Source: Lunularia cruciata | Lineage: Eukaryota; Streptophyta; Marchantiopsida; Lunulariales; Lunulariaceae | Direction of reading: 5' to 3' | Assembly (NCBI GenBank): GCA_948567375.1 | Contig: OX419759.1 | Location: 43,738,593 to 43,802,592 of the forward strand | DNA: 64,000 nt | Part shown: in pieces, positions 1-64,000 of the stretch | How the letters are laid out: each line of letters opens with the position of its first letter | Numbering within the stretch: the first letter of the stretch is position 1 | Program-made: the position numbers and the translations under genes | The notes under the pieces: model-generated | Database searches by the model: none | Told to the model about the DNA's origin: nothing | The model's input: the letters and a program-made list of their open reading frames with translations, nothing else

Positions 1-455
1 TCCTCAAGGTCTAATGTGAATAGGCACAAGATACCTTCTAGACATTGCGAACTTCTTTCACAAAATCTCAATTCATAGTCCTTAGCGGATCAATCATTCT
101 TCAGTTGTTTCTTTGTTTACCCACCAATTCTGCATGTTGGCTTCCTATCACTTTCAAGATCATCTTGGTCCCAAGGTAGTCACTTTCTTCCCACTTACTT
201 TCTTGATTGGCACAACCAACAAAGAAGTTGTTATTGGTCCTTTAGATTGAGTTGTGCATCCCAATGCAAAGTCCTTTGTCTTCAGCTTCACACTTCCATT
301 TGTTTGACCCAAGTCCTTTTAACTCTGACACAAGGTTGACTTTGGGTTTACACCAAAACACATGATTCTTTGTGTTTCTTCCACGTTTAGCCTTAATTTG
401 GCATTACTAATGCACTTATTCCTTAAAGAAAAGGAAATAAAATATGTGGGTATCA
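1..455 (-). mobile_element. 5' leader of AWN element copy 7L (runs off window)
   Basis: Read on the minus strand, a TGATACCCACATA-type start lies at 455, like the TGTGGTGCCCACA start of the better AWN copies. A T-rich tract and a non-coding leader follow. It is the inverted twin of 20774-21230. No gene lies in this piece; the coding part would lie left of base 1. This copy is inserted in AWN copy 6L. Confidence 0.7.
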
Positions 456-639
456 CTGTACATCAATACTTCTAGCTAATACTTCACTTTTGGATGATCT
501 CTCTTCAAAATCTCCCTCTTCCTTTTACAATTCCAATAACAAGGGACAAACAATCTTTGATATATATGCTACTCCATTGAACTCTTATGCATCTTCTTTT
601 CTCTCTTCAACCTTGGTTGGTGCTTCTTCAATTGGTGCC

Positions 640-2048
640 TAACCCCAAAGTCTCAATCTTCTTACCTTCAAAGTCATCTCTTCTGAGCATTCTTCTTCTC
701 CTTCTTCTTCTTTTTCTACTTTACTTGGTTCTACAACTGCAACCTGCTAACTTCTCTTTGATCTTGCTCCTCTTGAAAACACCAAGACTGACTCCTCTTC
801 TCTTTCCTCATGAATATATACCTTGGCCAACTCCACAAAATAGTTGTCTCCTCCTTCCATGCATGCAATTTGCACATGGAATTCATGATCATCTTCTAAA
901 GCCACTTCTTCCACCAATTGCTAGACTTCAGGCTCTCCATTACTCCCACTACTAGACTCTTTACTTTGCAAGGTGACCTCTTCTTCTTCTCCTGAATCTT
1001 CACACTTCAACTTGGCTTCTCCTTCTGATTCTTCACTTGATGAGAGGTTCACCACTACTATCTCTCACCCCGCTTCCTTGGTCTTAGGATATCCACCAAC
1101 ACCATCTTCTCCTTCCATTTTTATGATGAAGTGTTCATCACCTTCACTACTTGCCTTATGTAATATTGTTCATCCACATCTGCAGCTCAACATAGATCAC
1201 AGTGAAAGTGTGACACCATCTTCACTTTCTCCTCTTAGCTAAGTAGGTTCAGTTCTAAGTAGAAATGGGCTGCAAAGGGTATGAAGTAATGGGGTCGTTG
1301 GTCCATTCTCCAATTATTAATCTTTTGACCTGCTATTTGGTGAAAGCACTTTGCCCCATTTACTACTTCCACTACAAACATTTGATGAAAGAACACAACT
1401 TGCTGCTTCATAACATATGTGGTTTGCTCTTGCTTAAACATTGCCATCAAAGCACCGACTATACCCTTTTATATCAGGCCTTTAAACCTATCCACCTTGT
1501 ACCCATCCTTAGTGCAAAGAGCACTAAAAGAATTCCTCACCCCTATAGTTTCTTCCAAAGAAACTTGGGCACTGGAGCTTTTGAATGGGTGGGATAGTGC
1601 TTAAGGAGCTCAGAGAGAAGTTACTGGTGTGCACCTTCAAAAGGGCTTCACATTTCTAGCAGAAGGTGACTCCTCCACTTCTCTGGCTTCTCTCCCCAAG
1701 ACCAATCTTCAATCCAACTTAGTCCATCAAGCCCAGTTTCCTCTCTTCCCTTCTATCTTAGGACCATCTTTGCAATTAATGGCAGTGATTTCTACCCTTA
1801 AAACCTAGAAACCTTAAGTTCCAATTCCATGCCAAAAAGGTGATACAAAGTCTATTCAAGACTTCAATCCTTGCCACTACATCTAATCTCCAAATTGTAA
1901 GACTCATCACCAAACTCTCCTTGCTACACTTTGGTGACATTGTGGGGTTTCTAACTCGTGATCTCTGAAAGATCAAACCCTCACCAAAGCTTGAGATTCT
2001 AACTCCTTCTAGACAACTATTAAGAGGCATAGGGTATTGTTGTGACAT
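640..2048 (-). pseudogene. AWN-6L protein relic: conserved domain plus acidic region
   Basis: Broken minus-strand reading frame. From about 2048 down to 1776 it reads an N-terminus followed by the family core motif (W-R-L-D-V-V-A-R-I-E-V-L and then F-L-A-W-N-W-N). Around 1450-1235 comes the F-F-H-Q-M-F and H-Y-F-I-P-F-A-A-H-F-Y-L part. The Glu-rich linker follows near 970-640. Several frameshifts and stops separate these parts, and the coiled-coil half is absent before the next insertion. It is the inverted twin of 19180-20591. The function of the family is unknown; it resembles no cellular enzyme that I recognise. Apparent plus-strand reading frames here are shadows of this one. Confidence 0.65.
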
Positions 2049-2951
2049 TTCAGAACTTCCTCAAAGTCTCAATCTTATAGTATTTTTCTGCATGGTCATT
2101 CTTCAGTTGATCTTCAATGGACACTCAAAAATTCTGAGTGTTTGTTCTCTATCACTCTATGACAACCCGGCAAATATCACTTTTGTGGTAATTGGGTAAG
2201 TAAAGTTTGTTCTCACAAAGATATGAGTCAAAAATGTCCAAATACAAAGTCAAAGTAACAATTTCATTTCTTCTTGGTTGCATCTTTAATCTCTCAGGTA
2301 GAAACCACACCCAGAAGAGAGTAACAAGCACTAACTTGCAGTCTTGTCACAAATTAACACTCCATAATCACAACTCCATCAAATATTTCCAAACAATCTT
2401 GATTGTGATGATTCAGGCTGTCCTGAAAATGGCACTTCACTGCAAAACTACTTCACCTCAGAATTGTGTTCCACTCCTCCACTGAAGGCACAACTTCCTC
2501 GATCAAAATTGCTTCCCGTCAACTTTGCACTACACTCACAAATGCAAAATACCACCAACACTACAATTTCTCTCAGATTTGTCAAGGCATTGCTTTGATT
2601 GCACTTCACTCAGGATCAAACACACAGAATGAAGATCAAGGATGCGGAATCCAACATCCAACAAGCACTCTGACTTGCACTTCAAATTTCTCCAAACACT
2701 CACAAACACAAACGCAAAGTTGATGCTCAAAATCAAGCTCGAGCAACAAGCACTGCTTCACAGCACTTTGCTTTATCTATTCTCAGAAATTATGAGCACT
2801 GAACAACATTTCTCTATGAATGCCACTCTGAAGTAGTGAAGCAACCAATAGTTCTAACAACTATACCGTTCTACAACAACTTTTCTTACCTACAGATCCA
2901 AAATGACAATGCACCTCTTCATATCTGCCTCTTCAAATCTCAAAATTGTTA

Positions 2952-5507
2952 CTAATCCGATCCAATGTCTACTTTGTCATCAGCTTTAAAACTTGAACCC
3001 GAAGTAATCTTACTTCTTACTACTCTGTCTTTGGGTTTCATATCTTCTACTTCTTCTACCAGATCCAGCAATTCTCTTTCTTGATCTGAAATTCCACTAG
3101 TGGGTAATCTATCTAATTCTTCATCTCTCAACCCACTCTTCTCTAATGTCTCCACTGGTAACTCTGAAGACATCTTCACTCCTATGTTATCTACTTTGGG
3201 TTTGGCTCTTACATCTTTCTAAAGTTTTTCTATCTTTATTTTCACTAAGTCTAATCTAATCGCAATATTGTCTTCTACTTCTAAGATCTTCATGTCTACA
3301 CAAGTTCTTAAACTAATCAACAAGGCATTCAAATCTATGTCTTTTGCCTGTCTTTGCCTTGTCTCTTGCACCAACAACTTCAACTCGTGCAGCCTCGTCT
3401 CTTCAATTTGAACATTGGTCTCTGTACTCAACATCGCATTCATCCTGAGGACTATCTCCTTCAATGGCTCCAATCTCATCTTCTTGTCTCACTCTTGATC
3501 TGCAAGCCAGCCCTCCCTATACATTGCCAATTCCGCTTTGAACTCGGCTTTCACAGTCTCCTTCTCCATCTGTACTACCTTCTCCTCCTGATTACAAAGT
3601 AACTCTCGTAATCTCTCTTCTTCCCTATACCGTGTTGCCAACTCTCTTTGCCAGAGTTGCTTCTTCTCCTCAACACTCTCCATCACCCTATCGAGCTCTT
3701 GATCCTTCACTGCTACTCTTGCCATAGCATGGATAACTTCTACTCTTGAATCAGCAAACTACTGCTTCAAGATCTTGTTTTCAGCTACTTGTCTTTCCCT
3801 TGCTATGTCACTCTTCTTAACAAGATCTTCTCAATATCTCACTTCTCTCTTCAGGTCTTCAATTACCTGAGTCCTCACTATTGCCTCCGCTGGCAGTACT
3901 TCCCTTTCCTCCTCACCTTGGGTTATACTCTTCTTCAACTCCGAGTTTTCTTCTTCTAATCTTGCCAACACCTGCAAGACAGTCTTTACCTCTGGACAAG
4001 TTGACTGCATCTCCTTCCTCTTGCACTCTTACTTCACCAGCAGAGGACACACCACCTCTTGCAGGTACTCAACTCCATCGCTCGGGGTTACTTCTTCTTG
4101 CATAGCCACTTCTCTTTGTACTTCTTGTTCATCCGATACTTGCCTCCTTCTCTGTAGTCTTCATATCGGAACGGACGCCTTGCTTCCCGAGCTTGCATTT
4201 GATTCTTCTTGCACATTACTGGGACCTGCATCGTACTTTGCCTTACGTCTTGAGCAGACTCCCCTCTGATCTTTTGCCTTGGGTACTTCATCTTCCAACT
4301 TTGTGTTGTCCTTGGCCTCGATCTCTGCCTGAACTTCTTCTTCTTCTTCTATAGTAGTTGGTGCTGATGTCATTCCTCCACCCTCATTGCTGTTGCTACT
4401 TGTATCTCCACTCTGTAGCGTTAGCTTGGGCTCCTCCTCGTGTTCCGAGTCTTTGGTCTTGCGCTTGGTGTCACCTTCCAAGTCTTCATCTTCCGACTCA
4501 ATCACCACCATGCCTCGCCTCGGGTTTCCTCTCCAGGTCTTCCGAGGTTTCATTGTGTCTTTAGCTTTGCCCTACCAACTTCTCTTCTTTGAGTTTGGAG
4601 TACTCACTTCGATCTCCACATTCTTCCCTGTCTTCTTGTAGTACTCATTGGTGCTTCTGATTTGCAAGATGTACTGCTGCTCCTCTACATCGACCTCCTT
4701 TCTCAAATCGGGATGGAAATGCGACACCATCCAAATTTGCTCCGCCAAGTTCAGCAAATTCAACCCGAGGTAGAAATGAGCTGCAAACGGCACGATGTAG
4801 TGTGGAGGCGATTTATCCCGCAGATTAAACACCATTTGTCACGTTCTACCATGGAAACACCTTGCCCAATTTATCAGTTCTCCTACAAACAACTTGTGAA
4901 AGAACACCGCTTGGAATTTCATCACATAGGTTGCTCTCTCTAGCTTCATGATTGCCATCAGAGCACTCACAATTCCTCTCTTGACAAGGTCTTTGTAACT
5001 CTCCACTTTGTACCCATTCTTCGTCCGCTTTGACGAGAATGCATCTCTCACCTCTAGGGTTTCTTGGGCTATCTCTCCCTTCTCCATGAACGTGGCCCCC
5101 AGCTCTGAGCCTGCTTCCTTCCCGAGTACTAGTCTCCAATCCGACTCTATCCAGCGAGCCGGATTTCCTCTCTTCCCTTCTTCCTTGGGTCCATCGAGAC
5201 ACTTGCTCTTGATAATCTCTGTCATGAAACCTGGAAAACTCACGTTCCAGTTCCATGCAAAGAAGGTGATCCAAAGTCGGCTCAAGACTTTGATCCTAGC
5301 AATCACATCTAACCTCTGAATTGCATGATTTCTCACTGCAAATTTAGAGTTCTTTTTTCCTCCTCCTATCTCTCCTGCTTTCTTACTATCTCTTGATTTC
5401 ACTCTTGCAACTTCTCCCTTACACACTAACGCGTTTCCAACTCTATTTCCCTTCCCACCATCACCTACAGGACAACGTCTCAACGGCAAAGGAAAATTAC
5501 TCGACAT
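2952..5507 (-). pseudogene. AWN-1L protein: ~850-codon frame broken by stops
   Basis: The likely start is the ATG at 5507 (M-S-S-N-F), just downstream of a TATAAAAATAG box. One minus-strand frame then runs without frameshift to about 2952, with only in-frame stops. Order of parts: core domain (residues ~50-320) with A-W-N-W-N-V-S-F-P-G-F, E-S-D-W-R-L-V-L and P-P-H-Y-I-V-P-F-A-A-H-F-Y-L; an acidic Glu/Asp-rich linker (4553-4161); a heptad-rich coiled coil (4000-3220); and a C-terminal tail (3179-2952). One lesion is CGA to TGA near 4841. The protein has no RT, integrase or transposase motif. The function is unknown. A nucleic-acid-binding or capsid-like structural role is only a guess from the globular-plus-coil layout. 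Confidence 0.75.
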
Positions 5508-5523
5508 TTTGTCATTGCGAGTT

Positions 5524-5534
5524 CTATTTTTATA
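5524..5534 (-). promoter_or_regulatory. TATA box upstream of the AWN-1L reading frame
   Basis: The element strand reads CTATAAAAATAG, 17 bp before the first conserved ATG (5507). An equivalent A/T box precedes the reading frame in copies 1R, 2, 3 and 4, which supports function. The distance is so short that transcription would start near or just past this ATG, so a downstream Met may be the real start. Confidence 0.5.
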
Positions 5535-6245
5535 GAGTTGCACTTTCTTTGTCTTTCTTCACTTTGAGTTTCTATCGAGAAATCACACCTCCTGCATGCA
5601 CCTAGCACTGTCAATCAAACCTTGCGCATATGGGCCGCCGGTTTTTGAACGGTCCCTTCTTGAATTTCTCACCCTGACAAAAGGTTGTTAGACTGACTTT
5701 GCCTCGGGTTGAGCTCCCCCCGATACAAAGACTCCTTACTTTGGGCTGTGTGCTGACAAGGCATTTCCGAGTACTTCGCCTTATGACCCAAAGTCACTTT
5801 ACTTTGGGTTTCATCCCAAAGACTCTTTTCTTTGCCTTCTTTGGCCATACAGGCGCAATCTGACTTCTCTATACACTTCTTCTTTATTTTGAAGAAAACA
5901 AAAAAATGTGGGCACCACACACTCTCAATGTCACCTTGATTTCAAAGTAGCCATTTTCTCTACCCATGCTTTCTTGATTGGCTAGGCCCAAGGAAAATTT
6001 GTGATAGGTTCTATGGATTGGGTTTTGCATCTCGATGCAATGTAACCTTACTTTGGATCTATCCTTCTTTAAGTCCAACTTGAGTCCTTCTAACTCTAAC
6101 ATGAACTCAACTTCTTTGGGTCTATCCCAAATACACCATTTTCCTCTTTTATTCTTCATTAAGCTTAACAAAGCTTAAGCAACTTGGCTTTAACAATACA
6201 CTTCTTTTTAAAAATTTGTCAAAAATGAAAAATGTGGGTACCATA

Positions 6246-6760
6246 ATATCCCAATCATTAGCTTGGGCCCAACAGCATGCTTCTTCAAATGCTTGTGCTA
6301 GAGTTGTTGCCTTGTTGTAGATTAAAATTTTTTGAATGTCCTTTGGTAGGACATCCTTAAACCAATTGAGATCCACAATATGGTCTAGTGTTGGTTGATC
6401 ATTGACAATATCTATTGGAATCATTGGATAAGTGCATGTATGGTTTTGTTGTGTAATTTGTGGAACCACTTTATTTTGTCTTCAAGTGGTTCTTGTTGTC
6501 TTGGAGAGATGTGCTCTTTTCACCCTTCAACTTGTATCATTGCAAAGCTTGTTTTTGTGGCTGCGGTTAGACCATTAAATCAATATTGGACAATATCAAT
6601 AAAACATTGACCTATTTGCCATGCCATGGGGGCATCATCTACATTATTTTGGGCTATACAAACATTATCAAACATGCATAGCAATGACTTGAAGTTTTCT
6701 TGAACATTGCATACCATTCCTAAAGGTATGCAATCATTCCCTCCTCCCAAAGTCATGGTA
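6246..6760 (-). pseudogene. gag: Retrotransposon gag (capsid) relic, arm A
   Basis: Minus-strand gag capsid segment. The residues L-L-C-M-F-D-N-V-C-I-A-Q-N, followed by W-Q-I-G-Q-C-F and G-L-T-A-A-T-K-T-S-F-A, match the plant Ty3/gypsy gag pattern and the independent gag copy at 22800-24290. Stops and a frameshift near 6470 break it. The end of the capsid segment (D-L-N-W-F-K-D-V-L-P-K-D-I-Q ... C-C-W-A-Q-A-N-D-W) is readable from 6469 down to the point where AWN-6L is inserted. No protease, RT or integrase follows in this arm. Confidence 0.7.
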
Positions 6761-7569
6761 GCATGGGATATAGGAGTTGCAAAGTTGTAGCTGGTACTGT
6801 AAAAGAAATGTGCACTACTATGGGATGCAAGTTTGAAGTAGGAAGATTTCCTTAGGCAAAAGTCTTTTCCCTCAATGGAAATGTTGTTTGAACTTGGGTC
6901 ATAGCAACAATATTGGCCACAACAAGAGGTATAGCTTCCATTGATATGAAAGCCAATGAACTTATATGCATATGTGGTGATGCTTCTTCTTAGCTTGGAT
7001 AGTTGGTTGTAGGTATGGGAGGCAATAATTCCCCTATATGAAGAACTTTTGTGCTCTCACGGGATGGCAAGGAGTACACATGGCCAAAACATGTTGTAGA
7101 GCAGAGTGGAGAGGACATACAAGATCATCATTAGTGAGCACCAGAAATGTTGCTAAGGCAACACTCACAATTAACAATTGATTATGGGACATAAGGAAGG
7201 TGACTTACATAGACCCATTTGTGTCCAGCCTTTGATTTGGATTGGAGCGGGGTAGTAGTCTGGACTCCCATAGTCAGGTGTTTTCCCATTGGAGAACAAG
7301 AAATTCCCATAGACACTTACTTTGGAGATGGTTCAAGGGTCTATCACCCTCGTGAACCCTTTGACTCTTTGTAATGTCTCACTCATCCTCCAATAGCTAG
7401 TTGATAAGGGGAAAGATTACTATCTTCCCCATTAAATGAGACCATAGTGCAATGAGGAACAAGGAGTACTGCTCATGAAAAAAATTCCACTAACTCCAAC
7501 ATTGCCATACATTTGAATCACCCAATTGCAAAAATCATATACAACTCCCTTTTTTATTGCCTTTCAATG
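6761..7569 (-). other. Leader of the gag element, no gene seen
   Basis: Conserved between the two inverted arms and free of convincing reading frames. Its position between a primer-binding-site-like motif and the gag relic fits the 5' untranslated leader of the gag element, possibly with the extreme N-terminus of gag near 6990-6761. Nothing else can be supported here. Confidence 0.4.
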
Positions 7570-7579
7570 GCTTGAGTCC

Positions 7580-7591
7580 TCTTTGATACCA
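7580..7591 (-). promoter_or_regulatory. Possible primer-binding site (initiator Met tRNA)
   Basis: The minus strand reads TGGTATCAAAGA, close to TGGTATCAGAGC, the usual plant PBS complementary to the 3' end of initiator tRNA-Met. It lies directly upstream of the gag leader, on the same strand and in the expected order. The upstream neighbour would then be the 3' end of a long terminal repeat, but no clean CA end abuts it. The 7570-7756 stretch that contains it is shared with neither arm A' nor B'. Confidence 0.35.
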
Positions 7592-8108
7592 TTCCCAATA
7601 CTCTGTATTCTCAATGCCTGCTAGTCACTCCTAAGTCCATTATTACTCTCTGCCCATAGGGGAGGAGGCCAACCTCCTAGACCTTCAAGACAAAAACTTA
7701 CTCTTGCCTATGAAGTGCTATCTCTCTTAAATATCTAGCTCAACCTTAAAAAGAATTGTTTATGGTTAGATTTTGTTTTGAGTCTATTGACTACATGGTA
7801 AGGCCCACTATCACTTGCACCCTTTGCACCATTGGGCATTCCATCAGTAGGATTGTTAGGATTGGAGACCTAGGTCAAGATCAAGGGGTATACTTTTGAA
7901 GTGTAGCTCCAAAGAGCTCACTTCTCTGATGTTGAGCGTTTGAGTTCATGGTTATGGTGGACAAAGGCCGGTTGGTAACACTTGGAATCTCTTAGCTAGA
8001 GTGGGTATGGCTTGAAAATAGTTAGTGCCTAATTGTTGGAAAATTTTTGAGTGATAGATCAAGTACTAATCTGTTGTGTGTTATTTGAGTTGAAAACAAA
8101 CAGATTAT

Positions 8109-10423
8109 TGTGGCACTCTAGAGTCTGTGTATGAGTCATGTGTGAGTTGTGCTTCTATAGTATATGATATTGACAGTGATGTATGTTGTGTAGTAATGTA
8201 TATATGTATGACAAACGTTTTTGTTTGTGCATACAAACATTTCATCCAATTTAAAAAATCATCAATTTCTATTCTTTTTCGAAGTGGTGGTGCATTCAAG
8301 TTGTTTGAATTCCCCAAGATTGACTAACTATCAAGCCAATGATATTCCAAACCAATGTTGTTTAGGATGGAATTCTTTGTTTAGTGACTTTGAATTGATG
8401 GTTGTTAGTGCTCATGATCACAGAGAATTAGGCTAGTATAATTCAAAGAAGGATGAAAGGATGGTCAAGTATTAAGAGTGGACTGATCCAAAGAGGAAGG
8501 GTACAAAGACTCTTTGCCCAACAAATTTCAAACCAAAGACCGTACAAAAAATTCAAATTCTTTGATCATGTAAGCCAAGAACTGCCGCTAAGGACTATTG
8601 GAGCCAAGGAGTTCTCACATGAGGATAATGATAGCTCACCCATTGAAGACCATGGCCAAAGAATTTTGACTATAAAATCAAGAGTGGGGTGAGTTATTCT
8701 CTCCTTTGTGAGAACTTTTGTGCAAGTTAACATGTCTTTGGACAGAAAATCTTTGGGCACAACCCAAAGAGTGAGTAGTGATTTAGACTCCATCACAAAA
8801 GACAATATCTGTGTCAGTCAATTTCTTTCATACAAAACATGGTAAGAGGACAATGAGTGATGAGGAGAGCCTCCCCTACCTTGTGGTGGATAAGAAGTGC
8901 ATGTTAAAAAATGAATTCTTTCAAAGGAAGCATTTGACCTTCTTGCTTTGGTCCTTTGATTCAAGTTTGAGATGGAAATTGAGCACAAAAAACACACCAC
9001 TCTGCAGACCATGTTGGAAAACATAGGAAAGAGAGGGGTCTTCAACTAGAAACCCTATAAGAAGAGTTGCAAAAGCACAGTGAGGAGCAAGCAAAAGACC
9101 AGCCAAAAATTATGGAGGAGGAGATCACCGTCGATGTTTGGGGCTAATTATTGGCTTTATACACTTCTCCAATAAAAGCAAAGGCAAAGATACTTCAATA
9201 ATTGGAAAGTCCTTGGGATCGATTGGCGTCAATAGCAAAAGAACTCATGGAAGGCTGAATGAGAAAAATAGAGTTACATAAGCTGAAGTTGCAAGTGCAA
9301 ACTCAAGAAATGAAGACCTATGAAGACTCAAAGATGGGCCAAATAGTGATAAAGTTCAGAGAGCATGTAGATATAAAGTTCATAAAATCTTGTGATATGT
9401 AAGTCTTAGACATAGCAGATTACAAGGAGAGAATAAAATTTCTCCTTGAAAAGGCTAGGGGTGAAGGCAGTTCTCCGCAGTAGCTTGGTGCTGAAGACTT
9501 TCATAGAATAAGTTCTCCTTAGTTGAAGGGTTTTGGTAGTTAGGATCTTTGGAGTAGGAAAAAAGTCCAAAGATGACAAAGGGAGGAAGTTTTTTGAGAG
9601 GAATTGACACCTTCCCAAGATACATGGATAGTAATTAGCCATATACAGGTCAGCAAGATAGAATAAGAGAAGGTGATAAAGTATTCAATGTACAATGCAG
9701 ATGCAGAGAAGTCTTGAGAGATCTTTGCACTTACTCAATTGCTACATTTCTTAGCTTCTGAGTATGAAATACTATTTAAGAGTACAATTCAAGTGTAAGT
9801 ACTCATTCAATCAATGGAAGATGTAGAAAGTGAAAGAGCCAAAAGCTCTTTGTCTCTTTCCTTAATATTGAGTATTGGTGTGGTGTCTTTGTTGGGTGAT
9901 TGTGAGAAATTTTCATAGTAGGGACCCAAGTGACAAAGTGTGTGTGATTCTTGGTAGTTCCAAAGAAGCAATTCCTTCATAGATCTTGGAAGAAAGTTGT
10001 ATTGTTGACAAAACTCAACAGCAGCAAATGCTGTTGAGTTTTGTGTAAGCAGGGTTGTAAGCACGCCAATCTTCCCACCATGGGAAGATCCTTATACGGG
10101 GTCATGCCTTTTGGGAACAGTAGAATTTTGTCTTTGGAATAGGAATCTTGGTAGTGGAAGTAGCCCCTGTGTAGTTGGTTGGATTATCACTTTCAGGTTA
10201 TAGTTGGCTTTTATCCTTAGGAAATGTGATCTTTTGGTTTTTTTCTATTTTCCATAGTGCATCTCAATGTTATTATTACACTATTCTAGGAATGGTTCCT
10301 GCCTAAGAGGTTAAATAGTAACAGTAAAAAATTACAATTTTTGTTACTTCTACTAAAATCTAGATAAATTTTACCTATATCTCTATGGGAAAAATCTATT
10401 TTGTAAACCACATCTGGTTCATA
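8109..10423 (+). mobile_element. AWN element copy 9L, strongly diverged
   Basis: The plus strand shows a TGTGGCACT start at 8109. At 9260-9470 there is a decayed coiled-coil segment (K-I-E-L-H-K-L-K-L-Q-V-Q and then F-R-E-H-V-D-I-K-F in the partner copy), which aligns with E-T-R-L-H-E-L-K-L-L-V-Q-E of better copies. At 10280-10423 the tail matches the AWN 3' end block (TTCCTGCCTAAGAGGTTAAA, and then TCTCTATGGGAAAAA). Stops are frequent and no protein survives. This copy is much older than AWN-1 and AWN-2. It lies inside repeat B. Confidence 0.55.
10008..10089. repeat. Two adjacent perfect hairpins in the AWN-9L tail
   Basis: 10008-10023 and 10029-10044 form a perfect 16-bp inverted repeat around a 5-base loop (arm ACAAAACTCAACAGCA). 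10069-10077 and 10081-10089 form a 9-bp stem (ATCTTCCCA) with a 3-base loop. The 16-bp arms are also kept in the B' partner (37550-37586), with a different loop sequence. Confidence 0.8.
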
Positions 10424-10844
10424 CTAGTACATCATAGTTAAGCTTAAAAAAATAATAGTAAAATACAACTTAAAATATAAAGAAAATCTTAGGATAGAAC
10501 TCAAGGAATTGGCTTGAGACCAATATTCACTCTTCAGATTACAGATGACTTCTTAATAATACAAACTAACTTTAGGCTAACTGTAATGCCTTTGCCCAAT
10601 GTGCACTTAAGATTCTATTCAAAACATTAATTTTTGGATGTCTACTTCAATTTGAAGTTTTAGAAGTCCACTCCAATCCCATAAGACTATTGATTTTCAC
10701 TTACTTAAGAATCTAACCAAAACCCTAATTTTTGGGGATCCACTTGATTTTGAGTATTTGGGGAATCAATTCAATCCAATAATACTTTATTCGGGTCCAT
10801 TCTTCATTTTTCCTACACGGTGTCGTCTGGAAAAAGCCAGATGA
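10424..10844. other. A/T-rich non-coding stretch of repeat B
   Basis: No reading frame or RNA gene is recognised. The partner in B' is at about 36807-37169 plus 36112-36140. The TTTTTCCTACACGGTGTCGTC block near 10810-10832 is the edge between this stretch and the tandem array, and it is where the partner's 665-bp insertion begins. Confidence 0.6.
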
Positions 10845-11868
10845 GCTTGGTAAGGAGAGGGGTCAGGATTTTGAGAAGAGGAGGGCTGGACAATAGAGGG
10901 TTTTTTTTTCAGTGAAAGTCTTGCGTGAGTGCACCTGCAGACACGGTATGAAAATTTGGGACAGATGAGGACTGGACAGCAGAGAGCTTTCGGGAAAATG
11001 TGAGATGAGCTTGTAAGGAGTGGTTGTAGGATTTTGAGAAGAGGAGGGCTCGACAGTAGAGGGTTTTTTTTTCAGTGAAAGTCTTGCGGGAGTGCACCTG
11101 CAGACACGGTATGAAAATTTGGGACAGATGAGGACTGGACAGCAGAGAGCTTTCGGGAAAATGTGAGATGAGCTTGTAAGGAGTGGTTGTAGGATTTTGA
11201 GAAGAGGAGGGCTCGACAGTAGAGGGTTTTTTTTTCAGTGAAAGTCTTGCGGGAGGGCACATGCTGACAGGGTTCGAAAATTCAGGACAGATGAGGACTA
11301 GACAACAGAGAGCTTTCGTGAAAATGTTAGATGAGCTTGGTAAGGAGTGGTTGCAGGATTTCGAGAAGAGGAGGGCTGGACAGTAGAGTGTTTTTTTTTC
11401 AGTGAAAGTCTTGTGGGAGTGCACATGCTGACAAGGTATGAAAATTTGGGACAGATGAGGACTGGACTAAAGAGAGCTTTTGGGAAAATGTGAGATGAGC
11501 TTGGTAAGGAGTGGTTGCAGGATTTTGAGAAGAGGAGGGCTGGACAGTAACGGTTTTTTTTTCAGTGAAAGTCTTGGGGGAGGGCACATGCTGACAAGGT
11601 ATGAAAATTTGGGACAGATGAGGACTGGACTAAAGAGAGCTTTTGGGAAAATGTCAGATGAGCTTGGTAAGGAGTGGTTGCAGGATTTGGAGAAGAGGAG
11701 GGCTGGACAGTAGAGGGTTTTTTTTCAGTGAAAGTCTTGGGGGAGGGCACATGCTGACAAGGTATGAAAATTTGGGACAGATGAGGACTAGACTAAAGAG
11801 AGCTTTCTGGAAAATGTCAGATGAGCTTGGTAAGGAGTGGTTGCAAGATTTTGAGAAGAGGTTTTGAG
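10845..11868. repeat. 163-164 bp tandem array, about 6.3 copies
   Basis: The landmark CAGTGAAAGTC recurs at 10910, 11073, 11236, 11400, 11563 and 11726, giving a period of 163-164 bp. Each unit contains a T8-T9 run, a GATGAGCTTG block and GGACAGATGAGGACT. Units differ by point changes and 1-base indels. Long minus-strand open stretches across the array are not genes: the period is not a multiple of three and the frames cycle. The related array in B' is at 35255-36112, inverted and with about five copies. Such arrays are known in untranslated regions of plant Tat/Ogre-type retrotransposons. Confidence 0.95.
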
Positions 11869-11870
11869 TT

Positions 11871-12922
11871 GAGATTTTGACAGAACACAAACAACATCTA
11901 CAAGAGGTCCTCCAGATTCTAAGATAAAATCAGTTGTACGCCAAAATCTCAAAGTGTGAGTTTGGCAAGTCTGAAGTAGACTACTTAGGGCATAGAGTAA
12001 GTGCAAAGGGCATTCAAGTATTGACAGATAAAATAGAGGTCATTCAAAAATGGAGTGCCCAAAAGATCAGACTCAACTTAAGAGCTTCTTGGGGTTGACG
12101 GGATTCTATCGTAGATTTGTCAAGGACTTCTCCAAGGTTGCACAGCCTTTAACGGCACTACTTGGCAAGGGGAAGAAGTGGACATGGGGAACTGCACAAG
12201 AGTTGGCCTTTCAAGAATTGAAGGCCGCCTTGCTACATGCACCAATCTTGAAGTGGTATGACCCAAAACGGCCAATCAAGTTGGCTACGGATGCATCAGG
12301 CGTAGCAATAGGAGCAGTCCTACAACAAGAGTGGCATGACGGATGGCATCCAATTGCTTATTTCTCTTGAAAGTTGTTACCGGTAGAGTGCAACTACCAC
12401 ACCACAGAATGAGAAGAGCTGGCCATCGTGCTAGCAACCAAGCATTGGAAGCACTACCTGGGCGAGAAGGCATTTGTAGTAGAGACAGACCACAAACCTC
12501 TAGTCTACCTCGAGACGCATAAGGATCTATCTCGTTGCCAAATTCGGTGGGCAGAGTGGCGACAACGCTTCAACATGACAATCACCTAAGTGGAAGGTAA
12601 GAAGCAACTTGCAGATGCATTCACCCACATGCCAATGGCCAACAACTTGGCGGCAGAGGTTAAGATTAACCCTGAACTCTAGCAAGAGATTCTAGCTACT
12701 ACAAAAACTGATCCACATATTGTAGAAGCGCAATCGTCCAAAGGTGTCACCAGCACCCAAGGACTCACCTTTTGGGAGGGCCAATTGTGGATCCCAAATG
12801 TCCTAGAATTACGCACCACCATTCTAGCGTAATGTCATGATTCGGCCATTCCAGCTCATGTCGGAGTGGACAAGACCTTGGAGGCAGTCAAGCGCCATTA
12901 CTATTATAACCAATAGCTAGAC
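11871..12922 (+). pseudogene. pol: Ty3/gypsy pol fragment: RT thumb, RNase H, integrase finger
   Basis: Starts abruptly after the tandem array with the RT end (K-C-E-F-G-K-S-E-V-D-Y-L-G-H-R-V). A frameshift at about 12050 leads into L-K-S-F-L-G-L-T-G-F-Y-R-R-F-V-K. RNase H follows (A-T-D-A-S-G-V-A-I-G-A-V-L and E-T-D-H-K-P-L-V-Y). It ends in the integrase zinc-finger region (A-H-V-G-V-D-K-T-L-E-A-V-K-R-H-Y-Y). Several in-frame stops are present. The integrase catalytic core is missing: the frame breaks off 45 bp before the LTR at 12967, so the 3' half of pol has been deleted. The YxDD part of RT is also absent. Confidence 0.9.
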
Positions 12923-12966
12923 ATATGATTTAAAGGTGAGAATTGGTTTGGTAACATCTGGAAGGA

Positions 12967-13482
12967 TGTTACACATGATGGACTAAACAGATCAGAAAGA
13001 GGTATCACCAAAAGGGGACTTCTACTAATAGAGTAGGAACCGAAATATGCCTGAAATCTTTGAAGGCAATTTTGGAGGCCTAAACGGATGAATTAGGCCT
13101 CGAAAATGTGCAATTCCCCCCCAAAAGAGGAAAGGCTGGCCTTCCCTCCCCCTGGTTTGTCTCGTCGAGAGCTTTCCAACGGTACCTTACTCATGTGATT
13201 TTGAGATTCCTACAGGAAGATTCCCTAAAAGATTCCCTCCGGTCAAAGCTCGTTTGACCAACCAGATAGGACCTAGACCAGACAGGTCACCCATCCAAGT
13301 AAGTAATCCAAGGGTGGAGCTTGCTGACATGTCACCTATCTGTGTCCCTAATCCTATGGTGGAGCTTCCTTGGAGGAGATCCTCTTTGTCTATATAATAA
13401 AGAGAAGGTGCTCCCTTGGGGCATCGAATGTTTGAGTGTGCAATCTGTGTTTTCTCTCTTCTCTTGTCCTCAGAGTATTACA
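12967..13482 (+). mobile_element. LTR (TG...CA, 516 bp) of the truncated gypsy element
   Basis: Begins TGTTACACATGA and ends GTATTACA. It has a TATATAA box at 13391-13397, about 85 bp before the 3' end, as expected of a U3-R-U5 layout. It directly follows the pol fragment on the same strand, so it is read as its 3' LTR. Base 13483 is the first base of inverted arm A', so this LTR marks the junction of the duplication. No 5' partner is in the window. Confidence 0.65.
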
Positions 13483-14295
13483 CATTAAAAGGCAATAAAA
13501 AAGTGAATTCCATATGATTTTTGCAATTGGGTGATTCAAATGTATGGCAATGTTGGAGTTAGTGGAATTTTTTCCATGAGCAGTACTCCTTGTTCCTCAT
13601 TGCACTATGGTCTCATTTAATGGGGAAGATAGTAATCTTTCCCCTTATCAACTAGCTATTGGAGAATGAGTGAGACATTACAAAGGGTCAAAGGGTTCAA
13701 GAGGGTGATAGACCCTTGAACCATCTCCAAAGTAAGTGTCTATGGAAATTTCTTGTTCTCCAATGGGAAAACACTTGACTATGGGAGTCCAGACTACTAC
13801 GCCGCTCCAATCCAAATCATAGGCTGGCCAAAAATGGGTCTATGTAAGTCACCTCCCTTATGTTCCATAGTCAATTGTTAATTGTGAGTGTTGCCCAAGC
13901 AACATTTCTGGTGCTCACTAATGATGATCTTGTATGTCCTCTCCACTCTACTCTACAACATGTTTTGGCCATGTGTACTCCTTGCCATCCCATGAGAGCA
14001 CAAAAGTTCTTCATATAGGGGAATTACTGCCTCCCATACCTACAACCAACTATCCAAGCTAAGAAGAAGCATCACCACATATGCTTATAAGTTCATTGGC
14101 TTTCATATCAATGGAAGCTATACCTCTTGTTGTGGCCAATATTGTTGCTATGACCCAAGTTCAAACAACATTTCCATTGAGGGAAAAGACTTTTGCCTAA
14201 GGAAATCTTCCTACTTCAAACTTGCATCCCATAGTGGTGCACATTTATTTTACAGTACCAGTTACAACTTTGCAACTCCTATATCCCATGCTACC
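13483..14295 (+). other. Leader of the gag element in arm A', no gene seen
   Basis: Inverted partner of 6761-7569. It begins with a block (CATTAAAAGGCAATAAAAAA) shared with arm A, directly after the 516-bp LTR. I see no convincing gene. Weak similarity in layout to the region before the gag at 24186 suggests untranslated leader sequence. Confidence 0.4.
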
Positions 14296-14806
14296 ATGAC
14301 TTTGGGAGGAGGGAATGATTGCATACCTTTAGGAATGGTATGCAATGTTCAAGAAAACTTCAAGTCATTGCTATGCATGTTTGAGAATGTTTGTATAGCC
14401 CAAAATAATGTAGATGATGCCCCCATGGCATCGCAAATAGGCCAATGTTTTATTGATGTTGTCCAATATTGATATAATGGTCTAACCGCAGCCACAAAAA
14501 CAAGCTTTGCAATGATACAAGTTGAAGGGTGAAAAGAGCACATCTCTCCAAGACAACAAGAACCACTTGAAGACAAAATAAAGTGGTTCCACAAATTACA
14601 CAACAAAACCATACATGCACTTATCCAATGATTCCAATAGATATTGTCAATGATCAACCAACACTAGACCATACTGTGGATCTCAATTGGTTTAAGGATG
14701 TCCTACCAAAGGACATTCAAAAAGTTTTAATCTACAACAAGGCAACAACTCTAGCACAATCATTTGAAGAAGCATGCTGTTGGGCCCAAGCTAATGATTG
14801 GGATAT
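14296..14806 (+). pseudogene. gag: Retrotransposon gag (capsid) relic, arm A'
   Basis: Same gag segment as 6246-6760 on the opposite strand: L-L-C-M-F-E-N-V-C-I-A-Q-N, S-Q-I-G-Q-C-F, G-L-T-A-A-T-K-T-S-F-A, and then in another frame D-L-N-W-F-K-D-V-L-P-K-D-I-Q up to A-N-D-W. Stops at about 14470 and 14530 and a frameshift near 14640 inactivate it. It is cut at 14806/14807, where AWN-6R begins, and the reading frame continues spuriously into the element's T-rich start. Confidence 0.7.
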
Positions 14807-15508
14807 TATGGTACCCACATTTTTCATTTTTGACAAATTTTTAAAAAGAAGTGTATTGTTAAAGCCAAGTTGCTTAAGCTTTGTTAAGCTTAATGAAGAA
14901 TAAAAGAGGAAAATTGTGTATTTAGGATAGACCCAAAGAAGTTGAGTTCATGTTAGAGTTAGAAGGACTCAAGTTGGACTTACAGAAGGATAGATCCAAA
15001 GTAAGGTTACCTTGCATCGAGATGCAAAACCCAATCCATAGAACCTATCACAAATTTTCCTCGGGCCTAGCCAATCAAGAAAGCATGGGTAAAGAAAACG
15101 GCTACTTTGAAATCAAGGTGACATTGAGAGTGTGTGGTGCCCACATTTTTTTGTTTTTTTTCAAAATAAAGAAGAAGTGTGTAGAGAAGTCGGATTGCGC
15201 CTGTATGGCCAAGAAAAGAGTCTTTGGGATGAAACCCGAAGTAAAGTGACTTCGGGTCATAAGGCAAAGTACTTGGAAATGCCATGTCAGCACACAACCC
15301 GAAGTAAGGAGTCTTTGTATTGGGGGGAGCTCAACCCGAGGCAAAGTCAGTTTAACAACCTTTTGTCGGGGTAAGAAATTCAAGAAGGGACCGTTCGAGA
15401 ACCGGCAGCCCATATGCGCAAGGTTTGATTGACAATGATAGGTGCATTCAGGAGGTGTGATTTCTTGGTAGAAACTCAAAGTGAAGAAAGACAAAGAAAG
15501 CACAACTC

Positions 15509-15519
15509 TATAAAAATAG
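15509..15519 (+). promoter_or_regulatory. TATA box upstream of the AWN-1R reading frame
   Basis: TATAAAAATAG starts 27 bp before the ATG at 15536. The position is conserved in copies 1L (5524-5534), 2 (a CACTATAAGAATT block near 45165), 3 (51533-51543, minus) and 4 (63674-63680, minus), although their flanking leaders have diverged. Confidence 0.5.
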
Positions 15520-15535
15520 AAATTGCAATGACAAA

Positions 15536-18280
15536 ATGTCGAGTAATTTTCCTTTGCCGTTGAGACGTTGTCCTGTAGGTGATGGTGGGAAGGGAAATAG
15601 AGTTGGAAACACGTTAGTGTGTAAGGGAGAAGTCACAAGAGTGAAATCAAGAGAAAGTGAGAAAGCAGGAGAGATAGGAGGAGGAAAGAAGAACTCTGAA
15701 TTTGCAATGAGAAATCATGCAATTTGGAGGTTAGATTTGATCGCTAGGATCAAAGTCTTGAGCCCACTTTGGATCACCTTCTTTGCGTGGAACTAGAATG
15801 TGAGTTTTCCAAGTTTCATGACAGAGATCATCAAGAGCAAGTGTCTCGATGGACCCGAGGAAGAAGGGAAGAGAGGAAATCCGGCTCGCTGGACAGAGTC
15901 GGATTGGAGACTAATAGTCGGGAAGGAAGCGGGCTCGGAGCTGGGGGCCACGTTCTTGGAGAAGGGAGAGATAGCCCAAGAAACCCAAGAGGTGAGAGAT
16001 GCATTCTCGTCAAAGCGGACGAAGAATGGGTACAAAGTGGAGAGTTACAAAGACCCTGTCAAGAGAGGAATTGTTAGTGCTCTGATGGCAATCCTAAAGC
16101 TGGAGAGAACAACCTATGTGATGAAATACCAAGTGGTGTTCTTTCACAAGTTGTTTGCAGGAGAACCGATAAATTGGGCAAGGTGTTTCCATGGTAGAAC
16201 ACGACAAATGGTGTTTAATTTGCGGGATAAATCGCCTCCACACTACATCGTGCCATTTGCAGCTCATTTCTACCTCGGGTTGAATTTGCTGAACTCGGCG
16301 GAGAAAATTTGGATGGTGTTGCATTTCCATCCCAATTTGAGAAAGGAGGTCGATGTAGAGGAGCAGTAGTACATCTTGCAAATCAGAAGCACCAATGAGT
16401 ACTACAAGAAGACAAGGAAGAATGTGGAGATCAAAGTGAGTACTCCAAACTCAAAGAAGAGAAGTCGACAAGGCAAAGCTAAAGACATGATGAAACCTTG
16501 GAAGACCAGGAGAGGAAACCCAAGGCGAGGCATGGTGGTGATCGAGTCGGAAGATGAAGACTCGGAAGGTGATGCCAAGCGCAAGACCAAAGACTCAGAA
16601 CATGAGGAGGAGCCCGAGCTAACGCTGCAGAGTGGAGATACGAGTAGCGACAGCATTGAGGGTGGAGGAATGACATTGGCACCAACTGCTGTAGAAGGAG
16701 AAGAAGAAGAAGTTCAGGCAGAGATTGAGGCCGAGGACAACACAAAGTTGGAAGATGAAGTACCCAAGGCAAAAGAGAAGATTGCAGTTCAGAGGGGAGT
16801 CTGCTCAAGACATAAGGCAAAGTACGATGCATGTCCGAGTAATGTGCAAGAAGGAGCAAATGCAAGCTCGGGAAGCAAGGCGTCCGTTCCGATATGAAGA
16901 CTGCAGAGAAGAAGGCAAGTATTGGATGAACATGAAGGACAAAGAGAAGTGGCTACGCAAGAAGAAGTAACCCCGAGCGATGGAGTTGAGTACTTGCGGG
17001 AGGTGATGTGTCCTTTGCTGGTGAAGTTAGAGTACAAGAGGAAGGAGATGCAGTCAACTTGTCCAGAGGTAAAGACTATCTTGCACGTGTTGGCAAGATT
17101 AGAAGAAGAGAACTTGGAGTTGAAGAAGAGTATAACCCAAGGTGAGGAGGAAAGGGAAGTACTGCGAGCGGAGGTAGTAGTGAGGACTCAAGTAATTGAA
17201 GACCTGAAGAGAGAAGTGAGATATCAAGAAGATCTTGTTAAGAAGAGTGACATAGCAAGGGAAAGACAAGTACCTGAATACAAGATCTTGAAGCAGCAGT
17301 TTGCTGATTCAAGAGTAGAAGTTATCCATGCTATGGCAAGAGTTGCAGTGAAGGATCAAGAGCTTGATAGGGTGATGGAGAGTGTCGAGGAGAAGAAGCA
17401 ACTCTGGCAAAGAGAGTTGGCAACACGGTATAGGGAAGAAGAGAGATTACGAGAGTTACTTCGTAATCAGGAGGAGATGGTAGTACAAAAGGAGAAGGAG
17501 ATTGTGAAAGCCGAGTTCAAAACGGAATTGGCAATGTACAAGGAGGACTGGCTTGCAGATCAAGAGCAAGACGAGAAGATGAGATTGGAGCCGTTGAAGG
17601 AGATAGTTCTCAGGATGAACACGATGTTGAGTACAAATGCCAACATTCAAATTGAAGAGACGAGGCTGCACGAGTTGAAGTTGTTGGTGCAGGAGACGAG
17701 GCGAAGATAGGCAAAAGACACTGATTTGAATGCCTTGTTGATTAGTTTAAGAACTTGTGTAGACAGGAAGATCTTAGAAGTAGAAAACAATATTGCGATT
17801 AGATTAGACTTAGTGAAAATAGAGATAGAAAAACTTTATAAAGATGTTAGAGCCAAACCCGAAGTAGATAACATAGGAGTGCAGATGTCTTTGGAGTTAC
17901 TAGTGGAGACATTAGAGAAGAGTGGGTTGAGAGATGAAGAGTTAGATAGATTACCTACTAGTGGAATTTCAGATCAGGAAAGAGAATTGATGGATCTGGT
18001 AGAAGAAGTAGAAGATATGAAACCCAAAGACATAGTAGTAGGAAGTAAGATTACTTTGGGTACAAGTTTGAAAGTTGATGACAAAGTAGACATCCGATTG
18101 TGGAATTAGAGTTAGATAGATTACCCACTAGTGGAATTTCAGATCAGGAAAGAGAATTGATGGATCTGGTAGAAGAAGTAGAAGATATGAAACCCAAAGA
18201 CACAGTAGTAGGATGTAAGATTACTTCGGGTACAAGTTTGAAAGTTGATGACGAAGTAGACATCCGATTGGATAAGTAAC
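15536..18280 (+). pseudogene. AWN-1R protein: ~860-codon frame with four stops
   Basis: A single plus-strand frame runs from the ATG at 15536 to 18109 without frameshift. It is interrupted by TAG at 15797 (Trp elsewhere), TAG at 16367 (Gln), TGA at 16895 (a position that is Lys/Arg-like in relatives; the same stop is in copy 1L) and TAG at 17708 (Gln). Parts: core domain (15670-16370), acidic linker (16480-16890), coiled coil (16950-17710) and C-terminal tail (17726-18109, then a duplicated tail to 18280). All four stops are C-to-T or G-to-A changes. I recognise no catalytic motif. The family has several copies here, so it is or was an active element product, not a host gene. Confidence 0.8.
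17939..18280 (+). repeat. 170-bp tandem duplication in the AWN-1R C-terminus
   Basis: GAGTTAGATAGATTACC begins at 17939 and again at 18109. The following ~165 bases match closely, including S-G-I-S-D-Q-E-R-E-L-M-D-L in both. Copy 1L has this block once, so the duplication arose after the inverted duplication, or was lost on the left. It puts a stop at the end of the first unit. Confidence 0.9.
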
Positions 18281-19179
18281 AGTTTTGAGATTTGAAGAGG
18301 CAGATATGAAGAGGTGCATTGTCATTTTGGATTTGGACGTTAGAAAAGTTGTTGTAGAACGGTATAGTTGTTAGAACTATTGGTTGCTTCACTACTTAAG
18401 AGTGGCATTCGTAGAGAAATATTGTTCAGTGCTCATTATTTCTGAGAATAGATAAAGCGAAGTGCTGTGAAGCAGTGCTTGTTGCTTGAGCTTGATTTTG
18501 AGTATCAACTTTGCATTTGTGTTTGTGAGTGTTTGAAGAAATTTGAAGTGCAAGTCAGAGTGCTTGTTGGATGTTGGATTCCGCATCTTTGATCTTCATT
18601 CTGTGTGTTTGATCCTGAGTGAAGTGCAATCAAAGCAATGCCTTGACAGATCTGAGAGGAATTGTAGTGTTGGTAGTATTTTGCATTCGTGAGTGTAGTG
18701 CAAAGTTGATGGGAAACAATTTCAATTGAGGAAGTTGTGCCTTCAGTGGAAGAGTGGAACACAATTCTGAGGTAAAGTAGTTTTGCAGTGAACTACCGTT
18801 TTTGAGAGAGCCTGAATCATCACAATCAAGATTGTTTGGAAATATTTGATGGAGTTGTGATTATGGAGTGTTAATTTGTGACAAGACTGCAAGTCAGTGC
18901 TTGTTACTCTCTTTTGGGTGTGGTTTCTACTTGAGAGATTAAAGATGCAACCAAGAAGAACTGGAATTGTTACTTTGACTTTGTATTTGGACATTTTTGA
19001 CTCATATCTTTGTGGGAACAAACTTTACTTACCCAATTACCGCAAAAGTGATATTTGCCGGGTTGTCACAGACTGATAGAAAACAAACACTCAGAATTTG
19101 TGAGTGTCCATTGAAGATCAACTTAAGAATGACCATGCAGCAAAATACTATAAGATTGAGACTTTGAGGAAGTTCTGAA

Positions 19180-20591
19180 ATGTCACAAAAATACCCTATG
19201 CCTCTTAATAGTTGTCTAGAAGGAGTTAGAATCTCAAGCTTTGGTGAGGGTTTGATCTTTCAGAGATCACGAGTTAGAAACCCCACAATGTCACCAAAGA
19301 GTAGCAAGGAGAGTTTGGTGATGAGTCTTACAATTTGGAGATTAGATGTAGTGGCAAGGATTGAAGTCTTGAACAGACTTTGTATCACCTTTTTGGCATG
19401 GAATTGGAACTTAAGGTTTCCAGGTTTTAAGGGTAGAAATCACTGCCAGTAATTGCAAAGATGGTCCTAAGATAGAAGGGAAGACAAGAAACTGGGCTTG
19501 ATGGACTAAGTTGGATTGAAGATTGGTCTTGGGGAGAGAAGCCAAAGAAGTGGAGGAGTCACCTTCTACTGGAAATATGAAGCCCTTTTGAAGGCGCACA
19601 CCAGTAACTTCTCTCTGAGCTCCTTAAGCCCTTTATCCCACCTATTCAAAAGCTCCAGTGCCCAAGTTTCTTTGGAAGAAACTACAGGGGCGAGGAATTC
19701 TTTTAGTGCTCTTTGCACTAAGGATGGGTACAAGGTGGATAGGTTTAAAGCCCTGATATAAAAGGGTAAAGTCGGCGCTTTGATGGCAATGTTTAAGCTA
19801 GAGCAAACCACCTATGTTATGAAGCAGCAAGTTGTGTTCTTTCACCAAATGTTTGTAGTGGAAGTGGCGAATGGGGCAAAGTGCTTTCACCAAAAAGTAG
19901 GTCAAAAGATTAATAATTGGAGAATGGACCAACTACCCCATTACTTCATACCCTTTGCAGCCCATTTCTACTTAGAACTGAACCTACTTAGCTAAGAGGA
20001 GAAAGGGAAGATGGTGTCACACTTTCACTGTGATCTATGTTGAGTTGCAGATGTGGATGAACAATATTACATAAGGCAAGTAGTGAAGGTGATGAACACT
20101 TCATCATAAAAATGGAAGGAGAAGATGGTGTTGGTGGATATCCTAAGACCAAGGAAGCATGGTGAAAGATAGTAGTGGTGAACCTCTCATCAAGTGAAGA
20201 ATCAGAAGGAGAAGCCAAGTCGAAGTGTGAAGATTCAGGAGAAGAAGAAGAGGTCACCTTGCAAAGTAAAGAGTCTAGTAGTGGGAGTAATGGAGAGCCT
20301 GAAGTCTAGCAATTGGTGGAAGAAGTGGCTTTAGAAGATGATCAGGAATTCCATGTGCAAATTGCATGCATGGAAGGAGGAGACAACTATTTTGTGGAGT
20401 TGGCCAAGGTATATATTCATGAGGAAAGAGAAGATGAGTCAGTCTTGGTGTTTTCAAGAGGAGCAAGATCAAAGAGAAGTTTGCAGGTTGCAGTTGTAGA
20501 ACCAAGTAAAGTAGAAAAAGAAGAAGAAGGAGAAGAAGAATGCTCAGAAGAGATGACTTTGAAGGTAAGAAGATTGAGACTTTGGGGTTAG
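19180..20591 (+). pseudogene. AWN-6R protein relic: core domain and acidic region
   Basis: Plus-strand twin of 640-2048. 19180-19452 reads an N-terminus, then W-R-L-D-V-V-A-R-I-E-V-L and F-L-A-W-N-W-N. 19780-19995 reads the F-F-H-Q-M-F and H-Y-F-I-P-F-A-A-H-F-Y-L part. 20313-20591 reads an acidic region ending in V-R-R-L-R-L-W-G. This last motif is the junction motif between linker and coil in other subfamily-II copies. Frameshifts separate the three pieces. The coil is missing because AWN-7R begins at 20774. Confidence 0.65.
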
Positions 20592-20773
20592 GCACCAATT
20601 GAAGAAGCACCAACCAAGGTTGAAGAGAGAAAAGAAGATGCATAAGAGTTCAATGGAGTAGCATATATGTCAAAGATTGTTTGTCCCTTGTTATTGGGAT
20701 TTTTGTGAAAGGAAGAGGGAGATTTTGAAGAGAGATCATCCAAAAGTGAAGTTAGCTAGAAGTATTGATGTAC

Positions 20774-22790
20774 ACTGATACCCACATATTTTATTTCATT
20801 TGTTTTAAGGAATAAGTGCATTAGTAATGCCAAATTAAGGCTAAACGTGGAAGAAACACAAAGAATCATGTGTTTTGGTGTAAACCCAAAGTCAACCTTG
20901 TGTCAAAGTTAGAAGGACTTGGGTCAAACAAATGGAAGTGTGAAGCTGAAGACAAAGGACTTTGCATTGGGATGCACAATTCAATCCAAAGGACCAATAA
21001 CAACTTCTTTGTTGGTTGTGCCAATCAAGAAAGTAAGTGGGAAGAAAGTGACTACCTTGGGACCAAGATGATCTTGAAAGTGATAGGAAGCCAACATGTA
21101 GAATTGGTGGGTAAACAAAGAAACAACTGAAGAATGATTGATCCGCTAAGGACTATGAATTGAGATTTTGTGAAAGAAGTTCTGCAATGTCTAGAAGGTA
21201 TCTTGTGCCAATCACATTAGACCTTGAGTAATGCAAACTTTGAATATGCAAGAAGAGTGGGTTAGAGTCTTGAGTTTGATCTTTGATAACTAGAGAGTGA
21301 GGAAGCACAAGATGGCCCCAAAGGGAACTAAGCAGAGTTTGGTGAGGGGTGTTGCAATCCACCAATTAGAGGTAAGAGCACAGATTGAAGTCTTGTCCAG
21401 ACTTCATATCACATTTTTGGCCTGGAACTGGAATTTGAGTCTTCCAGGGTTCATGGTAGAGATCACTGCAAAAAATTGTAAGGATGGGCCCAAGCACAAG
21501 GTAAAGAGAGGAAATCCAGCTCGATGGATTGATTCTGATTGGAGATTAGTTTTGGGAAGAGAAGTAGGAGAGGTAGATGGTATCACCTCTATTGGAAGTG
21601 TGATGCTACGGAAGAAATTGCTAAGGTTAGGAACTCTTTTAGTCGACCTTGCACCAAGGAGGTCTACAATAACAGGTACAAGGTGGATTGTTACAAGGAT
21701 CCAATGTAAAGAGGGATTGTGAAGCATGACGATGGCTATGTTCAGGCTAGAGCAAACCACCTATGCAACAATCCAACAAGCAGTGTTCTTCCAACAGATG
21801 TTTGCATGAGAAGAGGTGGACTGGCCAAAGTGTTTGCACCAACAAGCGAGGCAAATGATCACCGGTTGGATGATGGATACACCATCCCACTACTTTGTAC
21901 CCTTTGCAGCCCACTTCTATTTTGGGCTGAACCTGTTGAGCTCCGAGGAGACAGGATGAATGGTATCATATTTTCACCCCAATTTGCAAAGAGATGCAGA
22001 TGCGAATGAATGAGATTACATCAAGCAGATTCTTGAAGGTGATGACTACTACCTAGAGAGTGGGAACAAGAAGACAGTGGCAATGGACATCCCCAAGCCA
22101 AGGAAGAGAAGTATTTGATTTCTATATTCTGAGTGATTTGACTAGTTAGCGTGGACATTCAAAGAGCTTAGTGTTTATTATGAGCAAAAGGTGAATAAAG
22201 TGAAGTGTTATTACAGTACTCATCACTTTCTGAATTTTGAATGTCAAGTGAATGTCTTTGTCTATGAATGTTTGGGAATTTTTAATGCAAGTGGAGGTGT
22301 AGTCAGATGGTGGGTTTCTAAAACCTAAATTTTAGGATGTGTGTTTGATCCATAATGAAACACTTGCAAAGCAATGCCTTGACAGATCCTTTGGAACTGT
22401 AGTGTTGTCAATACTCAAACTTTGTAGATAGGAACCAGACATTGATGCAAAATTCACTTGGAACTTGTATCTTGTGGGAGAGTGGAATGCAATTTCAAGA
22501 AGAAGTTACTTTGTGACAAAGTAGGCATCTTTGCATCAACCTAATTGTCACAATTGACTCTAAGTGGAATATTGTTGAAGAGTTTTAAGTGACATTTCAT
22601 CTACAACAAAACATTTAGTTGGAGTTTGCTGTCCTCTTCTAGGGGTTTGTTTGAGCCTGAGAGGTTAAAGACATGATTAAATGAACTAATGTGTTTTTTT
22701 ACTTCATATTCAAACATTCTTGACACTTATCTTTGTGTGAACAAACAATTACTTACATATTATTGCAATTTGGTACTTTGTAAGTCTTAA
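20774..22790 (+). mobile_element. AWN element copy 7R, internally deleted
   Basis: The start block (ACTGATACCCACA) is at about 20774, followed by a T-rich tract and a leader like that of AWN-6. The core-domain frame is at 21297-22120. The tail (22130-22790) closely follows the AWN 3' end, including a GAGCCTGAGAGGTTAAAGA block and ACACTTATCTTTGTGTGAACAAAC. The acidic linker and coiled coil are absent, so the copy is only about 2.0 kb. The 3' end near 22780-22790 (CTTAACA) is degraded, and no target duplication could be recognised. Confidence 0.65.
21297..22120 (+). pseudogene. AWN-7R protein relic: core domain only
   Basis: 21297-21722 reads openly through the core: A-I-H-Q-L-E-V-R-A-Q-I-E-V-L, F-L-A-W-N-W-N-L-S-L-P-G-F, and A-R-W-I-D-S-D-W-R-L-V-L. 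Further frames continue to the F-F-Q-Q-M-F and H-Y-F-V-P-F-A-A-H-F-Y-F-G-L-N-L-L part near 21790-21950, and to a K-K-T-V-A-M basic end near 22070. Frameshifts near 21640 and 21720 break it. No coiled coil follows. It shows that the core domain is the most conserved module of the family. Confidence 0.7.
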
Positions 22791-22799
22791 CAAAGGTGC

Positions 22800-24290
22800 C
22801 TCGTGTTTGAGTCCCAAGATTCCTGGACTCCAAGTATTGCACCATGATATGGGCTCCAAAGCAAAATGCAGAATGGGCTGGTTTGTTTGGGCACTGGTTG
22901 GCATAGTGATTTTTAATGCAAATATGAGAACATATCTTGGGTCTAGGAGGTCCTTTAGCTTGTCTGTTTCCTCTTTCTCAGCAGAAGGGCAGACCCTATA
23001 AGTCTTGGTCAAAATTATTGGGTCGCTAGACAGTGTCCATGACATGTGGTCTTTCTTCTTTCTGTTCATATAGTTAGTTGTTGTGTGAGGTTGTTGTGCA
23101 AGGTGAAGGTTCTCTAATCATTCCAATTTGACCAAGATGTCCTCCATCTTGATGTTTGCAGCCTTCACATTGCTAATTATGGGCATTGGTTGTCCTGATT
23201 GAATTGAAGAAGCTATAAGTGGAACTATGGGAATGATTGTGAGCACAAGCACCTCTCCATGTGCGGGCACTGGTTGGGGTGTTACATAGTGAGCTGGTTA
23301 GAAGTACCTCCAGAGAAGTAGCTAGGCTATGGGAGTCCTTGAGTAGCAGCATAGGAGTTATGCATTACATCCCCTTTGAAGCTTGGTATTATAGAGTAGG
23401 GGCCTGGTGAAGCCATGTCCCACTCATTAGCTTTAGCCCAACATCATGTCCTTCTCAAATGCCTTTGCTTTTGTAGCAGCTTTGTTGTAAATGAAGAATT
23501 TTTAGATGTCTTGAGGTAATGCATCTCTGACCAATTGAGAGCCATTGGGATTTGGGGTGGTGTGATCATTGAAAAGATGTATTAAAATTATGTAATAAAT
23601 GCTTGGATTGTTTCATTGTGTCTTTTGTGAAGTTTGTTCATCTTGTCCTTGTCATCTTGGGTGAAATGAATTCTTTTTGTCCTTTGGCATGTATCACCAC
23701 ATAACTTGTCCGTGTGACAAGGTCAAGGCCACTGAACCAATGTTGTGTGATTCCAATGGAACATTGGCCAATTTGTTGTGGCATGGCAGCATCATCCGGG
23801 ATGTTTTGTGCCATGCAAACATTCTCAAACATTTGTAGGAATGACTCAAAGTCTTCTTGTCCAATGAATATATAACTATTTCCTCCTCCTAACTTTGATG
23901 TCACTGCAATGAGAACTGCAGGAGTTGAGACCAAAAGTTGGGGCTTGGGTAGCAATGTGTAGTGGTATTGATGCACATGGGTATCCATGGGCAGAATTAC
24001 TTGCCATTGAGGGTTTTCTTGCATTCTTACAAGAGTACTTGGTGACATGGGAGAAAATGAATCCCTTGGGCTTAATGTATCAGAGTGCATGAAGAATTTA
24101 TGGAATAAAAATTGCCAAAGCAAGTTGCTGAGATGAGTAGAGAGGACATACACCTCAGCCAGAAGTTGTGCCAGACATGTCAACATGAGGGGCTTGTCCC
24201 AAAATGGTGTCTATGGGAGGCTGTGGGAGAAGGGACAGTTAGTACAATGCTTGTGCGGCCAGATTTTAACGTGGCTTGCAGAGGAGGTGT
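22800..24290 (-). pseudogene. gag: Retrotransposon gag relic with zinc knuckle
   Basis: The minus-strand capsid part at 24186-23638 is open for 182 codons and includes F-E-S-F-L-Q-M-F-E-N-V-C-M-A-Q-N, Q-Q-I-G-Q-C and W-F-S-G-L-D-L-V-T-R-T-S. A shifted frame continues to about 23440 (A-N-E-W-D-M), which shows what the arm-A gag looked like before AWN-6 interrupted it. Much decayed sequence then leads to a zinc-knuckle-like end near 22930-22800 (H-Y-A-N-Q-C-P-N-K-P ... F-C-F-G). The family is the same as the gag in the inverted arms but diverged. No pol follows; AWN-7R adjoins at 22790. Confidence 0.75.
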
Positions 24291-24687
24291 AGATAAGTTT
24301 CCCATAGCAGTTTGTAATTGCACTCTGGTCTGAGGATCTCTGAGAGACACTTACCCTCACAGATAGCTCTCAAGTCTATCATCCTTGCAGGCTCTTTGGC
24401 CTCCTTGGTATGGCCCTTGATGCGTTTCCTTTCTAGAATCTTGCTGAGCATTTCTCTTATGCACCCTTCTGCATAATCAGTTACATGAGTGGCATCACAA
24501 CATAACACAACAGACATGACTCAATAGAGTTCACACTTACATCTTATCATTCATAGAATTCAAAGTAGAGTCATCGCTTGTTTATTGTCCTTGGATACTT
24601 AGATCCTAGTGTGAGCATCTATAATGCATCCTTATTACACGGCAACCTTGATTCCCACAGTCAGAATCATACCCTCTCCTTCTAGCC

Positions 24688-24721
24688 CATAGGTGAACAT
24701 AAGACCCTATGTTCACCTATG
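24688..24721. repeat. Perfect 14-bp inverted repeat
   Basis: CATAGGTGAACATA (24688-24701), a 6-base loop, and then the exact reverse complement at 24708-24721. Isolated; no neighbouring frame. It could be a small foldback element or chance. Confidence 0.85.
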
Positions 24722-25593
24722 TTATGAGAGATAAGTGGGTTGGCAAGTATCCCCAATCCAAGACTTTGGGTTGGAATAACACACTAAAAGGGGAACGACC
24801 CACTTAAATAACTATTCTAACCCTAAAAATAATTTTTTTCTACCTACTCACTTCTCTTCTTGTGGCAGCCACATTCTTACTTGCTTGCACCAAGAATGCC
24901 AATTGACTCTCTTCCCTTAGATATCTGTAGCCTGGATGCACCTACTTCTGAATATCATTAGAGTGCCGCTGAAATCTTATTTGCTATCTATCTCTTTTGT
25001 CATAATACAGAAACCGCAGAATTGTGTGCTCATATTCCCTAAATTAGCCAGCCCATAAAGAAGTTCTCGTAACACTTCTCTCCTTCTCCTGCACTTGGGC
25101 TTAGTCGGCTTGTAAAGGTCATCTCATCTCATCTCTAGTTAGCTGGTAGAGGTCCTCTCCCATTGAATGTTCATATTCATCAGTCAAAGATAAACAATTT
25201 GTAGGAAAAATTTTACTAAGACAAAGATGAGCTGAGCTCCGTACATAGTATCCTGCAATCCTTCACTATCATGCATCCCATCCCTGGTTTCTCACCCCTT
25301 TGACTTGGTACATTTGCCAATATAACAAATTTCTTTCATAATTTCAAGTATCGTTTTGATGATCAGTTCATCAACAAAGATTATCAATAAACGCATATTC
25401 TCACTAACTTGCAGCCAATACAAGAAATAATATAAAATAAAACTTGAAATCCAATGGATAAGAGATAGTAAATTTTCTTTGCATTCTTTGCTTAAGTCTA
25501 TAAAGAGACTTTTCTATGCAAAAACGTTTTTTTTTGGATATATTGGATTTTCATATTGAAAGAATAGTTTCATGAAGTCATCCTCAACGGACA

Positions 25594-25660
25594 TCTATGT
25601 GAAACAACCATCTGGATATGAAGATTTAGGCATCATATCCAGATGTTTGTTTCACATAGA
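25594..25660. repeat. 28-bp near-perfect hairpin with 11-base loop
   Basis: Arms 25594-25621 and 25633-25660 are reverse complements with a single mismatch (C versus A at arm position 15). The loop is 11 bases. The arm begins TCTATGTGAAACAA and ends TCTGGATATGA. The arm is long enough for a 21-22 nt duplex, so a young small-RNA precursor or a short inverted-repeat element is possible. Expression is unknown. Confidence 0.85.
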
Positions 25661-27193
25661 CTTCCTTATATACTCATAGGACCATAAAAATTCCAGAGGA
25701 GGTGAATTTCCTTCTTATTTGGAGGTAAACCCACCAACTCCTAACTTAGTTTATCACATAGTTTTGTAACTCCAAGCTCCCTTGCTTGCACCCATTTGCA
25801 TGATGAATTATTTCCTCAAGGAATTTTTGTTGTTGCTATTGGATATCCTTCTCCATCTATATGCATAGTGCTGTGCTAAAAATTTTCAAATTTAAAGCAT
25901 CTTATAGTATATTTGACCTGTGTACATGTCCTTCAGTGATAAGTTCATAAGTTGAGGTTGAGATTGAGAAGCACTATTGTAATCTCATCTAAATGTTTTG
26001 GAATTTTTAAGGACCAAAATTATAAGTGGACAAGGTAAGGATTGATTAAAAGGGTTTTTACCTTGTTACCTAATTCTCAAGCCTCAAATACTCCAATAAG
26101 AAAAATAACTACGAGAAAAAAATCAAGAAATGTTGGAAGACTCTGAACTACATATAAGATAGGTAACATATTCATTCTTAAAGGTTCATGTGACCTACTG
26201 TTTTATGCCACATCTTAAGATCTGAAGTGCAATAGAGTCACAAATAAAGTTTCTCATTATCTGTCTTCTACTCTCATACCTTATGGAAAAAAATGAGAGA
26301 TGGAAATCACCACAAAAAAACTCCAATACATTTTAGAGGAGAAATGTGTACAAGTGGTGTATTGAGTCTCTCCTCACCAAACTTTAGAAATGTTGACTAG
26401 AGAAATTTTGACTTTCCGGCCAACACTAGCCGCCAGAAATATAATATTAGCATGTGAGCTCTATCAACACTTTGACTGTCAGGCAGGAAATCCAAATGGT
26501 AAGTGCAACCTAAGGTGTCATTTGTTGTCTTGAATTGTACAGGCAGTTCAGAATCAGGGCTGACTTTCCGCTTCATAGTTTCAATTGAAGTTCAATGCGA
26601 TTATAACCTTCTACCAAATTTGAATTGACATATTTACAGAAAAACTGGCGTTCATATGGCTGAATCTTGCCGTGTATGTAGGATGTTATGATCATCAAGC
26701 CGGTGCACAGATGATGCATCATTTATGAGATCGGGAGAGGCATGCTCAGGGAATGAAACAATTTATTAGCATCCGGCCAAATGGAACAGATTTGAGTGAA
26801 CGCTGACATCAAATTCGAGGCTTGGCTATGGCTGATTCTTATATGTCAAAGATCTAAAACCAAGGTCTTATGCACATTAGTACTCCGTACAAGTAAGATG
26901 TTATAATTGCGGAAGCGCAAGGTACAGAGAATGCACCGCTTATTATTTCAGAAATAGGATGAATCTACCGCACATATGATCGATCCGAAGAAGATCACGA
27001 ACCTAGAATTCTCAGTCAACAACTACTGGCCATGACTATGATGCTTGCTCTTGTTGGCTCCTACATGCTTACTTCTCCAGGACCTTGAGATGAGCTCTGT
27101 TTTGCTAGCGTAACGTGGCTTATTGCATCAATTGAGCAGAAAAAGACACTTGTATAGGTAATAGTGCCTGAAATGAGCCCTACAATCAGTTCT

Positions 27194-28931
27194 CTAGGAC
27201 TTTGGCTCAACAACAGCACAATGTTTTCTCCAGCCATACGAGTCCACGGTCTGAATGTTGCCCATTTTGATCATGGCCTCTCCAAAATCGTACAAAAATG
27301 ATTCAGAATTTTGTGCTGCCTTGATAGCATACTCCAAACCCAACGGGTCGGTCAAGAGGTTGACATCCGATTGGAGAAGTCCCTTGCCTGTAAGGAGATC
27401 CAAATAGTAGGTAGAATCGAATGTGCCATTCGTTGTGTCGGCGGCAATGAAATTGAGAACTTGATCTCGTGGGCATTTAGTCTTGAGCCAGGCAGCAAAA
27501 GCGGCGTCCATGGAAGGATCGGTGATGTTTTGACCCTCAAAATCGTAAAGTCGCTCGTGGAATGCTCCACAATGGAATTGCCCGATTGAATGACCGCCTG
27601 CGTTTATAAATTGAGGAGAAAGGACCGGACGTTACGGTTTAATAGCACGACTTGGTTTAACGACTTGAAATTATATGGAGAAAGCAATAAGTTGTAGGGA
27701 GCAGATGGTACTGAAATTATAAGTAGACACTTTGGACAAGATCATAAAGATGCAGATAGTCCAGGTTGAGCGTGATACCTGAGAGAATAATCATGTCCCG
27801 TGCATCAAGTCCAACTTTGGCAAAAGTAGCGACCAGCTGGGCGAAATCATCCGTACGCAGGGGCAAGCTGCCATTCACATCTTCAGCAATGGAAGCAGCC
27901 CCGTCGACTCGGCCCAAGTATACTGGCCAGGCCAAGCCACCAACCTGCAAATATTTCATCAGAGGGCAGTAACTTATAGTTATTGATAAATATCGCAGAG
28001 GTTGATAGTGTTGGAGTTTATCTAAGGATATGCAGAAGTCTTTTGCCAGTGTTTCTAGAAGCACTTTCCACTTGCGTTTGACAGAGCACTAAACTTGCGT
28101 TCAATATATAGTCAGGTGGGGATGACAGTGTTCAATAGGGGGACGTTTCTGATGCTAACTGTGGAATTATGGGTTTGGGTTTGTCATGGGGCCCATTGAA
28201 TCCATCTCTGTGATGGAATGGAACATTGAGATATTCACGACATACCTTAGCGGTTGCATCGCGTGCTACCAACGCGAGGATATCGGCACATGATACAACT
28301 CCAGGACATTCACATTCGAGCTTCATCTTTATCTGGTCAATTTCCTCGAATCCTCGAAGAGAACCTTTGTTCAATAGTGCATCCTTTTCAGCTACCATAT
28401 CTTTAGTTGAGTTGATGAGTACGGATCCATCACAACCCTGTACATCCAGGCCAAATTCCTCTCATCAGTAGGACGAAAATAAATACAAAACTGTGCTGGC
28501 TTGTAAATCATATGATTATTCACCATCTGACGATCGCAGTTTACTGTTCGTCTAGTGAAAGTGGAGAATTTGGAATCAGCAGGTTTAGCTGTTCTGGGTG
28601 CATATTATCGGTGTCGACCGCAGATAAGCAACCCCGGCATGCTGGCATGCATGGATAAATGAGTTATAAACGCATTCCTATTAACTGTGACAGGCGAGTA
28701 GTGACTTACTCCAACAAAGCAATCATGGAAGTGCAAGCGCATGAGACCTGCAGCCATTCCCCAATTCGCTTCAACGATTTCATCGACCTGTTGTTTCACA
28801 ACGGTTGCAATCTGTGGACAAGTTTCCTCATAATAGTCCAGTGAAAGCTCGGCATTCGAAAGAGTTGCTGCTACGCCCAACAGAAAAATCGTAGCAGTCA
28901 AGACCGATCTTGAAACATCTGATGGAGCCAT
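27194..28931 (-). CDS. Class III (secretory) plant peroxidase, intact, 4 exons
   Basis: Haem peroxidase of the secretory pathway, acting in cell wall or vacuole: it reduces H2O2 while oxidising phenolics. Exons (minus): 28931-28710, 28437-28246, 27944-27779, 27597-27194, joined by GT-AG introns of 272, 301 and 181 bp at classic family positions. The product is 327 residues, normal for the family. Signal peptide ~1-27. Catalytic Arg65 and distal His69 in R-L-H-F-H-D-C-F; V-V-S-C-A-D at 121-126; proximal His196 in G-G-H-S-I-G; its Asp254 partner in F-D-S-T-Y-Y. The eight canonical cysteines are 38, 71, 76, 118, 124, 203, 235 and 320, and there is an extra Cys116. Four N-glycosylation sequons. 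Oddities: Leu142 where most members have the substrate-contact Pro (G-G-P), and G-R-V-D instead of G-R-R-D. The ATG at 28931 was chosen because it gives the signal peptide. The physiological substrate cannot be told from sequence. Confidence 0.96.
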
Positions 28932-29046
28932 TGTACAGATATTTAACTGCGGGTGCCTTTTGCTGTTTTGCCGTATCGATTGTATGGAGGGATCCCCAAC
29001 CCTGCACAAGGTATCTCGACCAGCGCCAATGGTCGAATCCACCTTC

Positions 29047-29279
29047 CTGTACGGTTACATGTCAGGAGAAGATACAGAAATGAGAAATAATGAATGAAAT
29101 TTAACACGAGTATGAGAAGTAAACAGCAAGTCCGGCAAGTTCAAATTGCTCATGGAATTGCGCTTGGGCTGGAAGTAAAAGTTGATTTCTAGCGAAGGCA
29201 CCGTAACGGCAGCAGAATTAGAGACAACCAGCAGGTTCGTTGACAAGCACTTAGCTAGAGAAAATAGAGTGCTACTTAC
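29047..29279 (-). other. Possible 5'-UTR intron of the peroxidase
   Basis: On the minus strand a strong donor (GTAAGT at 29279-29274) and an acceptor (CCGTACAG ending at 29047) lie between the TATA box and the start codon, giving a 233-bp intron. The leader would then be about 29320-29280 joined to 29046-28932. Only splice consensus supports this. Without splicing, the leader would be about 390 nt and contain upstream ATGs. Confidence 0.4.
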
Positions 29280-29350
29280 GTGCGAAGGTCAAGGGAGACC
29301 CGAAGTGGAGCTCGAGAGTTCCAATGTGATATGTAATCTGTTGGACAGCC

Positions 29351-29357
29351 TTATATA
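29351..29357 (-). promoter_or_regulatory. TATA box of the peroxidase promoter
   Basis: The minus strand reads GCATATATAAGG, about 420 bp upstream of the start codon and about 70 bp upstream of the candidate leader-intron donor. It is the best TATA-type match between the gene and its upstream minisatellite. Confidence 0.5.
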
Positions 29358-29372
29358 TGCGTAAATTGCCTG

Positions 29373-29411
29373 CTGACTGGATGAGCTGACTGGATGAGCT
29401 GACTGGATGAG
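29373..29411. repeat. 13-bp minisatellite, 3 copies, next to the TATA box
   Basis: CTGACTGGATGAG is repeated three times without interruption, beginning 16 bp upstream of the TATA box on the gene's strand. It lies in the proximal promoter, so copy-number change could alter spacing of promoter elements; that is inference. Confidence 0.95.
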
Positions 29412-30952
29412 ATGCAGACTGCTACAATATTTCCTGAGTTACATCGCTGGAAGTTGCGAATATTTAACTATTCAACATGATTATAAGTGCCATTACCGAG
29501 AGGAATGATTGTCGTGGCTCTACGTACTTCTGCGTAAGAAAAGGTCTTAGTGGTGCCTCATTCCAGGCCAGGATAGACCTGGCATGGATTGAGGCACCTT
29601 TAACCGGCTGTCTGTAGTATCAACTAAGATACTGGAATATAATGTGTCTGGAAAAGCATATAGAATGAATTATACGGCTTTCACCATCAGAATAATGCGC
29701 GCGCTCTTCCTTTTGCCCACCCATCTATTGGTAAGTAGTCACAGGTATTAAGTCATGCTTAGGGAACAGTGACTTTACTCTTAAGATATATAGTATGCGT
29801 GGGATATTCTACTGAATTCAAGCCTTTGAAACGGGAAAAAGTAATTTGGAGGGGGGTGTTTTGTGTGGTTCCGTTCTCAACGACAATTCAAGTGGAATTT
29901 AGATTGTTAAGCGGAGAAATACTGTTAGGGACTTTATTGATGGGTAACTATTCACACTAAGGATATTGACTAGTCTTCTTATTCATCGATTTTATATTGC
30001 TCAGTAAAACACGAATGAATTAGACAATCCCACTATTCATTCAAACATTTTTATTCATTCCACCCATACCGGGATGGTCTTTATCTCACCTCCCTCAAAT
30101 GCCTCTATGGACCTTTCTCTATATATTAGGGACCAAAATCAGGTTAAATATTAGGGACCAAAATCAGGTCTTCTTCTTTGTTCATTGCAACTGAGTGCAC
30201 TCATAATTACGTGTATTTTCTCCTACTCTAGTTATTCACTTAGTAAACATGCGTGGCCGCAGCCCTTTGCTATGATTGACTACATGGTAGATTCTCTGCC
30301 AAATCCCATTTGCATTATTAGTCTTGTCCAAATTTTAATCCTTTTAATAGAAAAAAGGGCTTCAATTCATTCATTGCTCTTCATGGACCATCTTGTTCAG
30401 GTCCCAATTATAATTTGAATGGAATTCATACCCATCCCAAATTTTTTGCACTCCATCATTTGCCAAGGCTAGCAACTGGTATTCAATTCTTTGCTTCAAC
30501 TCTTTGTACCCTATTTTGACCAAGTTAAGAAGATGGAAACTTCATTACTACCATCATCCCCTCCAAAACAAGTTTTTCATCCACTTCAAAAATCAACTTC
30601 AGCTTAGAAACTACTTAAAAAAATGATTTCCGTGCAACAAATCTTCTCATCCAGTTCCAAACCCTCCAAATCTCCTTTTTATTTGGTGTGTTTAACGTCA
30701 TCCCCTTCTTGTAATTATATGCATTCTTCACATGCAGTTCTAAAAATTCCCAAAGCTGCTTTTTCTTTCCTGTGTTAAACACAACGGCGTAATTATATGC
30801 ATAGTGAGCAGAGAAGAATCCAATGCTTACTATTCTTCTTAGATCTTGCATGAAATCCTTAGCAACTCACTTTTTTGCCATAATTCCTATTATTTTTATT
30901 TGATCTTTCATGAGATCCCGAGTAACACAATTTGTTGTTGTGCTGAGTTCTG
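29412..30952. other. Upstream flank of the peroxidase, no gene seen
   Basis: No convincing coding or RNA gene. Contains an imperfect hairpin at 29552-29598 (GGTGCCTCA ... TGAGGCACC outer stem) and a short direct duplication of TTAGGGACCAAAATCAGGT at about 30126-30144 and 30151-30169. It presumably holds the distal promoter and ends at the AWN-8 fragment. Confidence 0.5.
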
Positions 30953-32030
30953 TGTGACAACCCAGCAAATATCACTTTTGCAATAATCAGCAAGTAACAG
31001 TTTGTTCCCACAGAGATACAAGTTAAAAATGGTCAAATACAAAGTAGAACATCAAAAATCAATTCTTCTTGATTGCATCTTTAGTCTCTTGAGTATAAAC
31101 CACACTTAGAAGCGAGTAACAGGCATTGAATCACAATGTCATCACAAAAAAATCACACACATAATCACAATTTTCAAATCTGTCCAAACAATCTTGATTG
31201 TGATGATTCAGTTCTTCCAAAGAAGGCTACTTCCCCATGAAATGACTTTGCCTTGGAATTTTTTTCCACCCCTCCATTGGAGACACAACTTCCTCAATCA
31301 AAAATGCTTTGCATCAATCTAGTATTGCACTCACAATTGCACAACATTACCAACACTATGATTTCTCATAGATTCATCATGGCATTGCATTGATTGCTAT
31401 CCACTCAAGATGAAACATACAAAATGAAATTAGAGTTGTAGGATCCAACATCTATCACTCAGACTTGCACTTTGAACTTGTCCAAACACTTACAAACACA
31501 CACATAATATTGATACTTGGAATTAAGCTGAAATTGTGAGCACTAAGTTATAGCAATCCACATTACTCAACTTCAGAATAACATTACTGAATCCCAACTC
31601 ACTACAAATGACTCCTTTAAATAGGCAGAGCACTTAGACAGTTATGTAACTAAGTACGGTTTTAACAACTTTACCAACCTGCGGATCCAAAATGACAATC
31701 CACCTCTTCAGATCTCAAAACTATTGCTTAATTTATCCAATGTCTACATTGACATTGGCTTCTACACCCAAATTACGTTCAACAACTTCCCCTACATCGA
31801 GTTCAACTATAACTTCTTCTATTTCTATCTTGTCTTTTGATTGAATTGAAACTCAGTACTGAGTAGTGCCTTCAACTCACAACAACATTTCCTAACAGCT
31901 CCAATGTTTTCTTAGGAACTACCTTCTCCCTATTCCTCTTTGCTTCCAACTCATTCAAGTAGATGTTCAATTCATCTTCAAATTCAGCTTTCAATGCTTA
32001 TTTTTCTTCCATGTACTGAACCCATTGAGC
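30953..32030 (-). mobile_element. AWN element copy 8, 3' part only
   Basis: The minus-strand end GGGTTGTCACA is at 30953, preceded (upstream, higher coordinates) by the standard AWN tail. A TATTTAAA box at 31616-31623 lies about 665 bp before the end, the clearest version of the second TATA-like site. Fragments of the C-terminal tail and coil coding region lie at 31750-32030. Homology stops at about 32030, so the 5' three quarters are missing. Heavily mutated; no usable frame. Confidence 0.7.
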
Positions 32031-33200
32031 GTAACACCTGGTCTTCCGAGACCTGTCTTCTTTCCATTTGGCAATACAACCATTCCGCAGATATGCTCTA
32101 TAGCACGGTCTCCTTATATTGTTGGAAGAGTTTCGCTTGTAGATCCCTCGGTTTATATTATTACATAAGCTTAGTGGTTTGGAGTCAAATTAATACAAGA
32201 CTTATTTATATGACTTGCACTCATAGGTCGTAAGGTGACTTACTCAGAAACTTGTCTAAGCACAATTTTATCAGTTTGTAATTTCAGTCTTGATAGTTAT
32301 AAAGTCACCGTATATTACTTTCAAGAGTTACCTACTCTTCCAAGACTAAAATCACTAAAGGTGTAAAACATATCAGGGTATGACCTGAACAGTCATGGCT
32401 TATTCTTCCTTGAAAGACTTACAAGCTAGGTTCTCACAAAATGTCCCATCTAGTTCTGTTTTCTATGTTGTAAAATTTTATCTTTGTGATGTATGTAAGT
32501 ATTTACAAACATGTCATATGTATGTAAGACCGTCCAAAGCTTGGTCCTCCTTTGAAGACCACTTACAATGAGTTGGTCGATTTTGGACTAACAAGGTTGT
32601 ATGTCGTGTAGTGGCTAGGTCATTTTGCTCCAATTCAAAGGGTGCTTTAGGGTAAGCATTGAAATTAAATTAAAACCCTGTTAAAAGGAAATGGGCTAGG
32701 GGTCACCCCTAGCCAGCTTCAGCGGAAGCTCAGATTAGTGAAGCGCAAAAAGGACATAAGGTGGACCAAAATCCATTCAAATTCTTTTATTTCAGGAAAA
32801 AGGCGACCGCTGTGAGGGATTTTGTGTGGCCTTGAGAGTGCACCGAGCACCTGGCTGCTTGTGCTTAGTTTGCCTTTATTGTAGTTGATTTAGAGTTTTT
32901 CATAGACTGACATTCTCTTCCTATTCCTGGTGTGTTGGAGATCTCAGCTCTGTAATATTTTGGGTTTTCTTTGTTCCCTGATGTTGGGTTTCTCAAGGGT
33001 TTGTGTTTGTCTTTGGCCTTCACAGAACTGGCTAGTTCATGCGGGTTCAGCTATGGTTTTGGACCCGACGGTTTCTAGGAATGGCTGGGAATTTTACAAA
33101 CAACAAACAGTATTCTATTTGGGTTCAACCCGGCACCCAGACTACTGAATCAACCATTCATATAGATGGACTGAGAGCTCCTAAAATGTAGCTTCCTCGA
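32031..33200. other. Unassigned, probably old retroelement sequence
   Basis: No recognisable domain. Short open stretches (for example 32930-33148 plus) have no family resemblance. Contains a perfect 9-bp palindromic hairpin (GGCTAGGGG, loop TCA) at 32694-32714. It could be an LTR of an unidentified element that truncated AWN-8, but no ends or target duplication were found. Confidence 0.35.
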
Positions 33201-35254
33201 TGCTAGTCACAGATTGAACACACCATTGTCTCAGGATTTGTCATTCATAAAATTTCAGCTGCAAGGTTCACAATTTCGGAAAAGCCAACCAACTTCAGTT
33301 CATACAGTGTCTGCGCTAAATTATGACAGAAAACCATTTCAGCTGGTGCCTTCACACGCACTCTGTCCAATAACAGTAAAGACAACTCACCCTCCGGGCT
33401 TCTTCCTTCACCTCCAATCAATGCTCCCTTGCAAAGGTTTTGTTCCCAGCCAATCTCCTTTCATGAAACGTCCTTAGCTCTACTGTTCACATGAATCAAT
33501 TCTTGACCTCTTAACTGTTCCAGTCACTGTCGAAACTTCAGCCACATTTTTTGTGGAAGAAAACCCTGTCTTACACACTCAGCTCCTTGATGTTCCACTT
33601 CTCATAAAACCCTTATCATTCCCCAGTCCCCGGGTCCTTCAAACCTGTCCTCTTCTTCCTTCAGACTCCATTCACAGAGTACTTCCTCTCTTTACTCTCC
33701 TTCTGCTGTTGTAAAGCACCCCACCCTTTTGAAAACTCTTATCAGCAGTTCAGTGCACAACTATTTTTGACTCTCCATTTTCAAAGTCCTGTGCCAGCAT
33801 TTGCTCAGTCGTTAGTGTCACATGTCAGCTTCTCCCTTGAAAGTTCTTCCTCCTGTGTTTCTCCCCAAACTCTCACTGTTAAACTCCATCCTTGAGAAAC
33901 ACTTTCCCTTCAAGCTCCTTTGTCACTCCCCAAAACTCCACTCATAGTCCTACTAATCTTCTCAAAAATTCTCACTATCTCAACTCAACTCCTGGCAAAC
34001 ATTTTCACCTTTTGGTCCTTTGCCACTTCCAGACTTAACTCTCAGCCCTACTGGTCCTTTCGACTCCTCATTGTCCAACCCCATGTCCAGGGTAGCATTT
34101 TTCCCAAGTTACCCTGCCAATTCTCAAAAATCCACACTCAGCCTCTTGATCTTCTCAAAATTCCAGCTGACCAAAACTCAAGCCTTCAGGTCCCTTGCCA
34201 AAATTCATCCCTACTTTTCCTATACAAGCCAAAGCCTCTCTCAAGTTTCTGCACAGCAAGCACTTTCAAAATTTCTCCCTCTGTCCTAGCCCAGCCTATC
34301 CCTTCGATACTTTTCTTGAATTCCTGCAAAAACCCTTCAAGACTTATCTGTCCTGCAAAACCCTTTGAAACTCTCTTTCTTGCCAAACCCTTCAAGATTC
34401 TCTCTTTCACTCTTCCTTCTCTGTTCTCAAAACCCTTTGAGATTTCTCTCAAACCCCTTCATGTTTAGGAGTCCCTCTTCTTGCTGCTCTGTTCTTCAAT
34501 TCCTCTCTCCTTGCAAAAGTGCTCGATACCTCTCTATCATTCAACAAAGCCTTCAAGATTTCTCTATCTTCTCCTTTCCTTCCCGACCCTTCACTGTTTC
34601 ATGTCTTCAATAAGTATCCTTTTTCCTTCCCACTATTCTTCACTATATCTCAAAACTCCTGTCTGTGTTTCCGTAGATTCCCTTCTCCTTCTTTCCCTTG
34701 TTGTTGCTAAAACTCCTGTCACCCCTTCTCCCTTGATACTTCAATTTCCCTTGTCTCCAAACTCCTTTTGATCTTTACTGTCACCCCAACCCCTCTTTCT
34801 ATTCTTGTGTCCTTCCAACTCTAACCCTCTGATCTTTATTTTCCTGTTTTCCACGAAAACCCTTTTTGATCCTCTGTCCTTCCAAAACCCTTCAACCTGT
34901 TCCTGTCACTTCAAAACCCTTCAACCTCCTTGTCTCCTTGATTTTCCTTTGTTGCTGGTACCCAACTCTGCCTTCCATTCCCCTTTCCCCTTTCTCTTTT
35001 CATCGATCTTTCTCTGTACTCAATTCTCCTCTCTGCCCACAATCTTCCTATTTTCCTTCTGTTTCTGTCTCTCTTCCCTTTTGTTTTTTTGATTCTTGAT
35101 TCCTCAAACCCCTTTAAGTTTAGGAGTCCCCTCTTCTTGCTGCTCTGTTCTTTGATTCCTCTCTCCTTGCAAAAGTGCTCGATACCTCTCTATCATTCAA
35201 CAAAGCCCTTCAAGATTTCTCTATCTTCTCCTTTCCTTCCCTTCTCAAAAATTC
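33201..35254 (+). repeat. CT-rich tract with a ~120-bp internal duplication
   Basis: Strongly pyrimidine-rich on the plus strand, with many AAACCCTT and CTTCAAG words. A ~120-bp block beginning TTTAGGAGTCCC at about 34465 recurs at about 35117 (about 650 bp apart), with the same GCTCGATACCTCTCTATC core. The many open stretches here are a by-product of low stop-codon density in CT-rich DNA and are not called as genes. It directly precedes the tandem array of B' and is probably untranslated or LTR sequence of the same element. Confidence 0.55.
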
Positions 35255-36112
35255 CCGCAACCACTCCTTACCAAGCTCATCAGACATTTTCCCAAAAGCT
35301 CTCTGCTGTCCAGTCCTCACCTCTCCTGAATTTTCATACCCTGTCAGCATGTGCCCTCCTGTAAGACTTTCACTGAAAAAAAAACCCTCTACTGTCCAGC
35401 CCTCCTCTTCTTGAAATCCTACAACCACTCCTTACCAAGCTCATCTGACATTTTCCAGAAAGCTCTCTACTGTCCAGTCTTCATCTGTCCCAAATTTTCA
35501 TACCTTGTCAGCATGTGCCCTCCCGCAAGCCTTTCACCAAAAAAAAAACCCTCTACTGTCCAGCACTCCTCTTCTCAAAATCCTGCAACCACTCCTTACC
35601 AAGCTCATCTGACATTTTCACGAAAGCTCTCTGCTGTCCAGTCCTCATCTGTCCCAAATTTTAATACCTTGTCAGCATGTGCCCTCCCGCAAGACTTTCA
35701 CTGAAAAAAAAACCCTATACTGTCCAGCCCTCCTCTTCTCAAAATCCTGCAACCCCTCCTTATCAAGCTCATCGGACATTTCCCAAAAGCTCTCTGCTGT
35801 CCAGTCCTCATCTGTCCCAAATTTTCATACCCTGTCAGCATGTGCCCTCCTGCAAGACTTTCACTGAAAAAAAACCCTCTACTGTCCTGCCCTCCTCTTC
35901 TTGAAATCCTACGACCAGTCCTTATCAAGCTCATTTGACATTTTCCCGAAAGCTCTCTGCTGTCCAGTCCTCATCTGTCTTGAATTTTCATACCTTATCA
36001 GCATGTGCCCTCCCACAAGACTTTCACTGAAAAAAAAACCCTCTACTGTCCAGCCCTCCTCTTCTCGAAATCCTGCAACCACTCCTTACCAAGCTCATTT
36101 GGCTTTTTCCCG
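35255..36112. repeat. 163-164 bp tandem array in B', about 5.2 copies
   Basis: The landmark CACTGAAAAAA (or CACCAAAAAA) recurs at 35371, 35535, 35699, 35862 and 36025, the same period as and inverted relative to 10845-11868. Copy number differs by about one between the two arrays. Units contain AAGCTCTCTRCTGTCCAGTC and an A8-A9 run. Not coding. Confidence 0.95.
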
Positions 36113-36140
36113 ACGACACCGCGTAGGAAAAATGAAGGAT

Positions 36141-36806
36141 GGGAAGACCCCATCAAGCCGTACAAGGGGGAGACAAAAAAGGTAACGTGGGGCTAAGCCC
36201 CAATAGAGTCTGTATGAGAAATCTGCCCAACTGCACCTAAGATATCAGAGCTATGCAAGTAGTACGGTCTACACACAACTGGAGCATTTAAAGAAACATC
36301 ACCTAATGTGATTGCTCTCCTATGGATTGCACCAGCCACTGCACTCTGTAGAGCAATGGACACACGCTGTCTAAAGTAAGCTACAAAGTATGAGAGTGAG
36401 AGTGGTATTCTTTTATTTCTAGTTTATTACTTTTAGAGTAATAATCATAAATTTAAGTATCGACATATATTCTGTTCCATTATCTATAAAATGAACTCTA
36501 GTCTAAAATTTGATCTCAAAGTCACGATCAATCAGAACACGAAACAACTCATGATCAATCAGAGGCATGGAATCAGAACTTGAAATTTCAATCCTGAAAT
36601 CTGAGGATTTGAGCAGTTTGCAATAGTGGCAAACTGTCTCCACCAAAATTTCTTAACTTACCACGAAAATCCAGAAAATAAAAAATAAAGCTCTTTGCTT
36701 TCATTCTCACAATTGAAACATCCTTCTCTCACTTCCTTCGTACTAACTTCAATTTATTGTTGTATCAAAATGTGTGCCCGTAATGTACTAGGACACAGTC
36801 AATTCA
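36141..36806 (-). mobile_element. ~665-bp insertion in B' with a copia-like integrase trace
   Basis: Present in B' and absent from B at the matching point (about 10790). On the minus strand near 36530-36440 the translation includes D-N-G-T-E-Y-M-S, the conserved integrase motif around the second catalytic Asp in Ty1/copia elements. Surrounding frames are full of stops. Also contains a GGGGCT-A-AGCCCC hairpin near 36189. The family assignment rests on one short motif. Confidence 0.4.
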
Positions 36807-37169
36807 ATAGTATTATTGGATTGAAGTGATCCCCAAATACTCAAAATCAAGTGGATCCCAAAAATTAGGGTTTTGGTTAGATTCTTAAGTAAGTGAAAAT
36901 CAATAGTCTTATGGGATTGGAGTGGACTTCTAAAACTTCAAATTGAAGTAGACATCCAAAAATTAATGTTTTGAATAGAATCTTAAGTGCACATTGGGCA
37001 AAGGCATTACAGTTAGCCTAAAGGTCATTTGTATTATTAAGAGGTCATCTGTAATCTGAAGAGTGAATATTGGTCTCAAGTCAATTCCTTCAATTCTATC
37101 CTAAGATTTTCTTTATATTTTAAGTTGTATTTTTCTATTATTTTTTGAAGCTTAACTATGATGTACTAT

Positions 37170-39486
37170 TATGAACCACGATGTGGTTTACAGAATAGAC
37201 TGTTCCCATAGAGATATAGGTAAAATTTATCTAGATTTTAGTAGAAGTAACAAAAATTGTAATTTTTTACTGTTACTATTTAACCTCTTAGGCAGGAACC
37301 ATTCCTAGAATAGTGTGATAACAACATTGAGATGCACTATGGAAAATAGAAAACAACAAAAAGATCACATTTACTAAGGATAAAAGCCAACTATAACCTG
37401 AAAGTGATAATCCAACCAACTACACAGGGGCTACTTCCACTACCAAGATTCCTATTCCAAAGACAAAATTCTACTGTTCCCAAAAGGCATGACCCCGTAT
37501 AAGGATCTTCCCATGGTGGGAAGATTGACGTGCTTACAACCCTGCTTACACAAAACTCAACAGCATTTGCTGCTGTTGAGTTTTGTCAACAATACAACTT
37601 TCTTCCAAGGTCTATGAAGGAATTGCTTCTTTGGAACTACCAAGAATCACACACACTTTGTCACTTGGGTCCCTACTATGAAAATTTCTCACAATCACCC
37701 AACAAAGACACCACACCAATACTCAATATTAAGGAAAGAGACAAAGAGCTTTTGGCTCTTTCACTTTCTACATCTTCCATTGATTGAATGAGTACTTACA
37801 CTTGAATTGTACTCTTAAATAGTATTTCATACTCAGAAGCTAGGAAATGTAGCAATTGAGTAAGTGCAAAGATCTCTCAAGACTTCTCTGCATCTGCACT
37901 GTACATTGAATACTTTATCACCTTCTCTTATTCTATCTTGCTGACCTGTATATGGCTAATTACTATCCATGTAGCTTGCGAAGGTGTCAATTCCTCTCAA
38001 AAAACTTCCTCCCTTTGTCATCTTTGGACTTTTTCCCTACTCCAAAGATCCTAACTACCAAAACCCTTCAACTTAGGAGAACTTATTCCATGAAAGTCTT
38101 CAGCACCAAACTACTGCGGAGAACTGCCTTCACCCCTAGCCTTTTCAAGGAGAAATTTTATTCTCTCCTTGTAATCTGCTATGTCTAAGACTAACATATC
38201 ACAAGATTTTATGAACTTTATATCTACATGCTCTCTGAACTTTATCACTATTTGGCCCATCTTTGAGTCTTCATAGGTCTTCATTTCTTGAGTTTGCACT
38301 TGCAACTTCAGCTTATGTAACTCTATTTTTCTCATTCAGCCTTCCATCAGTTCTTTTGCTATTGATGCCAATCGATCCCAAGGACTTTCCAATTATTGAA
38401 GTTTCTTTGCCTTTGCTTTTATTGGAGAAGTGTATAAAGCCAATAATTAGCCCCAAACATCGACGGTGATCTCCTCCTCCATAATTTTTGGCTGGTCTTT
38501 TGCTTGCTCCTCACTGTGCTTTTGCAATTCTTCTTATAGGGTTTCTAGTTGAAGACCCCTCTCCTTCCTATGTTTTCCAACATGGTCTGCAGAGTGGTGT
38601 GTTTTTTGTGCTCAATTTCCATCTCAAACTTGAATCAAAGGACCAAAGCAAGAAGGTCAAATGCTTCCTTCGAAAGAATTCATTTTTTAACATGCACTTC
38701 TTATCCACCAAAAGGTAGGGGAGTTTCTCCTCATCACTCTTTGTCCTCTTACCATGTTTCCTATGAAATAAATTGACTGACACAGAGATTGTCTTTTGTG
38801 ATGGAGTCTAAATCACTACTCACTCTTTGGGTTGTGCCCAAAGATTTTCTGTCCAAAGACATGTTAACTTGCACAAAAGTTCTCACAAAGGAGAGAATTA
38901 CTCACCCCACTCTTTTTTTTTATAGTCAAAACTGTTTGGCCATGGTCTTCAATGGGTGAGCTATCATTATCCTCATGTGAGAACTCCTTGGCTCCAATAG
39001 TCCTTAGCGGCAGTTCTTGGCTTACATGACCAAAGAATTTGAATTTTTTGTACGGTCTTTGGTTTGAAATTTGTTGGGCAAAGAGTCTTTGTACCCTTCC
39101 TCTTTGGGTAAGTCCACTCTTAATACTTGACCCTCCTTTCATCCTTCTTTGAATTATACTAGCCTACTTCTCTGTGATCATGAGCACTAACAACCATCAA
39201 TTCAAAGTCACTAAACAAAGAATTCCATCCTAAACAACATTGGTTTGGAATATCATTGGCTTGATAGTTAGTCAATCTTGGGGAATTCAAACAACTTGAA
39301 TGCACCACCACTTGGAAAAAGAATAGAAATTGATGATTTTTTAAATTGGATGAAATGTTTGTATGCACAAACAAAAACGTTTGTCGTGCATATATACATT
39401 ACTACACAACATACATCACTGTCAATATCATATACTATAGAAGCACAACTCACACATGAGTCATACATGGACTCTAGAGTGCCACA
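37170..39486 (-). mobile_element. AWN element copy 9R, strongly diverged
   Basis: Inverted partner of 8109-10423. On the minus strand the start block TGTGGCACT is at 39486, a coil remnant is at 38335-38111 (K-I-E-L-H-K-L-K-L-Q-V-Q ... I-K-F-R-E-H-V-D-I-K-F), and the tail ends near 37170 (GGTTCATA). The open plus-strand stretches at 37530-37787 and 37952-38188 are antisense to this and are not called as genes. Confidence 0.55.
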
Positions 39487-40052
39487 ATAATCAGTTTGTT
39501 TTCAACTCAAATAACACTCAATCAGATTAGTACTTGATCTATCACTCAACAAATTTCCAACAATTAGGCACTAACTATTGTCAAGCCATACCCACTCTAG
39601 CTAAGAGACTCCAAGTGTTGCCAACCGGTCTTTGTCCACCATAACCATGAACTCAAAAGCTCAACATCAGAGAAGTGAGTTCTTTGGAGCTACACTTCAA
39701 AAGTATACCCCTTGATCTTGACCTAGGTCTCCAATCCTAACAATCCTACTGAAGGAATGCCCAATGGTGCAAAGGGTGCAAGTGATAGTGGGCCTTACCA
39801 TGTAGTCAATAGCCTCAAAACAAAATCTAACCATAAACAAGTAGTCTATTAGTAACTGCCAAAATATTTACGACTACCAACACTATTACTCTAGCATCCA
39901 ATCAATCGAGGGGCAATACTACAAATGGTATGACAATTATCATGCACATATACATCACTACACAACAAACATTGTTATCAACACCATACACTATAGAAAC
40001 ACAACTCTCACATAAGTCATACATGGACTCTAAGGTGCCACAATCACTTCCC
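39385..40052. repeat. Direct repeat ~105 bp, spaced ~560 bp
   Basis: The block at about 39385-39490 (TACATTACTACACAACATAC ... GGACTCTAGAGTGCCACAAT) recurs at about 39945-40052 with moderate divergence. The second copy lies just outside B', so it may be the end of another AWN-9-like element. No gene lies in 39841-40214. Confidence 0.75.
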
Positions 40053-40214
40053 TAGTTGGTGGTTAGGTACCTCTTACTCTTGATAGCCATCTACTCCAAG
40101 TATATGGTATACCCTATGGGTGGGCAAAAGATCAAGAGGCTAGGTGTTATTGAGCCCCATCATTAGTCACATATGTGCAATCTAATATCATATAAAGGAT
40201 GAACTAGCTATAGG

Positions 40215-41442
40215 CCAAATACATCTAGGACATAACTATTATCCTTGAGGAACCATTGTGAGGGGAGGAGTCAAACATACCATATGCCAGAGTCTCAAAT
40301 AGCTATCACACACTAATATAGTAGTAGCTCCACCAAAAGAGCCGCATAACATACACTCCAAGCCCGCTTGTACAAGTGCTAAGCTTGGATCCATAGTACC
40401 ATCAACATTTGGGAGGTAGTATGGCACACAATTGCACATGATCCTCCAAACAACACCATCATGTCCTTCTAGCACAAAGATTTCATATAGCAAAACCTCA
40501 TGTACTCTCAAGACAATGTAGCTTGTAGAAATATCAAGTGTCATTTGTGTTGTTTATTGTAAATAGACGTAGTCACCTGTATGAAATCAAGGATCTATAA
40601 CCTCCTCCTTGAATGGTAGAATACCATAAGGTATCCTTATGCTAAGAAATTGCCAAGTTCTCAAAGGCTATTGGCATCACTCTCCAAAAGATCTATACCC
40701 ATTAAGAACATGTGCTCTCATCCATACATCTAGATCATCCAAATCCAAAACTATAATAGCATCTTAACAAATGGTTGCAGGTAAATTTAGATCTCATCCG
40801 TAGAGTAGAAAGTTAGGAGAGAAAGATGTTAAAGAGGCTTGCTAGCTGAACCAATAGCCCATGGTCAACCAAGGTAACTAGAGATCCCAACCTCTCAAGT
40901 GGTCTCTCTAGAAACCATACTTTTGCAATCTTCTCTTCACTATTTGAACCACTCTCTCTACTAAGACATCTGCCTCAAGGTGATCAATCAAAGCTTTGTC
41001 ACACAAAACTTGAAACCTCCTCAAGAACTCTATATCTTGATCAGTCAAAACCTCAGTTGCTGCACCAAAATGAGTAAGAACCCAATCTAAGAACCAAAAG
41101 TAAGTTGTCCTTTCATTGGACTTGTCAACAAGTGCCACCAACTCAATCCAATTGGAGAAGTGCTCCACTATCACCAAAATGTACTTATAATGTCTCACAA
41201 TCAATCATAAAGGTCCAACAAAGTCCAAACTCCAATGGTAACCAACCCAATTCCATGATAGGTAATAGGTGTAACTATAGCAAAGGACCATTGAATGATG
41301 CTCTAACTTAGTCACAAACAACACATCTAGCAACAAACTATTGTACATTAGTCTACATACCGCACCACCAATAATGACTCGGGAGTAAGCTATATGTATG
41401 ATTTACTCCAAAATGTCCTAGGTTCTCATGAGCATAATGAAC
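40215..41442 (-). pseudogene. pol: Ty3/gypsy integrase relic with C-terminal PHD finger
   Basis: Minus-strand pol 3' end. 41430-41320: integrase zinc finger (H-E-N-L-G-H-F-G-V ... C-V-V-C-D). 41240-40908: catalytic core with S-L-D-F-V-G-P-L, V-L-T-D-Q-D-I-E-F and V-E-R-V-V-Q. 40860-40560: a degraded C-terminal domain. 40544-40221: L-P-N-V-D-G-T-M-D-P-S-L-A-L-V, then a PHD-type finger C-M-L-C ... L-V-C-D-S-Y ... W-H-M-V-C-L-T-P-P-L, ending C-P-R-C after two in-frame stops. One zinc ligand is Tyr instead of Cys. PHD fingers bind histone-tail lysines, so this tail could have targeted integration. It is cut at 41442 by the gypsy-2 LTR. Confidence 0.8.
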
Positions 41443-42134
41443 TTTAATACCCATTTGTGCGTGTATGTGATATTATGATATTTAGCTTGGTATAACAAGT
41501 ACTTGAGAGATATTATTTATATAGAGATAAAGGATGGTTCTACATTAGTCATGATTAGCTAAAGTTAGTCAGAGCTACAATAGAGGGGACCTTACTTTAG
41601 AGGAAGTGGAAAAGATGAGCACCACCATTTTGGATTCTAGTGTGTTGACTTGATATTATTCTTAGGTGTTTGGCTTTGAAGAAAGAGTTGAAAACTCTTG
41701 GGCCCGCAAGCCTTTTTATTTTGGATTCTTCTATAGTCCAAGGATAGCCCATGTGAAGGAATCCTTGACTTAGTGGTTGGGTCAAGATAAGATCATGTAC
41801 TTAGTGGAATATGCACATGTGGATAGATATTCCTTTCTAGTTTTTGACTTTACTTGACTTTTAGCCTAGTAACTTGAGTTACTCAAGTAATTAGTAACTT
41901 TGGTGCATAACTATTTCACAAGTATATAAACAAGCGGTGAGGAGGTACTCATCATCTTTTCATTTGCAATTGTCTCTCTTTCATTGAGTTCTCTAGTGAA
42001 CAATGTCTTGAGTCTTGGAGTGTTAGCCTTGGAGGAGTATGATGGAGTTGGGGTTCCTTGCTTTCTTAGTCCATGGTGTGCTACCATAAAAGCTATGTGA
42101 GGTTCATCCAAAGTGAGAGATAGGCCGGCTCACA
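41443..42134 (+). repeat. 5' LTR of gypsy-2 (692 bp)
   Basis: Aligns over its whole length with both gypsy-3 LTRs (all three are 692 bp). The start is mutated from TGTAACA to TTTAATA; the end is GGCCGGCTCACA. TATATAAA lies at 41923-41930. The tRNA-Asp-like primer-binding block TTTTTGGTTC follows at 42135. Confidence 0.92.
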
Positions 42135-43051
42135 TTTTTGGTTCTATTACTATAACTTCTCTAGAAGGCGAGATAATGTTTGGCGTTCAATTCTACATTA
42201 GGCAAAAGGAGGCTATGAGAGCTCACTTGGAGAGAACATTAAGAGAGGAGAGTGCTGAACTTATGTTAGAGAACTAAGATACATTGGTATACACTATAGT
42301 TCATTATGATGTCTTTGAGTTGATTTTATACATCTTGTACACATGAGATGATTTGGACAGATTGTGTGAGGTGGATTGCAAATTTTGAGGATTAAGGTAA
42401 TTTTGGGTAAAATCTCAAGTTTGAGATCTGGACTTGAAATTTCTACACATGATAGCAGGGGTTGTTTTACAGTCATCAAACTTGGAATTATTGTGAGACC
42501 TACTATGTGCAGTGGGCCGGAATTTTTGAAAGTTGACAGGGTAAACTACTTCTACAATTGCATGCTCTCTCGAAGATTATATAGAGTCTACCATTTCTTT
42601 GATTTTTAGCGGATTGTTAAAAAAAAATTTGAGAAAATTCAGTGCATTATATTCTACCTATTGACACAAGATTCAGACAAATATCATTCTTGTGCAAGGA
42701 TTCATGAGTTTTTAAAGTGAGGGGGGTGGTTTTCAGACCAAATCTGAAATATGTGTGCTGAATAGAAAAGTGCCTAGACCAAATGGCTCAATGAAAAGAT
42801 TTGAAATTCTTTAAGAAGGGACGCCCTAGAGGTTTAATCAAGTGTACTTAATTTCACAAGACTCCAACATAGCAGTTGTGAGATTTACCTGACATTTTGA
42901 GGAAAGATCAATTATGTAGAGTTTAGACATCATGCAGTGAGGAGTGTGAGAGCAACAAAAAACATGTTTGTGTGTTTAGACTCATCTTGGGAACATGGAA
43001 GGTCACCAAGAGTAGAAATTAAGGCTATGCAAGGTTCCCCAAGGGTTTGAG

Positions 43052-43468
43052 GTGATTATAAAGGTGGATTTGAGGAGAAGAGAGTTTATAATAGAATTTG
43101 AAGAGAGTGTTGAGAGGATCCAAAAATCTACACTATTTGGAGGAAAGAATGAGTCTAAGTGCTTTTTATGTGGAGAGAAGGGACATAAGGCAAGTTCATG
43201 TCTATTGACTTTTAGGAGCAAGAGCTTGAGATAAAGGAGAGGCTTACTTGACTCGGGTTTGCATGTTGGACCTTCTTCACCAAGATTGGGAGGGAGAAGA
43301 TCTAAGACCAAGGAGTTGTGTGAGGTTTGTGGAGTGGAAGGACTTCCAAAAGGATATGAGTGTAGTGGAGTAAAAGCACTTTTGGAGACTTCGGTGAAGG
43401 ATTTTAGAGAGAGTCTTAGTACAACTATAGAAATACTATCACCTTCATTAACTAGTCCTCAAGATTAG
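43052..43468 (+). pseudogene. Gypsy-2 ORF1: zinc-knuckle protein upstream of gag
   Basis: Reads V-D-L-R-R-R-E-F-I-I-E-F-E-E-S-V-E-R-I-Q and a CCHC knuckle C-F-L-C-G-E-K-G-H-K-A-S-S-C. After a stop near 43234, a second Cys/His cluster (L-C-E-V-C-G-V-E-G-L-P-K-G-Y-E-C) follows in the same order as in gypsy-3. It lies between the leader and gag. The spacing resembles the DUF4283/CCHC type of protein seen in plant LINE ORF1, but that link is tentative. Confidence 0.6.
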
Positions 43469-43700
43469 TGATGAAGATAATCTTTCAACTTATGGATAAA
43501 CTATCCATGAGAGTTTGATTAATATGCACTCTAGGATTTGATGTTGCTATAGAAATCTTGGAGCAACGTGAAACTTTTGTGTTCCCTAGGGTGGATAATT
43601 CTTAGATAGTGTTAGTCATCTATATAACATATTAGTTATAGAATGGGAGAAAAGAAAAGAGAAAAGAAATTTGAGAGAAGAAATATAGTGAGAGGTTTAG

Positions 43701-44490
43701 ATGTGGAAACTTCCAATTTTCTTTGGCAAGGATGGAGAAGATGTGGAGAGACTTCAAGAGAGCTTGCATAGAAAACAATGAGAGGAGGAAGAATGAATAG
43801 ACCTCATTATTACCATATTTCTTTGAGGATGCAACACTTACATGGTATGAGTCAAAATACCAGAAGAGAGAGAAGAGAGATGAGGAAGAAGAGTATTGGG
43901 AGAGTTTGACTTCAACACTCATTGAAAACTTTCTTCCAGATGAAAGTAATGAGATATTGATGAATGAGGTTACCTTTCTCAAGTAAGTAGATAGAGAGAA
44001 AGTGAGAGTTTATGTGGAAAGAGTGGAGAAGTTAGAGTCCAGATTTTTCATAGTATTGAGGAAGGGTGGGGATGATGTGGAGACTAATATGATTGGCAGA
44101 GTGGCCATACTCACCAAGAATTTTGTGGGAGGATTGAGACCACAAATTGGAAGGAATGTAAGATATGAGAAACCTTCTTCCAAGGTTGAAGCTATCAAGA
44201 TTGTAATTCATATGGAGGAGAGTTTAGAAGGGATGAGAGTGATCTGGTGGCAAAGGAGGTTGTGCATCCTCCTCAAGGTTACAAGTATGGTGGAACTTTT
44301 GATACTTTGGTGGCAAGGGTTGCACTACAAGTTGTAGTTGCTTCAATTCTTGCACCTCAACCAAAGGATCCACTTCAAACCATCACAAAACAACTTGCAG
44401 ATCTCAAGGTCAATGTGGTGCAACTATGGGAGGAGAGAGAGGTGGATCAAAATATGGAGAGAGTGCCTAGTTGTTATGGAATTTATCTAT
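43701..44490 (+). pseudogene. gag: Gypsy-2 gag relic
   Basis: Starts M-W-K-L-P-I-F-F-G-K-D-G-E-D-V-E. A deletion then shifts the frame relative to gypsy-3 (F-V-R-D is lost). Further pieces read T-L-I-E-N-F-L-P-D-E and V-R-V-Y-V-E-R-V-E-K-L-E-S-R-F (to about 44337), then A-P-Q-P-K-D-P-L-Q-T-I and L-K-V-N-V-V-Q-L. The nucleocapsid zinc knuckle is deleted. Confidence 0.8.
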
Positions 44491-44529
44491 AGAGGAGGCA
44501 AACCAACCAATAAGTCTAACAGAGGAACA

Positions 44530-44774
44530 AGATTGATGTGAGAGTGAATGGTCACAACATCAAGGATGCATTAGTTGATGGAGAATCAACACTAAATGCC
44601 ATGTCAGAAAGGTTGATGAAGAAGTTGGGTATGATACCCTCAAGACCTTCAACATTTATGGTGAGCATGGCAAACAAACAACAAGTCTGACTTGTAGGGT
44701 TGATGGACAAGGTGGTAGTTTAAGTTGTGGGAGTTCAAAATCTCATGACTTTCTAAGTCTTGAAGGATTCAAGC
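44530..44774 (+). pseudogene. pol: Gypsy-2 protease, split by AWN-2
   Basis: Aspartic protease region: V-N-G-H-N-I-K-D-A-L-V-D-G-E-S, which aligns with the D-E-G-S-A catalytic stretch of gypsy-3, then M-K-K-L-G-M-I-P-S-R-P-S-T-F. Stops at about 44688 and 44720. It is interrupted after D-S-S-Y-D by the AWN-2 insertion and resumes at 48395 with the L-G protease end. Confidence 0.8.
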
Positions 44775-44779
44775 TATGA

Positions 44780-47700
44780 TGTGGTCCCCACATTTTTGTT
44801 TTTTCTTATTTTTAAAGAAGAAGTGTACAAAAGAAGTTGTATTGCGCCTATATGACATCAAAAGGCAAAGAATGGTGTCTTTAGGTTGTAACCCAAGGTA
44901 AAGTGACTTTGTGTCAGAAGACAAAGTACTCGGATTGGCCTTGTCAGCATTCAACCCAAAGTAAGGAGACTTTGGCTCGGGGGTGCTCAACCCAAGGCAA
45001 GGACAGTATAACAACTTTCTTTTGGGGTTGGACATTCAAGAAGGTACCACACACAAAAACGGCTAGCCTATGAGCGGGGAAAAATCAACAATGACAAGAG
45101 CATGCAAGAGGTGTGATTTCTTGGTAGAATTTTGAAGTGAAGAAAGACGGAGGAAGCACGCCACTATAAGAATTGGGATAGAGACAAAGAGATGACAAGT
45201 AAAATTTCATTATCATTAAGGAGTCGTCTTGAGGAAGATTGTGGGAAAGGAAGTGTAGAAAGAGATCCGTTGGTATGTGGAGAGGAAGTCAGGAGACTTA
45301 GTTTGGGAATCAGTTGGAAGAGTAGCCACCAACCCCAAGTTGAAGAGAGTAAGATTGGAGGTGGGAAGAAGAAGAACTCGGAATTTGCAATGAGGAATCA
45401 TGCAATTTGGAAATTAGATGTCATCACAAGAATAGAAGTTTTGAGCAGGCTTTGGATCACATTCCTGGCATGGAATTGGAACCTTAGTTTTCCAAGTTTT
45501 GTGAGTGAGATCATTGAGAGTAATGTCTTGATGGAGAAGATAAGAGAGGAAATCCGGCTCCTTGGATAGAGTCAGATTGGAGGTTAGTACTCAAAAGAGA
45601 GGTGGGTGAAGAGCAAGGAGCCACATTCTTGGGGAAAGGAGAAGTAGCTGAAGAAGCCCAAGAGGTGAGAAATGCCTTTTCTTCAAAGCACACAAAGAAT
45701 GGCTACAAAGGTGAGAGCTACAAGGACCCTATGAGGAGAGGCATCATAGGAGCAATGATGGCTATCTTGAAGTCGGAGCAAACTATTTATGTGATGAAAC
45801 ATCAAGCGGTGTTCTTCCATAAGATGTTTGCAAGGGAGCCAATCAATTGGGCGCAGTGCTTTCATCAACGTACAAGACAAATGGTATGGAATTTGTAGGA
45901 TAAGTCTCCTCCACATTACATTGTGTTGTTTGCATCCCACTTTAATTTGTGATTGAATTTGTTGAATGTGGCGGAGAGACACAAGATGGTGTCATACTTT
46001 CATCCCTATTTGAGAAGAGATGTTGATGCGGAGGAGCAGCAATACATTATACAGACTAGAAGCAGTGAAAATTATTGTGCATAGACGGGGCAGAGCATGC
46101 AATTGAAGGTGAATACTCCAAAGTTGAAGAAGAGGAGTCGACTAGGAGAAGAAGAAGAAGTAGCAGCAATGAGACCTTGGAAGACTAGGAAGATGAACCC
46201 GAGGAAGGACTTGGTGGTAATTGCATTGTAAGGTGAAGAATCAGAAGGCAAAGTAGAGTACAAGTCAGAAGACTTGGAGAAGGAGGAAGAACCGGAATTC
46301 ACGTTGTAGAGTGGTGAAGCAAGCAGCAAGAGTGAAGATGGTGTGGAGACAAAGCTGGTACCAGAGGAAGAAGAAGAAAAGATGGAGATAGCAAAAGAAT
46401 GTAACCCAAAACAAGAAGATGAAGTACCAAAGAAGGTGGAGAAGAGGGTGATCATTCAGCAAGGTGTTTGCTCCAAAAGAAAAGCAATGTATGAGGCAGG
46501 ACCGAGTAGAAGAAGAGAAGTGGAGAGTGGAAGTTTAGGGAGTGAAGAATCTATTCCAATATGGTGATTGCGGCTGAGAAGAAGGGTATAAAGCAAAGAA
46601 GAAACAAAGAAGGAGAAAAGCTTGCAAGTCAAGGTAAAACATAGTGAAGGAGTAGAGTATTTGCGAGAGGTTGTGTGCCCATTGTTAGGGAAGTTAGAGG
46701 AGAAGAAAAAGAGATGTAGTGAAAGTGTCCAAAGGTGAAGATAGTGTTGTTAGTGAGATTAGAGAAAGATAACTTGGAGTTGACGGAGAGTATAATCCGA
46801 GGTGAGGAGGAGAGGGAAGTACTACAAGTAGATGCAACAGTACATAACTAAGTGATTGGAAACTTAAAGAAGGAAGTGGGGAATAGAGAGAGAGCAATAG
46901 AGCAAAATGTCATAGAGAGGGAAAGACAAATAGCGGAGGATGAAATCTTGATATAACAATTTGCTATTTCATGATTAGAAATCATCCATGCTATGGCACG
47001 AGTAGCAAAGAAGGAGCAAGAGCTTGATAGAGTGATGGAGAATGTAGAAGAGAAGAAGTAGCTCTGGCAAAGAGAGTTGACAATGAGATATAGAGAAGAA
47101 GAATGATTAAGGGAGTTACTTTGTAATCTGGAAGAGAAGATTGTGCAGAGGGAGAAGGAGACAATGAAAGCTGAATTTGAGGTAGAACTGGCAATGTATA
47201 GAGAAGATTGACTGGCAGATCAAGAATGTGAGAGAAGGATGAGACTCGAGCCATTGAAGGAGATTGTCATGAAGATGAATGTGATGCTGAGTACAAAAGC
47301 TAGTGTGATAATTGAAGAAACGTGATTGTACGAGTTGAAGTTGTTGGTGCAGGAGACAAGGAGGAGAAATGCAAAGGATAAAGACTTGAACGCCTTGCTG
47401 ATTAGTCTCAAATTTTGTGTAGATAGGAAGATATTGGAAGTGGAAGACAATATCACAATCAGATTAGATATTACAAAGTTGGAGATAGATAAACTTTGGA
47501 AGGATGTAAGAGCAAAGCCCAAAGTAGATGAGATAGAAGTACAAATATCTTTGGAGTTATCATTGGAGATATTAGAGAAGAGTGGGTCGAGAGATAAAGA
47601 GTTAGATAGATTACCTACTAGTGTAATTGCAAATCTGAGTAAAGAAGTAGTAGAAATAGTGAAAGATTTAAAAGTTGTGAAACTCAAGGATAGAGTAGTA

Positions 47701-48389
47701 TGTGAGGTTACTTCTAGATTGGGTTTGGAAGCTGAGGAAGAGGAAGATATCAGATCGGAGAAGTAACAAACTGGAGATTTGAAGAGGCAGATATGAAGAG
47801 GTGTATTGTCATTTTGGATCTACAAGTAGGAAGAGTTGTTAGGAAACGGTATAATTGCTAGTAACTATCAAGTGCTCTACCTATTTAGAGGGAGCATTGC
47901 TTGAGCTTGATCTTCATTGTGTGTGTTTGATCTTGAGTGAAGTGCAATCAAAACAATGCCTTGACATATCTGAGAAGAATTGTAGTGTTGGTAGTGTTCA
48001 ACATTTGTGAGTGCAGTGTAGTGTTGATGTGAAGCAATTTTGATTGAGGAAGTTGTGCCTTTAGTGGAGGGGTGGAACACAATTTTGAGGCAAAGTTTTT
48101 CTGCAATGAAGTGCCATTTTCAAGAGAGACTAAATTATCACAATCAAGATTATTTGGAAGATTTGATGGAGTTGTGATTAAGTGTGACAAATGGTTGTGA
48201 CAAGATTGCAAGTCAGTGCTTGTTTCTCTCTTCTGGGTGTAGTTGCTACCTAAGAGATTAAAGAAAAAATCAAGAAGGACTACATTGTGACATTTGACTT
48301 AATATTTAGACGTTTTTGAATAGTATCTCTATGTGAACGAACTTTACTAACCTGATTACCGCAAAAGTGATATTTCCTGGGTTGTCACA
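44780..48389 (+). mobile_element. AWN element copy 2, complete, TSD TATGA
   Basis: 3610 bp. Starts TGTGGTCCCCACA and ends GGGTTGTCACA. Flanked by a perfect 5-bp duplication TATGA (44775-44779 and 48390-48394). The empty site is visible in gypsy-3, where the protease reads straight through at 58441-58460, so the ends are certain. Contents: leader 44780-45180, TATAAGAA box near 45167, coding region 45192-47766, TATTTA at 47882-47887 (about 505 bp from the end), and a non-coding tail. There is no LTR pair, primer-binding site or pol. Younger than gypsy-2. Confidence 0.95.
45192..47766 (+). pseudogene. AWN-2 protein relic: core, linker, coiled coil
   Basis: ATG at 45192. 45192-45569 reads I-G-G-G-K-K-K-N-S-E-F-A, W-K-L-D-V-I-T-R-I-E-V-L and F-L-A-W-N-W-N-L-S-F-P-S-F. 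After a frameshift, 45602-45898 covers the F-F-H-K-M-F and Q-C-F-H-Q-R-T-R-Q-M-V part. The acidic linker lies at 46200-46567. The coil, with many stops, is at 46620-47300. The C-terminal tail 47326-47766 is open and matches AWN-1 (L-L-I-S-L-K-F-C-V-D-R-K-I-L-E-V-E-D-N). Same architecture as AWN-1 at clearly lower identity, so it is an independent member. Confidence 0.78.
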
Positions 48390-48394
48390 TATGA

Positions 48395-49812
48395 CTTATT
48401 TCTTGGGATGCCATTGTTGAGAGCAGCACATACAACTAATAGATGGCACAAAGAGTACTTGAGGATTGGGCCATCAAACCATAGAGTCAAAGTTCCTATG
48501 ACTAACACCACCAACACTTCACATTCAAATACACCATCTTCTGATTATTGAGAATCAGATTCTGAAGGAGGAGCATCAGGTGTGGACATAAGCATGGAGT
48601 AGGAGACTTCTACGGAGGAGAATGAATCTGAATTGGATTCAGATATGTATCCTTTGTGTGGTATGGATTTTGCATCTAAGCTAGAGGTTTTGAAGGACCC
48701 AGATAAATCACCATTGACACTTGAGGAGGTAGAGAGAAGGTTAGCTACCCTCAAGTATGGCCCAAATATTACCAAGGAGGAGAAGGTGAGATTTGAGGAG
48801 ACTTTTTGCAAGTTCATCCATGTGTTTGCTTTCAGTTACAAAAATTTGAAGGAAGTCACCTTGGAGGAGCACAAGATATAGGTGGAGTCACATGCAAGAC
48901 CAATCCGCCAAAAGCAATGTCTCATTAGCCCACCAATATCTTTGGTTGTGAAGGAGGAGATTGATAAGCTTAAGGAGGTTGGATTTATCTTTGAGATGGA
49001 GAATTCTGAATGGGTGTCTCCAATTGTGATTATGAAGAAAAAGAATGGCAAGCTTCAAGTATGTGTAGATTACAAGAAGTTCAATGTTGTCACCAAGAAG
49101 GACTACTACCCATTACCATTCATTGGTGAGATCTTGGAGGAGGTTTTGGGTCATGAGAGGTATAGTATTGGAGATGGTTATAGTGGATTTAACCAAATCA
49201 AGATTGCACTAGAGCATCAACAACTCACCACATTCACCACACCTTGGGGAACTTATGCTTTCAAGGTCATGCCTTTTGGGCTTTGTAATGCTCCTGCTAC
49301 ATTCCAATGGTTCATGAATAAGGTATTTGAACCTTTCATTGGGAAATTTGTTAGAGACTTCATTGATGGCTTTTGTGTCTATGGGAGCAAGGAAGAGCAC
49401 TTTGAGCACCTAATCAAGGTCTTGCAATGCTTGAATGAGGCAAATGCATCACTCAACCCAAAGAAGTGTATTTTTGATGTGAAGAAGATCTACTTTTAGG
49501 GCACATTGTCTCCAAGGACGGAATAGCAGTTGATCCTGAGAAGGTGAGGAGAATCTCAGACTTTCCATTCCCTTCAAGCTTGACAAAGTTATGCCAATTC
49601 TTGGGGATGGTTGGGTACTATAGGGGGTTCATCTTCTCATTTTTCAACAAGGCTTATGCATTGACCATCTACATGAAGAAGGGTGTAGATTACATGGTGA
49701 TGTTAGAAGACAAGAAGGTTCTCAAAGCTTTTGAGGAGCTCAAGCAATCCCTTGTAATAGCTCCAATTCTTGCTAAACCTGATTGGAGTAAGTCTTTCAT
49801 CCTCTACACTGG
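48395..49812 (+). pseudogene. pol: Gypsy-2 RT and partial RNase H
   Basis: Continues pol after AWN-2. The acidic spacer and 48633-49499 are open except for one TAG at 48879. RT motifs: W-V-S-P-I-V-I-M-K-K-K-N-G-K, Y-S-I-G-D-G-Y-S-G-F-N-Q-I (first catalytic Asp kept), M-P-F-G-L-C-N-A-P-A-T-F. The catalytic pair is F-I-D-G, so the second Asp is lost. A frameshift at the T-run near 49494 leads to L-C-Q-F-L-G-M-V-G-Y-Y-R-G-F, and the frame ends at L-Y-T at 49812. Non-functional. Confidence 0.9.
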
Positions 49813-51923
49813 TTCTCGATGTGCACTTCACTGACTTCTTCTTTCATCTTGGTTAGCAACATCTTCTGCTTCTTCAACTCTTTGGCTTGATGCTGCATTT
49901 CTCTCCCTCACTCTTGCAACTTCTTGAAAGTCTTCTTCTTCAAGACTGCATCCACCCAAAGCTCTTCAACTTCCTTGTCTCTTTGGGTTACATGCTCCTA
50001 CAATCCCTTCACTTCAGCCAGCATTCCTTACCTTCATCTTGGACTGCAGAATTACCTTTTGTTGCTCGTTCAATAGCTCCAACAATGGAGCTACAACTTG
50101 TGCCAAATATTGTATTCCTCCAATGGTCCCTTTATCTTCGGGCACATATTTGTACTTTGCTTCTTCCACTGGCTCGTTCTTCCAAAGTCTTGATCTTTGT
50201 ACTTTCAGCAATACTGCTTCTAAGCTTTCTTCTTCCTTACTTGCTGAACTTGGGCCTCCAGGGTACTCCTTCTCTTCCACAACCAGGGCTACATAGGCAT
50301 TAGCACTTCCCTCGATTCCCTCATCGCCGCACGAAATTCTTCATCCTCTTCCGCTTCAGCCAATTGCTGAACTTTGTCTTCACCTTCACTCTCACTTCCA
50401 GATTCCCCACTTTGTAATGTGAGTTCCACTTCTTTTGAGCCTTCTCCTCTAGACTTTATCTCCCCTTAAGACTCGGTTTCCAAACATTATTCCTTTACCA
50501 TCATATTCCCTTGCATAGTGAGTCTTTGTGTCTTTCTTTGGGCTAGAGGTAACGCTGCATCATTGGGTGGAGTCTACTTCTTCTTCTTTGGACTTATGAC
50601 TTCTTCCATCTCCCATTGTCCCATTTTGAAGAAATGATCATCATTGGCTTCCAAGTGCACCATGTATTGCTTTTCTTCTTCATCCACTTCTTGTCTCAAA
50701 TCAGGATGAAAATGGGACACCATGCAATGCCTCTCTTTTGCTATCAGCAAATTCAACCCGAAGTAAAAATGCACTGCAAAAGGTGCAAAATAGTGTGGAG
50801 GAAAATTTGTTCTCCAATTGACAACCATCTACCTTGTTTGCTGGTGGAAACATTCACCCAATTCACCTTTATTCCTGCAAACATATGGTGGAAGAAGACA
50901 GATTGCTGCATGTTCACATATGTTGTTTGTTTGGGTTTGAACATTGCAATTATCACTCCTATGATGCTTTGTTTAATTGGGTCCCAATAGGACTCCACCT
51001 TGTAACCATTAGTTGTTTGCGGAGCAAAGAAGGAATTGCAAAATTTTGCAGTCTCTTCTGTAGCCTCACACTTCAAATAGATGGTGATCCCCATTGGCTC
51101 TCCTGCTTCCCTTCCCAGCACTAACCTCCAGTCTGACTCAGTCCACCGAGCCAATATTCCCCTTGACTTCAAGAGCTTCCTCACAATTATTGGCAATAAT
51201 CTTTGCCATGACTCATGGTGAACTAAAATTCCAGTTCCATGCTAAAAAGGTAATACAAAGTCTATTCAAGACTTTGATCCTTGCTACAACATCTAACCTC
51301 CAAATTGCAAAGCTCCTCATTGCGAGGGCGTTCTTGACCTTCTTTGCCATGATCTATTCTCTTGTTCTTTGGCACTGGAAGACTATTCTCTCTCTTGGAC
51401 AAGACATTCTAACCCCTTCTGCATTTTGGAAAGTTTCTCTCAATCTACTTCTAAGCACACATCACTACAGGATGACTACTCAAAGGAACAAGATATCTAC
51501 TTGACATATTCAATTTACCCCTATGCAATTGGAATTTTATATTACCCCAAAGTGCAGTCATTCTTCAGTCAATTTCAAAATCAGCTCCCCCTTCTTTTGC
51601 GTGTCAATGTCCTATCATTGTCAAGACATGCTTCTTTCTTTCTTTGCCTCTGTCATTTCTTGAAGTGTACTTTCTTGCCATGTAGAGAGGTCGTTAGACC
51701 ATCTTTGTATTGGCCTTTGCTGCCCAATCTGAAGACAATCATCTTTGGACTTGTGTCTTTGTACTCCCCTTTTGAGAACTTCCATTTTCAGACCCGATGT
51801 TGACTTCTTTGAGTTTACTCTGAAGATACTCCCATCCATTATTTTATTTGTAATTCGGCTCTCTTACTCACTTCTTCCTCAAAACACTTCAAAACAAAAA
51901 AAAATATAAATGTAGGCACCACA
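49813..51923 (-). mobile_element. AWN element copy 3, 3'-truncated
   Basis: The minus-strand start TGTGGTGCCTACA is at 51923, followed by a T-rich tract, a leader, and a TATAAAAT box at 51533-51543. The core domain lies at 51440-50574, linker and coil start at 50570-49813. It is truncated in the coil, where the gypsy-2 pol end adjoins head-on (49812/49813). It is inserted in AWN-5, whose coil stops at 51924 after Q-R-R-T. Subfamily II. Confidence 0.78.
50014..51440 (-). pseudogene. AWN-3 protein relic
   Basis: 51440-51200 reads I-V-F-Q-C-Q-R, I-M-A-K-K-V-K, W-R-L-D-V-V-A-R-I-K-V-L and F-L-A-W-N-W-N-F. 51196-50753 is open for 147 codons: A-R-W-T-E-S-D-W-R-L-V-L-G-R-E-A-G and F-F-H-H-M-F-A-G. 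A frameshift leads to H-Y-F-A-P-F-A-V-H-F-Y-F-G-L-N-L-L. The acidic linker and the junction K-V-Q-R-S-R-L-W-K, followed by a coil start (A-P-L-L-E-L-L-N-E-Q-Q-K), are at 50280-50014. No function is recognised beyond family membership. Confidence 0.7.
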
Positions 51924-53290
51924 ATGTCCTTCTTTGGCTTACCCAAATCTCATCTAACTCCTTCCTTGCTACATCTAATCTGAGAAAAACATTCTCTCCT
52001 ACCTCTAACATCATCTTCTCTACTCTCTCTCTTAAACTAATCAAAAACTTAATCAAATTTACATCCTTTGCTTTCTTCTTCCTCATCTCCTACACTAGCA
52101 ATTTAAATTCATGCAGTCTTGCTCCTCCAACTGAACTTCAGATATTGTGTTGAGCATAGCCTTCACTCTCACGATTGCTTCATCAACTATTTCTGTCTTA
52201 TCTGTCTGCAGTCTTTCTCTTCCTGCCTGCAACTCCTCCCTATACATCTTAAACTCATCATTCATCTTGGCTTTTAATGCGTCCTTCTCCTTCACATGCT
52301 ATCTGAGTTGCACTTCCATTCCGTTAATCAAACCTTGCAATCTTTCCTCCTCCTGATTTTGCATAGTCAATTCTCTTTGCCAAGGTCAATCTTTCTCCGC
52401 AATGCTTGTTTTACACCATTGAACTCTTGTCCCATCACTATGGCCATAGTCTTTAAATGAATAACTTCTACTTGAGTTTCATGCATTTCCGCCCTTAATG
52501 TCTTAGTCTTTGCCATCTGCTCCCTTTCATCTTTGTCTTGCTTTGCCATTGCTTTGCCTCTCCTTACAAAGTCTTTGGTCAGGCTCTCAATTTCTTTCTT
52601 CTTGAGTTCTACTTCAGCCCAAAGTTCTTCTACTTCCCTTTCTCCTTGGATTAACTTTCTTCTTAGCCCTAAACTTTCTTCCCTCATGTATTATACTACT
52701 TTCAATTCATCCTTCAACTCTGAATGATTGACCATTAACTCTTCTCTCTTCTTCTTTAGCTGCAACAACAATGGACAGACAATCTTTGACATGTACTCCG
52801 CCCCCATCAAAGTCTCTTTCAATTTCTTGATATGTAAGCTCTCCATTCTTCACTTCTTCTACTTGAGCTTTGCTCCAAAGTCTCAATCTTCTCACTCTCA
52901 AAGGCATCTTATCCAAGCTTTCTCCTTCTTCATTTACTTGGATCGCTTTACTTGGTTCTGAAATTGCAATATGTGCATTTTTCTTTGATCTCATTCCTTT
53001 TTGGAATCCCAACTTTGGCTTGGCTCCTTGGGTTTCAACCTCCATCTGTGGTGATTCTAGGCATGAAACATCTCCTCTTCCCATGCAATCAATTGCAACA
53101 TGGAACTCAAGGTCTTCATCTTAAGCATCATTCTCTCCCCGTTGCTGAACTTCTGGTTCATCCTCACTTCCATTGCTTGACTCTTCACTTCATAGCGTAA
53201 GCTTTAGTTCTTCTTCTCTCAAGACTTCTAACTTATACTTGGCTTCACCTCTGCTTCTTCTGCTCTTGGGAATTCTTTGAATTCTTGAGA
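51924..53290 (-). pseudogene. AWN-5 fragment: linker, junction and coiled coil
   Basis: 53084-52707 is open (P-L-R-V-R-R-L-R-L-W-S-K junction motif, then E-R-D-F-D-G-G-G-V). 52687-52367 is open through a strong coil rich in Glu, Lys and Arg. 52295-51924 holds the C-terminal coil (L-I-S-L-R-E-R-V-E-K-M-M-L-E-V-G-E-N-V). The N-terminal core domain is missing beyond 53290. AWN-3 is inserted at 51923/51924. The long coil without the core suggests a deletion, not a different gene. Confidence 0.65.
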
Positions 53291-53975
53291 AAGAACAATC
53301 ACTTGTCATGGCACAATCACCCCTAAGCAAGCAACCTCTTTTCCCAAGATTGAATTATCCTTTCATTGGGAAGAAGGTGATGTGGAACCAAGCATGGAAG
53401 TACCCTCCAACTTGGCAATAAAAGTGGAGCTGAGAAAACCAAACAAACTTGCTCCAAGAGAAAGGAGGACTTTGGTGGATAAGAAGGAGGATATCCCAAT
53501 ATCCTAATTGTAGAAGAATGCTCCTCCAATGCTAGCATTAGAAGTGGAGATAGTGCAGGTTCAGATTGTCAAGCCACTTGAAGAACAACGGGTGGTGACT
53601 CCACCCCAAGAACCATCAACCAAGGATATCTGGGTGATGCCATCTTAATGAATTGGAGGAATCAATTGATAAGGATAGACTCTCAAGTGCTGGAAAGGGT
53701 AAGTGGTCAAGGAAGAGAGTGTCCTTAGATTTGGACAACTTGTTTGCACAACCAATTGCTACTACCAAGACCATGGTAGCTGCCAAAGTAGTGGTTGCTA
53801 AACAAGCAAAGGAAGGGAACGGAGTATGTTAGGCTCCCATGTGGTGCTAGAAGTGGAGAGCATCCCAATGGTCCCAACAACAACTCAAGATCACCCACAA
53901 AAAAAGTGTCCAAAAGAAGAGGAAACTTGTTCAGGACAAAGGTTAGGATGACATATAGAACACACCCTTAACTAT
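53291..53975 (+). other. Unidentified degraded coding-like stretch
   Basis: On the plus strand, pieces such as P-K-I-E-L-S-F-H-W-E-E-G-D-V-E-P and V-E-L-R-K-P-N-K-L-A-P-R-E-R-R-T-L-V look protein-like but are split by stops, and I recognise no family. It lies between two minus-strand AWN fragments and has no counterpart elsewhere in the window. Confidence 0.3.
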
Positions 53976-54482
53976 TTACCACTCTTGACATGGGTTGTCC
54001 ATGAGTTGGGACCAGTTTTGAAAGCCATGGAAGAATTGCTTCTTGCTTACCAAGAGATAGACTCCTACCACAATCATCTTCATATCAGCTCTTTCTCTTA
54101 AGCAAACCAAAAGATTATTCATATCTATATCCTTTGCTCTCCTCTTCCAAGTTTCCTTCATAAGCAACTTCAATTCATGCAGTCTCTCTTCCTCCAACTT
54201 CCCTTGTTTCTTCAATTGGATACTTCATCACCAACAACTCATTCTTCACCTCCAAATGATCTTTATGAATCTCCTTTTGCTTATTCAATAGTGCTAACAA
54301 TGGACTCACAATCTGTGACAGGAACTCCACACCATCAAAAACATCTTCTTCTTGGTCTTTGTACTTTGCCTCCATTGATGCTTCTTTGGCTAGAGTCTTT
54401 CTTTGAGGTCTTGATCTTTGTACCTTCAATGGCCTTCCTTTCAAGCTTACTTCTTCTTCATTCACTTGGCTCGGGCTTGTAC
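53976..54482 (-). pseudogene. AWN-4, 3' part (linker-coil), split off by gypsy-3
   Basis: 54465-54175 is open: L-K-V-Q-R-S-R-P-Q-R-K junction motif, then D-V-F-D-G-V-E-F-L-S-Q-I-V-S-P-L-L-A-L-L. An overlapping frame then reads E-E-R-L-H-E-L-K-L-L-M-K-E-T and L-L-V-C-L-R-E-R-A-D-M-K. Most of the coil is deleted, and the C-terminus stops near 54050. It continues the AWN-4 frame from 62322, with gypsy-3 inserted between at the duplicated GTAC. Confidence 0.7.
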
Positions 54483-55174
54483 TGTAACACCCATTTGTTC
54501 ATGTGTGTGGTATTGTGATATTTAGCTTGGTATTACAAGTACTTAAGAGATATTATTTATATAGAGATAAAAGATGGTTCTATATTAGTCATGGTTAGCT
54601 AAATTTAGTCATAGCTAAGATAGAGGGGACCTTACTTTAGAGGAAGTAGAAAAGATGAGAACCACTATTTTGGATTTTAATGTGTTGACTTGGTATTATT
54701 CCTAGGTGTTTGGCTTTGAGGAAAGAGTTGAGAACTCTTGGGCCCACAAGCCTCTTTGTTTTGGATTCTTCCTTAGTCCAAGGTTAGCCCATGTGAAGGA
54801 ATCCTTGACTTAGTGGTTGGGTCAAGATAAGACCACATGCTTAGGGAAATATGCCTATGTGAATGGATATTCCTTTCTACTTTTTGACTTTACTTGATTT
54901 GTAGTCTAGTAACTTGAGTTACTACGGTAATTAGTAACTTTGGTATGTAACTATTTCACAAGTATATAAACAAGGGGTGAGGAGGTACTCATCATCCTTT
55001 CATTTGCAACTATCTCTCTCTCATTGAGTTCTCTAGTGAGCAATGTCTTGAGTCTTGGAGTGTTAGCCTTGGAGGAGTATGATGGATTTTGGGTTCCTTG
55101 CCTTCTTAGTCCATGGTGCGCTACCATAATAGCCATCAAAGGTTCATCCTGAGTGAGAGACAGGCCGGCTCACA
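54483..55174 (+). repeat. 5' LTR of gypsy-3 (692 bp)
   Basis: Starts TGTAACACCCATTTG and ends GGCCGGCTCACA; TATATAAA at 54963-54970. Same length as the 3' LTR. I count roughly 25-30 differences between them by eye, about 4 percent, so the insertion is not recent. Preceded by GTAC. Confidence 0.96.
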
Positions 55175-55192
55175 TTTTTGGTTCCGTTGCTG
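55175..55192 (+). promoter_or_regulatory. Primer-binding site of gypsy-3
   Basis: TTTTTGGTTCCGTTGCTG directly follows the 5' LTR. It resembles the TGGCGCCGTTGCC site (tRNA-Asp type) typical of plant Athila/Tat elements, with transition differences. The gypsy-2 equivalent is at 42135. Confidence 0.7.
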
Positions 55193-56058
55193 AGACCTCT
55201 CTAGAAGGCAAGATAATGTTCCGCGTTCAATTCTACATTAGGCAGAAGGAGGCTATGAGAGCTCACTTGGAGAGAAAATTAGGAGAGGAGAGGGCTGAAC
55301 TTATGTTAGAGAACCAAGATCCATTTTTATACCCTATAGTTCATTATGATGTTTTTGAGGTGATTTTGTACATCTTGTACACATGAGAGGAATTGGAGAG
55401 ATTGTGTGAGGTGGATTGTAGATTTTGGGGATTAAGGTGATTTTGGGCAAAATCCTAAGTTTAAGATCTGGATTTGAAATTTCTACACATGATAGCTTAG
55501 GTTATCTTTCAGTTATCACGCTTGAAATTATTGTGAGAGCTACTATGCACACTAGGTTAGAATTTTTGAAAGTTGATAGGGTAAAGTGCTCCCGCAACTG
55601 CATGCTCTCTGGAAAATTGTAAAGAGTCTGCCATTTCTTCAATTTTCAGTTGATTGTCCTGAAAATTTTCAAGAAACTTCAGTGCATTGTATCCTACATG
55701 CTACTACAAAAATTAGAGAGAGATCGTTCTTGCATAAGGAGTGATGAGTTTTTGAAGTTTAGGGGGGTGGTTTTCAGACCAAATCTAAAATATATGTGTT
55801 GAATAGAAATGTGTCTAGGCCAAATAGCTTAATGAAAAGATCTGAAATTTTGCAAGGAGGGATGCCTTAGAGTTGTGATCACGTGTGCAAAATCTAAGAG
55901 GACTGTGATACATTGGTTGGGAGATTTGTGTGACATTGTGAGGAAGGGTCAATTGTGCAGAGTGGAGATCTCATGCATGAGGAGTTTGAGATCAACAAAA
56001 AGTATGTTTGAGTGTTTAGATTCATCTTGGGAACATGGAGGGTCATCAAGAGTGAAAA
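55193..56058 (+). other. Gypsy-3 leader and decayed ORF1 N-terminus
   Basis: 55193-55386 is open (R-Q-K-E-A-M-R-A-H-L-E-R-K-L-G-E-E-R), suggesting that ORF1 begins soon after the primer site. The remainder to 56058 is full of stops but aligns with gypsy-2 42150-43050. No other gene. Confidence 0.5.
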
Positions 56059-56469
56059 TTGAGATTATGCAAAGTTCCCCAAGGGTTTGAGGTGATTGTA
56101 AGGGTGGATTTGAGGAAAAAAGAGTTTACAATAGAATTTGAAGAGAGTGTTGAGAGGATCCAAAAATCTACACCACTTGGAGGAAAGAGTGAGTTCGAGT
56201 GCTTTTTATGTGGAGAGAAGGAACATAAGGCAAGTTCATGTCCATTGACCTTTGAGAGCAAGAGATTGAGGGAAAAGAGAGGCTTACTTGACTTGGGTTT
56301 GCATGTTGGACCTTCTTCACCAAGATTAGGAGGGAGAAGATCTAAGACCAAGGAGTTGTGTGAGGTTTGTGGAGTGGAAGGACTTCCAAAAGGACATGAG
56401 TGTAGTGGAGTAAAAGCACTTTTGGAGACTTTGGTGAAGGATCTTGGAGAGAGTCTTAAACAGCTATAG
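56059..56469 (+). pseudogene. Gypsy-3 ORF1: zinc-knuckle protein upstream of gag
   Basis: 136 open codons. G-F-E-V-I-V-R-V-D-L-R-K-K-E-F, then the CCHC knuckle C-F-L-C-G-E-K-E-H-K-A-S-S-C, a basic stretch, and a second cluster L-C-E-V-C-G-V-E-G-L-P-K-G-H-E-C. Conserved with gypsy-2, including both Cys clusters. It is separate from the gag nucleocapsid knuckle, which lies at 57590-57640. The N-terminal half of the original protein is decayed. Extra ORFs before gag are known in Tat/Ogre elements, but a knuckle in that position is not something I recognise. Confidence 0.65.
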
Positions 56470-56745
56470 AAATACTAACACCTTCATCAACTAGTTCTCA
56501 AGATTAGTGATGGAAATAATCTTTCAACTTATGGATAAACTATCCATGAGAGTTTGATTAATATGCACTCTAGGATTTGATGTTGCTATAGAAATCTTGG
56601 AGCAACCTGAACCTTTGTGTTAAAAGGTTTCACTATAGCGGATTATTCTCAAATGGTGTTAGTCATATATATACTCTATTAGTAATAGAGTGAGAGAAAA
56701 GAAAAGAGAAAAAATTGAGAGAAAGAAAGATAGTGAGAGGTTAAG
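56470..56745 (+). other. Spacer between ORF1 and gag in gypsy-3
   Basis: Non-coding and aligns with gypsy-2 43469-43700. Purine-rich just before the gag ATG (GAGAAAAGAAAAGAGAAAA). No gene seen. Confidence 0.6.
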
Positions 56746-57690
56746 ATGGGGAAACTTCCGGTTTTCTTTGGCAAGGATGGAGAAGATGTGGAGGCCTTTG
56801 TGAGAGACTTCAAGAGAGCTTGCATAGGTAACAATGAGAGGAGGAAGAATGAGTGGGTCTCATTATAACCAATTTTTTTTGAGGATGTAGCACTTACATG
56901 GTATGAGTCAGAATACCAAAAGAGAGAGAGGAGAGATGGGGAAGAGGAGTCTTGGGAGACTTTGACTTCAGCACTCATTGAGAACTTTCTTCCTGATGAG
57001 AGTTATGAGAGATTGATGAGTGAGGTTACATTTCTCAAGCAAGGAGAAGGAGAGAAAGTGAGAGTCTATGTGGAAAGAGTGGAAAAGTTAGAGTCCAGAT
57101 TTTGCATAGTGTTGAGGAAGGGTGGGGATGATGTGGAGACTACAATGATTGGCATAGGGGCCATGCTCACCAAGAATTTTGTGTGAGTGTTGAGACCACA
57201 AATTAGAAGCAAGGTGAGATATGAGAAACCTTCTTCCAAGGTTGAAGCTATCAAGATTGCAATTTGTATGGAGGAGAGTTTGGAAGGGGATGAGAGTGAT
57301 TTGGTGGTGAAGGAGGTTGTGCATCCTCCTCAAGGGTACAAGTATGGTGGAACTTCTGATACTTTGGTGGTAAGGGTTGCACCACAAGTAGTGGTTTCTC
57401 CTGTTCTTGCACCTCCACCAAAAGATCCACTTCAAACCATCAAAGAACAACTTGCGGATCTCAAGATCAATGTGGTGCAACTATGGGAGAAGAGAGAGAT
57501 GGATCAGAATGTAGGGAGAGGGCCTAGGAGTTATGGAAACTATCCATATGGAGGAGGCCAACAAGCCAACAATTTCAATGATAGAAATTGTTTTGGTTGT
57601 GGAGGAAGAGGCCATATCCAAAGGAATTGCCCAAATTCCACTAACCATGGAGGAAGGGGTTATGAGGGAGCCAATAGTAGGAAAGAGTGA
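56746..57690 (+). pseudogene. gag: Gypsy-3 gag with two internal stops
   Basis: ATG at 56746. Capsid region (F-F-G-K-D-G-E-D-V-E-A-F-V-R-D-F, T-W-Y-E-S-E-Y, F-L-P-D-E-S-Y-E-R-L), then F-L-K-Q-G-E-G-E-K-V-R-V-Y-V-E-R-V, then the nucleocapsid knuckle C-F-G-C-G-G-R-G-H-I-Q-R-N-C-P. Stops: TAA near 56866 (Leu in gypsy-2) and TGA at 57184 (Gly in gypsy-2). The frame ends with TGA at 57688, and pol continues in the same frame after it. Structural protein of the virus-like particle. Confidence 0.88.
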
Positions 57691-57705
57691 GGTAGTGAAA
57701 CCCAA

Positions 57706-60700
57706 GTGGCTCCTAATTCCAACAAAGGTAAGGGGATAGCATCCATAGATGTGGTTGAGAGCAAGTATGAGAAGGGAGAGTGCTCAAACTCCAAGGGTCT
57801 TAATTTGGAGCTTTTGGTACAAGAGAAGAAGAGAGCTCGTTTTGCAGAGGATGTTCACTCTTCTCAAGGATTCAATCCAAGAAAGGATACTCTTATGTCT
57901 ATTAGGAACACTCGCACCTCAACACCATCAACAACAAAGACTCCAAGGAAGAAGTTGGGGATGGAGGACTTATTGATCTCAAAGCAACAATGGAACTACA
58001 ACGTGTTGGAGGATGTTGGTAGTCACAAAGCTAACATCACAATGGGCCAATTAATTGCTTTGAACCCTACCTTGAGAAAGGAGCTTAGAGGTGGTTTGAG
58101 TTCTTCAAGGAGCAAGAGGAAGAAGAAGGCAAAATTTCCAATATCAATGGGGGTGGTGGATGCCAAGCCAGCACAATGGGAGGCTTGTGAATATGCTTCC
58201 AAGATTGATGTGAGAGTGAATGGTCACAACATCAAGGATGCATTGGTTGATGAAGGATCAGCAGTAAATGCCATGTCAGAAAGGTTGATGAAGAAGTTGG
58301 GTATGATACCCTCAAGACCTTCAACATTTGTGGTGAGCATGACAAACAAGCAACAAGTTCAACCCGTAGGGGTGAAGGATAACGTGGTAGTTTCAGTTAC
58401 AGGAGTTCAAAATCTCATGACTTTCCAAGTCTTGAAGGATTCAAGCTATGATTTACTTCTTGGGAGGACATGGTTGAGAGCAGCACGCACAATTGATCAA
58501 TGGCACAAAGGGTACTTGAGGATTGGGCCATCAAACCATAGAGTCATAGTTCTTGTGACTAACACCACCAACACTTCACATCCAAATACACCATCTTCTG
58601 ATAATTGGGAATCAGATTATGAAGAAGGAGCTTCAAGTGTGGACACAAGCATGGAAGAGGAGACTTCCACGGAGGAGGATGAATCTGAATCTGATTCAGA
58701 TGTGTATCCTTTGTGTGCTATGGATTTTGCACCTAAGCTAGAGGTTTTGAAGGACCCAGACAAATCACCATTGACACTTGAGGAGGTAGAGAGAAGGTTA
58801 TCTACCCTCAAGTATAGCCCAAATGTTACCAAGAAGGAAAAGGTGAGATTTGAGGAGATTTTTTGCAAGTTCATCCATGTGTTTGCTTTTAGTTACAAGG
58901 ATTTGAAGGAAGTCACCTTGGAGGAGCACAAGATAGAGGTGGAGTCACATGCAAGACCAATCCGCCAAAAACAACATCGCATTAGCCCAAAAATATCTTT
59001 GGTTGTGAAGGAGGAGATTGATAAGCTCAAGGAGGCTAGATTTATCTTTGAGGTAGAGAATTCAGAATGGGTGTCTCCAATTGTCATTGTGAAGAAAAAG
59101 AATGGTAAGCTTTGGGTATGTGTGGATTACAAGAAGCTCAATGTTGTTACCAAGAAGGACTACTACCCATTGCCATTCATTGATGAGATCTTGGAGGAGG
59201 TTGCAGGTCATGAGAGGTATAGTTTTGGATATGGTTAAAGTGGATATAACCAAATCAAGATTGCACCGGAGCATCAACAACTCACCACATTCACCACACC
59301 TTGGGGAACTTACGCTTTCAATGTCATGCCTTTTGGGCTTTGCAATGCTCCAGCCACATTCCAACGGTTCATGAACAAGGTATTTGAACCTTTCATTGGG
59401 AAATTCATGAGAGACTTCATTGATGACTTTTGTGTCTATGGAAGCAAGGAGGAGCACTTTGAGCACCTAATCAAAATCTTGCAATGTTTGGATGAGGCAA
59501 ATTCATCACTCAACCCAGAGAAGTGCTTTTTGGATGTGAAGAAGGTCTACTTTTGGGGCACATCATCTATAAGGATGGAAAAGCAATTGATCCTAAGAAG
59601 GTGAGGAAAATCTCAGACCTTCCATTCCCTTCAAGCTTGACAAAGTTACGTCAATTCTTGGGGATGGTTGGATACTATAGGAGGTTAATCTTTGCATTTT
59701 CCAACAAGGCTTATGCATTGACCATCTACATGAAGAAGGGTGTAGATTACATGGTGATTTTGGAGGACAAGGAGGTTCTCAAAGCTTTTGAGGAGCTCAA
59801 GCAATCCCTTGTTGTAGCTCCAATTCTTGCTAAACGTGATTGGAGTAAGCCTTTCATACTCTACACTGATGCTTCTAATGAAGCTATAGGATGCACTCTT
59901 AGTCAATTAGACCAAGATGGGCATGATCATCCAATAGCTTATGCTAGTAGGCAGATGGTTTCAGCAGAGAAGAACTACTCTATCATGGAGAGAGAAGGGT
60001 TGGTAGTGATCTTTGGTCTCAAGAAGTTTAGACACTACTTGATTGGAGGGAAAGCCACCATTGTCACGGATCACAAGGCTTTGAAGTACATCTTCAACAA
60101 ACCTAATGTTGAAGGGAGACTAGCAAGGTGGATAACAGTATTTTCTGAGTATGACTACACCATTGAGGATAGGCCAAGAAAGAAACATGCAAATGCTGAT
60201 TTGTTATCTAGAGCCTATGATCATGGTAGAGATGAGCCAGTGGATGATTCCTTCTCAGATGAGGAGCTCATGACAATCTCAATCACTCAAGAGGTTCCAA
60301 TGGAGTACAAGGAGATTGTGGATTTTGTGACAAGAGGTAACTATCTAGAAGGGATGCATGCTAGGGAGAGTAAGGCCCTTGCAGCAAGATCTAGACCTTA
60401 TACAATGGTGGAGGATATTCTTTTTCACCAAAGAGCAGATGGTCTACTTCGAAGAGCAGTGGGTAAGGAAGAGCCTATCTTACTCATAAAGGAGTTTTGT
60501 GAAGGTTTAGTATGTGGAGGACACTTTGCAGGAAAGGTGACTGCTTTCAAGATTCTAGATGCAGGTTACCATTGGAGAGGAATTTTCAAGGATTGTCTTG
60601 ATTATTGCAAAACTTGTCATGTTTGTCAACTTGTCATGTTTGTCAACTTGTCAAGTTTGTCAACTTGTCATGTTTAGGTCAATTCCATTGCTTGGATCTT

Positions 60701-61581
60701 TTGAGAAGTGGGGAATTGATTTTGTAGGTCCTCTCAATAGAACCCCAAGGAACAATCGGTACATTGTGGTAGTTACTGATTACCTTACCAAATGGGTTGA
60801 GGCTAGACCATTGAGGGACAAGAATGAAGATGAAGTGGGTAGATTTCTTTATGAACGCATTATCACTAGGTTTGGATGCCCTTTGGAGTTGGTATTTGAT
60901 AGAGGAGGAGAGTTTACCGGAAGCATTACTACAGCCATGCTACGACATTTCTCTATCACACATAGAGTAACTACATCCTATAAGCCAAATTTGAATGGCT
61001 TGGCAGAGGGAACCAATCAGACGTTGTGCATGATGTTGGCCAAAGATGCAGAAATGGAGGGGGCTAAACATCATTGGGACAAGAGGATTCATGCAGTTTT
61101 GTAGGAGTATAGGACAACCATAAAGACTTCCACCGGATATTCTCCATTTCAATTGGTATATGGTATTGAGTCTACCTTACCGATTCACTTTGATATTCCT
61201 ACCTTCCAAAGCATTCATAAGAGATTGAAGAAAGCACAAGGAGGTGATGCAGAGAAGTCAAGGAAGGATCAACTCATGGAGTTGGAAGAGGCAAGAGCAG
61301 TTGCTATGGTTTGAGTGGAGCAAGCCCTAAGGAAACAAAAGGAGAGCTATGACAAGAGGCAAGGCAAGAAGAAGGTGGAGACTTTCAAACAATGTGATTG
61401 GGTAATGTTGTTTGATTCCATTCGATTCAAGAGAGTGCAAAAGAAGTTTTTGCCTAAGTACTTTGGACCTTTCATAGTGGAGAAGGTGTGGGGCAATTAC
61501 ACCTATGATCTCAAGGAGTTGGGAGGAAGACAATTTGATAGGATTAACCATGATAAGTTGAAGATGTACAATAGAAGGTAG
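57706..61581 (+). pseudogene. pol: Gypsy-3 pol: protease, RT, RNase H, integrase
   Basis: Protease (58210-58470) with D-E-G-S-A-V-N-A-M and L-L-L-G-R-T-W-L. RT (59050-59540): W-V-S-P-I-V-I-V-K-K-K-N-G-K; catalytic pair F-I-D-D intact, but the first catalytic Asp is Tyr (F-G-Y-G), followed by TAA at 59236. A 1-base frameshift at 59551. RNase H (59830-60220): Y-T-D-A-S-N-E-A-I-G and V-T-D-H-K-A-L. Integrase: H-H-C-C finger (60510-60630) disturbed by a 17-bp tandem repeat; core with G-I-D-F-V-G-P-L, V-F-D-R-G-G-E-F and L-A-E-G-T-N-Q; TAG at 61102 and TGA near 61312; GPY/F-like end at 61440-61580. No chromodomain. Confidence 0.93.
60614..60677 (+). repeat. 17-bp tandem repeat in the integrase zinc finger
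   Basis: AACTTGTCATGTTTGTC is repeated about 3.8 times (one unit with AAG for ATG), directly after the C-K-T-C-H-V-C finger. The frame before and after differs, which fits expansion by a number of units that is not a multiple of three. Confidence 0.9.
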
Positions 61582-61629
61582 AGAGACCTTCACTTTGAGG
61601 ACAAAGTGAAAACTTAGTCCGGGGGTAAA
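61582..61629 (+). other. Pol stop to 3' LTR, with a possible polypurine tract
   Basis: The pol stop is followed by about 50 bp. CCGGGGGTAAA directly precedes the LTR TG; the G-run is the best candidate for the plus-strand primer, although it is short. Confidence 0.5.
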
Positions 61630-62321
61630 TGTAACATACATTTGTGCATGTGTGTGGTATTGTGATATTGAGCTTGGTATTACAAGTACTTAAGAGATAT
61701 TATTTATATAGAGATAAAGGATGGTTCTATATTTGTCATGGTTAGCTAAAGTTAGTCATAGCTAAGATAGAGGGGACCTTACTTTAGAGGAAGTAGAAAA
61801 GATGAGCACCACTATTTTGGATTTTAGTGTGTTGACTTGGTATTACTCCTAGGTGTTTGGCTTTTAGGAAAAATTTGAGAACTCTTGGGCCTGCAAGCTT
61901 CTTTGTTTTGGATTCTTCCTTAGTCCAAGGATAGCCCATGTGAAGGAATCCTTGACTTAGTGGTTGGGTCAAGATAAGACCACATGCTAAGGGGAATATG
62001 CCTTTGTGAATGGATATTCCTTTCTACTTTTTGACTTTACTTGACTTGTAGTCTAGTAACTTGAGTTACTATGGTAATTAGTAACTTTGGTATGTAACTA
62101 TTTCACAAGTATATAAACAAGGGGTGGGGAGGTACTCATCATCCTTTCATTTGCAACTATCTCTCTCTCATTGAGATCTCTAGTGAGCAATGTCTTGAGT
62201 CTTGGAGTGTTAGCCTTGGAGGAGTATGATGGAGTTTGGGTTCCTTGCCTTCTTAGTCCATGGTGCGCTACCATAATAGCCATCAAAGGTTCATCCTGAG
62301 TGAGAGACAGGCCAGCTCACA
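61630..62321 (+). repeat. 3' LTR of gypsy-3 (692 bp)
   Basis: Starts TGTAACATACATTTG and ends GGCCAGCTCACA; TATATAAA at 62110-62117. Followed by GTAC, matching the 5' flank. Confidence 0.96.
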
Positions 62322-64000
62322 GTACGTGCAGCCGGTAGTAGCCTTTTTGATCTTACTTCCTTTTGAACAACTTTCTGTGGTTCTTTGTCCATCTCCATGG
62401 GTACCTCTTAACAGGAGCCATCTCCTCCCTCCATACAATCAATTGCTACATGGAACTCCTCATTGTCTTTTCCCATCCTTGCATCAATTGAATGCTGGAC
62501 TTCATCTTCACCTTCACTCTCACTACCAAACTCCTTGCTATGTAATGTGAGTTGAGCTTCTTTGGAGTCTTCTCTCTTCAACTTTGTCTCTCCTTTAGAC
62601 ATTGTGCTTGAAGCCTCATCATTTACTGGCTCCTTACCTCATAGGTTGAGTCTTCAGGTCTTACGTTGTGGCAAGGGTAATGTTACTCCTTTGGGTTTAG
62701 TATGCTTCTTTGTCTTTGGACTTCTTCCTTCCATCATCTTCCTCTGTCCTGTCCTACCAAGATGATTGTCATTGGACCGCAGTTGTAGGATGTATCGTTG
62801 CTCCTCTTCATCTACTTCTTGTCAAAGATCAGGATGGAAATGCAAAACCATCCGATGCTTCTCCTCTGTTGTCAGCAGATTTAATCCCAAGTAGAAATGT
62901 GTTGCAAATAGTACAAAGCAGTGTGGTGGTGAATTGGTCCTCCAATTGACAATCATTTGCCTTGTTCTCTGTTTGAAGCACTTTACATAGCTCACCTTCT
63001 CTCCTACAAACATTTGGTGGAAGAAGACCACCTGCTGCATATTCACGTCAGTTGTTTGCTTTGGCTTGAACATTGCCATGAGTGCTCCCACAATACTTTG
63101 CTTAATTGGGTCCCAATAGGACTCCACTTTGTAGCCATTGTTAGTTCACAGAGCAAAGAAGAAATTCCTAAGTTTTGCGGTTTCTTTTGCAACTTCACAC
63201 TTCCTATAGAAGGTGACCTTGGTTGCATCTTCCACTTCTTTCCTTAGTACTAGCTTCCAATCCAACTTAGTCCACTGAGCTGCATTTCCTCTCTTCCCCA
63301 TTACTTTGGGGCCTTCCTCACAATTACTAGCATCTATCTCTGCCATGAACCCTGGAAAACTAACATTCAAGTTCCAGGCCAGGAATGTAATACAAAATTT
63401 GTTCAGGACTTCAATTGTAGCTACTACATATAATTGCCAAATTGCAAAACTCATCACTATGAATGTGACTTTAATCTTCTTTGCCATGATCTCCTCATGA
63501 GTTCTTTGGCATTGGAAGATTATCCCCTCTCCAGGACATGGCACTCTAACCCCTTCTGGCCTTCAGAAAATTTCACTCTCAACCAGCTTCTTGGTGCACA
63601 TTATTGCAAGAAAGCTACTCAAAGAGACAAGGTATCTACTTGACATGTTTGATTTCCCCCTGTGCAACTGCAATTTTATAGTTCTTTGAGGTGCAGTCAT
63701 TCTTCAGTCAATTTCAAAATTGATCCCTACTTCTTTTGTGTGTTTGTGTACTATCACCTTCAAAGTATTTCTCTCCTACCCTAGTCATTTCATTTAAGTG
63801 TACTTTCTTGGCTGGCCCAACCCACAGAAAGGTTGTTACATCTTCTTCATATTGGCCTGCACTTCCTATTCCAAAGACGCCCTTCTTTGGGTTTGTCTCT
63901 TTGTAAGTTCCATCCAAGTACGTCATATTCCTGACTCTAAGTATTCCTGACTCTTCAAGTTTACTCCAAAGACACATAAGTCCATTCTTTTCTTTATAAT
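62322..64000 (-). mobile_element. AWN element copy 4, 5' part (runs off window)
   Basis: Minus-strand AWN copy of subfamily II. It holds part of the leader (64000-63690), a TATAAAAT box at 63674-63680, and coding sequence to 62326; it continues at 54482 beyond gypsy-3. Its TGTGG start lies outside the window to the right. Confidence 0.75.
62326..63643 (-). pseudogene. AWN-4 protein, N-terminal part: core and acidic linker
   Basis: ATG near 63643 (M-S-S-R-Y-L). After a stop, G-E-G-I-I-F-Q-C-Q-R, then I-W-Q-L-Y-V-V-A-T-I-E-V-L and F-L-A-W-N-L-N-V-S-F-P-G-F (63544-63146). 63127-62822 covers F-F-H-Q-M-F-V-G-E and H-C-F-V-L-F-A-T-H-F-Y-L-G-L-N-L-L. 62602-62408 is the acidic linker. All three open pieces share one frame, so only stops separate them, as in AWN-1. 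The protein continues across the gypsy-3 insertion. The function is unknown. Confidence 0.72.

Follow-up and report, generated by a model that had tools for sequence, protein, structure and literature searches.

The focal unit and its copies in the window

The window, the whole stretch of 64,000 nucleotides analysed here, holds at the focal locus a single TG...CA unit that has a target-site duplication (TSD) and lacks an internal region. The coordinates of this unit, its parts and its relatives are reported in Table 1. The termini proposed for it, TGTGGTNCCCACA at the 5' end and GGGTTGTCACA at the 3' end, were found at all three copies (the focal copy, copy 1L and copy 3), with 1L terminating in CATA. 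For the 5' motif there were 15 matches with two mismatches or fewer against 4.74 expected, and for the 3' motif four matches with at most one mismatch against 1.15 expected, a count reached by 3 of 100 shuffles.

The original prediction counted three complete copies, each with a 5-bp TSD. All three are present, but they represent only two independent complete insertions, since 1L (minus strand) and the focal copy (plus strand) each occupy one arm of an inverted duplication (3–7569 and 13483–21228, identity ~95%) and are therefore one insertion. Copy 3 is independent, because the second copy of its host element has an empty site. The TSDs are exact in copy 3 (TATGA/TATGA) and 1L (GAGTG/GAGTG), but carry one mismatch in the focal copy (GAGTG/GACTG). 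A tandem duplication of ~170 bp near the end of the focal frame is absent from 1L. A peroxidase gene also lies in the window and, with the type of element, points to a land plant as the probable host.

Table 1. Features of the focal LTR and related sequences, in window positions
Feature	Position	Strand	Basis or remark
Focal solo LTR, TG...CA, 3938 bp	15133–19070	+	Ends; match to a full-length element's 5' LTR
Target-site copy GAGTG, left of focal LTR	15128–15132	.	Pair perfect in 1L
Target-site copy GACTG, right of focal LTR, one mismatch	19071–19075	.	
TATAAAAA box, 27 bp 5' of the frame's first ATG	15509–15516	+	Conserved in long LTRs
857-codon frame within the LTR, beginning at ATG, with four in-frame stops	15536–18106	+	dN/dS
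N-terminal part, most widely conserved	15718–16365	+	Long-LTR subfamilies seen; no Pfam match
Coiled-coil-like part	16898–17707	+	45% E/K/R/Q, 3% Pro+Gly, heptad periodicity
Non-coding tail, common to long and short LTR classes	18280–19070	+	No stable codon phase past offset ~2850
Copy 1L, duplicate of the focal insertion (inverted duplication)	2158–5919	-	
3' fragment of a related LTR, terminus GGGTTGTCACA	30953–31817	-	
Copy 3, independent solo LTR within a Ty3-type element, TSD TATGA	44780–48389	+	
Empty site for copy 3, within the host element's second copy	58447–58451	.	

Full-length elements identify the unit as an LTR

If the unit were a solo LTR, as had been proposed, two direct copies should elsewhere flank an interior bearing a primer-binding site (PBS). 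This arrangement was found at three long-LTR pairs in the same genome, each time with the PBS immediately downstream of the 5' LTR, and gag-pol was read in two of them (L018/L020 and L070/L069). The pair L070/L069 belongs to the focal subfamily; its LTRs (3624 and 3782 bp) are 96.6% identical over 2789 bp and 97.7% identical over 843 bp, enclose an interior of 5979 bp with the PBS TGATTTTTGGCGCCGCTGCCGGGGA and the PPT-like run GAGGGAGGGGGTA, and have the TSD GGGTT on both sides. The focal LTR matches the 5' LTR of this element at 79% identity across 2.8 kb and at 91% in the final 0.84 kb. The LTRs of L018/L020 (3.7 kb) are 90.5% identical, with GAGGC outside both and a further unit, L019, nested within the element, while those of L075/L076 are 94.5% identical over 3.7 kb, with PBS and PPT present and one mismatch in the TSD.

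The interior of L070/L069 reads, in order, zinc-knuckle gag, a protease-like frame, reverse transcriptase (RT), RNase H and integrase. The Pfam models zf-CCHC, RVT_1, RT_RNaseH, Integrase_H2C2 and rve scored above cut-off in this interior, and Retrotrans_gag and protease models fell below it; in L018, Retrotrans_gag was above cut-off. Among solved structures the RT matches the Ty3 Gag-Pol (PDB ID: 7q5b, 3e-61). From the integrase frame, which ends in WMGPY, to the 3' LTR of L070/L069 there are ~0.18–0.2 kb, with the PPT-like run between them. The ~0.18 kb after the integrase is short for a chromodomain, a chromovirus trait. The PBS presumably matches plant tRNA-Asp, and the RT and PBS may resemble those of the Athila/Tat lineage.

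These pairs, with their PBS, gag-pol, PPT and TSDs, establish that the unit is an LTR. The focal copy is accordingly a solo LTR, as first proposed, and the element it derives from belongs to Ty3/gypsy. A DNA transposon was rejected on the same pairs, with their PBS, PPT and gag-pol.

Copies across the genome fall into long and short classes

The longer 3' end GCCGGGTTGTCACA has 1985 + 1959 = 3944 exact occurrences in the 566-Mb genome (74 contigs); read backwards, it has none in the same 566 Mb. We sampled the first 20 of 100 listed places as 10-kb stretches, and a further 40 with 60 bp downstream. The right flanks vary among the sampled ends, except for a common TGA-TTTTTGGCACCGCTGCCGGGGA and its close variants. 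TGA-TTTTTGGCACCGCTGCCGGGGA follows 9 of the 60 ends (3/20 and 6/40), and these nine are 5' LTRs, because this flank is the primer-binding site.

Single units with an exact 5-bp TSD, for which several candidate starts were tried per locus, were common in the sample (9/20), and four of these nine were long. Their frequency favours the alternative offered alongside the solo-LTR reading, namely that the unit belongs to a novel class of non-autonomous coding elements whose ends only resemble those of an LTR. That alternative is refuted, and we regard it as scarcely credible, since PBS, PPT and TSDs common to both sides (one with a mismatch) were found at three long pairs, in two of which gag-pol was read.

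By the 5' end found, the 20 sampled units comprised eight long (3.2–3.8 kb), seven short (1.82–1.91 kb) and five unassigned. Short LTRs also occur as a pair (L071/L072, LTR 1.91 kb, 93.8% identical, ATTGG outside both). Their first ~0.8 kb did not align to the long LTRs tested. What they do keep is the final part of the ORF region together with the tail, the last ~1 kb being common to both classes. Over the gag-to-RNase H region, one short-LTR element is 90% identical to the L070/L069 element. The short class probably arose from the long form through an exchange that replaced the 5' portion of its LTR. Since this class moves without most of the ORF, the ORF protein would be dispensable in cis.

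Selection on the coding frame

The unit had been predicted to encode a protein in an ORF of ~860 codons, and this stands as a frame under purifying selection, but not as an open one, since the focal frame (15536–18106) is interrupted by its four stops. Comparison of the focal copy with c3, L009, L010, L011 and L019 gave dN/dS of 0.15–0.20 in frame and 0.69–1.25 in the other two frames, and with the more distant L018 and L020 gave 0.30 in frame and 0.64–1.04 off frame. The 3' LTR of L070/L069, compared with eight other copies, gave 0.16–0.38 in frame and 0.63–1.23 off frame. Between subfamilies overall the values were thus 0.15–0.38 in frame against 0.63–1.25 off frame, ratios that are rough where dS is near saturation, as in several comparisons, or exceeds 1, as in several. 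Five gag-pol comparisons gave dN/dS of 0.07–0.18, so the LTR gene is somewhat less constrained than gag-pol.

Two pairs that diverged after insertion served as controls. The focal copy against its duplicate 1L gave 0.45 in frame and 0.46 and 0.83 off frame; the corresponding values for the L070/L069 LTRs, compared with each other, were 0.70 in frame and 0.33 and 0.48 off frame. These pairs show no comparable frame effect, as expected for decay after insertion.

In the focal set, substitutions are in excess at third positions in a single phase. The excess is weak from offset 300 and clear from 600 to 2850, and this phase is lost beyond. For an L018-type reference with three partners the periodicity is weaker (1.03–1.88) and its phase changes, and the short set has little periodicity (1.06–1.48). 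In several short-LTR copies ~115 codons are open, with dN/dS of 0.51–0.77 in frame and 0.61–1.63 off frame over five pairs, suggesting that constraint on these last codons is weak at most.

No open full-length frame was present among the copies read, the longest open piece being 370 codons, and each has the look of a gene formerly under constraint that has decayed since it inserted. At the level of sequence, the frame-specific purifying selection shows a conserved protein gene inside the LTR. That every copy read is broken, that the ORF has no Pfam match and that the short class lives without most of it would also fit a captured fragment of a host or foreign gene, carried as a passenger with no function in the element. 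We consider such a passenger very improbable, as constraint between subfamilies is clear, although lower than on gag-pol, and the conserved part is present in the long-LTR subfamilies seen.

Putative promoters and the position of the ORF within the LTR

The predicted internal plan of the unit holds for its non-coding start, first TATA box, long frame and non-coding tail, but not for a second TATA-like box before the 3' end. The first box is conserved: TATAA[AG] occurs at LTR offsets 362–392 in 13 of 14 long LTRs, which are not all independent (the focal/1L duplicates and two LTR pairs are among them), and in none of nine short LTRs. The exception is L021, whose 5' part is of the short type; in L075/L076 the motif stands at offsets 324 and 374. 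As for the second box, none of TATA[AT]A, TATAT, ATAAAT and AATAAA occurs in the last 950 bp of the focal copy, 1L or copy 3, and no conserved TATA or other promoter motif was found in this 3' tail, the end of which adjoins the PBS in full-length elements.

The ORF is likely to lie in U3 rather than in R/U5, as these patterns are most simply read as two promoters, one with a TATA box for the ORF and one without it for the genomic RNA, the latter in the shared tail. The spacing from TATA box to ATG is so short that the usual start site would coincide with the ATG, which counts against this reading.

Alternatively, the TATA box at offset ~385 could drive the genomic RNA itself, in which case U3 would be ~400 bp and the ORF would sit in R/U5 as the first ORF before gag. 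In favour of this, the box is the sole TATA found at a fixed place in the long LTRs, none being conserved in the last 950 bp. However, the short LTRs lack both the box and most of the ORF and yet accompany a gag-to-RNase H region that is 90% identical, and beyond the end motif only the last ~1 kb is common to short and long LTRs in our comparisons. R and U5 together would moreover exceed 3 kb, and here, too, the start site would coincide with the ATG of the ORF. We therefore judge an R/U5 position unlikely.

The reading of the locus that we favour, with high confidence, is a solo LTR of a Ty3/gypsy element whose giant LTRs of ~3.6–3.8 kb carry, most likely in U3, a gene for an accessory protein of ~860 residues that reads in the gag-pol sense. 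The ORF would be expressed from its own TATA promoter, 27 bp 5' of the ATG, and the genomic RNA would start within the conserved 3' tail. At the focal site, recombination between the two LTRs would have removed gag-pol and left the solo unit.

The encoded protein

The predicted protein has a widely conserved N-terminal part, a linker comprising a basic and then an acidic stretch, and a coiled-coil-like part. By eye, the peptide start reads M-x-S-x-F-P in eight of nine focal-type rows and two of five others. The coiled-coil-like part consists of 43–45% E/K/R/Q with 2–3% Pro+Gly in two copies, and its heptad periodicity was reached by 9 and 29 of 500 shuffles, respectively. The N-terminal piece has no heptad periodicity (467 of 500 shuffles reached the observed value).

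Pfam searches with ten pieces of the LTR ORF gave no match above cut-off and one below threshold (PASTA, E 0.071). A PDB sequence search with one 370-residue piece returned only a chance match (E 0.99), and this piece showed no similarity to a gag piece of the same element. AlphaFold gave no usable model for the N-terminal part, with mean pLDDT of 38 and 37 from 9 and 11 natural pieces, respectively. Our best guess is that the protein may act in the nucleus as a coiled-coil accessory factor to the benefit of the element encoding it, in the manner of some additional ORFs in other plant LTR elements.

Implications of a gene carried in the LTR

LTRs are normally regarded as non-coding control sequence, and here a conserved protein gene lies within a plant LTR. 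A gene so placed is still there in a solo LTR. Solo LTRs, usually considered dead, can then retain and spread a gene, and repeat annotation may overlook or misname genes of this kind. The element family might go on supplying a trans-acting protein after the loss of gag-pol.

A more speculative proposal, which we hold to be possible but doubtful, is that the LTR is a self-contained cassette with its own promoter, a gene of ~860 codons and its own 3' end, so that solo LTRs supply a regulator in trans. If this were true, collapse to a solo LTR, normally fatal to an element, would spare a working accessory gene, and the regulator could be made from hundreds of dispersed solo LTRs, four of the 20 sampled ends being long single units with exact TSDs and the ends numbering 3944 in all. 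It would act on full-length members, including the ORF-less short-LTR members with nearly the same gag-pol.

Comparison with known systems

Among titles and abstracts of the literature on ORFs inside LTRs we found no plant case, which is not proof of absence. In vertebrate retroviruses, the sag gene of mouse mammary tumour virus and lentiviral nef encode accessory proteins that lie in or run into U3 in the gag-pol sense. The present element shares with them an LTR-borne accessory gene that reads in the gag-pol direction, and its placement in U3 is likely. Those viruses have env, and their proteins are unrelated, with coding regions much smaller than ~860 codons.

Members of one LTR retrotransposon family are reportedly able to recombine during transposition, exchanging LTRs. 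In the present family, ORF-bearing and ORF-less LTR types accompany gag-to-RNase H regions that are 90% identical, and exchange would be the presumed cause.

Plant LTR elements carry additional ORFs (aORFs), which are described as belonging to the internal region, in most cases downstream of pol and ahead of the 3' LTR; carriers include Athila and Bagy2 (env-like) and Grande, RIRE2, Retand and PvRetro13 (antisense) (PMC7264820). The likeness is a conserved extra protein gene of unclear function in a plant LTR element. According to the same source, an SMC domain is present in PvRetro13 ORF2, and Grande GENE23 is a nuclear protein, features comparable to the coiled-coil-like part and the basic stretch, respectively, of the protein predicted here (PMC7264820). 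The position differs from the internal region described for aORFs (PMC7264820): in the present element integrase is followed by the PPT and then the LTR, and the ORF comes after the PPT, within the LTR itself.

The Retrosat2 family (RIRE3, RIRE8) comes close in size and content, with LTRs of ~3 kb or more and an extra ORF, ORF0, Retrosat2 itself exceeding 12 kb (PMC3485330). The resemblance lies in the combination of such LTRs with an extra ORF, but the passages of that source describe ORF0 as upstream of the gag-pol ORF and do not place it in the LTR (PMC3485330), where the ORF of the present element resides.

Sequence context and divergence of the AWN LTRs

The focal solo LTR (15133-19070) appears to sit inside a more diverged LTR piece of its own superfamily, one of several such pieces in the window (table below). 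Together with copy 1L, it is carried by a large inverted duplication (3-7569 / 13483-21228), with arms of about 7.6 kb that are about 95% identical and spaced about 5.9 kb apart. Another inverted pair (7756-10786 / 36809-39840; 3.0 kb, 97.5% identity) is adjoined by ~163-bp tandem repeats (10830-11861; 35235-36113).

Other features of the window
Feature	Position	Strand	Detail
More diverged LTR pieces, AWN superfamily	14807-15132 and 19076-22109		ORF domain as in AWN
More diverged LTR piece, AWN superfamily	49813-51923	-	ORF domain as in AWN
More diverged LTR piece, AWN superfamily	62493-63905	-	ORF domain as in AWN
Ty3-type element distinct from AWN	54483-62321		gag-pol and LTR pair
LTR pair of this element	54483-55174 / 61630-62321		0.69 kb, 96%
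Further copy of this element	41438-49811		contains AWN copy 3
Peroxidase gene, remains or exons	27197-29054	-	PF00141 in two frames

Among the loci sampled genome-wide, L026/L027 showed several LTR 3′ ends close together, all within 5 kb, an arrangement that is apparently nested or tandem. Comparing the more distant subfamily (L018) with the full-length focal-subfamily element (L070/L069), dS was about 2 in the LTR-ORF, exceeding the value of about 0.6-0.9 in gag-pol, a pattern as if LTR and gag-pol had been reshuffled.
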